From NCBI GenBank assembly GCA_950106755.1, contig OX467082.1:23436001-23500000 (forward strand): 64,000 bases of DNA, read 5' to 3'. Positions within the stretch are counted from its first letter, which is position 1. The number at the start of each line of letters is the position of its first letter. Made by a program: the position numbers and the translations under genes. The stretch comes from Climacium dendroides. Its lineage: Eukaryota; Streptophyta; Bryopsida; Hypnales; Climaciaceae. This document shows, piece by piece, positions 1 through 64,000 of this stretch. A model generated the notes under the pieces. The model did not search any database. It was not told the DNA's origin and saw only the letters and a list, made by a program, of their open reading frames with translations.

Positions 1-388
1 TGAATACTCACTTGCTCTGTGCTTAGGTACTAGACGCCCATGCATTTGTACTTGGATTCTGGAATACTCATGAATTTCTTGTCGGACACAAAAATGTGTT
101 CTTCAGATTCTGATTAGGGTATATAACAAGTGGGGGTTTAGGAATTAGCAATTTTGAGTTACTGAACGTGCTCAAAGTAATTCGGAGGTTGTTTTGGATA
201 GCAATGGATCACATTTAGGATCTTGAAATTAACCAGAGCAAAGCCTGAGCTACTTAAATACATAGGGTATGTATAATTGGGTCCCTATTGTGCTGTTGGT
301 TTCATTTATTGCAATGAAGACATAAATAGTGCTGGGTTAGGCTATTTTTGGCAAATTTTGAGTGACTGGTTGTGTCTTTTGTTTACAG

Positions 389-1178
389 GGTCACAATCTA
401 AGGGGAAACAATCGGATAAAGGATCGTCTGGATCAATCTATCAAGTACAGCCCGGAGTCCAAGCTTGCATTTCAGGTAGCAGATTGAAAGATGCCACACC
501 ACTTCAGGAGGGGCAGCTCTTCATGGTGATGATTTTGATGAGGTTGACTCCCCAATTAAGGAGGCAGCAGGTGTTACAAGCAACAATACCCTAAATCCTG
601 ACTTGGCAACAATGTTGAAAACAAAGGATATTGATGCAGTGTTGTTGTGTCCTCCCGAAGAGGCGGGTAAGTTTGAATTTGCTGGTTGATTCCCCAAAGA
701 TGCCAATGTTTTCAGTTATTGTGAGTGTATATTCTCGTGTCTGAATTCATGTTGTTGGCTTTCTCAACGCTAATTTGCACCCTACTGGATTCCTATCTCC
801 GCAGCCACGCAGAGTACAGTGATTGCAACGAATCTGATGGAGCCAACTCATTCAGTAGAGCTGAGTCCAGTGGAGTTGAGTCTAACAGTGGCAAGTCCGC
901 CTGATACAAGTGGCAAGAGATACTCTTTTAGTGTAAAGAGGTCTTGTGATCCATGTGTAGATGATTCTAGCATGAGGAAGAAGCTTAGCAAATCATGTAC
1001 GTCTAACGAGAGTGGTGATGCATGTAAAACTACAAGATTGTCTAGACGATCTCCTTCCAAGAACGGAAGTTCTCGTAGACATGAATGTAGGAAAGGAGAT
1101 GTACAGCCAGAAATCATTGGCTTACAAGTTGAAAAAATACAAAAGGTGGTAACTAGGAGTAGGGTAAAGAACAATTGA
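389..1178 (+). CDS. 3' exons of an unrecognised plant gene (partial)
   Basis: The best-supported part is a final exon at 805-1178 (acceptor cgcag at 804, stop TGA at 1176-1178). It joins in phase to an upstream exon ending at 666, where gcgg is followed by a GTAAGT donor. The joined peptide runs through PPEEAATQSTVIATNL, is Ser/Thr/Lys-rich, and ends in TRSRVKNN. No domain is recognisable. Upstream, a likely acceptor (tttacag at 388) opens a segment whose frame (KYSPESKLAFQ) does not connect cleanly to the 480-666 exon: a TAG at 477-479 lies between. There is either an unrecognised mini-intron or a small frameshift, so the locus could be a pseudogene. The low-complexity, basic C-terminus suggests a nuclear protein, but this is inference. 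The 5' end is outside the window or unresolved. Confidence 0.4.
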
Positions 1179-3990
1179 TTTTATTTTATACTTGTCCATG
1201 TAATTTGTGAAAATATAGTGCAATTGCTCTTTTAATTCAACCTGTTTGAATTTGCTTGTGTGAAATGCATAAAGTTTTCAGCAATTTGTGGTGCAAGATA
1301 GGGTGATACATGAGGTACAAAATGTATTTAATGTTTTGGTTGGTAGATTGGTATTTGAATTTAGGTGGAACTTGGTTTAGGGTCAGGAAAGGACTTTGAC
1401 ATTTTGAAGGTTAAGATTCTTGATGAACCATTTATAGGTAATCTCCATTTGGGATTAATATTTGACTTTGTGTGCAAATTTTTAGCTTACAATTGAGAGT
1501 TGTTCAATTGTAATCCATACCTTAAGTTAGGTTTGTTTTGTTTGCTACACAAGGATGTTTTTAGTTGTATATCCCTTAGTTACATTCTTAGTATGCCCCT
1601 AAGCACTCACCAAGGAATGGTCCACGTGCTCTAAAATTTTGCATAATGCTTGGATCTAGAATGGAGCAATTATGAATCTTTGAGTTACTTTTCAACTAAG
1701 CTTGATGAGTTCATTACTTCCCTTTTTTTAAATTGGGACAATAATACAAAAGATACTATATAATTTCTTAATATTACTTAATATTACTTAATATTACCAA
1801 AGCAAAGGCAATGCAAGCTATTGCCATGGAAAATGAGAATTAGGAGTCATACTATGCTTTTAAAGAATGATGAAAGCCGAGATTGTTGGGAATGTAGCAA
1901 TCTAAATAGATCTCATTAAAAAAATTCTACTTTGTGATTGCTAGGAAATCCTATATGTTTGCTAGTAATTTCAATGTTTTTTTAGATTTTGAAACATGAT
2001 GGTTGTTTTCTTAAATCCATTTTAAAGATTAGTATTTGAAATGGAAAGTAATTGATGCTCAAATTGTGATGAATTCTATAATGGATCCTAAGGTTTGGGT
2101 AACATTGTTAGTTCTATGCCTAAAATATTACTTATAAAGAGATAAAGTGGTTTAGGGTCAAGACTTGGAGGATAAAAATCTCAAGAGCAAAAAGTCTCAA
2201 TTATATAACAAATATGGCCTTTAAATATGAGAAGGTTATGGACTATCTGATTTTCTAGGCAATGTAAGCATGCATCTTCTTTAAAAAAATAACCATTTCT
2301 CAATGTAATTTTGTATATTTAAAAAAAATTAATTGTTGAAGGCGTTAAGCTAGCTTATTTGAACAATCCCACCATTGAAATAATGATGATTGAATTCCTT
2401 ATGTCAAAGAGATATCAATGAATTTGTTTTTTTATCTAATTGTAGACAAACTTTTGCTTAATATTTTGGTAAAGGATGGAAATCAAGTGTCTTTTTCCAC
2501 AAAATACACTCCTACGTCCTCATTTCAATTTTTCATTAATTTTTTTCATTATGTACAATGCAAGAAGTTGTTAAAAAAATAGAACTCAAGAAATGTCTAT
2601 AGTCATAGAAGGTGTAAAGGAACTTAAATATAGATGGATCCTAAACCTTTAATCCAATTTTTTCATACTAGTACTTAAGGTATAAGATCCTAAAGATACT
2701 TCTCTAAAAATTAAAAAATTAAATATTGATGATTATGTAAGGCCCACATGTCATATAATTACCCCCTATTAGGAGAAGGAATTGTATGTTTTTTTGTCAA
2801 TAATTGCCCCAAATCACCTTGAATTCAATTTCTTCAAATTACTATTTTTCAATATGAAAATGTACAAATTAAACAATTACAATCAAGTTCTATAAGTTAG
2901 GAAAATTTAAATTTTTCAACTTAAAATTACATCAAGAGATGCTTGACACCCCCCCCCAAGGGAATTTACTTTTTTGTTTTCTTTTTAAATTATACGTGAA
3001 TTAAAAGATAAGGTCTATGTAATTCAAAGCAAAGCCATTTTATATAACATGTATGTCTTATCAAAATATGCATGTATTCTGTGGATCAAAAACATTTGTC
3101 AACTATTGAATTCAAATTTAATATTTTATAATTTCTATCCTAATTCTCCTTTTTCTTTAATGTGATGAGGTTTGTACATGATCTCATAGTATCCAAAATA
3201 AGCATTACAAGACAAGTAGTTGTGGACTTAGATGTTGTTCCAAAATGAATCCAGTTTCCAAGTGTTGACCAATTGTATAATTCAAATTCAAACTCTTCAT
3301 ATTCATTTAATGGTATCTAATATTATTGCCCTATCGTGGACTTGCATTTAAACTTTGACATATTAGCAATCAATTAGGAAATGTAAATTGAACATAAAGA
3401 CATACAAACACTTTATAATTTAATCAAATTTTCTTCTATTGCACTTACACCATTGTATTCTTTAATCTAAAGGACTACCTTCATAAAAATGGCAATATAG
3501 AAACTTTATAAAAAGACATGCACATGATAAAAAATTTACATGTTTCGAATGTAGACTTCAATAAGAACTTAAAGGCGTAGATCAATCCATCATATCTTTT
3601 TATGTGCACTAAAATTCAAGACTTATAGGAATATAAACTGATGCTTCATGAATTAATGTATCACATATTTTTTATAAATGGACTATTATTTGGACAGCTA
3701 AGAAATCCATCTTCTTAAAAAAATAAATTAAAATTGTTTAGATTTCTAAAATCATTCTGCTTGTGAAAATATTTGCATCATTCTATTTTGAGCATGAGAC
3801 ATGTGAAAGTTACAAGTAGACGATTTGTGAAGATATTTACACAGTTTTACTCTAAAGTATACTTCCAAATGTCCAATTTTAATACCTTCTTTGCAAAGTT
3901 TGGTAAAGCTCTACATCATGACACGGTAGAGGGCTAGAATTCATGCCTATAATTGCCCTTGCCTAAGCTAGACCTAGCTTTTTTATAGTT

Positions 3991-4110
3991 GCAAAATCTT
4001 TAGATAAGGCTTTACCCCTTATTAATTTTTTATTCTGTTACTCAAATGTCACAAATTCTCTAGATAAGGCTTTAGTCCTTATTAATTTTTGCTTCAAGTC
4101 CTCAAATGTT
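3991..4110. repeat. 60-bp tandem duplication
   Basis: Two adjacent diverged units of 60 bp share tagataaggcttta followed by ccttattaattttt; the second unit starts at 4051. Both are in non-coding DNA. Confidence 0.6.
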
Positions 4111-4230
4111 GGTCTCTTTGGTGCATTCAAATTCCAAGGCAATACAATCACAAATCTTTCTTAATTGATATTGATTTAAAGATTAGTAGTGCAGTGACTC
4201 CAGACCAGCTGTCATCTTCCGAAATCAAGC

Positions 4231-4430
4231 TGTCTTTCTTTAGAATGAGACACAACATCCCATGCTACCATAGCAATGAAGCTGCGTGACGAAATCAAGC
4301 TGTCTTTTTTCAGTTTTGCTCCTAGGCATCCATCTTTCTTCAGAATGAGACGTAGCATCCTATGCTACCCCATCAATGAAGCTGCTTGACGAAATCAAGC
4401 TTTCTTTTTTCAGTTTTGCTCTCAAGCATC
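4231..4430. repeat. 100-bp tandem duplication
   Basis: Two units of about 100 bp share cttcagaatgagac, catcaatgaagctgc and gacgaaatcaagct, with start-to-start spacing of 100 bp (gaaatcaagct at 4291 and 4391). A third partial match (gaaatcaagctgtctttctt) lies at 4221. No coding function is evident. Confidence 0.65.
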
Positions 4431-5097
4431 CATCGCATGTTTAATGCAAGCTACAATTTTTGTGAATTTTGGTTTTGCTAGAGCAACTCTAGCAATGAAG
4501 CTGCAGTGCAAAATAAAGTTGGCTTTTTTCAGTTTTGGCGAAGGCATCCAAAGCATGTTCACTTCAAAGGATTTGAAGCTGCAATTTTGTGGGATTTTGG
4601 TTTTGCCAGTGCATCCTCAATGCGGTGCAAAAATATTTCACTATATATACCACAATGAATCCCCAATTGCAAAACAGTTGGGCCTAAAATTATCACAAGT
4701 ACATAACTAGAAAGCATCTTGAAAGTCATCATCAGGGGTCTTATTTTTCAAATCTCAGTGTTAAATGCAATACTAGTATTGAAAGTAAGATCAATTTACA
4801 AAGTCTAAAACCAAAATTTAGTTTATCATGCACAATTACCAAGTATTTCATGTATCACCAGTGGAAAAGTAAGTCGTATTAAAAAAAATACGGTGAAAAG
4901 GGCAAATTACAAGAGCATCTAGGTTCTAGTCTAATAACACGTCACACCTCAGGGCCTCATCAATGATTTCTTTGACATCTGCCTTCAATTCAAACTCTGA
5001 TAACCTACTTTTGATAGGATGTGCAATAGGAGACTGTCATAGCATAAGGAAGCACAAATCCTACCCTTAGGTGTTAAATTGATGTAAAACACCTTAG

Positions 5098-6371
5098 ATG
5101 ACTCGTGTATCGTTCCCACAGGATTTCAACGTTAGTTTCCTCAAGATATCCGGATCAGGATTCGGAAAACACCAAACCCAAGCAAAACCGGATCTAAATA
5201 TTTGCAACATAAAACTCTCTCAATACCCTCTCCTCTCCATATTCCAATTCCCTTACATCCACTCCGAATCTTCCACCAGTAATCGAACAAGGAGGATTGT
5301 CATAATCCTCTACTTCTCTTTATCCGGATCAATTTAGACAGATGCGGAACCGGAAAGAGGATTTCTATCCGGTTACAGTAACTCACAAAATCTTAGTTTA
5401 ACCTCTACCAAGAGGGTTCCGCTCTTTGGTTTTAGGAAGGGAACGTAAACCCTACCCTTCAAACGTGTTTAGAGTGAAATGAAGATCCACTTTAAATAAC
5501 AACAACAAACACCAGAATAGGAAATAGTTACTTCCTCACAACTAACCCGGATGTTGATCCAGACTAGCAGGTCACTCAGGAAACTCCTATTATCCTCTCA
5601 GTACTACAACGACAGACCTATCCGGACAGAATTTCAAGAGCGTGATCCGGCACCCGATAACTGAGAGATCCTAACTACCTTCATGTTCCTCTCTTCCGGA
5701 TTCAGTAGAACTTCATCAGGCGTCAGTTGGCGTTCGTTCTCCCTCCTGAAGAATTCACCCAACCTAAGAATGGCTATCCTACTCAGAAGACACCCAAGGA
5801 ACTTCAGCAACCAGAACTCCCTCTCAGTACACAAAGTTTTCCTTAACCGAACCTTAATGCTCTCAAAATCAGATCCTAGACAGAATCCGGGGGCTACTTG
5901 TCTTCCTCCACACCTGCAAACCAGCTACCCGCACTAAACAATGGTTCTAGCATTGCACGGCATACCAATACAGAACTTAGCCTTTTCAGGCCAGCACTTA
6001 TGAAGTGGAAATCTGAAATCAATTTGCAAAGTGTTGAAAAACACAAATATGCAAATACACCCGCTCGAGGCTTCAAGCAAACTTCAGCCCTCTAAATACA
6101 CAACCCCCAAGGAACCCTAAAGGTCCCTAGGAATAAAACCAAAGGACAGGAGAATGACAGGTGTCATTCCTTATCCTTCTAAGTTGACTTTCCTACCAAT
6201 CCCATCCGATCCGCAATTTGTGGATCTCAGATCCTAAAAATCCGGAAAGTGCAGTCCAAGTGCATGCACCTGAAAAGAACCTCCCAAGCTGCTTCCTACC
6301 TACCCAAAACTTGGGTTTTCAGCTGACCATGCTAGGATCGCTTTCCAGAAACTTCCTAACTACTTTCCTAC
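5098..6371. other. 3' flank of transposon gene A
   Basis: The stretch downstream of the minus-strand gene A has no supported exon. Like gene A itself, it is dense in TCCGGAT-type words (for example near 5149, 5322, 5550, 5695, 6241), which suggests it belongs to the same element. No terminal inverted or long direct repeat was found to delimit that element. Confidence 0.4.
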
Positions 6372-8270
6372 CTATTTCCTAGCCTTCTTCGGAGAAGGTT
6401 CCTCTAACTTTGATGCCCCTTTCCTAGCTGGCTGTTTCCTACTGGCTGATGGTTTCCCACTCAAGGGTGACTTCCCTTTAAATGGTGTTGAAGCTTTTCC
6501 CTTGAACTTCGTTGGTGAGATTTGCTCAGGTTCCGACTCCTCTTCTGATCCAGTGTCTTCCGATTCCTCTTCTCCGGATCTCGATAGACTTTCCTCCTGC
6601 TCGGATTGGCTTGGAGATTCGTCCTCCGTAGATTGTTGGCTCCTTGGAGGCACGTTTCTTCCTCTGATGGGAGTTACCTTCTTCATAGTCTTCTTGGCGG
6701 TTGAGGGTTGAGAGCCTTTACTCGGTGGTGTGCCTAGGTCGGATTCCGACTTCCGAATTTGAGTCTTTGATCCGGATCCGTGCACTGATCCTTCTTTCCT
6801 CCCCTCCATACTTTTAGACGTTGGTGTCAACTCCTCCTCCTGCCTTTCCTGCTTGGCTGGCGTCTTTGTTGGAGTCTTTGTGGGCGCATCTTTCTTGGCT
6901 GGCTCCATCTCCTCATCCTCCTTCTTTATTCCGGATTCTGGAAATTGTTCTTCTTGGTGAAGAACATCTCGGACTTCAAACATGAACTTCTCTATTTCTT
7001 CGGAATACTCTGCCAATACCATGACAGCCTTACCTGCGGCATCCGGTCCTGCCTTATGGATCCTCTCATCATACAGTTTGGCTTTGTTCACAACATCCGC
7101 AGTGTTGGAAACAAAGGCCCCAACTCTCCTAATGACCCCCTTAAACTCTGAGGTAAGCCGTTCCACCTCTCTCTTCTTTTCCTTACCCTTCTCAATTTGC
7201 CGCTGGAGATCCGCATTTCTCTCAGTCAACTCCTTGATGCGGGTTTCCCACTTCCGGTTTTCACTATCCCGGAGCAACTTTTCTACTCTCTCTGCGAGCT
7301 CTGACACTTTGATCCCTCCAAGCAGTCCACATACATTCCTCACTGCTCCTCTCTCCGTGTCAAACTCCTCTCAGACTCTCCCTAAGTCCGAAATGATCCT
7401 CCCCAAAGTATCCTCTCCCAGAACTTCCGGTTCCGGCGAGGCTTTTCCTTTTCCTTTGGATCCCCTCTTAGAAGAGCCTGACACCCTCTCAGCCTCTATC
7501 CTCCTTTCGGAAAGATCCTTTCCTCTCTCTAAGGATTCCCCCTCAGATCCCTCATCTGGTCCTTCCTTTCTTTCTTCTTCCTCCTCCTCTTGGGGTGGGG
7601 TAAGATTAAGTTTTACTAGGGTGACTGCGGCCTTGTACATGGTCTTCTCTGAAGTTTTCAGAGTACCTAGGGAGTCATACAAGTGAAAGAGGAATGGCCC
7701 AATGGAGGTGGCCTTTGCGTTTCCTAGGGCGTTTACCATCTTCCCTACCAGATCTTTTACTATCCCTCCCCAAAACACTTTCCTCTCTCCACTCAACGCT
7801 CCGAAGATTGTATTGGCCCACGTCACTGTGACCCGGTTTGGCCGTTCCGGATACAGGATTGGTACTATAAATTCTAACATCCTCCTCTCTCTTGCTACCT
7901 TGCAATCTACTACTGTGTAGCCATCCTTAGGGTGAGGAGGATTAGAGAATTTAGCTTCCGCGAATTTGTGAACCCGCGAAGCCATCCCCTCTCCAGATCG
8001 AGGAAAGTCGTAGACCCTCTTCCAGATGTCCATAGTCCACTTTCCGGGCAGAGCTCGGACGGTCTTGATCCATTCGTTCGACTGCTCATTCATCAGCTCT
8101 CGGATCATTTCCTCGCTCTTCAAACTCCATGGTCGGCATAGGAATCCCGCACACCCCAATTGGCCCAGATCCTCCTCGAGTTGCTTCCTCTCTCCGTCAT
8201 CCTTCGGAATCACTGGACAGATGCTCTTGGTCTTGAAAGGAGATGACCCGCTTGCTTCCGCCTTCACCAT
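6372..8270 (-). pseudogene. Transposon-type gene A, one in-frame TGA
   Basis: The reading frame runs from ATG at 8270 (start MVKAEASG) to a stop at 6372, 633 codons, interrupted once by TGA at 7373-7371 with the same frame continuing at once (EEFDTERGAVRN). The N-terminal half (residues about 25-210) is a compact domain with WTMDIWKRVYDFP, ARERRMLEFIVPILYP and NTIFGALSGERKVFWGG. I recall similar proteins as unclassified plant transposon or retrotransposon proteins. An acidic low-complexity segment follows, then a likely coiled coil (VEKLLRDSENRKWETRIKEL onward), then a Lys/Ser/Pro-rich basic tail containing STPFKGKSPLSGK. The sequence continues open upstream to 8519, but MVKAEASG is the natural start. 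The TGA most simply replaces TGG (Trp) or CGA (Arg). No protease, reverse transcriptase or integrase is adjacent, so the element class is undecided. A gag-like structural protein is possible. Confidence 0.6.
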
Positions 8271-8884
8271 GGTTGCAGAACTCTCCAAAACACTCAAACC
8301 TCCTATCCTTTTCTTGCCACAGCCCCCGGTCAATCCTCTTCCTCTCCCCGACAGGATCCAGAAAGTAAGATTACCCAATCCTCTCACACCTCTAAAGACA
8401 AACCTCGTTCTAAGAGTGCTCCAAACCATAAAGACACAATGAGGTTTGAGGAACCAAACCCCTACGTATCCTTTCCTCGCAGTCACAGCCATTGGGAAAG
8501 TAGCCGTTTCCGCAATCATTGCGGAGGAATCTAGCCGTTGAACGGTCCTCTGTGATGTATGGGATTACTGTTGGATCCGAGATTTCCTCTTCCCGTCCCG
8601 ATAATCTTCCGATAGCATGCGGATGCATTTGCTTCCGGCCCCGGTATATTTTTCCAATCCCTGTTTAGTTCCTTGAGTGCGGATCCGGTTCCGGATCTTT
8701 AGGAAAACAGGAAACTTACAATATCTTTCTTAACCAAATTATCTATCTACTACTAATCCAATAGTAAGGTAGAGTTAATATTGGTAATATGATTAGTTTA
8801 CCATTTTGTAAATCAAAATTTTTTACCAATGTCAACTCTTTACTTCTAAATTCTATATAACCAACTTCATCCTCTCATTTTGGT
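8271..8884. other. Non-coding spacer between genes A and B
   Basis: This is the probable 5' flank of gene A plus AT-rich DNA around 8700-8880. A weak imperfect inverted repeat (actaatc near 8753, gattagt about 35 bp on) is visible. Nothing else is supported. Confidence 0.4.
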
Positions 8885-11800
8885 CTACGACAGAGGCAAA
8901 CTAAATTTGGAAGTGAGTACCAAATGGCTATAAACCGTACTTGGTTCTCTGTCATTTCTTAGCAAATACGTTCGACTCCCTTCTTTGAGCCTCTCATACC
9001 ATATTCCATTGAAAACATCTCCAGCAAAATACTTGTTTTCATCTGGGTCAGTGAAGGCCTCCTCAACAGTGTACGTTGCCTTCACCACGATTATGAGCCA
9101 CCACGGCTCCTCTTCAAGTGGGGCTCGTACTGCAACATTATCCCCCAAGCACAAACCATCCGCAATCCACTCTCCACCAGTGCCAGCTTCCACCTCCTCA
9201 TTTGCATCATAAAGTCTTCGAGCCTGAAATGGAGCTTTGGATCTCAACCTGTACAAACTGAATTCTCGGACATGGTCTGATTGGTAGCAAGTATGCTGGG
9301 TCTCATACCCCAAACACACATAGCAAAAACAAGACAACTATCGATACTGCAGGAGTGTTGGGTCTCTTGCTGTCACCGAACAGCATTGATGGTTCGACAT
9401 GCTTCCCGGTACACATTCCACTTGCCTGCTGTCACTTCGGTCCACACTACCTAGGCCAGTTCTAGGAATTAGCCAGAAAAATTTTGATGTCTCACTCCGG
9501 GCACTTTGGGGTCCTGCGTGCACCTTCAGAGCTTGCTCGTTTAAGAACTGAACAATCTCAGCAGCACTCTGTAGCTTCCTTCCATTTGCTTTCAGCTACT
9601 CTTTACGGATCTCTCTCTTCAGCAAGGCACTTGCACCATCTACTTCTCCCTTCCCATGACCAGACCCAAAATAATTCCAAGACATTTGGCAACCATCTAC
9701 CAATGTGGCACTGCTAGTCAACTTAGGATATCTACTTATGAAATACCAAGCACGTGCACTCTTAAATTGCCTGCTACATCCATCTGACCAGACTATATGG
9801 TTATTGGGGGTGAAACCTTGGCCCTTCACATGTTCCCAATTCAGCATAAGACAATGTTGGACAAAAAGAGAGTCATGAGTTTTATCATCAGATACATAAT
9901 AATGAATTTCTTTCAACAAAAGAGCCTCATTGCTATCTCTGTCCCAATCAGGGTTTAACTTGTAAGTGATATGAACCAAGATTGTGACCTGATCATTGTG
10001 CCAATGCATACTTTGTATCTCATTTTGAACCTTTAAAGTATAATTTTCTAAAAAATCAATGCAAGAGATTAAAGTTCCAGGAGGAACAGAGGTAAACAAC
10101 TCTTTAAATTGATAATCCTGCCAAGATGCTACATAATTATGCAACACAAACGCTTGCAACTTGGGTTTCAGGTAATTGATCAACTCACGGGGAGTTGTTT
10201 CTTTATATTCCAAGGTTGAGGCTTTCCTTGGGATTCCTTCCTCCGTTGTTTCCACCACCTTGTATCCGATGCTCTTCCACTTGACGATCTACTCAGATGT
10301 CATTTCCTGCGAACAAATCCGAAGCATCTGGATTCCACAATCCACACATTCACCCATTAAACAGTCTCGCTTGTGCCACATTGACAATTCGTCTTTCTTG
10401 CACAAAATGGATGTCCACAGGTTAGTCAGCCTCTCATACACTTGAAGATGAGCTGCACACATACTACCCGCACCTTCACCACACCCTAAGCCACCACAGA
10501 TCATCGCACAATCACAAGAACAATCTAAATGAATTCCCTGTCTATCAGTCCTCATAATGTCGAGAGCAATCATCAGCTCTGTCAACTCCTGGTGGTATCG
10601 GCAACAACAGGTATTCCACATTCGCAACCGCTTGACCCACCACGGCTTCAGGTTCTCAAAAGAAGTCAAGCTACAAACAAGGTCAAGGTTCTTGGCCTTG
10701 AAAGCCGTATAAAATTCAAGCTGCATACCAGTTAACACAAATCAAAGAAATCAGAACCTGTGCTTAGGGGTCCACAAGCTGACATTCGCTGCAAGCAAAA
10801 GGATCACATGGTTCAAAGTACCCTAAGTATACCACCTTCAGATACAAGTCCGACAAAGTGAAAGCACATTAGGCACCTTAAAACTTGCACCAAAAGCAAC
10901 CCAAGATCCTAAGCAACCCAAGATCCTAAGCAATCCAACACTCTCAACAACCAACACCCTAAGCAACCAGCACCCTAAGCATTTTCAATACCAAAGTAGG
11001 AGTCCAAAAAAGTACTTGAACCATAAGGCCACAAGCAATCTAGCACCCTAAGCAATCCAGCACCCTAAGCACCTTCAATACCAAAGTAGGAGTCCAATAA
11101 AAGTACTTGAACTATAAGGCCACAAGCAATCCAGCACCCTAAGCAACCAGCACCCTAAACATTTTCAATACCAAAGTAGGAGTCCAAAAAAGTACTTGAA
11201 CCATAAGGCCACAAGCAATCCAGCACCCTAAGCACCTTCAATACCAAAGTAGGAGTCCAAAAAAGTACTTGAACCATAAGGCCACAAGCAATCCAGCACC
11301 CTAAGCACCTTCAATACCAAAGTAGGAGTCCAGTAAAAGTACTTGAACCATAAGGCCACAAGCAATCCAACACCCTAAGCAATCTAGCACCCTAAGCACC
11401 TTCAATACCAAAGTAGGAGTCTAGTAAAAGTACTTGAACCATAAGGCCACAAGCCACCAATACCCTAAGCAATCCAGCACCCTAAGCACCTTCAATACCA
11501 AAGTAGGAGTCCAGTAAAGTACTTGAACCATAAGGCCACAAGCAATCCAGCACCCTAAGCACACCACTCAGCGCAGCAAAACTAACAAATGATTTTAAGT
11601 ATTTCAAGTACACCCATTTTAGCACAAAAGCAAGGCAAAAGAAAGGGATATAGCTGAAGCACCCTAAGCACAGGCTATAGTACACTTTTAGCACAGCGAG
11701 TGACATTCACTGTGAGCACAAGCAACAAATGGATCTAAGTATCTCAAGCATGCAACCTTCAACACGTAAGCAAGATAAAGGCAATGAACTTTCTAATCGC

Positions 11801-12735
11801 ATTGGCATTGTAAGCAGAAAAGCCTAACGGGTGATGGCCAAAGCACCCCACTTCCAACACAGAAGTTTCATAAAATGCAGCAGCAACAGCAGTACATTGC
11901 AAGGACAACATTTAGCATCAAATTACAATAGTGAGAAATAAAAGTAAGGCAATACCTGTGAACACTGAAGGAAATGTGTTGGATGTGAAATCCATTGTCT
12001 CAGACCTTCATGGAAACTTACAATATCCTTCCGATTTGAAGACACTATGGTCTTAGTAGCCCACTAATGCTCCACTGCGGCCTTCACATTCTCTGCGAGG
12101 GAATCGCTACGACTTTTTCGGCGATGATTCAACCAGAAAGCATCGTTTGCGGTATCCAAAACAAGTCGTCTAGCCCGCGCCTTCGATATGTTTCTCCTGT
12201 CCACCCCCAACACAGCAGCCAACCCTCAACCACTTCCAACCATTGAAGATGAAGCAAAGGTGCACAAGATATCTTTAGCCATTGCAATCTTTGATGGCTT
12301 CACCCCAACCAAATGTTCTCTCATACCCTCTCTTACACTAGAAACAACATTCTGTTGCAATTTCATAGATTTCAAGTTATTTAAGAATGGTGGAATCATG
12401 TCTTTCATATAACTGTGACCCAAAAACTTTTGCACAGTAAGGTGCTGAATTTTAACATTGTATTCTTCCAAGCGGGAAGAAGCAAACTCTACAATCTCCC
12501 TAGCAATGTCTTGGCTAATTCTATTGGCCCTAGAGGCACAATGTTCAAGTCTTTGACATTCTCCCTGTTCAATTCTCCCTGTAGGTGCTAGTTCTTCTTC
12601 TTCAACCAAACCGGCCTTTCTTCTTGCTCGACATTGCCGTGTTCGCTCCCGTGCAGACGCCTTCCTCTTCTCTGTGGACCAAGCCAGGTAACCGTCTTCC
12701 TTAACAAGTCTCCTTTGAAGTTCAGATTCAGCCAT
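8885..12735 (-). pseudogene. Transposon gene B: DDE-like core with BAH-like tail
   Basis: Two exons on the minus strand: 12735-11956 (260 codons, ATG at 12735) and 10720-8885. They join in phase 0 across a 1,235-bp GT-AG intron (donor cacag/gtatt, acceptor tatgcag/cttgaa). Exon 1 encodes a basic N-terminus (RRKAG region) and AVLGVDRRNISKARARR. Exon 2 starts with a Cys-rich segment (NTCCCRYH, HLDCSCDC), then a probable RNase H-like core: Asp in CIDFLENY (about residue 482), Asp in WSDGCSRQFK (about 573) and Asp in HGKGEVDG (about 621). The C-terminal 110 residues (GDNVAVRAP to TVYSHLVLTSKF) resemble a BAH-type barrel. Five in-frame stops interrupt it: TGA 12228-12226 and TAG at 12066-12064, 10291-10289, 9598-9596 and 9340-9338. 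No frameshift was seen. I recall related proteins in plants and animals but cannot name the superfamily. The DDE and BAH assignments are inference from motifs. Confidence 0.65.
10890..11560. repeat. 73/90-bp minisatellite inside the gene B intron
   Basis: Seven copies of aaagtaggagtc occur at 10993, 11083, 11173, 11246, 11319, 11410 and 11500, giving spacings of 90, 90, 73, 73, 91 and 90 bp. The 17-bp difference equals one extra copy of the module caatccagcaccctaag, so the array has two levels of repetition. It lies wholly inside the intron of transposon gene B. Confidence 0.85.
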
Positions 12736-13012
12736 TTTGAAAGTGAAGGTTCTGAAAATGCACCCATGGATCCACACTACATCAGTTATTCCATCCCCAG
12801 AACTTGGGAAGACACGGAGCACTGGATTGAGCATAGCTGAAACCTTAAACTTCCAGCACAGCACCAGTGCCAACAGGAAACCACAAAGACGATGCTGCCA
12901 GCAGCAACAGGAACAGCAATTGTGCCACAATAGCAATGCACATGCAACAAACATGCGTGAGGACCAACACCTAAACGCACCCTAACATAGGATTACGTTA
13001 AAATCTGAAATT
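12736..13012. other. Presumed 5' flank of gene B
   Basis: The sequence upstream of the chosen start of gene B. The same frame stays open to 12954, but that extension is Cys-rich and Trp-rich, unlike the rest, so it is read as untranslated. No clear TATA box is seen. Confidence 0.35.
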
Positions 13013-13146
13013 CTGCACTTGAATGTGTTTGCGGCAACCCTTAAGCAGCTGAAGACGTCCTAAAACCGCAGCAAGATATCTGCACTTGAATGTGTTTGCG
13101 GCAACCCTTAAGCAGCTGGAGACGTCCTAAAACTGCAACAAGATAA
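13013..13146. repeat. 68-bp tandem duplication
   Basis: Two nearly identical adjacent units share cacttgaatgtgtttgcggc and aacccttaagcagctg followed by gacgtcctaaaac. A more diverged third relative (ttcaatgtggttgcg and agtccaaaactc) follows near 13235-13300. The position just upstream of transposon gene B suggests a subterminal repeat of that element. Confidence 0.75.
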
Positions 13147-14374
13147 ACCTACAATCGCGCCATAGTTCTCCCCAAGTACACACAGCTCAAATTCCTTCAC
13201 GCTTCCCCTAAACCCTAGTAAAATTAAAAGAGCATGTCCTTCAATGTGGTTGCGCCAGACTTTCACAAGTCTTAGTAGTCCAAAACTCTAACAGCACTCT
13301 CCACAAAATTTAGTGAGAAGGGAACAACAGTAGGATGCCAGGCAAGGAGAAACCCTAAACGTGAACACAAAGTTTACACAGCTCTGCCAGAAGGAAAGAG
13401 CGAGGTCATGCACTAGAACTCAGCGAAAGATAAATGGCTCCACACGGCATCGAAGTTTGAATTTGGATGAATTCATGAAGGCGCCAAAACAATATTCATC
13501 CAAAATGTCACGATAGTCATTCAATTAAGCACTATTTAGCACAAAAAGCAAGTGTGACACTCACATTTTTGTCCTTTTTGAATAAACATACATTTCTATG
13601 TATGTATGTAATCCATCTTTAAGAATCTACTTACAATATTGAATACATTAGTGTAATTTTTTTTTTAATATTCAAGAATCAATTAAAATTATTTACAAAC
13701 AAAGCTCAAGAAAAAGAAGTGTGACACCTTTATTGGCTCCTATTACCTCATGTTTACCCACCCATTTAAAATATCCATCTATTTTTGTCCCCCAAAACGC
13801 AAATATCCAAGTACCGTAGATACGCCTATACACTAATACCCCAAAATACCCAACAGAGGGTGCTACGTCAATACCTAAAATTACCGAGACTATTCAAAAT
13901 ACCCAACTCTTTGAAATATCTCAAATACCCAAAACACCCCAAACATCTCAAATTCAAAAATATCCATACACGTTGAACCTTGGTCCCTAAAATCAAATTG
14001 ACATCTGGTACTGGACAAGAGCACTTGCTTGTTTGCAGTACTCTAATTTGAGACCACTGAAGGAGCAATCATACACAATAAAGTTTTTTTGCACATAAGA
14101 ATTCTCGAAGCCTCTACAAGAATTTCCTTTCTTCATAATATCAAAAGTCTATCTACTTGGAATGCCTAAGAATGATTGGAAGTTGAAGGTGAATCTTGCA
14201 AACTCGTAGTTGTTGTTAACATGGATGAATATCATAGACCATGAACTTCTCTCCCAATTTGAGGAACAGACCTTCTAAAAGAATGGGTGCTATACTGCTG
14301 TCTTCAAAGCACTACCTACATGACATGCAGTGGAGCATTAGCATTCCCATGCACATTCGCGGTCACATTCATAG
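13147..14374. other. Non-coding DNA between elements B and C
   Basis: No supported exon. The word aagtgtgacac occurs twice (13550 and 13719) around an AT-rich stretch. From 13790 to 13975 the DNA is a loose, low-complexity series of caaatacccaaaa-like words. No element end could be fixed. Confidence 0.4.
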
Positions 14375-17300
14375 TTGCATTCACGAACGGGATCAAACAG
14401 TAGTGTGGCGTCCAACCATGGGGAGGATGGACTAGTAGCGCCGGTGATGGTGCTACAGGGAACCATAGTGGATCCGTTTCAAGTGGCGCATGAGAGGTAT
14501 CCCGACACTCCAGACATCTCCGGGCATGTGATCCAAGCGATGGCCATGTCAGGGAATGGAAATCAGTTTTTCAGTGGAGGTGGGAGTGGATTGTTCAACG
14601 AGGAGCCTGGATCGCCAGCGCGGCTGCCTGAGAGGTTGACGTTTGGGCGACGCGGGGTGGACCAGGACATCAGTCTACCTCAAATCGTGCCGGACACACC
14701 GGGAGTGAATAGCAGCGCTCAGTCCGACATGGACAGGTGGGTGCAGGACTTGTAATTCTGCACATATTTGGCCGGCAAGGGCGGTTTTTGGCCGGCAAGG
14801 GTCGGCAAGGGCGACGTTCTTACATGTAGTCATAGGGGGTGCAGCTCTCCACCAATCGGGAGCAACAAAGGTTCCAATCTTGCTAAGTCGCTTCATCGGA
14901 GGCTACAACATGCCTTACAACAAGTCAATTGTGCGGAGGTCTTCAGGTTGTCAGGATGCCTCCCCAATGTGTGACCTTTGTTATGGACGCTCATGTGCGC
15001 GTTTGTGTGTGAGGAGGGTGCAGAACGGTGAGTTCTGCGTGCAGTGGAAAAGGGCAGGTGAGAAAATGCCTCGCACTCAAGCCCCTACGCGGAAGAGGAA
15101 CGCAAGTTAGCGGCGTAAAGAGGACTCCAGCGAACATGAAGTAACGCCGCCGCCAGAGCCAATGCGCATGCGCGGGGAGCATGAGCGCCGCTCCAAGGCC
15201 AGAGGAGACCCTTGGCCTACGGCATCGGTGGAGAAGAGACAAGACCGGGATAGCAATCCTCCACCGAAGAGGAAGAGGACCTCTCAAGTGCTGTTGGAGT
15301 TGTCGGAGGAGGTAGGGCACAACGTAGAGGAAGAGGAGGAACTCAAAGAGCAGTCTTGGAGGTAAGTTTGGAAGAAGAAATAATTTGAGTATAGAACCAG
15401 TGGTATTAAAGGTTTTGGGGGAGGCGCGTGTTGGTACGGACGTCAAGTGCAACGCACACCCTGTTTCTTATGACGTTGACTCTATCATGTTAAACGTCAT
15501 AGACGTTTAATGTGACATCCGCATAAATTGTGTGACGTTCATGTCTTCATCACGAAAGACATGTTCTTTGAGTTGAACTCTATAAAAAGAAAAGTGATTG
15601 TTTGTTTCTCAGAGAGCAATCACATTGAATTTAGGAGTGATCAATCAGGACGTACGGGAGTCAGCCCCTTGCAAAGGTGATAGACCCTAAACCACAGCGT
15701 CTTTCCAGTTTCTGTCAAGAGAAAGTTCCTGTAATGTTCAAAACAACGTCCAGGCGTGTCTACATCGACGTTAGATTCAACGTAGTGAGCAACAGAGGAA
15801 CATGTAGAGAACTTTGAAGCCGCAAATAGCGTATGTGGATCTCTTTTGCGAGGGTCCAGTTGCGGGAGTGATTTGTTTGTATTGACGTAGTCCCATTTTC
15901 TTCTCAAGCTGATAGTGCATTTGACCCTTTACAGTAAAGGCTACAATATAGGGTCTGATGAACCAGCTTCGGATGCTGATACTGAAGAGATGATCAAGCA
16001 ACTGATCCCCGAACAGGCTCGCGAAAAAGGCTTAAGCACTGTAATGAAGAAACCTGTGGAAATAGACCGACAGGGGGAACCATTCGGACCTATGAGGGTT
16101 CTTTTCTCCAACGACATCAAGAAATATGCAAGAGACCTTGATCCCAGGTTTGGAAGGGAAGGTCAGCCCAAGAAAGACAGACGGCGTTTATTTAGGCGCC
16201 TATATACAGGTTTGTATTCAGTCCTTCTCTGTGAAATGAAGAGGACCTTGTAGTTCACTATTGCATGTAATTCAAAAGACTGTTAATGTTGTGGAAGGTA
16301 GCTCATTGGCCATGAGGCGGGGCAGTGGATGTCACCTGTAATGTTCACAGCGACGTCGAATACAATGTCACGACTGACGTCAGTGCAGGATCCTCTACAG
16401 TGAGGGGTGGTCCCTATGGTCGTTCGCACCACAGGGACGTGTAGTGTGTATCCCCTAATGTTTTCTGGAGACATAGGAGTGTCCATGTAAATTCTCTTGT
16501 TATTCTTTGGCACATCAATGTCGTACATAATGTAGAGGTAGCTATACTAAGTCCTCTGGCTTGTAGATTGGCGTATAGAGGGAGAGTCTGAGCGAGTGTC
16601 GGAGAAGTGGATGTAGCCGTTCATCACAAAAGCACTCATTCATGTTCGTTGGAAGCTCAATCGATTGATTGATGGCAGAAAACCCAAGCCGATCAAAATT
16701 GATGACGATGTGTAGAAGGCATTGAAGGAGGCTCGTGCTACTAATGCTTCCCAAGAGAAGTTAGCCCATATGTCAGCCATTTCTAAGGGGAAGGCATCCA
16801 GCACAGCCTAGCATAAGGCCATAAAGAGAGAAGTCATCTCGAGGCTGGTAAGTATGTAGTAACTGACGTCCACCTACTTGCCCATGTCGACACCACTTTC
16901 ATCACACATGTTGCGTTTGTTTTTCCAAAAAATGTTCGCTCTGGTGGTAGATGTGGAAGACTGGGCCTTCTTCTTCACATGTGGAAGGACCTTTGTGGGG
17001 TGGCATTGAAGCATGTAACCATTGCATCTGAACTCTAAGTGCATATTTTTCTTCTCCTTGTCGGGTGGCATTCAAGCATGTAATCGTTGCATGTAGACTC
17101 TAAGTGCATATTCTTCCTCCCCTTGTACGGTGCCATTGAAGCATGTAACCTTTGCATGTGAACACTAAGTGCATATTCTTCTTCCCCTTTTAGACTTTGT
17201 TGCGGAACAAAGCACCGTTTGAAGTAGAGGTGGACGCAGAAGTGGCCAAGGAGTTGCAGCGTCTGGAAGAAGAGAAGCGCAGAGGTCGAAGTCCCCATGG

Positions 17301-18668
17301 CAAAGAGCTACAAGAGATGCGCAGTTGGCTGGATGAGCTTGAGCTTAGTGTAAGTCACCTTACTGAGACCGTGAGTATGTTCCAGAAAAGCATGGAGGAA
17401 ATGCTACGTAAGATCCTTGCAAGTCAATGTAAAGCAAGTGCTAGGGGGACCTTGGATTTCACGGAGCCATCTTCGCCAATCGAGGCAGGGAATCCACCAC
17501 TTCTCAAGTCACCTAGGGCAGAGGCGTAAAAAATGGCACAGAAGGACTGTCTTGTGCCCATGTTGCAGTCCACAGCTCCTGTAGATGTCGTTGAGCCAGT
17601 CCCCATAGCTGGCCAAAGCGATGTCAAAGACAATGTTCTTGTTGACGTTAACTCTGACAAGCGGGCTGTTGAAGACGATGTTGTTCACGACGTTGTAGTT
17701 AACGCTGAGGAGGAGTAGGTAGAAGGCGCTGGTGAAGTTGCGATCCCTCAAACTGCTGAAGGTCAGCAAGGAGTGGAAGATGTGTACGCCATAGTCAAAG
17801 ACTCCGGGGCGCAAGCAACATCTGAGAGGAGAGAAAGCACGATGGAGACCTCCATGGAGCAACAGGTGATGTGACGTCTCTCTTCCCATTTTAAGTGCCA
17901 AGTGACCGACGTGAAGCACTCCCTTTGTTAGGCTAGTGACGTTATTTCCATGAATTGCCTTGTATAAAGATGGTATCATAGCGTAGTAGCGTTTGTTTGC
18001 AATGCTTCAATTTTTTTTAGAAGTGCGTATTAAATTGGACATCGAAGTGAACGTCACTAGTGGCAGACGTTGATGCACTCTAGGGCTCAGCCTGTTCTTT
18101 TCAAAGCGAGTACATCAGAATAGTATGTAAGCAGAAGTCGAAGTTTCCTTTCAGTCCCCCATTCCATTGAATGCGCAGGTATGTTTTACAATAACTATGT
18201 GCATCTTATAGAAAAGCAAGTGCCTCAATGGTGCTCAGGTAAGGCTAGGAAGTGTAGGTGATTAGAGGATGTCAAAAGTGAATAATAATTGTGTGATGGT
18301 GTTGCAGGAAGACATTGAAGTCCTTGGTGAGTCCTCAAGCCGGCCTCGGCGTGCTGTGAGGACCACACAAGCTGCGAAGGGCACGAAGGCTACACCAAAG
18401 ACAGCAATTTCTAAAGTGGTGGGTCTTCCTAAACCTACCCAACCCACTAAAAAGGTTAGGAAGGCTGCATTCCATTCACCCATACTTTCATTTGTTTCTG
18501 TATGCAACTTAAAAGAATAATGCAAGTGTAGCATTCTTTGACATTTGTTGTGGCTGTATAAGAGTCCCAAAAATAAACATGCACGAGTAGGTACTGCTGG
18601 TTTTGACTTGGTGTGGTACAATGCAGGCTGCTGTTGTCAAGAAATCGGATGCACCTCGGAAGAAGTGA
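14375..18668 (+). pseudogene. Multi-exon transposon-type gene C, in-frame stops
   Basis: Exons joined by matching phases and GT-AG sites: a 5' exon ending 15361 (phase 2), 15935-16209, 16567-16847, 17194-17865, 18308-18454 and 18627-18668 (ends APRKK then TGA). The 5' exon has a Cys-rich stretch (MCDLCYGRSCARLC) and an acidic segment (EEVGHNVEEEEELKEQ). The middle exons encode DIKKYARDLDPRFG, RRRLFRRLYTG and SAISKGKASSTA, then a likely coiled coil (EVAKELQRLEEEKRRG; LSVSHLTETV) and a basic tail. The middle part faintly recalls plant En/Spm-associated transposase_24 proteins; this is tentative. In-frame stops are TAG at 15108, 16614, 16713, 16809 and 17716, and TAA at 17527 (first base given). 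An open segment at 14375-14755 (LPERLTFGRRGVDQD) is in another frame and its link to the 5' exon is unresolved. Confidence 0.5.
15490..15510. repeat. 9-bp dyad with ACGT half-sites
   Basis: A perfect inverted repeat in the first resolved intron of gene C: ttaaacgtc, ata, gacgtttaa. Each arm carries ACGT, the core of bZIP sites. Whether anything binds here is unknown. Confidence 0.5.
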
Positions 18669-19915
18669 GTCCCTGTTTGCCACAGCGTGTCCAACTTCAC
18701 ATCGCATATCATGGTCAAGCATGTTATTCAGAACATTGAGTAGAACGCACCATGTTTTCATTGAAAGTGCTGTAGTTAATGTTGTTGTGGATTTTTTCGT
18801 AGTACTAGACTATGGGCATGTGCATAGCTATTTTGTGCAAAAGTTGGCAAGTGGCCTTATAATCCCAATGCCATTGAAAACACAGGCTTCTATGCTTGGA
18901 CATCTCTTATAAAGACACATAATTCATCTTCTAATGGCATATCTCAATCTTCCATTCATTCATGTATATGGGCTATAGAATACATCGTCTTTGATGTTGA
19001 GGTTTATGATTCACGTTGTTCATTTCGTTTGAGAAAACATCCTTCCTCTCGCATTGTATGTCTTCTGTAATGCTCAAGAAAACACTGCAGATGTCACTGT
19101 GTGTGTTGAACGGAACACTGAGTGCAAAGCAATGCATACCCCAGTACACGGGTTGCTCTACTTAATATCACAATAGACGTGTATGTGGACGATGTCTACG
19201 ATTTCAGCAAAGAAGAAATTCCACAATATTGTCCACCCAGCTCGTTTCCTAAAGCACGTTCTCATTGACTCTAATGTCATTTAAAACATCCTCTTGTCAA
19301 ATGTGACGTCCCAGAGAACATCACACAGAACATCGGCATGTACTGCAGAAAAGTGCCACGTAGGCTGCGTGCATTGGAAATTATTTTCCACGTCGAATAT
19401 TTAGGGGTCCACGTCATTGGACACGTTAGAACGTCGTTGGATGAAAAAGTTGTCCAACGTGTCCCTGCCCATTGTTAAAAATCCTACGTGGATGCCAAAA
19501 CCCCTCCACATGGCACTTTCAGAAATTCTTAGGTGACCCTGTTGTTTTCAATGTTACAAAAAATTTAAGCATGTTTTAGCACATAACATGGCCCGTTTTT
19601 GGCCCATTTTTTTAAATGGATTTTTTTGGACGTCACTACAGGCACCATCCTTGTTAAATTAAACATCATGGCACATTTTTTCCGTTGTTAAAAAAAACAC
19701 TGAATTCTTATGGTGTTGTGTCAATGGCTGAACACTGTGAAGATAGGAGCTAATATGTTAGATTTGAATTGCCAGCTTTTATGAGGCTGTCAAACCCGCG
19801 GCAAATTTGGCGGCAGTTATCTCCCAATGTCTCTCAGTGCTTTGGAAGTCATATACTCTGGAAATGAGAACGGACAGTCATTAAAAAGTACTTTCATGTC
19901 TTTCTTCTGTCATTC
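18669..19915. other. Non-coding DNA 3' of gene C
   Basis: No supported exon. GACGT and ACGTC words are frequent (for example 19305, 19390, 19412, 19430, 19632), as they are in the gene C introns, suggesting this belongs to the same element. Confidence 0.4.
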
Positions 19916-20245
19916 CTAAGACACCAAATGACAGGAAGGAGTCTCCAATGCCAGACACGTGCCAAAATCTGCTTGCACTGCCGTTTTAGCGGCCCCGATT
20001 TTGTCTCTCAGTTTTCGGAGTTCTAAGCGCCGACGAGCTGTGTTTCTCGAGCTCCAACTTCGATGCATGTTGGAATCTTTTGTGAGATGGGCTCCATGCT
20101 CTGTGTTGTCTCCCTCCACCGCTAATTCTTGAAATGATTTGTTGTCTTCAGCCACGAGGTGGTTGCTCAGGAGGGGGAGATTTGAAGCAGCAAGCAGCAG
20201 AGCGGCAGTGCTCCACCTCGTCAAAGCAAGCGCCTGCACTTGCAT
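19916..20245 (-). CDS. Hypothetical small protein with signal-peptide-like N-terminus
   Basis: A 109-residue open frame starting at ATG 20245. Residues about 8-27 (ALTRWSTAALLLAASNLPLL) look like a signal peptide core. The mature part is charged (RRRLELRKLRDKIG) and has two Cys near the end. No known peptide-hormone or Cys-rich family was recognised, and the real 3' end could be spliced. Its start lies 8 bp from the left end of the MULE segment at 20253, so its upstream control region, if it is a gene, is transposon DNA. It could equally be chance. Confidence 0.25.
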   Translation of the reverse strand: MQVQALALTRWSTAALLLAASNLPLLSNHLVAEDNKSFQELAVEGDNTEHGAHLTKDSNMHRSWSSRNTARRRLELRKLRDKIGAAKTAVQADFGTCLALETPSCHLVS

Positions 20246-20269
20246 GTCGTCGCAACGAAGCTAGTATAC

Positions 20270-20304
20270 GAGCGCAGAGCGTGAGCGTGGAGCGTGGAGC
20301 GTAG
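20270..20304 (+). repeat. Left terminal inverted repeat of MULE copy 1
   Basis: Starts gagcgcagagcgtgagcgtg and continues as gagcgtg and gagcgta heptamers, followed by gaaactt. It matches the reverse complement of the right end imperfectly, mainly in the heptamer array. Confidence 0.7.
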
Positions 20305-20921
20305 AAACTTGAGCTTGAATGAAATTTTCAGCTGAATATTACTTTCAGTGATAGAAATTGATAGATTCATGAAGAGCATTTCTAGTTTTTTTTTTTAAAA
20401 ATTTGAACTTGAATACCTATGACCGTGGAATTTAGGATTTTCTAAGACCGTGCAGAAAAATGGTTGGCACAAATATTTAATGGTTTAAGGTCTGAATCAA
20501 AGGCTAAACCCTCCAAGTAGCATAATTCATATTTTTTATTCACATTCTTGTGAAAGAACTGTCAGAGAATTTCCCATATTTGTCTAAAAATTTACAATTT
20601 CAAATATGCAAATGTTCAAGATGTAATGCATTTGTACAAATTCAGATAGGGTATTTCAATAAACTACTTCTTCTTATATCTATAACATGTCTTTCTTCAT
20701 AGCACAAACGCTTTTAGAGATATTAAAATACATTTCGACAAAGAAAAAAAAGTAGAAAACAGTTGAATTCATCATGCACAAAAACAAGGGTGTAAAAATC
20801 AAGCAGTGGCCCTTTTGTCTCACTGTATATATAAGAAAAATTAGAATGTAATACAGTATTTGTGGTCTATGACTTCACCAATCACAACCACGATATTACT
20901 ATCACTAATTTCCAGAACTTA

Positions 20922-23900
20922 TCACTTGTTCTTGCACTTCAAAATGCCGCTCTCAAGAACATGTTTCACTTCATTAAAGCTGAAGCTTGGAGCATGAATA
21001 AAGACATCTACTTCTGTATCAAGCTGGCATATGACAACAAATATGAAATACAAATGCTTGCAATTAGCCCACTGTCTTCTTTTTCCAAGTGCCTTTGTTG
21101 ACATTTCCTTGAAATTAGGGCAAGTGCATTTAGGAAATGAACCTATAGTAAGTATGTATTCTTCACTATTAGGCGGTACACCTGAGTTGAGCATTATAAT
21201 GCAACCAAAACCAGGATGTGGTATCATAGTTACCTATCGAACAAATGCCTTCAGACTAAGGGCGGATGCACAATTGTTTCCTTGTTTTGTCGTAGGAGCA
21301 TTTGGATTCCGCCGAATTTTCTTCCCAGACCTTGTACTTGAGTGCTCTGTAGGAAATGTTGGAATCTCAAAGCCGGACACATCATTCGGTAGTTTGTTGT
21401 CTCCGAATAATCTCTTTGGAGAGATTGCAACACGTTGAGGAAGACAAAACCCTGCGTTTTGAAGCTCGCGCATTTCCTTTTGCGTAAGATTGGTTCCAAA
21501 CTTCACTGGCCAAATCTCCAGTATCTCTGGTTTAGAAAGGACCCATTTTCGTTTTGAACCCTTCACACACCGTGCAATGTCGTCATTGTAGAAGAAAAAT
21601 TGCATCTTCTCAATCTTGTTCTTCTTGTAATTCTCCATGCTACCAGTATAGGTTGGTGTTGGAGTTCCTTTATTGCCTTGAACAATTTTGGCAATGCATT
21701 TCTTTCTTGTCAATGCTTGCAAGGCAAAACATGCCTTTGCAGAGTTCTTCGGTAATCGGGCTATATGCCACTGTAACTCATCACAAGCTGATTCTTGAAT
21801 ACTTGTAACATGAAATGCCTTCTCAGAGGTTGATAGTTTGATTGGACCATCAGACATTTCTATTTCTGTGTCTCCTTCATCAACATCAAATACATGTTCC
21901 TCACATACAGCATCCAAAGGAGATTTTGAAGAACTTGTCTGGATGGACCTTTTCCTCAGACGAGGTCTGGAGAAATTGACTGTGTCAGGTTGGTGCAAAT
22001 TGTGCTCAGAACCTGGAGGCAAGTTACTGTCTCTCTTTTGAGACCCAAAAATCTCCTCACCTTCAAAATGTGGGTCCCTTGTGCAATATTCCCCTACCCC
22101 TGGGACTTTGGCCATGGCATCATTAAGACTTTTTGGATTTCCAGTGCGTTGGGCATACCTTTGAGCAACTCGAAGTAGTAGTTCCTCTTTACCGGGCCCA
22201 GTCCCTGGGTTGGATCCTTTCAGAAATTGATAGTATCGAACCATTTGCATAAATGCCCTAACATAGTCATCAACTGTAGCAACGTACAAGTCATTCCCTC
22301 GATTCCCTGACTGTTGCTTCCATTTGTTGTGGATTGTCTCGGCAAGGTTGCAAGATGGCATCTCAGCAAGCTGTTCAGGTGGAAGATCCTATATCAAACA
22401 GCATTGGACATTAAAATAGTAATAAAAAAAAACTAAATACATTCTAAACAAGCCCTACAGATCAGAATAAAATATATTGAGAAAGAACAAATATTTCACA
22501 TGTGATCCGTTCAGTAAAATGGCCTACATGGAAATATGAAGGACATATGAGCTCACCAGAAATCCTCCCCATTGTCGAAACCGGAAATGCCAAAATGCTA
22601 ACCACAATTCGAGCCGGCGGAGCGCTTCCCCAGTTGCTGCTCCAGAAGAGTACCACCATGAACGAATGGCATGAAAACGAATGTCGGACTCAAATGATGA
22701 CTCCGCATTCTTATACTACTTGCACAATTTGCGATGTTGATCTTGAAGGTCAACTCGAATGTCTGCCTTCGTGTGCTTTTCCATAGACTGAGTTCAGTGG
22801 AAGAGGCAAGTACGTTCACGATTGAACATAGGAATTGATGCATCTCCACCACCATAGACAATTCGTACCGCATTCCAGTTTGCCATAGCAGAGTCCGCCA
22901 TGAAGCCTTTAAAATATGGCAAGGCAATATCATGCCTTGACATTACAGCATTCAAATTCTTCCAGAATGTGCATTGGGCAATAACATCTTCAGATTGCAT
23001 GTCACAAACCGCAATAGTCAACACACGACAGAAATGTGGGTCATAAACATAACAAGCCATTGTTGTCCAATTCTTCACTCGTTTGACATGATCAAACATT
23101 ATCCAAGCATCTTGAAGGTCACCACCAGGTTGCATGCGAGTAACCAAATCAACACCACTACCTGGACCCAACTCTGACATTTTGAAGATGAAAACCTTAT
23201 CAGAGTCCGATCCTTGACCCGGGAACTTGTTCTCTTGGACAAAAGCCCAATTACTGCATCCTCTCAGTTTAGTAATGCTATCCATAATTCCAAACCTTCG
23301 GAAATACTTGAATGTAGTAACCTCATTTCTGATGCTAGGTGAACTCATATACTTGCACTTCTCAAGCACAGGAAGAAGGTCAGTAATTCCAAACTGTTCG
23401 GAGGCAGCTCCCTCAGGTCGAAGAAGTAATCCTCCTAATAATTCTTTGCTTGCCTCGAGCACGATTGAAGAGTTTGTTGCAGATGGGTTTCGCTCCACTT
23501 GATCACAAATCAAAGACCGAATTTTCTCCCTGGAATCGCGACAATCTCCATCTTTTACAGGATGTTCATGGACACCAAAGTGAGCACAAGCTCGTCTCAT
23601 ATCCTTGCTGCCAATCACATAATATATTTTGGCAGGGCAAGTTGCAACACAAGATGGTATAGTGCTACAGACCTTGCATACAATTGTTGAACCAGACGGA
23701 GGGTTAATTCCAATTTGGAATGGCAGAGGAGAACATCCATTCCATTTAGATTCGTTAACTGATGTAGTTCGGTGAACTCGTGTAAGGTAGTTGCAATTGA
23801 TATTCTCACAACGAAGATGACCCACACATGAAGCTAAACGGAATGTCAACCCATCAACGTTTTTGATGTTTGTGGTATGTGTGTTTGTCCACACATGCCC

Positions 23901-24651
23901 GTCATAGCGCTTCTCCATTCCACTCATAAGCTTTGCTTGTGAGTGCATAGTGGAATCTTGAAGGGCCGGTAACTCGAAAATGACGTCTCCATTGAAAACG
24001 GAGGGAACAAAATCAACAGTGTGTACATCAATTACATCATAATTAACCTTTTTAAAAGGATTCCGTGATCCCTTGGTGAAGCAAAGCTTTCGAAGACAAG
24101 GTATAATAGACTGACCTTTGGCAGACATCAGTCTATTATCAACTACTATAGAAGGCGCAGATGGCATAGTATTGACATGTAGCAAAGGATCTGAAGTATT
24201 TTTCATGGCCACAGGTGGTGGTAATGAAGTATCTAAATCATTGCTGTCCAATGTAATGACATCTATTCCGGGCTCTATTTTGATCCTCGTTGACAAAGGT
24301 GTCAGCTGAATGGATGTGCTAGAGATTTTCGTTGCACCATGTGTCGAAAATGCTCCTAGAAGTGTATTTACGTAATCCATACGCTAAAAACTTCCCTGGA
24401 TGCAAATGCCATTGCTTGCAAGGGCTGTCAAGTGAAGGTTCTTGACCCACCGTATGAATCAAATCACCACTCGCACTATCGAAGACCTCTTCATCAATAT
24501 GTATAGACTCCTCAGACAACGAAAACCGGATACCCAAACGAAAAGCAGTGACTACAGCATAGCCTGATGCACCAACTGGAAATGTCATGGGGATTGACTC
24601 TCCTGGAGCCCTTACAAACGCAACAGAATCAGAAGACATGTTGACGCTCAT
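20922..24651 (-). pseudogene. MULE transposase copy 1, SWIM zinc finger, broken
   Basis: Minus-strand counterpart of the copy at 32516-36245, with the same structure: an N-terminal open segment 24651-24319, the catalytic segment from 24380, an intron at 22556-22389 and a final exon from 22388 to 20922. It shares with copy 2 the apparent frame change near 24380-24319, the TGA at 22796-22794 and the TAG at 22718-22716. It has one extra defect: TAG at 21236-21234 where copy 2 has CAG (Gln), just before the SWIM finger. A few substitutions separate the copies (for example Lys versus Glu, Ser versus Tyr), and no coding indel was seen. This copy therefore cannot make a full transposase without read-through. 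Confidence 0.8.
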
Positions 24652-24697
24652 GGAAACCTACTTTTGATTACATGAAAACCATCTACACTTCACTCCA

Positions 24698-26544
24698 TTG
24701 CAAGAAAGCATGTATTGCAAGCCCGTAACAGGATTTCAGATATATCATGTTGGATGGGGGCATTTCAGATATATCATGTTTGAATTGTTGCCAAAAGGAG
24801 CTGTGCAACAATCAGAGCTTCCAGGGTTCCTCACACTATGGGTTGACAAGGCATCGGTGGACCATTGCATGTATTCCACTGGTTTGATTCGTTCATGGGG
24901 AGTCTTGCATTTGAACTCCGGCTGTTGGTATTTAGATTGTGGAGGTGGTTTCTGTCCTTCTGAGGAAGAAACAAAGTTGCAAAGTATTCTCCAAGCAGAG
25001 AAGGTGTTGGGTGGCAGTGATCACCCTATTACAGTTGATGATGAAGATGCTACTTATCATGACGTTGCTTTGGATCTTTCTCGTATGAATGAGAAAGAGA
25101 AAGCAAAAGCCGTTAAACAAATGCAAAGAGCTGCTGAGAAGGCTGAAGCTCGAAAGGCAAGAGAGAAACAGAAGAAGGCTGAGAAAGTCTCCAGAGCATC
25201 ATTGCTTGCTGATGTAAAAGCAATGGCAGCTGAGGCTGTAGCTTCTATTAAAGCTACAGGCAAAGCCCCGACAAATCTTCATGGCATTGGTACTTCTGGA
25301 GGGGAAGGCACTCAGACATCCTCTGCTTTTTTGGGTAGAGGTACTCGCAAGCGTGATTCTTCATCCATCGACCTTAGTATTTCCAAGCTTTCTCTTGGAA
25401 ATATGCCAACTTCAGCCGTGGCGGATGTGGATACTACAGGATTGGATGCATACATTTTCAATGGCTCCCTTCATTTACTTTTCACTCATCGAATCAATCA
25501 TGGTGTATTTCCTTCGGGCTGGACTGATCTTCTGGCTTTTCTTGACAAGGTAATTCTCTATACAATTCTTGTATATGAAGCTGTGACTCTAAGTCTTTAT
25601 TATGTTTTTTTGGATGTTTGAATTTCTTTCTAATTATATAATGTTGTATTGCAGCATAAAGGAGACAAGGATAGATTGTTTAAGGGTGTTGTTTCACAAT
25701 CTCGAGCTATAGATCTGATGATTTTAGACATTCCAGAGGGTTTGCCTGTACCTGGGGTGTCTAATCCTCCATCAGTTGTTCCACTGTGGAACAACCTTCA
25801 TTCACAGTGTTTGAAGGCATCTTTTGATTTTGCAAATAGTCATTTGCATGATGATGGAGCTTTTCTTATTTTTCATCCCGATTCAGCCCAAGTGAAACTG
25901 GAATTGAAAAGCTTCTGTCGGGCATTTCACTTTAAAGTGTATCGCAAATGGATTGGTATAAATCGTCTTCAACTGACAAATCCGAAAGACTCTTCAAAAA
26001 TGGTACTCTACGTTTTCTTTTTCTTTCATTGATTTAGTACATTGCTTTTATTGGTAGTGATTGATTTTTCATACGATATGTAAATTTCTTGGCCTTGTTC
26101 AATGCAGACACTTTTATTTGGCATTCAATTGCTGGTAAGGAGCTATCCAAACATATCACCTTCGCGCTTTACCCTTCAATCGGTGCCAAATCTGGATGCT
26201 CTGGGAATTCATGTTGACTCTGATGATGTACTTCACAATGTTGTGACTATGGAGTCACAACTGATGCATGATAATATTCCTTGGCGTGGACCACGGGAAA
26301 AAGACCTTGGGCTGATGCAAATTCTAATCGAATCTTGTTCTTTACCTGGCGATGTGGTGTTCGATTGTATTGCAGCTACAGGTTTGTCTATGACATTCTT
26401 TAAGTAGCTATGTTAGATTCAAAATCCTAAAACTTCTGTAGTTTATATAGATATATATCATTTTTTGGCTTCCTATGTTTGATTCTGATTCCCTTAACTA
26501 TTGTAATTTTTATATAGATATCATTTGTTGAGTTTTTCTATTGA

Positions 26545-26595
<51 letters not shown>

Positions 26596-27253
26596 GATTA
26601 ATTTGATACAATATATTTTTGAGGATTTCTGAACTTCTTTTATTTCAGGTTCTACAATTCATGCCTGTCGTAGAACCGGTCGCCATGTAATAGCATTTGA
26701 GGAAGATGCATTGATTTTCAATGCTCTTTTGCAACCACTTATCATTGAAACAGAGAGCCCAATCGCCAAAAAGCCACGTTTGGAAGATGACACTAGTAGC
26801 TCTGATGATTCTGAAGATTCAGATTCTGAACTACCGGTAGTTGAAGCAACTAATTTATTCTGTAAGTAAGTTTTGTATTTATTTGTGCACAATCCTTACA
26901 TATCATTTGTACATTGTTTCTTCTTGTTCCCTTTACAACCTTGCTCTTATAATCTTTATTCTCTGGTTTTGTGCAGCTCAAGGATGACTAAATCTCCAAT
27001 AGAGAGCTCTATTCTCCAACCCTTGTGGAAGGAATTCATGAAGAGCCCTCTCAAGCCATTTGTATTGCCGGTCTATGCTGAAGAATTAGCAAATGAACTT
27101 GTGAGGGCACCTCATGTTGTTCCTAGGTCTTATGGTTTTCGTAGAGATCGAAGAGTTCTTCAGTTTATTGATGATGCAGCAGATTGTGATAATGATGCAG
27201 GAGATAGTGATACTGACAATAGTAGCTCTCACTCTTTTACAAGATATAAGTAG
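24698..27253 (+). CDS. MULE-borne permuted amino-DNA-methyltransferase-like protein
   Basis: Five exons joined by GT-AG introns: 24698-25549, 25655-26002, 26108-26381, 26649-26865 and 26977-27253, giving 655 residues without internal stop. Residues 1-284 hold a Lys/Glu/Ala-rich helical stretch (MNEKEKAKAVKQMQ) and no known domain. Exon 2 has DLMILDIPE (Asp about 309) where these enzymes have motif IV (DPPY), then DDGAFLIFHPDS. Exons 3-4 carry SLPGDVVFDCIAATGST and GRHVIAFEED (about 480-507), resembling the SAM-binding motif I. Motif IV before motif I is the permuted order of N6-adenine/N4-cytosine DNA methyltransferases. DIPE in place of DPPY questions catalysis. A basic patch (AKKPRLEDD) and an acidic tail follow. 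It runs divergently from the transposase inside the same terminal repeats. The ATG is the first in this frame, but a further 5' exon is possible. The fold is a fairly confident inference; DNA as the substrate is not shown. Confidence 0.7.
24733..24780. repeat. 19-bp direct repeat at the start of the methyltransferase-like gene
   Basis: atttcagatatatcatgtt occurs at 24733-24751 and 24762-24780, 29 bp apart. The inverted copy of the element loses homology at 24735, inside the first unit. Confidence 0.8.
26547..26592. repeat. (AT)23 microsatellite in an intron
   Basis: An uninterrupted AT dinucleotide run of 46 bp in the third intron of the methyltransferase-like gene, about 55 bp before the acceptor. 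Confidence 0.95.
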
Positions 27254-28183
27254 TATACAGACTGTGATTTTCATCACTGTCTTCACATGTGTATACATTT
27301 TCATACTTTACACCTATCGGTGAGACTAAAAGGGCCACGTATGTTATGTTTTTATCTGTCTTCTTGCCCTTTACATTTTGAATGTAGATTTGCTACTATA
27401 TTTCAAGTTGTAGATATATCTATATAAACAGATATAATAATTTTTTGATCTTTAAATCCTAACTTATTTTATATCTTAAAAATGCTTAAAATATTTTTTT
27501 CCTATTTGAATCCAATCGTGTTGTCTGTTTTTGGATTTTAAAGATGTTCATTGTTAGTTCTTTTGATTGCAAAAGTATCACCCTTATATAGTGTGGAGTA
27601 ATTACTTCAACTAGTAAGTTTTGGAATTATATGTACTTGAACTTGATGTTCATGGATTTTGAAAGTCTATTTTTCCCAATCTTTTTCGATTACATTGTGG
27701 ACAAATTGATATTTACTATCCAAAAATCAAATCTCCAAGTGAATATGATTATTACAAGATTGGTTCTACATTTGTGAATTCCAAATTGTTTTTTACACAA
27801 ACTGATTTTTAAATATAACCTTAAATTCTCTTTAAATAGCATACATTTCTTTATAAATGTGCCTTTCAACAATTTGATGATTGATTTTCTTTCGTTTTTC
27901 TGAATGAGAGAATATTTGATAGAGCAATTATAGAAAATATTTTAATACATTTTAATAGAAATATACATATGTAGATTACTTTCATTATGTCTATTAAAAT
28001 TTACAAAGAATTCTTAAATGAAAACACTATGCTTACAGTTTGTACTCTTTTAATTTGTTTACTTCACTTTAACTTCATACCTAGAATCTTTACATTCTAC
28101 ACGGTTTTAGGTCTTCACATGTACACGGCAATAGGTTTCCTAAATTTTTCAACTTTTTTTCACCAAAAAAATTAGTGTAAATT
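27254..28183. other. AT-rich 3' part of MULE copy 1
   Basis: Non-coding tail of the element between the methyltransferase-like gene and the right terminal repeat. No exon or repeat is supported. Confidence 0.6.
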
Positions 28184-28219
28184 CCACGCTCTACGCTCTA
28201 CGCTCTATGCTCCACGCTC
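28184..28219 (-). repeat. Right terminal inverted repeat of MULE copy 1
   Basis: ccacgctctacgctctacgc continues to tccacgctc, the reverse complement of the heptamer array at the left end. Confidence 0.7.
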
Positions 28220-28581
28220 ATGTGACAGCATTCCCCCACAATAGATTGCACCATTTCAGAAGCCATTAAATAAATTGAGACTAAAATGGAAGTCAATTAC
28301 TTTTATATCAGTCAAGTCTGATGTGAAAAAGAAGAATTTGGTCAAAGATGTTTGTTGTTGTCAATCAATGGGTTACAAATTTATGGAATTGAATTCCAAG
28401 ACACGATCATGTACCTCATATTATTGAGTAAATCATCCCTAAGATCGAGTAGAAAAATCACAATTAAGATCAGACCTTGCAATTGTTGAAGAAGGATTAT
28501 ACAAGAAAAACAAAATTTCTAAATAACTTCAATCTTGATCCAAGTATGCAGTCAGCTGGATTTGGGGCCCTGGGCTACGTC

Positions 28582-28722
28582 CGTCGGTGCCGACAGGCCT
28601 AGTTGACCGATGATTGGCAACTGTGGCAATCACAAAACAATGACAAGCATGAGAACTCTCCACCCATACCACACAATTTTCAGCTGCCATGTCCGTGGTC
28701 ACCAAGGCCCGTCGGTGCCGAC
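28582..28722. repeat. Paired GTCGGTGCCGAC motifs, left side
   Basis: cgtcggtgccgacaggc at 28582-28598 and gtcggtgccgac at 28711-28722. They are inverted relative to the pair at 30317-30414. Confidence 0.7.
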
Positions 28723-29766
28723 AACCAATGGCTTTTGATCCGCTGCAGCTGAAATTCAATCAAACGTTTCCATATTTTTACAAACGATGTTAATTTCCGC
28801 TACATTGATAAGTGACAGCTCAACACTTGACCTATTCTAGATTGAAATCAACAATGACAATGAACGTGGCCAATAGTTCCTTAACAATACCAAATTGTTA
28901 GCCAATTTTCTGCAGGATGTATTTGAGAGCTCTTCTTGGTTGCTGGATCACTAGAGGCCCACTTACAGCTCACTTGGGCTGATTGTTCTAGAATTATTGC
29001 ATGTATTGTCAAGGAATGGAGACTTGAAGAGCCAATTCTACCTGCTCTTTTTAATACACAGATGAAGTACAATACTTACATACTCTCTACATACATTTCA
29101 TACTAATCTGATTGATCTCCAGAACGAACACACACTAGCAACTGGTTGGTTTAATTATTTGTTTGTCAGCACTTGGGAAACACATACTTAATTGAAAGGG
29201 GTATAGAGTTGAGGCTTATCCAAAACCCTTGGAGAAAATCCCTTTACATAAGCTTACATCATTAAGTAATTTGAATCACTGCAGCAATGCAATTGGTTTT
29301 GGTCATCTGCCTTGAAACTCATCAAAGCCAATGCATTTTCCAAAGATGGATCTACCAATAAATCCGAGAGAGATCACACACATTCACAGAGAATACAAGA
29401 ATGAAGACACATACTGCTTTTGATGTCTTCCCTAAAAACTGAACCTAGCCTCAATGACTTTGATCTAAGCAGCCAAGGATCTAATCTGATGTGGTCTAAC
29501 TACTCTACACTTGTCGCCAGGAGAACTGTCAATTCGGGAGAACGGAGCTGAAGACTACAGCCGAGGGATAGTGTCGCCCCAACTTTGAGAGTGACGAAAT
29601 TATACAATCGCACAACCACAAGTCTGAAGCACAAATCACACAATCATTCAACTCGATCAGAAAACACGCACCTGCGAATCTGGACGAAGCTGCTGAATGT
29701 GAAGAACTCGTGAAGGCTTCCAAACTTCCTGTCATATCAAACCAAAATTCAATCAGCTAGTATGAG

Positions 29767-29833
29767 GGCAGCTGCGCGTGAACTTGATGATCACAACCTG
29801 AAAGGCAGTTGCGCGTTAACTTGATGATCACAA
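29767..29833. repeat. 30-bp direct repeat
   Basis: Two units (29767-29796 and 29804-29833) start ggcag and share tgcgcgt, then aacttgatgatcacaa, with two mismatches. They lie about 100-165 bp upstream of the TATA-like tataaat at 29932. Confidence 0.7.
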
Positions 29834-30316
29834 GGTATCCTTGGACCCTATTCCTCGACTGAATTATACCTCGACCAGTCAAACGGTTTAGGGTGTACAG
29901 TTGTGATTCCACAGCTTCTCATATAAATGCACACGAACCCTGATCATCTACAATCACCATCTCAGTTCATGCCTTCCGCACTAATTGTCTGGATGGACTA
30001 GAATTCCGAGGACTATATTTGGAACTTGAACTTTCTCATCCTCGTCAATTTCAGCTCCTTCAAGTTCACGTGCTGATTCAACCAGTCTTAGCTCATGACA
30101 GTTCTGGCTCCCTCCACACCGCAAATTTGATCATCACCGACGTACCCACGGCTGCTTCGCAGATATGCAAGGAGTTCAGCTCACAGGCACGTTTAGGTCT
30201 GTATCGTTCCACGTAGATTCATTGATCTCGGGACGTCATTCAATCAAGAGCCTTTTGAAGAAATGTACGTTGTGACAATGCATCAAGTACTGACCTGCCT
30301 TGGTGAGTAGCGAGAA

Positions 30317-30414
30317 GCCTGTCGGCACCGACGACTAACTCGAAGTTCACCGAGACTGTCGTCGGCGTAACTGCAGCTGCGCCGCAACGAAATCTTCCCG
30401 CTGTCGGCACCGAC
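30317..30414. repeat. Paired GTCGGCACCGAC motifs, right side
   Basis: gcctgtcggcaccgacg at 30317-30333 is the perfect 17-bp reverse complement of 28582-28598. A second gtcggcaccgac lies at 30403-30414. Both right-hand copies are followed by gactaactc. Confidence 0.7.
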
Positions 30415-31426
30415 GACTAACTCAAAGCGCACCCACAGCAGCTGCAACTGAACGTGTCGAATACCTAATCGATCAAGTAACCCTAAAATTTGCGTAGCAG
30501 GCAGCAGATGGACTCTCCAAGCAAAAACATACGTGCTTAGCGCATGCACAAAGCTGGACCAGGAGGCCGCATGCACAAAGCGGGACCAGGAGGCGTAGGT
30601 AGTTAACCTAAGAAAATGGCAACGATGGCTGGCCAAGAGCGCAAACTGGAAGGAGAAGTTGCACATGTGATAATCGTGACGGAGCGAAAATTGGAAGGAG
30701 AAGTTGCGGTGGGTCCGAACAGGAGCACAGAAGGAGCGGTGGGTCCGAATTAGGTATCACCAATAGGCAGTAGCCAGAAGCTTTTGGGCATGTGGAAAAA
30801 AATTATAATGATGAATTTAAAAGCCACCTGAAGTTTACCTTACGAAAAAAATCTTTAGTTCCTCTTCAATGAGGGATTAGGAAAATATTTAAGAGGAGGT
30901 ATAAACTTAAATTAGGTCACCCAATTACACTAACTTCTCAAGTCGTGAAAGTAAAAATATCCATTTGATGAAACTTCTAATTCCGTGGTCATGAGTGCCA
31001 AATGATAATTACTGTAGATTAATGTAGATTACAAGCAATGGCCAAACAACCACAAACAATGAGTGAGTCAAATGGTTAAGTTAAGCAAGACGAAGTTCAA
31101 AATTATGTTAAATGCATGCACTCATGGTTTTAATCCACTGACGTTTTAAACAACTTGACTGGGTTTCAATGTGTATATCCTAATAAATTGGCAGTTTCAC
31201 GAAGATGAATATTAAACTGTGACAAAGAAGAAAATTTTGAAATTACTGAATGAGTTTTATAATTGCATTATGAATGTTACACTCTATATTCTAAGTTAGC
31301 TTTTAAAAACTCACACCAATCAAATATGTTGAGGAAACCATCTACTCTATAATAATCTTGATCTGAGCCTCATCATTGATATACGAAAACAGAATGCATG
31401 CAACTATGACTATAAGCTTTTCATAC

Positions 31427-31726
31427 CTCTTCCCGCTGATAGTACGAATCGGTGACGCCGTGATCCTCTGGAACTTCCACCACTGTTTCTAATGACAACT
31501 TTGTTTGTGACAACGACTTGGATGGCGACTTCCCTGCTTCTGTGATATCTACTTCTGTAAATACGAGCTCCTTTGAAAGACTAGAAAGGACACTTGAACT
31601 AATAGCTTTGCGCAGCCTGTGCTCTCTGGATCAATGAAGAGCTTTCCTTGTGGAGAAACGAGAGATGGATCTTCTCTTCCTCTTCAGTCTCTCAGATGAA
31701 GGAGAAAAAGGATTATCTCCATCCAT
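31427..31726 (-). pseudogene. Candidate first exon of an unrecognised gene, one TGA
   Basis: From ATG at 31726 a frame of exactly 100 codons (start MDGDNPFSPSSERLKRKRR) ends with GREE-like residues (YYQREE) at a consensus donor, gaggag/gtatga, in phase 0. One TGA (31633-31631) interrupts it after TRKALH. The N-terminus is basic and nuclear-localisation-like. A TATA-like sequence lies about 58 bp upstream. No downstream exon was identified; the gene would run toward lower coordinates into the spacer. It may be a host gene truncated by the MULE or a captured fragment. Confidence 0.35.
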
Positions 31727-31783
31727 TTGTGTAAAACTAAGTCCGACTTCCCTCAAAATGCAAGATTGGAATGGTGGTTAGGC

Positions 31784-31792
31784 ATATATATA
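31784..31792 (-). promoter_or_regulatory. TATA-like box upstream of the 31726 start
   Basis: An alternating AT run reads tatatatat on the minus strand, 58 bp before the ATG at 31726. This is reasonable core-promoter geometry with a short leader. In AT-rich DNA it could be chance. Confidence 0.3.
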
Positions 31793-32515
31793 CAATTGTA
31801 ATTGTTTGTATTTATTATTTCCGGCCTAAGAATTCTTTGCCAAGGTACTTGAAACGTACACTTCAAAATCTTAATTTGAATAGTTTCATCATTAATTTCC
31901 CTTAGCAGTTCTATACAGCTCATAATTTATGTAATTTAAGTTGGTTGTCAGAACTTGCATTGTTTAGGTAATGCTTACATAGTCCTTGATTTTGAACTCC
32001 TGACATGAAGTTGGAATTGATTTCAAATATATACTATGATACTCCGTTTTCAAATTGTGTACAATTTTCATTAAATAAAGCGCCATACTATGATTCTTTA
32101 TTGCCCGTCACATGACTGGGTAGTGAATTTCTGTGGATGCTTCAGACCACTTCCGTATTAGGTGGATTTTTAAAATGACATCTACAAATTATCCTCATTT
32201 ACACTGACTGCCATTTTACCCCTCCATTTAACTATTTGTAAAGACAATTAGCATTTCCCTCATAATGAATTGTTCAGGTACTTTTGGCGGACCTGCACAT
32301 GATAACTTTTTACCATTACATTTATGACTTTCATAACTCTTATCGGTGCAATGGCATCTCATTCTATTTTGGCCATGCTTAGCTGTAAAGCTATGATGTT
32401 TTCATCATCTTAGATATCTTTTGTTTGCTACAATCCTGTTACGGGCTTGCAATACATGCTTTCTTGCAATGGAGTGAAGTGTAGATGGTTTTCATGTAAT
32501 CAAAAGTAGGTTTCC

Positions 32516-35500
32516 ATGAGCGTCAACATGTCTTCTGATTCTGTTGCGTTTGTAAGGGCTCCAGGAGAGTCAATCCCCATGACATTTCCAGTTGGTGCAT
32601 CAGGCTATGCTGTAGTCACTGCTTTTCGTTTGGGTATCCGGTTTTCGTTGTCTGAGGAGTCTATACATATTGATGAAGAGGTCTTCGATAGTGCGAGTGG
32701 TGATTTGATTCATACGGTGGGTCAAGAACCTTCACTTGACAGCCCTTGCAAGCAATGGCATTTGCATCCAGGGAAGTTTTTAGCGTATGGATTACGTAAA
32801 TACACTTCTAGGAGCATTTTCGACACATGGTGCAACGAAAATCTCTAGCACATCCATTCAGCTGACACCTTTGTCAACGAGGATCAAAATAGAGCCCGGA
32901 ATAGATGTCATTACATTGGACAGCAATGATTTAGATACTTCATTACCACCACCTGTAGCCATGAAAAATACTTCAGATCCTTTGCTACATGTCAATACTA
33001 TGCCATCTGCGCCTTCTATAGTAGTTGATAATAGACTGATGTCTGCCAAAGGTCAGTCTATTATACCTTGTCTTCGAAAGCTTTGCTTCACCAAGGGATC
33101 ACGGAATCCTTTTAAAAAGGTTAATTATGATGTAATTGATGTACACACTGTTGATTTTGTTCCCTCCGTTTTCAATGGAGACGTCATTTTCGAGTTACCG
33201 GCCCTTCAAGATTCCACTATGCACTCACAAGCAAAGCTTATGAGTGGAATGGAGAAGCGCTATGACGGGCATGTGTGGACAAACACACATACCACAAACA
33301 TCAAAAACGTTGATGGGTTGACATTCCGTTTAGCTTCATGTGTGGGTCATCTTCGTTGTGAGAATATCAATTGCAACTACCTTACACGAGTTCACCGAAC
33401 TACATCAGTTAACGAATCTGAATGGAATGGATGTTCTCCTCTGCCATTCCAAATTGGAATTAACCCTCCGTCTGGTTCAACAATTGTATGCAAGGTCTGT
33501 AGCACTATACCATCTTGTGTTGCAACTTGCCCTGCCAAAATATATTATGTGATTGGCAGCAAGGATATGAGACGAGCTTGTGCTCACTTTGGTGTCCATG
33601 AACATCCTGTAAAAGATGGAGATTGTCGCGATTCCAGGGAGAAAATTCGGTCTTTGATTTGTGATCAAGTGGAGCGAAACCCATATGCAACAAACTCTTC
33701 AATCGTGCTCGAGGCAAGCAAAGAATTATTAGGAGGATTACTTCTTCGACCTGAGGGAGCTGCCTCCGAACAGTTTGGAATTACTGACCTTCTTCCTGTG
33801 CTTGAGAAGTGCAAGTATATGAGTTCACCTAGCATCAGAAATGAGGTTACTACATTCAAGTATTTCCGAAGGTTTGGAATTATGGATAGCATTACTAAAC
33901 TGAGAGGATGCAGTAATTGGGCTTTTGTCCAAGAGAACAAGTTCCCGGGTCAAGGATCGGACTCTGATAAGGTTTTCATCTTCAAAATGTCAGAGTTGGG
34001 TCCAGGTAGTGGTGTTGATTTGGTTACTCGCATGCAACCTGGTGGTGACCTTCAAGATGCTTGGATAATGTTTGATCATGTCAAACGAGTGAAGAATTGG
34101 ACAACAATGGCTTGTTATGTTTATGACCCACATTTCTGTCGTGTGTTGACTATTGCGGTTTGTGACATGCAATCTGAAGATGTTATTGCCCAATGCACAT
34201 TCTGGAAGAATTTGAATGCTGTAATGTCAAGGCATGATATTGCCTTGCCATATTTTAAAGGCTTCATGGCGGACTCTGCTATGGCAAACTGGAATGCGGT
34301 ACGAATTGTCTATGGTGGTGGAGATGCATCAATTCCTATGTTCAATCGTGAACGTACTTGCCTCTTCCACTGAACTCAGTCTATGGAAAAGCACACGAAG
34401 GCAGACATTCGAGTTGACCTTCAAGATCAACATCGCAAATTGTGCAAGTAGTATAAGAATGCGGAGTCATCATTTGAGTCCGACATTCGTTTTCATGCCA
34501 TTCGTTCATGGTGGTACTCTTCTGGAGCAGCAACTGGGGAAGCGCTCCGCCGGCTCGAATTGTGGTTAGCATTTTGGCATTTCCGGTTTCGACAATGGGG
34601 AGGATTTCTGGTGAGCTCATATGTCCTTCATATTTCCATGTAGGCCATTTTACTGAACGGATCACATGTGAAATATTTGTTCTTTCTCAATATATTTTAT
34701 TCTGATCTGTAGGGCTTGTTTAGAATGTATTTAGTTTTTTTTTATTACTATTTTAATGTCCAATGCTATTTGATATAGGATCTTCCACCTGAACAGCTTG
34801 CTGAGATGCCATCTTGCAACCTTGCCGAGACAATCCACAACAAATGGAAGCAACAGTCAGGGAATCGAGGGAATGACTTGTACGTTGCTACAGTTGATGA
34901 CTATGTTAGGGCATTTATGCAAATGGTTCGATACTATCAATTTCTGAAAGGATCCAACCCAGGGACTGGGCCCGGTAAAGAGGAACTACTACTTCGAGTT
35001 GCTCAAAGGTATGCCCAACGCACTGGAAATCCAAAAAGTCTTAATGATGCCATGGCCAAAGTCCCAGGGGTAGGGGAATATTGCACAAGGGACCCACATT
35101 TTGAAGGTGAGGAGATTTTTGGGTCTCAAAAGAGAGACAGTAACTTGCCTCCAGGTTCTGAGCACAATTTGCACCAACCTGACACAGTCAATTTCTCCAG
35201 ACCTCGTCTGAGGAAAAGGTCCATCCAGACAAGTTCTTCAAAATCTCCTTTGGATGCTGTATGTGAGGAACATGTATTTGATGTTGATGAAGGAGACACA
35301 GAAATAGAAATGTTTGATGGTCCAATCAAACTATCAACCTCTGAGAAGGCATTTCATGTTACAAGTATTCAAGAATCAGCTTGTGATGAGTTACAGTGGC
35401 ATATAGCCCGATTACCGAAGAACTCTGCAAAGGCATGTTTTGCCTTGCAAGCATTGACAAGAAAGAAATGCATTGCCAAAATTGTTCAAGGCAATAAAGG

Positions 35501-36245
35501 AACTCCAACACCAACCTATACTGGTAGCATGGAGAATTACAAGAAGAACAAGATTGAGAAGATGCAATTTTTCTTCTACAATGACGACATTGCACGGTGT
35601 GTGAAGGGTTCAAAACGAAAATGGGTCCTTTCTAAACCAGAGATACTGGAGATTTGGCCAGTGAAGTTTGGAACCAATCTTACGCAAAAGGAAATGCGCG
35701 AGCTTCAAAACGCAGGGTTTTGTCTTCCTCAACGTGTTGCAATCTCTCCAAAGAGATTATTCGGAGACAACAAACTACCGAATGATGTGTCCGGCTTTGA
35801 GATTCCAGCATTTCCTACAGAGCACTCAAGTACAAGGTCTGGGAAGAAAATTCGGCGGAATCCAAATGCTCCTACGACAAAACAAGGAAACAATTGTGCG
35901 TCCGCCCTTAGTCTGAAGGCATTTGTTCGACAGGTAACTATGATACCACATCCTGGTTTTGATTGCATTATAATGCTCAACTCAGGTGTACCGCCTAATA
36001 GTGAAGAATACATACTTACTATAGGTTCATTTCCTAAATGCACTTGCCCTAATTTCAAGGAAATGTCAACAAAGGCACTTGGAAAAAGAAGACAGTGGGC
36101 TAATTGCAAGCATTTGTATTTCATATTTGTTGTCATATGCCAGCTTGATACAGAAGTAGATGTCTTTATTCATGCTCCTAGCTTCAGCTTTAATGAAGTG
36201 AAACATGTTCTTGAGAGCGGCATTTTGAAGTGCAAGAACAAGTGA
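32516..36245 (+). pseudogene. MULE transposase copy 2, SWIM zinc finger, less damaged
   Basis: An N-terminal open segment at 32516-32848 (start MSVNMSSDS) overlaps, in another frame, the catalytic segment from 32787. This is a shared frame change or an unrecognised splice. The catalytic segment has Asp in WIMFDHVKRV (residue 430 from 32787), Asp in GFMADSAMANWNAV (496) and TCLFH (Cys 525, His 528), the D-D-CxxH pattern of Mutator transposases. TGA at 34371-34373 and TAG at 34449-34451 break the frame, which then continues to 34610. A 168-bp GT-AG intron (34611-34778) joins in phase 0 to the last exon (DLPPEQLAEMPSCNLAE). That exon ends with a SWIM finger, CTCPNF then NCKHLYF (CxC, 19 residues, CxH), a DNA- or protein-binding finger typical of MURA/FAR1-type proteins. 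Copy 2 keeps Gln (CAG, 35931) where copy 1 has a stop. Confidence 0.8.
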
Positions 36246-36862
36246 TAAGTTCTGGAAATTAGTGATAGTAATATCGTGGTTGTGATTGGTGAAGTCATAG
36301 ACCACAAATACTGTATTACATTCTAATTTTTCTTATATATACAGTGAGACAAAAGGGCCACTGCTTGATTTTTACACCCTTGTTTTTGTGCATGATGAAT
36401 TCAACTGTTTTCTACTTTTTTTTCTTTGTCGAAATGTATTTTAATATCTCTAAAAGCGTTTGTGCTATGAAGAAAGACGTGTTATAGATATAAGAAGAAG
36501 TAGTTTATTGAAATACCCTATCTGAATTTGTACAAATGCATTACATCTTGAACATTTGCATATTTGAAATTGTAAATTTTTAGACAAATATGGGAAATTC
36601 TCTGACAGTTCTTTCACAAGAATGTGAATATAAAATATGAATTATGCTACTTGGAGGGATTAGCCTTTGATTCAGACCTTAAACCATTAAATATTTGTGC
36701 CAACCATTTTTCTGCACGGTCTTAGAAAACCCTAAATTCCACGGTCATAGGTATTCAAGTACAAAATTTTTTTAAAAAAAACTAGAAATGCTCTTCATGA
36801 ATCTATCAATTTCTATCACTGAAAGTAATATTCAGCTGAAAATTTCATTCAAGCTAGAGTTT

Positions 36863-36884
36863 CTACGCTCCACGCTCTGCGCTC
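36863..36884 (-). repeat. Terminal inverted repeat of MULE copy 2, contracted
   Basis: ctacgctccacgctctgcgc then tc, the same terminus as copy 1 but 13 bp shorter through loss of about two heptamers. It is followed by gtatactagcttcgtt, which is also present outside the heptamers of copy 1. Confidence 0.75.
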
Positions 36885-39800
36885 GTATACTAGCTTCGTT
36901 GGCCATTTGTGCATGAACATGGGGCCACATGGAACATTTCAATTACATTTTTTTTTGGTAAGTTTCTTATGGAGTACCATTGAAGACCTTGCATTCGACT
37001 TGTGCCAATCTTTTGGTTCCCCATTAGAGCTTTCGATCCATATTTTTTTGGACCATTACCAAATAAATCCGTAATTGGCCATTTGTGCATGAACATGTGG
37101 CCACATGAAACATTTCAATTACATTTCTTTCTGGTGAGTTTCTCATGGAGTACCATTGAAGACCTTGCATTCAACTTGTGCCAATCTTTTGGTTCCCCAT
37201 TAGAGCTTTCGATCCATATTTTTGTGGACCATTACCAAATAAATCCATAAAAGGCCATTTGTGCATGAACATGGGGCCACATGAAACATTTCAATTACAT
37301 TTCTTTCTGGTGAGTTTCTCATGGAGTACCATTGAAGACCTTGCATTCAACTTGTGCCAATTTCTTGGTTCCCCATTAGAGCTTTCGATGCATATTTTTT
37401 TGGACCTTTGCCAAATAAATCCATAACAGGCCATTTGTACATGAACATGGGGCCACCTGAAACATTTCAATTACATTTCTTTTTGGTGAGTTTCTCATAG
37501 AGTACCATTCAAGACCTTGCATTCGACTCGTGCCAATCTTTTGGTTACCCATTAGAGCTTTCGATCCACATTATCTTGAACCTTTGCCAAATAAATCCAT
37601 AACAGGCCATTTGTGCATGAACATGGGGCCACATGAAACATTTCAATTACATATTTTTTGCTCAGTCTCTCTTGGAGTACCTTTGAAGACCTTGCATTCA
37701 ATTTGTGCTTATTTTTTGGTTCCCCATTAGAGCTTTCGATCCATATTTTTCTACACCTTTGCCAAATAAATCCATAACAGGCCATTTGTGCATGAACTTG
37801 GGGCCACATGAAACATTTCAATTACATTTCTTTTTGGTGAGTTTGTCATAGAGTACCATTGAAGACCTTACATTCAACTTGTGCCTATTTTTTGGTTCCC
37901 CATTAGAGCTTTCGATGCATATTTTTTTGGACCTTTGCCACATAAATCCATAACTGGCCATTTGTGCATGCACATGGGGCCACATGAAACATTTCAATTA
38001 CATAATATTTTGCTGAGTTTCTCATGGAGTACCATTGAAGTCCTTGTATTCAACTTCTGCCTATTTTTTGGTTCCCAATTAGAGCTTTCGATGCATATTT
38101 TTTTGGACCTTTGCCACATAAATCCATAACTGGCCATTTGTGCATGAAGTTAGGGCCACATGAAACATTTCAATTACATTTCTTTTTGGTGAGTGTCTCA
38201 TGGAGTACCATTGAAGACCTTGCATTCAACTTGTGCCAATTTTTTGGTTCCCCATTAGAGCTTTCGATCCATATTTTTTTGAACCTTTGCCAAATAAATC
38301 CATAACAGGCCATTTTGATGCATGAACCTGGGGCCACATGAAACATTTCAATTACATTTCTTTTTGGTGAGTTTCTCATGGAGTACCATTGAAGGCCTTG
38401 CATTCAACTTGTGCCTATTTTTTGGTTCCCCATTAGGGCTTTCAATGCATATTTTTCTACACCTTTCCCAAATAAATCCATAACAGGCCATTTGTGCATG
38501 AACATGGGCCACATGTAACAATTCAATTACATTTCTTATAGGTGAGTTTCTCATGGAGTACCATTGAAGGCCTTGCATTCAACTTGTGCCAATTTTATGG
38601 TTCCCCATTAGAGCTTTCGATGCATATTTTCTTGAACCTTTGCCGCATCAATCCATAACAGGCCATTTCTACATGAACATGGGGCCACATAAAACATTTC
38701 AATTACATTTCTTTTTGCTGAGTTTGTCATGGAGTACCATTGAAGACCTTGCATTCAATTTGTGCCAAATTTTTGGTTCCCCATTAGAGCTTTCGATGCA
38801 TATTTTTTTGGACCTTTGCCAGATAAATCCATAACAGGCCATTTCTACATGAACATGGGGCCACATGAAACATTTCAATTACATTTCTTTTTGCTGAGTT
38901 TCTCATAAAGTACCGTTCAAGACCTTGCATTCGACCCGTGCCAATCTTTTGGTTACCCATTAGAGCTTTCGATCCACATTTTCTTGAACCATTGCCAAAT
39001 AAATCCATAACAGGCCATTTGTGCATGAACATGCGGCCACATGAAACATTTCAATTACATTTCTTTTTGGTGAGTTTCTCATGGAGTACCATTGAAGACC
39101 TTGCATTCAACTTGTGCCAATTTCTTGGTTCCCCATTAGAGCTTTCGATGCATATTTTCTTGGACCTTTGCCAAATAAATCCATAACAGGCCATTTGTAC
39201 ATGAACATGGGGCCACCTGAAACATTTCAATTACATTTCTTTTTGGTGAGTTTCTCATAGAGAACCATTCAAGACCTTGCATTCGACTCGTGCCAATCTT
39301 TTGGTTACCCATTAGAGCTTTCGATGCATATTTTTTTGGACCTTTGCCAAATAAATCCATAACAGGCCATTTGTGCATGAACATGGGGCCACATGAAACA
39401 TTTCAATTACATATTTTTTGCTGAGTCTCTCATGGAGTACCTTTGAAGACCTTGCATTCAATTTGTGCTTATTTTTTGGTTCCCCATTAGAGCTTTCGAT
39501 CCATATTTTTTTGAACCTTTCCCAAATAAATGCATAACAGGCCATTTGTGAATGAACATGCGGCCACATGAAACATTTCAATTACATTTCTTTTTGGTGA
39601 GTTTCTCATGGAGTACTATTGAAGGCCTTGCATTCAACTTGTGCCTATTTTTTGGTTCCCCATTAGGGCTTTCAATGCATATTTTTCTACACCTTTCCCA
39701 AATAAATCCATAACAGGGCATTTGTGCATGAACATGGGGCCACATGAAACATTTCAATTACATAATTTCTTGCTGAGTTTCTCATGGATTACCATTGAAA

Positions 39801-42800
39801 TCCTTGTATTCAACTTGTGCCTATTTTTTGGTTCCCCATTAGAGTTTTGGATGCATATTTTTCTGGACGTTTGCCACATAAATCCATAATTGGCCATTTG
39901 TGCATGAAGTTGGGGCCACATGAAACATTTCAATTACATTTGTTTTTGGTGAGTTTCTTATGGAATACCATTGAAGACCTTGCATTCAACTTGTGCCTAT
40001 TTTTTGGTTCCCCATTAGAGCTTTCGATGCATACGTTTTTGGACCTTTGCCACATAAATCCATAACTGGCCATTTATACATGAACCTGGGGCCACATGAA
40101 ACATTTCAATTACATTTCTTTTTGTTGAGTTTCTCATGGAGTACCATTCAAGACCTTGCATTCAACTTGTGCCTATTTTTTGGTTCCCTATTAGAGCTTT
40201 CAATGCATATTTTTTTGGACCTTTGCCACATAAATCCATAACAGGCCATTTCTACATGAACATGGGGCCACATGAAACATTTCAATTCCTTTTTTTTTGC
40301 TGAGTTTGTCATGGACTACCATTAAAGACCTTGCATTCAATTTGTGCCAAATTTTTGGTTCCCCATTAGAGCTTTCGATGCATATTTTCTTGGAACTTTG
40401 CCAAATGAATCCATAACTCGCCAATTGTGCATGAACATGGGGCCGCATGAAACATTTCAATTACATTTCTTTTTGTTGAGTTTGTCATGGAGTACCATTG
40501 AAGACCTTGCATTCAACTTGTGCCAATTTTTCGGATCTCCATTAGGGCTTTCAATGCATATTTTTCTACACCTTTCCCAAATAAATCCATAACAGGCCAT
40601 TTGTGCATGAACATGGGGCCACATGTAACATTTCAATTCCTTTTCTTTTGCTGAGTTTGTCATGGACTACCATTGAAGACCTTGCATTCAATTTGTGCCA
40701 AATTTTTGGTTCCCCATTAGAGCTTTCGATGCATATTTTTTTGGACCTTTGCCACATAAATCCATAACTAGCCATTTGTGCATGAACATCGGGCCACATG
40801 AAACATTTCAATTACATTTCTTTTTGTTGAGTTTCTCATGGAGTACCATTGAAGACATTGCATTCAACTTGTGCCTATTTTTTGGTTCCCTATTAGGGCT
40901 TTCGATGCATATTTTTCTGGACCTTTGCCACATAAATCCATAACAGGCCATTTCTACATGAACATGGGGCCACATGAAACATTTCAATTCCTTTTTTTTT
41001 GCTGAGTTTGTCATGGACTACCATTAAAGACCTTGCATTCAATTTGTGCCAAATTCTTGGTTCCCCATTAGAGCTTTCGATGCATATTTTCTTGGAACTT
41101 TGCCAAATGAATCCATAACTCGCCAATTGTGCATGAACATGGGGCCGCATGAAACATTTCAATTACATTTCTTTTTGGTGAGTTTGTCATGGAGTACCAT
41201 TGAAGACCTTGCATTCAACTTGTGCCAATTTTTCGGTTCCCCATTAGGGCTTTCAATGCATATTTTTCTACACCTTTCCCAAATAAATCCATAACAGGCC
41301 ATTTGTGCATGAACATGGGGCCACATGTAACATTTCAATTCCTTTTCTTTTGCTGAGTTTGTCATGGACTACCATTGAAGACCTTGCATTCAATTTGTGC
41401 CAAATTTTTGGTTCCCCATTAGAGCTTTCGATGCATATTTTTGTGGAACTTTGCCAAATAAATCCATAACTGGCCAATTGTGCATGAACATGGGTCGCAT
41501 GAAACATTTCAATTACATTTCTTTTTGGTGAGTTTCTCATGGAGTACCATCGAAGACCTTGCATTCAACTTGTGCCAATTTTTCGGTTCCCCATTAGGGC
41601 TTTCAATGCATATTATTCTACACCTTTCCCAAATAAATCCATAACTGGCCATTTGTGCATGAAGTTGGGGCCACATGAAACATTTCAATTACATTTCATT
41701 TTGGTGAGTTTGTCATGAAGTACCATTGAATACATTGCATTCAACTTGTGCCTATTTTTTGGTTCCCCATTAGAGCTTTCGATGCATAATTTTTTGGACC
41801 ATTGCCAGATAATTCCATAACTGGCCATTTGTGCATGAACATGGGGCCACATGAAACATTTCAATTACATTTCTTTTTGCTGAGTTTCTCATGGAATACC
41901 ATTGAAGACCTTGCATTCAATTTGTGCCAAATTTTTGGTTCCCCATTAGAGCTTTCGATGCATATTTTTTTGGTCCTTTGCCAAATAAATCCATAACTGG
42001 CCAATTGTGCATGAACATGGGGCCGCATGAAACATTTCAATTACATTTCTTTTTGGTGAGTTTGTTATGGAGTACCATTGAAGACCTTGCATTCAACTTG
42101 TGCCAATTTTTCGGTTCTCCATTAGGGCTTTCAATGCATATTTTTCTACACCTTTCCCAAATAAATCCATAACAGGCCATTTGTGCATGAACATGGGGCC
42201 ACATGAAACATTTCAATTACATTTCTTTTTGCTGAGTTTCACATGGAGTACCATTGAAGTCCTTGTATTCAACTTGTGCCTATTTTTTGGTTCCCCATTA
42301 GAGCTTTGCATGCATATTTTTTTGGACCTTTGCCACATAAATCCATAACTGGCCATTTGTGCATGAAGTTGGGGCCACATGAAACATTTCAATTACATTT
42401 CTTTTTGGTGAGTTTCTCATGGAGTACCATTGAAGGCCTTGCATTCAACTTGTGCCTATTTTTTGGTTCCCCATTAGGGCTTTCAATGCATATTTTTCTA
42501 CACCTTTCCGAGATAAATCCATAACCGGCCATTTGTGCATGAAGTTAGGGCCACATGAAACATTTCAATTACATTTCTTTTTGGTGAGTTTGTCATGGAG
42601 TACCATTGAAGACCTTGCATTCAACTTGTGCCTATTTTTTGGTTCCCCATTAGAGCTTTCGATGCATAATTTTTTGGACCATTGCCAGATAATTCCATAA
42701 CTGGCCATTTGTGCATGAACATGGGGCCACATGAAACATTTCAATTACATTTCTTTTTGGTGAGTTTCTCATGGAGTACCATTGATGACCTTGCATTCAA

Positions 42801-45800
42801 CTTGTGCCTATTTTTTGGTTCCCCATTAGAGCTTTCAATGCATATTTTTCTACACCTTTCTAAATAAATCCGTAACAGGCCATTTTTGCATGAAGGTGGG
42901 GCCACATGAAACATTTCAATTACATTTCTTTTTGGTGAGTTTCTCATGAAGTACCATTGAATACATTGCATTCAACTTGTGCCTATTTTTTGGTTCCCCA
43001 TTAGAGCTTTCGATCCATTTTTTTTTGAACCTTTGCCACATAAATCCATAACAAGCCATTTGTGCATGAACATGGGGCCACATGAAACATTTCAATTACA
43101 TTTCTTTTTGCTGAGTTTGTCATGGAGTACCATTGAAGACCTTGCATTCAATTTGTGCCAATTTTTTGGTTCCCCATTAGAGCTTTCGATGCATATTTTT
43201 TTGGTCCTTTGCCACATAAATCCATAACTGGCCAATTGTGCATGAACATGGGGCCGCATGAAACATTTCAATTACATTTCTTTTTGGTGAGTTTGTCATG
43301 GAGTACCATTGAAGACCTTGCATTCATCTTGTGCCTATTTTTTGGTTCCCCATTAGAGCTTTCGATGCATACTTTTTTGGACCTGTGCCACATAAATCCA
43401 TAACTGGCCATTTGTGCATGAAGTTGGGGCCACATGAAACATTTCAATTACATTTCTTTTTGGTGAGTTTCTCATGGAGTACCATCGAACACCTTGCATT
43501 CAACTTGTGCCTATTTTTTGGTTCCCCATTAGGGCTTTCAATGCATATTTTTCTACACCTTTCCCAAATAAATCCATAAGAGGCCATTTGTGCATGAAGT
43601 CGGGGCCACATGAAACATTTCAATTACGTTTCTTTTTGGTGAGTTTCTCATGGAGTACCATTGAAGACCTTGCATTCAACTTGTGCCAATTTTTCGGTTC
43701 CCCATTAGAGCTTTCGATGCATATTTTTTTGGAACTTTATCAAATAAATCCATAACAGGCCATTTGTGCATGAAAATCGGGCCGCATGAAACATTTCAAT
43801 TACATTTCATTTTGGTGAGTTTGTCATGGAGTACCATTGAAGACCTTGCATTCAACTTGTGCCTATTTTTTGGTTCCCCATTAGAGCTTTCGATGCATAA
43901 TTTTTTGGACCATTGCCAGATAATTCCATAACTGGCCATTTGTGCATGAACATGGGGCCACATGAAACATTTCAATTACATTTCTTTTTGGTGAGTTTCT
44001 CATGGAGTACCATTGATGACCTTGCATTCAACTTGTGCCTATTTTTTGGTTCCCCATTAGAGCTTTCAATGCATATTTTTCTACACCTTTCCCAAATAAA
44101 TCCGTAACTGGCCATTTGTGCATGAAGTTGGGGCCACATGAAACATTTCAATTACATTTCTTTTTGGTGAGTTTCTCATGAAGTACCATTGAATACATTG
44201 CATTCAACTTGTGCCTATTTTTTGGTTCCCCATTAGAGCTTTCGATCCATTTTTTTTTGGACCTATGCCAAATAAATCCATAACAGGCCATTTCTACATG
44301 AACATGGGGCCACATGAAACATTTGAATTACATTTCTTTTTGCTGAGTTTGTCATGGAGTACCATTGAAGACCTTGCATTCAACTTGTGCCAATTTTTCG
44401 GTTCCCCATTAGAGTTTTCGATGCATATTTTTTTGGACCTTTGCCACATAAATCCATAACTGGCTATTTGTGCATGAACTTGGGGCCACATGAAACATTT
44501 CAATTACATTTCTTTTTGCTGAGTTTGTCATGGAGTACCATTGAAGACCTTGCATTCAATTTGTGCCAAATTTTTGGTTCCCCATTAGAGCTTTCGATGC
44601 ATATTTTTGTGGACCTTTGCCAAATAAATCCATAACTGGCCATTTGTGCATGAACATGGGGCCGCATGAAACATTTCAATTACATTTCTTTTTGGTGAGT
44701 TTCTCATGGAGTACCATTGAAGACCTTGCATTCAACTTGTGCCTATTCTTTGGTTCCCCATTAGGGCTTTCAATGCATATTTTTCTACACCTTTCCCAAA
44801 TAAATCCATAACAGGCCATTTGTGCATGAACATGGGGCCACATGAAACATTTCAAGTACATATATTCCAGTTGAGTTTCTCATGGAGAACCATTGAAGGC
44901 CTTGCATTCAACTTGTGCCTATTTTTTGGTTCCCCATTAGAGCTTTCGATGCATATTTTTTTGGACCTTTGCCACATAAATCCATAACTGGCTATTTGTG
45001 CATGAACTTGGGGCCACATGAAACATTTCAATTACATTTCTTTTTGCTGAGTTTGTCATGGAGTACCATTGAAGACCTTGCATTCAATTTGTGCCAAATT
45101 TTTGGTTCCCCATTAGAGCTTTCGATGCATATTTTTGTGGAACTTTGCCAAATAAATCCATAACTGGCCAATTGTGCATGAACATGGGTCGCATGAAACA
45201 TTTCAATTACATTTCTTTTTGGTGAGTTTCTCATGGAGTACCATCGAAGACCTTGCATTCAACTTGTGCCTATTTTTCGGTTCCCCATTAGGGCTTTCAA
45301 TGCATATTTTTCTACACCTTTCCCAAATAAATCCATAACAGGCCATTTGTGCATGAACATGGGGCCACATATAACATTTTAATTACATTTCTTATAGCTG
45401 AGTTTCTCATGGAGTACCATTGAAGACCTTGCATTCAACTTGTGCGAATTTTTCAGTTCCCCATTAGAGCTTTCGATGCATATTTCCTTGGACCTTTGCC
45501 AAATAAATCCATAACAGGCCATTTCTACATGAACATGGGGCCACATGAAACATTTCAATTACATTTTTTTTTTTGAGTTTGTCATGGACTACCATTGAAG
45601 ACCTTGCATTCGATTTGTGCCAAATTTTTGGTTCCCCATTAGAGCTTTCGATGCATATTTTTTTGGACCTTTGCCAAATAAATCCATAACAGGCCATTTG
45701 TACATGAACATGGGGCCACATGAAACATTTCAATTACATTTCTTTTTGGTGAGTTTCTCATGGAGTACCATTGAAGACCTTGCATTCAACTTGTGCCAAT

Positions 45801-48800
45801 TTTTTGGTTCCCCATTAGAGGTTTCCATGAATATTTTTTTGGACCTTTGCCAAATAAATCTATAACAAGCCATTTGTGCATGAACCTGGGGCCACATGAA
45901 ACATTTCAATTACATTTCTTTTTGGTGAGTATCTCATGGACTACCATTGAAGACCTTGCATTCAACTTGTGCCTATTTTTTGGTTCCCCATTAGAGCTTT
46001 CGATGCATATTTTTTTGGACCTTTGCCACATAAATCCATAACTGGCCATTTGTGCATGAACATGGGGCCACATGAAACATTTCAATTACATTTTCTTTTC
46101 CTGAGTTTCTCATGGAGTACCATTGAAGACCTTGCATTCAACTTGTGCCTATTTTTTTGGTTCCCCATTAGAGCTTTCGATGCATATTTTTTTTTGACCT
46201 TTGCCACATAAATCCAGAACTGGCCATTTGTGCATGAAGTTGGGGCCACATGAAACATTCCAATTACATTTCTTTTTGGTGAGTTTCTCATGGAGTACCA
46301 TTGAAGACCTTGCATTCAACTTGTGCCTATTTTTTGGTTCCCCATTAGAGCTTTCGATGCATATTCTTTTTTGACCTTTGCCACATAAATCCATAACTGG
46401 CCATTTGTGCATGAAGTTGGGGCCACATGAAACATTTCAATTACATTTCCTTTTGGTGAGTTTCTCATGGAGTGCCATTGAAGACCTTGCATTCAACTTG
46501 TGCCTATTTTCAGGTTCCCCATTAGGGCTTTCAATGCATATTTTTCTACAACGTTCCCAAATAAATCCATAACAGGCCATTTGTGCATGAACTTGGGGCC
46601 ACATGAAACATTTCAATTACATTTCTTTTTGCTGAGTTTCTCATGGAGTACCATTGAAGACCTTGCATTCAACTTGTGCCAATTTTTTGGTTACCCATTA
46701 GGGCTTTCAATGCCTATTTTTCTACACCTTTCCCAAATAAATCCATAACAGGCCATTTGTGCATGAACATGGGGCCACATGAAACATTCCAATTACATTT
46801 TTTTTTGCTGAGTTTCTCATGAAGTACCATTGAAGACCTTGCATTCAACTTGTGCCTATTTTTTGGTTCCCCATTAGGGCTTTCAATGCATATTTTTCTA
46901 CACTTTTCCCAAATAAATGCATAACAAGCCGTTTGTGCATGAACATGCGGCCACATGAAACATTTCAATTACATTTCTTTTTCCTGAGTTTGTCATGGAG
47001 TACCATTGAAGACCTTGCATTCAACTTGTGCCTATATTTTAGTTCTACATTAGGGCTTTCAACGCATATTTTTCTACACCTTTCCCAAATAAATCCATAA
47101 CAGGCCATTTGTGCATGAACATGGGGCCACATGAAACATTTCAATTACATTTTTTTTTGCTGAGTTTGTCATGGAGTACCATTGAAGACCTTGCATTCAA
47201 CTTGTGCCTATTTTTTTGGTTCCCCATTAGAGCTTTCCATGCATATTTTTCTGGACCTTTGCCACATAAATCCATAACTGGCCATTTGTGCATGAACATG
47301 CGGCCACATGAAACATTTCAATTACATTTTCTCTTCCTGAGTTTCTCATGGAGTACCATTGAAGACCTTGCATTCAACTTGTGCCTATTTTTTTGGTTCC
47401 CCATTAGAGCTTTCGATGCATATTTTTTTTTGACCTTTGCCACATAAATCCAGAACTGGCCATTTGTGCATGAAGATGGGGCCACATGAAACATTCCAAT
47501 TACATTTCTTTTTGGTGAGTATCTCATGGAGTACCATTGAAGACCTTGCATTCAACTTGTGCCTATTTTTTGGTTCCCCATTAGAGCTTTTGATGCATAT
47601 TTTTCTGGACCTTTGCCAAATAAATCCATAACTGGTCATTTGTGCATGAACATGCGGCCACATGAAACATTTCAATTACATTTTTTTTTGGTGTGTATCT
47701 CATGGAGTACCATTGAAGACCTTGCATTCAACTTGTGCCTATTTTTTGGTTCACCATTAGAGCTTTTGATGCATATATTTTTGGACCTTTGCCCAATAAA
47801 TCCAAATTAGACCATTTGTGCATGAACATGGGGCCACATGAAACACTTCAATTACATTTCTTTTTGGTGAGTATCTCATGGAGTACCATTGAAGACCTTG
47901 CATTCAACTTGTGCCTATTTTTTGGTTCCCCATTAGAGCTTTCGATGCATATTTTTTGTACCTTTGCCAAATAAATCCAAAACAGGCCATTTGCGCATGA
48001 ACTTGGGGCCACATGAAACATTTCAATTACATTTCTTTTTGGTGAGTATCTCATGGAGTACCATTGAAGACCTTGCATTCAACTTGTGCCTATTTTTTGG
48101 TTCCCCATTAGAGCTTTTGATGCATATTTTTTTGGACCTTTGCCAAATAAATCCATAACTGGCCATTTGTGCATGAACATGCGGCCACATGAAACATTTC
48201 AATTACATTTCTTTTTGGTGAGTATCTCATGGAGTACCATTGAAGACCTTGCATTCAACTTGTGCCTATTTTTTGGTTCCCCATTAGAGCTTTTGATGCA
48301 TATTTTTTGGACCTTTGCCAAATAAATCCAAAACAGGCCATTTGCGCATGAACTTGGGGCCACATGAAACATTTCAATTACATTTCTTTTTGGTGAGTAT
48401 CTCATGGAGTACCATTGAAGACCTTGCATTCAACTTGTGCCTATTTTTTGGTTCCCCATTAGAGCTTTTGATGCATATTTTTCTGGACCTTTGCCAAATA
48501 AATCCATAACTGGTCATTTGTGCATGAACATGCGGCCACATGAAACATTTCAATTACATTTTTTTTTGGTGTGTATCTCATGGAGTACCATTGAAGACCT
48601 TGCATTCAACTTGTGCCTATTTTTTGGTTCACCATTAGAGCTTTTGATGCATATATTTTTGGACCTTTGCCCAATAAATCCAAATTAGGCCATTTGTGCA
48701 TGAACATGGGGCCACATGAAACACTTCAATTACATTTCTTTTTGGTGAGTATCTCATGGAGTACCATTGAAGACCTTGCATTCAACTTGTGCCTATTTTT

Positions 48801-49973
48801 TGGTTCCCCATTAGAGCTTTGGATGCATATTTTTTGGACCTTTGCCAAATAAATCCAAAACAGGCCATTTGCGCATGAACTTGGGGCCACATGAAACATT
48901 TCAATTACATTTCTTTTTGGTGAGTATCTCATGGAGTACCATTGAAGACCTTGCATTCAACTTGTGCCTATTTTTTGGTTCCCCATTAGAGCTTTTGATG
49001 CATATTTTTCTGGACCTTTGCCAAATAAATCCAAAACAGGCCATTTGCGCATGAACTTGGGGCCACATGAAACATTTCAATTACATTTCTTTTTGGTGAG
49101 TATCTCATGGAGTACCATTGAAGACCTTGCATTCAACTTGTGCCTATTTTTTGGTTCCCCATTAGAGCTTTTGATGCATATTTTTTTGGACCTTTGCCAA
49201 ATAAATCCATAACTGGCCATTTGTGCATGAACATGCGGCCACATGAAACATTTCAATTACATTTCTTTTTGGTGAGTATCTCATGGAGTACCATTGAAGA
49301 CCTTGCATTCAACTTGTGCCTATTTTTTGGTTCCCCATTAGAGCTTTCGATGCATATTTTTTTGGACCTTTGCCAAATAAATCCAAAACAGGCCATTTGC
49401 GCATGAACTTGGGGCCACATGAAACATTTCAATTACATTTCTTTTTGCTGAGTTTCTCATGGAGTACCATTGAAGACCTTGCATTCAACTTGTGCCAATT
49501 TTTTGGTTACCCATTAGGGCTTTCAATGCCTATTTTTCTACACCTTTCCCAAATAAATCCATAACAGGCCATTTGTGCATGAACATGGGGCCACATGAAA
49601 CATTCCAATTACATTTTTTTTTGCTGAGTTTCTCATGAAGTACCATTGAAGACCTTGCATTCAACTTGTGCCTATTTTTTGGTTCCCCATTAGGGCTTTC
49701 AATGCATATTTTTCTACACTTTTCCCAAATAAATGCATAACAAGCCGTTTGTGCATGAACATGCGGCCACATGAAACATTTCAATTACATTTCTTTTTCC
49801 TGAGTTTGTCATGGAGTACCATTGAAGACCTTGCATTCAACTTGTGCCTATATTTTAGTTCTACATTAGGGCTTTCAACGCATATTTTTCTACACCTTTC
49901 CCAAATAAATCCATAACAGGCCATTTGTGCATGAACATGGGGCCACATGAAACATTTCAATTACATTTTTTTT

Positions 49974-52900
49974 TGCTGAGTTTGTCATGGAGTACCATTG
50001 AAGACCTTGCATTCAACTTGTGCCTATTTTTTTGGTTCCCCATTAGAGCTTTCCATGCATATTTTTCTGGACCTTTGCCACATAAATCCATAACTGGCCA
50101 TTTGTGCATGAACATGCGGCCACATGAAACATTTCAATTACATTTTCTCTTCCTGAGTTTCTCATGGAGTACCATTGAAGACCTTGCATTCAACTTGTGC
50201 CTATTTTTTTGGTTCCCCATTAGAGCTTTCGATGCATATTTTTTTTTGACCTTTGCCACATAAATCCATAACTGGCCATTTGTGCATGAAGATGGGGCCA
50301 CATGAAACATTCCAATTACATTTCTTTTTGGTGAGTATCTCATGGAGTACCATTGAAGACCTTGCATTCAACTTGTGCCTATTTTTTTGGTTCCCCATTA
50401 GAGCTTTCGATGCATATTTTTTTTTGACCTTTGCCACATAAATCCATAACTGGCCATTTGTGCATGAAGATGGGGCCACATGAAACATTCCAATTACATT
50501 TCTTTTTGGTGAGTATCTCATGGAGTACCATTGAAGACCTTGCATTCAACTTGTGCCTATTTTTTGGTTCCCCATTAGAGCTTTTGATGCATATTTTTCT
50601 GGACCTTTGCCAAATAAATACATAACTGGTCATTTGTGCATGAACATGCGGCCACATGAAACATTTCAATTACATTTTTTTTTGGTGTGTATCTCATGGA
50701 GTACCATTGAAGACCTTGCATTCAACTTGTGCCTATTTTTTGGTTCACCATTAGAGCTTTTGATGCATATATTTTTGGACCTTTGCCCAATAAATCCAAA
50801 TTAGGCCATTTGTGCATGAACATGGGGCCACATGAAACACTTCAATTACATTTCTTTTTGGTGAGTATCTCATGGAGTACCATTGAAGACCTTGCATTCA
50901 ACTTGTGCCTATTTTTTGGTTCCCCATTAGAGCTTTCGATGCATATTTTTTGGACCTTTGCCAAATAAATCCAAAACAGGCCATTTGCGCATGAACTTGG
51001 GGCCACATGAAACATTTCAATTACATTTCTTTTTGGTGAGTATCTCATGGAGTACCATTGAAGACCTTGCATTCAACTTGTGCCTATTTTTTGGTTCCCC
51101 ATTAGAGCTTTTGATGCATATTTTTTTGGACCTTTGCCAAATAAATCCATAACTGGCCATTTGTGCATGAACATGCGGCCACATGAAACATTTCAATTAC
51201 ATTTCTTTTTGGTGAGTATCTCATGGAGTACCATTGAAGACCTTGCATTCAACTTGTGCCTATTTTTTGGTTCCCCATTAGAGCTTTTGATGCATATTTT
51301 TTTGGACCTTTGCCAAATAAATCCATAACTGGTCATTTGTGCATGAACATGCGGCCACATGAAACATTTCAATTACATTTTTTTTTGGTGTGTATCTCAT
51401 GGAGTACCATTGAAGACCTTGCATTCAACTTGTGCCTATTTTTTGGTTCACCATTAGAGCTTTTGATGCATATATTTTTGGACCTTTGCCCAATAAATCC
51501 AAATTAGGCCATTTGTGCATGAACATGGGGCCACATGAAACACTTCAATTACATTTCTTTTTGGTGAGTATCTCATGGAGTACCATTGAAGACCTTGCAT
51601 TCAACTTGTGCCTATTTTTTGGTTCCCCATTAGAGCTTTGGATGCATATTTTTTGGACCTTTGCCAAATAAATCCAAAACAGGCCATTTGCGCATGAACT
51701 TGGGGCCACATGAAACATTTCAATTACATTTCTTTTTGGTGAGTATCTCATGGAGTACCATTGAAGACCTTGCATTCAACTTGTGCCTATTTTTTGGTTC
51801 CCCATTAGAGCTTTTGATGCATATTTTTCTGGACCTTTGCCAAATAAATCCATAACTGGTCATTTGTGCATGAACATGCGGCCACATGAAACATTTCAAT
51901 TACATTTTTTTTTGGTGTGTATCTCATGGAGTACCATTGAAGACCTTGCATTCAACTTGTGCCTATTTTTTGGTTCCCCATTAGAGCTTTTGATGCATAT
52001 TTTTTTGGACCTTTGCCCAATAAATCCAAATTAGGCCATTTGTGCATGAACATGGGGCCACATGAAACACTTCAATTACATTTCTTTTTGGTGAGTATCT
52101 CATGGAGTACCATTGAAGACCTTGCATTCAACTTGTGCCTATTTTTTGGTTCCCCATTAGAGCTTTCGATGCATATTTTTTTGGTCCTTTGCCAAATAAA
52201 TCCATAACTGGCCAATTGTGCATGAACATGGGGCCGCATGAAACATTTCAATTACATTTCTTTTTGGTGAGTTTGTTATGGAGTACCATTGAAGACCTTG
52301 CATTCAACTTGTGCCAATTTTTCGGTTCTCCATTAGGGCTTTCAATGCATATTTTTCTACACCTTTCCCAAATAAATCCATAACAGGCCATTTGTGCATG
52401 AACATGGGGCCACATGAAACATTTCAATTACATTTCTTTTTGCTGAGTTTCACATGGAGTACCATTGAAGTCCTTGTATTCAACTTGTGCCTATTTTTTG
52501 GTTCCCCATTAGAGCTTTGCATGCATATTTTTTTGGACCTTTGCCACATAAATCCATAACTGGCCATTTGTGCATGAAGTTGGGGCCACATGAAACATTT
52601 CAATTACATTTCTTTTTGGTGAGTTTCTCATGGAGTACCATTGAAGGCCTTGCATTCAACTTGTGCCTATTTTTTGGTTCCCCATTAGGGCTTTCAATGC
52701 ATATTTTTCTACACCTTTCCGAGATAAATCCATAACCGGCCATTTGTGCATGAAGTTAGGGCCACATGAAACATTTCAATTACATTTCTTTTTGGTGAGT
52801 TTGTCATGGAGTACCATTGAAGACCTTGCATTCAACTTGTGCCTATTTTTTGGTTCCCCATTAGAGCTTTCGATGCATAATTTTTTGGACCATTGCCAGA

Positions 52901-55900
52901 TAATTCCATAACTGGCCATTTGTGCATGAACATGGGGCCACATGAAACATTTCAATTACATTTCTTTTTGGTGAGTTTCTCATGGAGTACCATTGATGAC
53001 CTTGCATTCAACTTGTGCCTATTTTTTGGTTCCCCATTAGAGCTTTCAATGCATATTTTTCTACACCTTTCTAAATAAATCCGTAACAGGCCATTTTTGC
53101 ATGAAGGTGGGGCCACATGAAACATTTCAATTACATTTCTTTTTGGTGAGTTTCTCATGAAGTACCATTGAATACATTGCATTCAACTTGTGCCTATTTT
53201 TTGGTTCCCCATTAGAGCTTTCGATCCATTTTTTTTTGAACCTTTGCCACATAAATCCATAACAAGCCATTTGTGCATGAACATGGGGCCACATGAAACA
53301 TTTCAATTACATTTCTTTTTGCTGAGTTTGTCATGGAGTACCATTGAAGACCTTGCATTCAACTTGTGCCTATTTTTTTGGTTCCCCATTAGAGCTTTCC
53401 ATGCATATTTTTCTGGACCTTTGCCACATAAATCCATAACTGGCCATTTGTGCATGAACATGCGGCCACATGAAACATTTCAATTACATTTTCTCTTCCT
53501 GAGTTTCTCATGGAGTACCATTGAAGACCTTGCATTCAACTTGTGCCTATTTTTTTGGTTCCCCATTAGAGCTTTCGATGCATATTTTTTTTTGACCTTT
53601 GCCACATAAATCCATAACTGGCCATTTGTGCATGAAGATGGGGCCACATGAAACATTCCAATTACATTTCTTTTTGGTGAGTATCTCATGGAGTACCATT
53701 GAAGACCTTGCATTCAACTTGTGCCTATTTTTTTGGTTCCCCATTAGAGCTTTCGATGCATATTTTTTTTTGACCTTTGCCACATAAATCCATAACTGGC
53801 CATTTGTGCATGAAGATGGGGCCACATGAAACATTCCAATTACATTTCTTTTTGGTGAGTATCTCATGGAGTACCATTGAAGACCTTGCATTCAACTTGT
53901 GCCTATTTTTTGGTTCCCCATTAGAGCTTTTGATGCATATTTTTCTGGACCTTTGCCAAATAAATACATAACTGGTCATTTGTGCATGAACATGCGGCCA
54001 CATGAAACATTTCAATTACATTTTTTTTTGGTGTGTATCTCATGGAGTACCATTGAAGACCTTGCATTCAACTTGTGCCTATTTTTTGGTTCACCATTAG
54101 AGCTTTTGATGCATATATTTTTGGACCTTTGCCCAATAAATCCAAATTAGGCCATTTGTGCATGAACATGGGGCCACATGAAACACTTCAATTACATTTC
54201 TTTTTGGTGAGTATCTCATGGAGTACCATTGAAGACCTTGCATTCAACTTGTGCCTATTTTTTGGTTCCCCATTAGAGCTTTCGATGCATATTTTTTGGA
54301 CCTTTGCCAAATAAATCCAAAACAGGCCATTTGCGCATGAACTTGGGGCCACATGAAACATTTCAATTACATTTCTTTTTGGTGAGTATCTCATGGAGTA
54401 CCATTGAAGACCTTGCATTCAACTTGTGCCTATTTTTTGGTTCCCCATTAGAGCTTTTGATGCATATTTTTTTGGACCTTTGCCAAATAAATCCATAACT
54501 GGCCATTTGTGCATGAACATGCGGCCACATGAAACATTTCAATTACATTTCTTTTTGGTGAGTATCTCATGGAGTACCATTGAAGACCTTGCATTCAACT
54601 TGTGCCTATTTTTTGGTTCCCCATTAGAGCTTTTGATGCATATTTTTTTGGACCTTTGCCAAATAAATCCATAACTGGTCATTTGTGCATGAACATGCGG
54701 CCACATGAAACATTTCAATTACATTTTTTTTTGGTGTGTATCTCATGGAGTACCATTGAAGACCTTGCATTCAACTTGTGCCTATTTTTTGGTTCACCAT
54801 TAGAGCTTTTGATGCATATATTTTTGGACCTTTGCCCAATAAATCCAAATTAGGCCATTTGTGCATGAACATGGGGCCACATGAAACACTTCAATTACAT
54901 TTCTTTTTGGTGAGTATCTCATGGAGTACCATTGAAGACCTTGCATTCAACTTGTGCCTATTTTTTGGTTCCCCATTAGAGCTTTGGATGCATATTTTTT
55001 GGACCTTTGCCAAATAAATCCAAAACAGGCCATTTGCGCATGAACTTGGGGCCACATGAAACATTTCAATTACATTTCTTTTTGGTGAGTATCTCATGGA
55101 GTACCATTGAAGACCTTGCATTCAACTTGTGCCTATTTTTTGGTTCCCCATTAGAGCTTTTGATGCATATTTTTCTGGACCTTTGCCAAATAAATCCATA
55201 ACTGGTCATTTGTGCATGAACATGCGGCCACATGAAACATTTCAATTACATTTTTTTTTGGTGTGTATCTCATGGAGTACCATTGAAGACCTTGCATTCA
55301 ACTTGTGCCTATTTTTTGGTTCCCCATTAGAGCTTTTGATGCATATTTTTTTGGACCTTTGCCCAATAAATCCAAATTAGGCCATTTGTGCATGAACATG
55401 GGGCCACATGAAACACTTCAATTACATTTCTTTTTGGTGAGTATCTCATGGAGTACCATTGAAGACCTTGCATTCAACTTGTGCCTATTTTTTGGTTCCC
55501 CATTAGAGCTTTCGATGCATATTTTTTTGGTCCTTTGCCAAATAAATCCATAACTGGCCAATTGTGCATGAACATGGGGCCGCATGAAACATTTCAATTA
55601 CATTTCTTTTTGGTGAGTTTGTTATGGAGTACCATTGAAGACCTTGCATTCAACTTGTGCCAATTTTTCGGTTCTCCATTAGGGCTTTCAATGCATATTT
55701 TTCTACACCTTTCCCAAATAAATCCATAACAGGCCATTTGTGCATGAACATGGGGCCACATGAAACATTTCAATTACATTTCTTTTTGCTGAGTTTCACA
55801 TGGAGTACCATTGAAGTCCTTGTATTCAACTTGTGCCTATTTTTTGGTTCCCCATTAGAGCTTTGCATGCATATTTTTTTGGACCTTTGCCACATAAATC

Positions 55901-56665
55901 CATAACTGGCCATTTGTGCATGAAGTTGGGGCCACATGAAACATTTCAATTACATTTCTTTTTGGTGAGTTTCTCATGGAGTACCATTGAAGGCCTTGCA
56001 TTCAACTTGTGCCTATTTTTTGGTTCCCCATTAGGGCTTTCAATGCATATTTTTCTACACCTTTCCGAGATAAATCCATAACCGGCCATTTGTGCATGAA
56101 GTTAGGGCCACATGAAACATTTCAATTACATTTCTTTTTGGTGAGTTTGTCATGGAGTACCATTGAAGACCTTGCATTCAACTTGTGCCTATTTTTTGGT
56201 TCCCCATTAGAGCTTTCGATGCATAATTTTTTGGACCATTGCCAGATAATTCCATAACTGGCCATTTGTGCATGAACATGGGGCCACATGAAACATTTCA
56301 ATTACATTTCTTTTTGGTGAGTTTCTCATGGAGTACCATTGATGACCTTGCATTCAACTTGTGCCTATTTTTTGGTTCCCCATTAGAGCTTTCAATGCAT
56401 ATTTTTCTACACCTTTCTAAATAAATCCGTAACAGGCCATTTTTGCATGAAGGTGGGGCCACATGAAACATTTCAATTACATTTCTTTTTGGTGAGTTTC
56501 TCATGAAGTACCATTGAATACATTGCATTCAACTTGTGCCTATTTTTTGGTTCCCCATTAGAGCTTTCGATCCATTTTTTTTTGAACCTTTGCCACATAA
56601 ATCCATAACAAGCCATTTGTGCATGAACATGGGGCCACATGAAACATTTCAATTACATTTCTTTT
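49974..56665. repeat. Tandem duplication of a 19-monomer block (3,346 bp)
   Basis: Segments 49974-53319 and 53320-56665 agree throughout at a constant offset of 3,346 bp, including rare variants such as cctttccgagataaatcc and catttttgcatgaagg. Boundaries are accurate to about 30 bp. Confidence 0.85.
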
Positions 56666-57239
56666 TGCTGAGTTTGTCATGGAGTACCATTGAAGACCTT
56701 GCATTCAATTTGTGCCAATTTTTTGGTTCCCCATTAGAGCTTTCGATGCATATTTTTTTGGTCCTTTGCCACATAAATCCATAACTGGCCAATTGTGCAT
56801 GAACATGGGGCCACATGAAACATTTTAATTACATTTCTTTTTGGTGAGTTTCTCATGGAGTACCATTAATGACCTTGCATTCAACTTGTGCCTATTTTTT
56901 GGTTCCCCATTAGAGCTTTCAATGCATATTTTTCTACACCTTTCCCAAATAAATCCATAACAGGCCATTTGTGCATGAAGTTGGGGCCACATGAATCATT
57001 TCAATTACATTTCTTTTTTGGTGAGTTTGTCATGGAGTACCATTGAAGACCTTGCATTCAACTTGTGCCAATTTTTTGGTTCCCCATTAGAGCTTTCGAT
57101 GCATATTTTTTTGGACCTTTGCCACATAAATCCATAACTGGCTATTTGTGCATGAACTTGGGGCCACATGAAACATTTCAATTACATTTCTTTTTGCTGA
57201 GTTTGTCATGGAGTACCATTGAAGACCTTGCATTCAATT

Positions 57240-60200
57240 TGTGCCAAATTTTTGGTTCCCCATTAGAGCTTTCGATGCATACTTTTTTGGACCTGTGCCA
57301 CATAAATCCATAACTGGCCATTTGTGCATGAAGTTGGGGCCACATGAAACATTTCAATTACATTTCTTTTTGGTGAGTTTCTCATGGAGTACCATCGAAC
57401 ACCTTGCATTCAACTTGTGCCTATTTTTTGGTTCCCCATTAGGGCTTTCAATGCATATTTTTCTACACCTTTCCCAAATAAATCCATAAGAGGCCATTTG
57501 TGCATGAAGTCGGGGCCACATGAAACATTTCAATTACGTTTCTTTTTGGTGAGTTTCTCATGGAGTACCATTGAAGACCTTGCATTCAACTTGTGCCAAT
57601 TTTTCGGTTCCCCATTAGAGCTTTCGATGCATATTTTTTTGGAACTTTATCAAATAAATCCATAACAGGCCATTTGTGCATGAAAATCGGGCCGCATGAA
57701 ACATTTCAATTACATTTCATTTTGGTGAGTTTGTCATGGAGTACCATTGAAGACCTTGCATTCAACTTGTGCCTATTTTTTGGTTCCCCATTAGAGCTTT
57801 CGATGCATAATTTTTTGGACCATTGCCAGATAATTCCATAACTGGCCATTTGTGCATGAACATGGGGCCACATGAAACATTTCAATTACATTTCTTTTTG
57901 GTGAGTTTCTCATGGAGTACCATTGATGACCTTGCATTCAACTTGTGCCTATTTTTTGGTTCCCCATTAGAGCTTTCAATGCATATTTTTCTACACCTTT
58001 CCCAAATAAATCCGTAACTGGCCATTTGTGCATGAAGTTGGGGCCACATGAAACATTTCAATTACATTTCTTTTTGGTGAGTTTCTCATGAAGTACCATT
58101 GAATACATTGCATTCAACTTGTGCCTATTTTTTGGTTCCCCATTAGAGCTTTCGATCCATTTTTTTTTGGACCTATGCCAAATAAATCCATAACAGGCCA
58201 TTTCTACATGAACATGGGGCCACATGAAACATTTGAATTACATTTCTTTTTGCTGAGTTTGTCATGGAGTACCATTGAAGACCTTGCATTCAACTTGTGC
58301 CAATTTTTCGGTTCCCCATTAGAGTTTTCGATGCATATTTTTTTGGACCTTTGCCACATAAATCCATAACTGGCTATTTGTGCATGAACTTGGGGCCACA
58401 TGAAACATTTCAATTACATTTCTTTTTGCTGAGTTTGTCATGGAGTACCATTGAAGACCTTGCATTCAATTTGTGCCAAATTTTTGGTTCCCCATTAGAG
58501 CTTTCGATGCATATTTTTGTGGACCTTTGCCAAATAAATCCATAACTGGCCATTTGTGCATGAACATGGGGCCGCATGAAACATTTCAATTACATTTCTT
58601 TTTGGTGAGTTTCTCATGGAGTACCATTGAAGACCTTGCATTCAACTTGTGCCTATTCTTTGGTTCCCCATTAGGGCTTTCAATGCATATTTTTCTACAC
58701 CTTTCCCAAATAAATCCATAACAGGCCATTTGTGCATGAACATGGGGCCACATGAAACATTTCAAGTACATATATTCCAGTTGAGTTTCTCATGGAGAAC
58801 CATTGAAGGCCTTGCATTCAACTTGTGCCTATTTTTTGGTTCCCCATTAGAGCTTTCGATGCATATTTTTTTGGACCTTTGCCACATAAATCCATAACTG
58901 GCTATTTGTGCATGAACTTGGGGCCACATGAAACATTTCAATTACATTTCTTTTTGCTGAGTTTGTCATGGAGTACCATTGAAGACCTTGCATTCAATTT
59001 GTGCCAAATTTTTGGTTCCCCATTAGAGCTTTCGATGCATATTTTTGTGGAACTTTGCCAAATAAATCCATAACTGGCCAATTGTGCATGAACATGGGTC
59101 GCATGAAACATTTCAATTACATTTCTTTTTGGTGAGTTTCTCATGGAGTACCATCGAAGACCTTGCATTCAACTTGTGCCTATTTTTCGGTTCCCCATTA
59201 GGGCTTTCAATGCATATTTTTCTACACCTTTCCCAAATAAATCCATAACAGGCCATTTGTGCATGAACATGGGGCCACATATAACATTTTAATTACATTT
59301 CTTATAGCTGAGTTTCTCATGGAGTACCATTGAAGACCTTGCATTCAACTTGTGCGAATTTTTCAGTTCCCCATTAGAGCTTTCGATGCATATTTCCTTG
59401 GACCTTTGCCAAATAAATCCATAACAGGCCATTTCTACATGAACATGGGGCCACATGAAACATTTCAATTACATTTTTTTTTTTGAGTTTGTCATGGACT
59501 ACCATTGAAGACCTTGCATTCGATTTGTGCCAAATTTTTGGTTCCCCATTAGAGCTTTCGATGCATATTTTTTTGGACCTTTGCCAAATAAATCCATAAC
59601 AGGCCATTTGTACATGAACATGGGGCCACATGAAACATTTCAATTACATTTCTTTTTGGTGAGTTTCTCATGGAGTACCATTGAAGACCTTGCATTCAAC
59701 TTGTGCCAATTTTTTGGTTCCCCATTAGAGGTTTCCATGAATATTTTTTTGGACCTTTGCCAAATAAATCTATAACAAGCCATTTGTGCATGAACCTGGG
59801 GCCACATGAAACATTTCAATTACATTTCTTTTTGGTGAGTATCTCATGGAGTACCATTGAAGACCTTGCATTCAACTTGTGCCTATTTTTTGGTTCCCCA
59901 TTAGAGCTTTCGATGCATATTTTTTTGGACCTTTGCCACATAAATCCATAACTGGCCATTTGTGCATGAACATGGGGCCACATGAAACATTTCAATTACA
60001 TTTTCTTTTCCTGAGTTTCTCATGGAGTACCATTGAAGACCTTGCATTCAACTTGTGCCTATTTTTTTGGTTCCCCATTAGAGCTTTCGATGCATATTTT
60101 TTTTTGACCTTTGCCACATAAATCCAGAACTGGCCATTTGTGCATGAAGTTGGGGCCACATGAAACATTCCAATTACATTTCTTTTTGGTGAGTTTCTCA

Positions 60201-61400
60201 TGGAGTACCATTGAAGACCTTGCATTCAACTTGTGCCTATTTTTTGGTTCCCCATTAGAGCTTTCGATGCATATTCTTTTTTGACCTTTGCCACATAAAT
60301 CCATAACTGGCCATTTGTGCATGAAGTTGGGGCCACATGAAACATTTCAATTACATTTCCTTTTGGTGAGTTTCTCATGGAGTGCCATTGAAGACCTTGC
60401 ATTCAACTTGTGCCTATTTTCAGGTTCCCCATTAGGGCTTTCAATGCATATTTTTCTACAACGTTCCCAAATAAATCCATAACAGGCCATTTGTGCATGA
60501 ACTTGGGGCCACATGAAACATTTCAATTACATTTCTTTTTGCTGAGTTTCTCATGGAGTACCATTGAAGACCTTGAATTCAACTTGTGCCAATTTTTTGG
60601 TTACCCATTAGGGCTTTCAATGCCTATTTTTCTACACCTTTCCCAAATAAATCCATAACAGGCCATTTGTGCATGAACATGGGGCCACATGAAACATTCC
60701 AATTACATTTTTTTTTGCTGAGTTTCTCATGAAGTACCATTGAAGACCTTGCATTCAACTTGTGCCTATTTTTTGGTTCCCCATTAGGGCTTTCAATGCA
60801 TATTTTTCTACACTTTTCCCAAATAAATGCATAACAAGCCGTTTGTGCATGAACATGCGGCCACATGAAACATTTCAATTACATTTCTTTTTCCTGAGTT
60901 TGTCATGGAGTACCATTGAAGACCTTGCATTCAACTTGTGCCTATATTTTAGTTCTACATTAGGGCTTTCAACGCATATTTTTCTACACCTTTCCCAAAT
61001 AAATCCATAACAGGCCATTTGTGCATGAACATGGGGCCACATGAAACATTTCAATTACATTTTTTTTTGCTGAGTTTGTCATGGAGTACCATTGAAGACC
61101 TTGCATTCAACTTGTGCCTATTTTTTTGGTTCCCCATTAGAGCTTTCCATGCATATTTTTCTGGACCTTTGCCACATAAATCCATAACTGGCCATTTGTG
61201 CATGAACATGCGGCCACATGAAACATTTCAATTACATTTTCTCTTCCTGAGTTTCTCATGGAGTACCATTGAAGACCTTGCATTCAACTTGTGCCTATTT
61301 TTTTGGTTCCCCATTAGAGCTTTCGATGCATATTTTTTTTTGACCTTTGCCACATAAATCCAGAACTGGCCATTTGTGCATGAAGTTGGGGCCACATGAA
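57240..61400. repeat. Long-range copy of 43.33-47.4 kb (offset 13,910 bp)
   Basis: About 4.1 kb repeats the monomer order of 43330-47490 at a constant offset of 13,910 bp (79 monomers), with only scattered substitutions such as the cttgcattcaa to cttgaattcaa change near 60576. Confidence 0.8.
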
Positions 61401-62461
61401 ACATTCCAATTACATTTCTTTTTGGTGAGTTTCTCATGGAGTACCATTGAAGACCTTGCATTCAACTTGTGCCTATTTTTTGGTTCCCCATTAGAGCTTT
61501 CGATGCATATTCTTTTTTGACCTTTGCCACATAAATCCATAACTGGCCATTTGTGCATGAAGTTGGGGCCACATGAAACATTTCAATTACATTTCCTTTT
61601 GGTGAGTTTCTCATGGAGTGCCATTGAAGACCTTGCATTCAACTTGTGCCTATTTTCAGGTTCCCCATTAGGGCTTTCAATGCATATTTTTCTACAACGT
61701 TCCCAAATAAATCCATAACAGGCCATTTGTGCATGAACTTGGGGCCACATGAAACATTTCAATTACATTTCTTTTTGCTGAGTTTCTCATGGAGTACCAT
61801 TGAAGACCTTGCATTCAACTTGTGCCAATTTTTTGGTTACCCATTAGGGCTTTCAATGCCTATTTTTCTACACCTTTCCCAAATAAATCCATAACAGGCC
61901 ATTTGTGCATGAACATGGGGCCACATGAAACATTCCAATTACATTTTTTTTTGCTGAGTTTCTCATGAAGTACCATTGAAGACCTTGCATTCAACTTGTG
62001 CCTATTTTTTGGTTCCCCATTAGGGCTTTCAATGCATATTTTTCTACACTTTTCCCAAATAAATGCATAACAAGCCGTTTGTGCATGAACATGCGGCCAC
62101 ATGAAACATTTCAATTACATTTCTTTTTCCTGAGTTTGTCATGGAGTACCATTGAAGACCTTGCATTCAACTTGTGCCTATATTTTAGTTCTACATTAGG
62201 GCTTTCAACGCATATTTTTCTACACCTTTCCCAAATAAATCCATAACAGGCCATTTGTGCATGAACATGGGGCCACATGAAACATTTCAATTACATTTTT
62301 TTTTGCTGAGTTTGTCATGGAGTACCATTGAAGACCTTGCATTCAACTTGTGCCTATTTTTTTGGTTCCCCATTAGAGCTTTCCATGCATATTTTTCTGG
62401 ACCTTTGCCACATAAATCCATAACTGGCCATTTGTGCATGAACATGCGGCCACATGAAACA
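59990..62461. repeat. Tandem duplication of a 7-monomer block (1,236 bp)
   Basis: Features at 59992, 60059, 60288, 60410, 60624, 60762 and 61019 recur 1,236 bp later, including the rare tctacaacgttccc and cctatattttagttctac variants. Limits are approximate. Confidence 0.8.
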
Positions 62462-64000
62462 TTTCAATTACATTTTCTCTTCCTGAGTTTCTCATGGAGT
62501 ACCATTGAAGACCTTGCATTCAACTTGTGCCTATTTTTTTGGTTCCCCATTAGAGCTTTCGATGCATATTTTTTTTTGACCTTTGCCACATAAATCCATA
62601 ACTGGCCATTTGTGCATGAAGATGGGGCCACATGAAACATTCCAATTACATTTCTTTTTGGTGAGTATCTCATGGAGTACCATTGAAGACCTTGCATTCA
62701 ACTTGTGCCTATTTTTTGGTTCCCCATTAGAGCTTTTGATGCATATTTTTCTGGACCTTTGCCAAATAAATACATAACTGGTCATTTGTGCATGAACATG
62801 CGGCCACATGAAACATTTCAATTACATTTTTTTTTGGTGTGTATCTCATGGAGTACCATTGAAGACCTTGCATTCAACTTGTGCCTATTTTTTGGTTCAC
62901 CATTAGAGCTTTTGATGCATATATTTTTGGACCTTTGCCCAATAAATCCAAATTAGGCCATTTGTGCATGAACATGGGGCCACATGAAACACTTCAATTA
63001 CATTTCTTTTTGGTGAGTATCTCATGGAGTACCATTGAAGACCTTGCATTCAACTTGTGCCTATTTTTTGGTTCCCCATTAGAGCTTTCGATGCATATTT
63101 TTTGGACCTTTGCCAAATAAATCCAAAACAGGCCATTTGCGCATGAACTTGGGGCCACATGAAACATTTCAATTACATTTCTTTTTGGTGAGTATCTCAT
63201 GGAGTACCATTGAAGACCTTGCATTCAACTTGTGCCTATTTTTTGGTTCCCCATTAGAGCTTTTGATGCATATTTTTTTGGACCTTTGCCAAATAAATCC
63301 ATAACTGGCCATTTGTGCATGAACATGCGGCCACATGAAACATTTCAATTACATTTCTTTTTGGTGAGTATCTCATGGAGTACCATTGAAGACCTTGCAT
63401 TCAACTTGTGCCTATTTTTTGGTTCACCATTAGAGCTTTTGATGCATATTTTTTGGACCTTTGCCAAATAAATCCAAAACAGGCCATTTGCGCATGAACT
63501 TGGGGCCACATGAAACATTTCAATTACATTTCTTTTTGGTGAGTATCTCATGGAGTACCATTGAAGACCTTGCATTCAACTTGTGCCTATTTTTTGGTTC
63601 CCCATTAGAGCTTTTGATGCATATTTTTCTGGACCTTTGCCAAATAAATCCATAACTGGTCATTTGTGCATGAACATGCGGCCACATGAAACATTTCAAT
63701 TACATTTTTTTTTGGTGTGTATCTCATGGAGTACCATTGAAGACCTTGCATTCAACTTGTGCCTATTTTTTGGTTCACCATTAGAGCTTTTGATGCATAT
63801 ATTTTTGGACCTTTGCCCAATAAATCCAAATTAGGCCATTTGTGCATGAACATGGGGCCACATGAAACACTTCAATTACATTTCTTTTTGGTGAGTATCT
63901 CATGGAGTACCATTGAAGACCTTGCATTCAACTTGTGCCTATTTTTTGGTTCCCCATTAGAGCTTTCGATGCATATTTTTTGGACCTTTGCCAAATAAAT

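Follow-up and report, generated by a model that had tools for sequence, protein, structure and literature searches.

A Mutator-like element of Climacium dendroides pairs its transposase with a conserved gene of predicted methyltransferase fold

In a 64,000-nucleotide stretch of the Climacium dendroides genome (contig OX467082.1, hereafter the window) we have identified a rearranged Mutator-like element (MULE) whose relatives carry, besides a transposase gene, a second gene encoding a protein with a predicted amino-methyltransferase fold. Because target-site duplications enclose both genes, the two move as one unit. Together with the low between-subfamily dN/dS of 0.15, these duplications provide strong evidence that the second gene belongs to the element. 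As to the whole account, namely a two-gene MULE with a selected, non-canonical methyltransferase-fold partner binding the element's DNA and aiding transposition or anti-silencing, we regard it as somewhat better than an even bet.

Structure of the element and its ends

The copy in the window (copy 1) spans 20253..28236, with no strand assigned, and is internally deleted and rearranged; its 5' tip reads CAACGAAGC... and its 3' tip ...GACAGCATTCCCC. Complete copies measure about 14 kb and contain two genes, one for the transposase and one with about 12 exons. In copy 1, a deletion fuses position 24735 to 24748 (junction 24736..24747, no strand), with the loss of about 6.4 kb that complete elements have there: the leader and, from the second gene, exons E0-E6 with introns. 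We slightly favour the view that the window element derives, by rearrangement, from a land-plant MULE of autonomous type.

The initial annotation had described the element as bounded by heptamer-rich inverted repeats. Heptamer arrays in inverted arrangement are indeed there, the left one (GAGCGTG/GAGCGTA, plus strand) at 20277..20303 and the right one (minus strand) at 28186..28219; however, both are subterminal, and the tips themselves differ from each other and are not inverted repeats. Non-TIR MULEs are known, according to the available part of PMC6446971. The left array occupies the equivalent position in copies A, B, c, d and h and in one subfamily-3 copy, and the number of arrays varies between copies.

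All five copies in which both ends were read (A, B, c, d and h) show target-site duplications of 9-10 bp, the length criterion for MULEs being 8-11 bp, and in each of them a single duplication surrounds both genes. None was found around copy 1 of the window. In the subfamily-3 copy the left tip was located and the right end was not found within 19 kb. It could be argued that the transposase and the methyltransferase-like gene belong to two separate transposons, nested or adjacent, since there is a sharp junction between the window halves, where the second copy departs from the first, and since subfamily 3 has the gene in inverted orientation. Such an arrangement is nevertheless highly improbable, given the one duplication around both genes in five of five two-ended copies and the steady spacing of the genes within each subfamily.

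The second copy just mentioned is partial and inverted, and occupies 28238-36901. Its inverted middle region (28238..32431, minus strand) spans the place of exon E0 and breaks off some 14 bp short of E1; the second gene has been lost from this copy. Its inverted transposase half (32432..36901, plus strand) is 99.2% identical to 20253-24735 and contains two of the stops of copy 1 and the identical 1-bp insertion.

The transposase gene of copy 1 lies on the minus strand. Exon 1 (22557..24651) contains a 1-bp insertion near 24380 and stops where copy A has W (codon 619) and Q (codon 645); exon 2 (20922..22388), with a SWIM-like CxC..CxH stretch, has a premature stop at 21234-21236. With three stops and one insertion relative to copy A, which encodes 1,186 aa, the gene is dead. 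The pattern D..D..CxxH..CxC..CxH was recognised by eye only: neither copy A's full 1,186-aa protein nor two pieces of copy d gave a Pfam match, and SWIM in the window piece stayed below cut-off (E 0.45). What had been read as a SWIM-type transposase is thus a minus-strand gene which ends, by eye, in a SWIM-like CxC..CxH stretch, but which no longer functions.

Linkage and conservation of the second gene

Forty of 550 transposase candidates and 40 of 164 subfamily-3 gene candidates were scored. A survey of other copies of the MULE family had been proposed as a check on the pairing, and it confirmed it: the second gene is present at 36 of the 40 scored transposase loci, window copy included. Of the other four, one is the second copy in the window, which has lost the gene, and at three no second gene is listed up to 15 kb away; at one of these three it lies at 36 kb. 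The pair has persisted through deep divergence and occurs in three subfamilies, the second gene being inverted in subfamily 3, and the spacing of the genes is steady inside each. Two relatives from Ceratodon purpureus are annotated proteins, which might suggest that the methyltransferase-like protein is in some plants mainly a regulator or a domesticated host protein and not an element factor; its presence at 36 of 40 loci in the Climacium dendroides genome makes this unlikely.

Comparison of the second gene between subfamilies yielded a dN/dS of 0.15 over 1,145 codons, with copies g, h, i and j omitted, f outside the gene alignment owing to an insertion, g lacking E1-E3, and dS of E1-E3 saturated in the pairs A-d, B-c and A-e. 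At the level of codon substitutions, this shows that selection preserved the sequence of the predicted second protein while the subfamilies diverged. The exon encoding motif IV (E8) is under strong constraint, and E9-E11 (motifs X, I and II), with a dN/dS of 0.28, are less constrained. For the transposase, dN/dS was taken from exon 2 alone, the start of that gene having been missed by the script.

Outside the window, 10 of 15 second-gene loci were retrieved, a few matches shorter than 170 bases not being counted as loci. In every one of the nine genome copies read, the second gene is interrupted by a stop or a break of frame, and E7-E11 of the window have none; the E4 acceptor is altered in both A and B. 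These defects would fit a host gene caught by a Pack-MULE-like event and now drifting as a passenger, and MULEs often capture host genes, as stated in the available parts of PMC6446971 and PMC13317346. Yet a drifting passenger would hardly show a dN/dS as low as that found here, nor would it be shared by three subfamilies (the exon blocks of subfamilies 3 and 1 are about 26-41% identical in amino acids), with 39 further near-full-length matches to the subfamily-3 gene region and several similar relatives found by protein search on different large contigs. We therefore consider this explanation quite unlikely and prefer a gene maintained as part of the element.

The second gene product and its methyltransferase-like domain

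In the window the second gene lies on the plus strand at 24710/24776-27254, with GT-AG introns. The initial annotation was correct in proposing a spliced plus-strand gene, but its five exons are only the last five of about 12, and the gene model gives 651 residues instead of 655. Window exon 1 (24710..25549) corresponds to E7 in the complete gene; E7 itself starts near 24769, the upstream part being chimeric and derived from the transposase leader. It is followed by E8 (25655..26002), with the motif IV-like DLMILDIPEGLPVPG; E9 (26108..26381), with the motif X-like PWRGPREK and the beginning of the motif I-like VVFDCIAATG; E10 (26649..26865), with the remainder of motif I and the motif II-like HVIAFEED; and E11 (26977..27254), with an acidic C-terminus and the stop codon. 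The divergent start codons, reported to be 46 bp apart, were found at 24651 and 24710 with 58 bp between them, and their proximity was created by the deletion. As 24735 is there joined to 24748, a promoter-sharing layout is an artefact of the window copy; a shared divergent promoter was rejected for this reason and for the inversion of the gene in subfamily 3.

The complete product, of about 1,250 aa, would begin with the residues of a basic exon, continue with a conserved domain containing DGNHR (possibly ParB-like) and a conserved middle part, and end in a permuted amino-methyltransferase fold. Exon E0, the basic one, is probably joined to the gene, judging only from phase and conservation. 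Among nine relatives the core of the N-terminal domain is DGNHR in six, and DGNHK, DGNHC and DRNHR in one each. This domain may resemble ParB, an identity left unconfirmed by Pfam, NCBIfam and PDB sequence searches, none of which recognised the domain, and by its structural model, which is poor (pLDDT 41.6) and has no meaningful structural match. No prokaryotic or viral relative of the domain was confirmed among 176 genome-contig and 204 viral-contig short-pattern matches.

The order expected for permuted methyltransferases, a motif IV-like segment before a motif I-like one, was borne out in the window product. In the profile search recommended earlier, this product matched Pfam PF01555 (N6_N4_Mtase) above the cut-off (32.4 bits against 26.7) at residues 458-508, in the part that bears motifs X-I-II. 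The scores of copy A (23.4) and copy d (18.2) lie below the cut-off, and 9 of the 52 members of the family alignment, many of which lack that part, match at E<=1; a precomputed annotation lists PF01555 in relative P0015. The predicted structure of relative P0016 (35% identity across 86% of the query) is a Rossmann methyltransferase fold with the order IV, X, I, and it matches CcrM and other DNA amino-methyltransferases; this model ends in motif I, and motifs II-III lie outside it. The prediction of a permuted amino-methyltransferase fold thus holds for a relative, up to motif I. In PDB sequence searches the window protein alone weakly matched DpnA (E 0.023) and CcrM (E 0.11), profile A2 gave a methylase only at E 2.2, and family profile A7 returned two unrelated hits and no methyltransferase. 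One viral contig (L032) matched the methyltransferase part.

Could the second protein be an active DNA methyltransferase of the N6-adenine or N4-cytosine kind, one that marks the element's DNA and in which D-[IV]-P-E does the work of motif IV? The IV-X-I order, the fold match to CcrM and its like, the GxG retained in some relatives (AGTG in P0011 and P0016), the retained acidic residue of motif II and the strongly constrained E8 with its motif IV all speak for it. We nevertheless find it doubtful, because not one of the 51 motif IV segments contains the catalytic [DNS]PP[YFW]. These segments come from a set of 71 proteins, in which a pattern anchored on the following LPVP-like stretch matched 52 times, one N-terminal match being discarded as an artefact. 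The aromatic residue has become acidic in most of them; copies A, B, c, d, e, j and W have D-[IV]-P-E, and two subfamily-3 loci DVPE. In motif I, moreover, the phenylalanine is changed and often the first glycine as well.

Possible function and relation to known systems

Since motif IV is altered, the methyltransferase fold is perhaps not a standard 6mA/4mC writer but a module that binds SAM or DNA, or one with an unusual substrate. The second protein would bind the element's own DNA, perhaps at the subterminal heptamer arrays, and aid transposition or relieve methylation silencing in the manner of VANC for VANDAL elements. We infer, in keeping with the initial annotation, that the second gene may encode an epigenetic or anti-silencing factor or a methyl-dependent cofactor. 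More tentatively, the element might represent a hitherto undescribed type of plant MULE that needs an obligate partner in order to move or to escape silencing. This partner, of amino-methyltransferase fold and with the novel active-site signature D-x-P-E-[GN]-L-P-V-P-G, would N-methylate element DNA or, by another SAM reaction, mark or recognise element ends.

Second genes of MULEs are common and little understood, and one is now tied to a recognisable, selected fold linked to the transposase in three subfamilies, inversion included. This combination of fold, selection and linkage makes accessory-gene function directly testable, that is, whether a transposon marks, reads or undoes DNA methylation. 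The gene would also add a land-plant PF01555-type family. At title and abstract level, our literature search in a partial library found no description of a methyltransferase-like gene in a MULE.

MuDR carries inverted repeats at its tips, unlike the Climacium element, and its mudrB is, to our knowledge, not a methyltransferase-like protein. It is similarly a two-gene MULE (mudrA/mudrB) in which a transposase is accompanied by a poorly known second gene, as described in the available text of PMC6446971. The Arabidopsis MULEs VANDAL/Hiun likewise carry a transposase and accessory gene(s). Their VANC removes silencing and binds tandem short noncoding motifs whose repeats contract and expand, just as the heptamer arrays of the Climacium element vary in number between copies; compared by description only, VANC differs in that the available part of PMC10398659 mentions no methyltransferase fold for it.

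Genes for DNA- or chromatin-modifying enzymes are also found, according to the available portions of the respective reports, aboard fungal TET/JBP-carrying DNA transposons (PMC12730594), DNMT-carrying retrotransposons (PMC5890265) and an oomycete SET-carrying MuDR (PMC6446971); these are other transposons with other enzyme folds, and no amino-methyltransferase fold is mentioned in those portions. Bdelloid N4CMT, a eukaryotic PF01555 protein with SPPY and a chromodomain, is reported in the accessible text of PMC8885841 to have no eukaryotic homologues. Pfam scans detected no chromodomain in the second gene product, where SPPY is replaced by D-[IV]-P-E.

The bacterial beta-class N6A methyltransferases CcrM, M1.HpyAVI and M.BceJIV appear, on the structural model, to have the permuted order and fold in common with the second gene product. 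Compared with CcrM-type enzymes and N4CMT, the latter has D-[IV]-P-E in place of DPPY/SPPY and a large extra N-terminal part, and is transposon-borne. Pseudo-methyltransferases of the METTL14 and MTA9 type have a non-canonical motif IV and act as a partner or nucleic-acid platform; they belong to a different family and resemble the second gene product in its predicted amino-methyltransferase fold and its non-canonical motif IV.

One mobile unit with two genes

The initial annotation had described inverted heptamer-rich repeats around a transposase and a methyltransferase-like second gene. Heptamer arrays were indeed located at 20277-20303 and 28186-28219 of the window copy, in inverted orientation, with the transposase on the minus strand and a spliced second gene on the plus strand. 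The five exons claimed for the latter are spliced and their frame is open, but they represent only exons E7-E11 of a longer gene. An inverted partial copy of the element, devoid of its second gene, lies alongside: its segment 36901-32432 is 99.2% identical to 20253-24735 (BLAST within the window), the match ending where the second gene starts. Compared with the close complete copy A, which has none of these lesions, the window transposase is disrupted by three stop codons plus a 1-bp insertion, and the partial copy shares this insertion as well as two of the stops.

Transposase and second gene constitute one mobile unit. In the host assembly (412.6 Mb searched), second-gene loci besides the window comprise copies A and B, at 97% identity, and 13 more distant ones, mostly at 67-70% DNA identity; sequence was fetched for 10 of these 15. 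The assembly also holds 26 NAM-domain matches, many being single-exon fragments, which probably correspond to ~13-14 NAC genes and suggest a land plant with a bryophyte-like NAC complement. In A and B the transposase is followed by ~6.4 kb and then by the second gene. All five copies for which both ends were covered possess target-site duplications (ACCTGCCTC in A, GGCGAGTAGT in B, GCACACAAGC in c, GCTCTAGGGT in d and CGACGAACTT in h). The 5' tip CAACGAAGCTAGTAT[AG]CGAGCG is common to A, B, the window copy, c, d and h. It is also clear in one subfamily-3 copy (loci L034, L035 and L036), for which 19 kb of sequence showed no matching 3' tip.

The survey of related MULEs that the initial annotation called for bears out the pairing. 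Transposase exon 1 gave 550 candidates in the host genome, of which 40 were scored (4 from subfamily 1, 9 from subfamily 2 and 27 others, mostly from a third subfamily). The second gene is listed within 15 kb of 37; leaving out the second window copy, whose own second gene is lost, 36 of the 40 loci, from three subfamilies, have it on the same side and in consistent relative orientation (A and B 2, window 1, subfamily 2 8, subfamily 3 25). For the remaining three, the gene lies at 36 kb in one and none is listed for two. In the reverse direction, among the 40 of 550 transposase matches listed, pairing was found for 11 of 16 second genes in the first two subfamilies and for 25 of 40 in subfamily 3, a shortfall that is not readable as absence because of this sampling. 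The gene pair is co-conserved.

The subfamily-3 second gene shares ~26-41% amino acid identity with that of copy A, depending on exon block. Its gene region yielded 164 candidates, and each of the 40 scored, query included, matches over 2,639 or more of the 2,641 bases, with 95-100% identity. The 39 further near-full-length matches (95-98%; 40 of 164 scored) suggest a recent burst.

Other features accompany the element in the window. Between 36902 and ~62600, GGCCATTTGTGCATGAACATGGGGCCACATG-type repeats directly follow its second copy and one open frame recurs at 47043, 49859, 53172, 60953 and 62189; the region looks like a large tandem array. Two adjoining minus-strand open frames at 9599-10741 contain a GSGHGKGEVDGA stretch as well as a segment rich in cysteine. 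They gave no noteworthy Pfam match and look like a coding gene that belongs to a different element. Two long adjoining frames at 6375-8564, also on the minus strand and of no clear family, are possibly part of a retroelement.

Structure and constraint of the second gene

Eleven exons (E1-E11, ~1,149 codons) are conserved between subfamilies 1 and 2; a basic exon, E0, is joined to them by phase only. In subfamily 2, GT-AG fits at most splice sites. The AG before E4, mostly present in subfamily 2, has become AA in both A and B; the change may predate their insertion, or another acceptor may be used. A long AT microsatellite (26547-26592) lies in the E9-E10 intron of the window copy, an intron that interrupts the sequence coding for motif I.

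Counted by eye, and with DVDCE* assumed to be the normal terminus in subfamily 2, in-gene stops number one in A, two in B, one in d, five in c and eight in e. Frame breaks were likewise seen in g, h, i and j, and at L034 the stops in aligned stretches sit, as judged by eye, in putative introns. Between A and d, the NG86 dN/dS is 0.149 over 1,145 codons, with dS of 1.6 near saturation; by exon it is 0.057 in E5, 0.104 in E8 and 0.28 in E9-E11, and 0.131 in transposase exon 2. Within the subfamily the ratio is higher (A-B, 0.477). Taken together, these values show a protein constrained during subfamily divergence and less so after insertion.

Methyltransferase motifs and possible traces of silencing

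The 651-residue window product scores 32.4 bits against Pfam PF01555 (N6_N4_Mtase; cut-off 26.7) at residues 458-508, and a methyltransferase fold predicted for a relative agrees with the product first proposed. An initial protein search returned a single match (P0001); profile searches added 9 relatives of the N-terminal part and 61 of the methyltransferase part, two of the latter named as Ceratodon purpureus. Motif IV is non-canonical. Its 51 segments, often duplicates or pieces from shared families and hence non-independent, read DIPE (18), DVPE (16), DLPE (1), DMPE (1) or otherwise (15), and [DNS]PP[YFW] occurs in none of the 51, with the pattern anchored on the LPVP-like stretch that comes next. 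Of seven listed segments, five have PWRGPREK as their motif X-like part and two PWRGAREK; motif I is exemplified by DCTAATG and DLTAGTG. That the gene encodes an active 6mA/4mC writer we consider unlikely.

C>T/G>A changes make up 43-91% of copy-specific changes (polarised three-way, the window copy or its neighbour with A and B) and fall in CG, CHG and CHH contexts; the five transposase stops in the window copy and B, relative to A, are also of this type. This pattern fits deamination of methylated copies, as indirect evidence.

Possible role and known precedents

The second-gene protein might bind DNA at the element ends and use SAM, and would act in transposition or anti-silencing. MULEs with second genes are already known. 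A MULE group table lists SET, FAR1, PMD and others, with no DNA methyltransferase in the part of that source covered (PMC6446971), and the titles and abstracts of a partial literature sample yielded no MULE that carries a gene of amino-methyltransferase fold. Among enzyme-bearing transposons, TET-bearing DNA transposons and DNMT-bearing retrotransposons have been described, according to the portions covered of PMC12730594 and PMC5890265. The nearest functional precedent, as far as the covered part of PMC10398659 goes, is VANC, the anti-silencing protein of Arabidopsis VANDAL MULEs.
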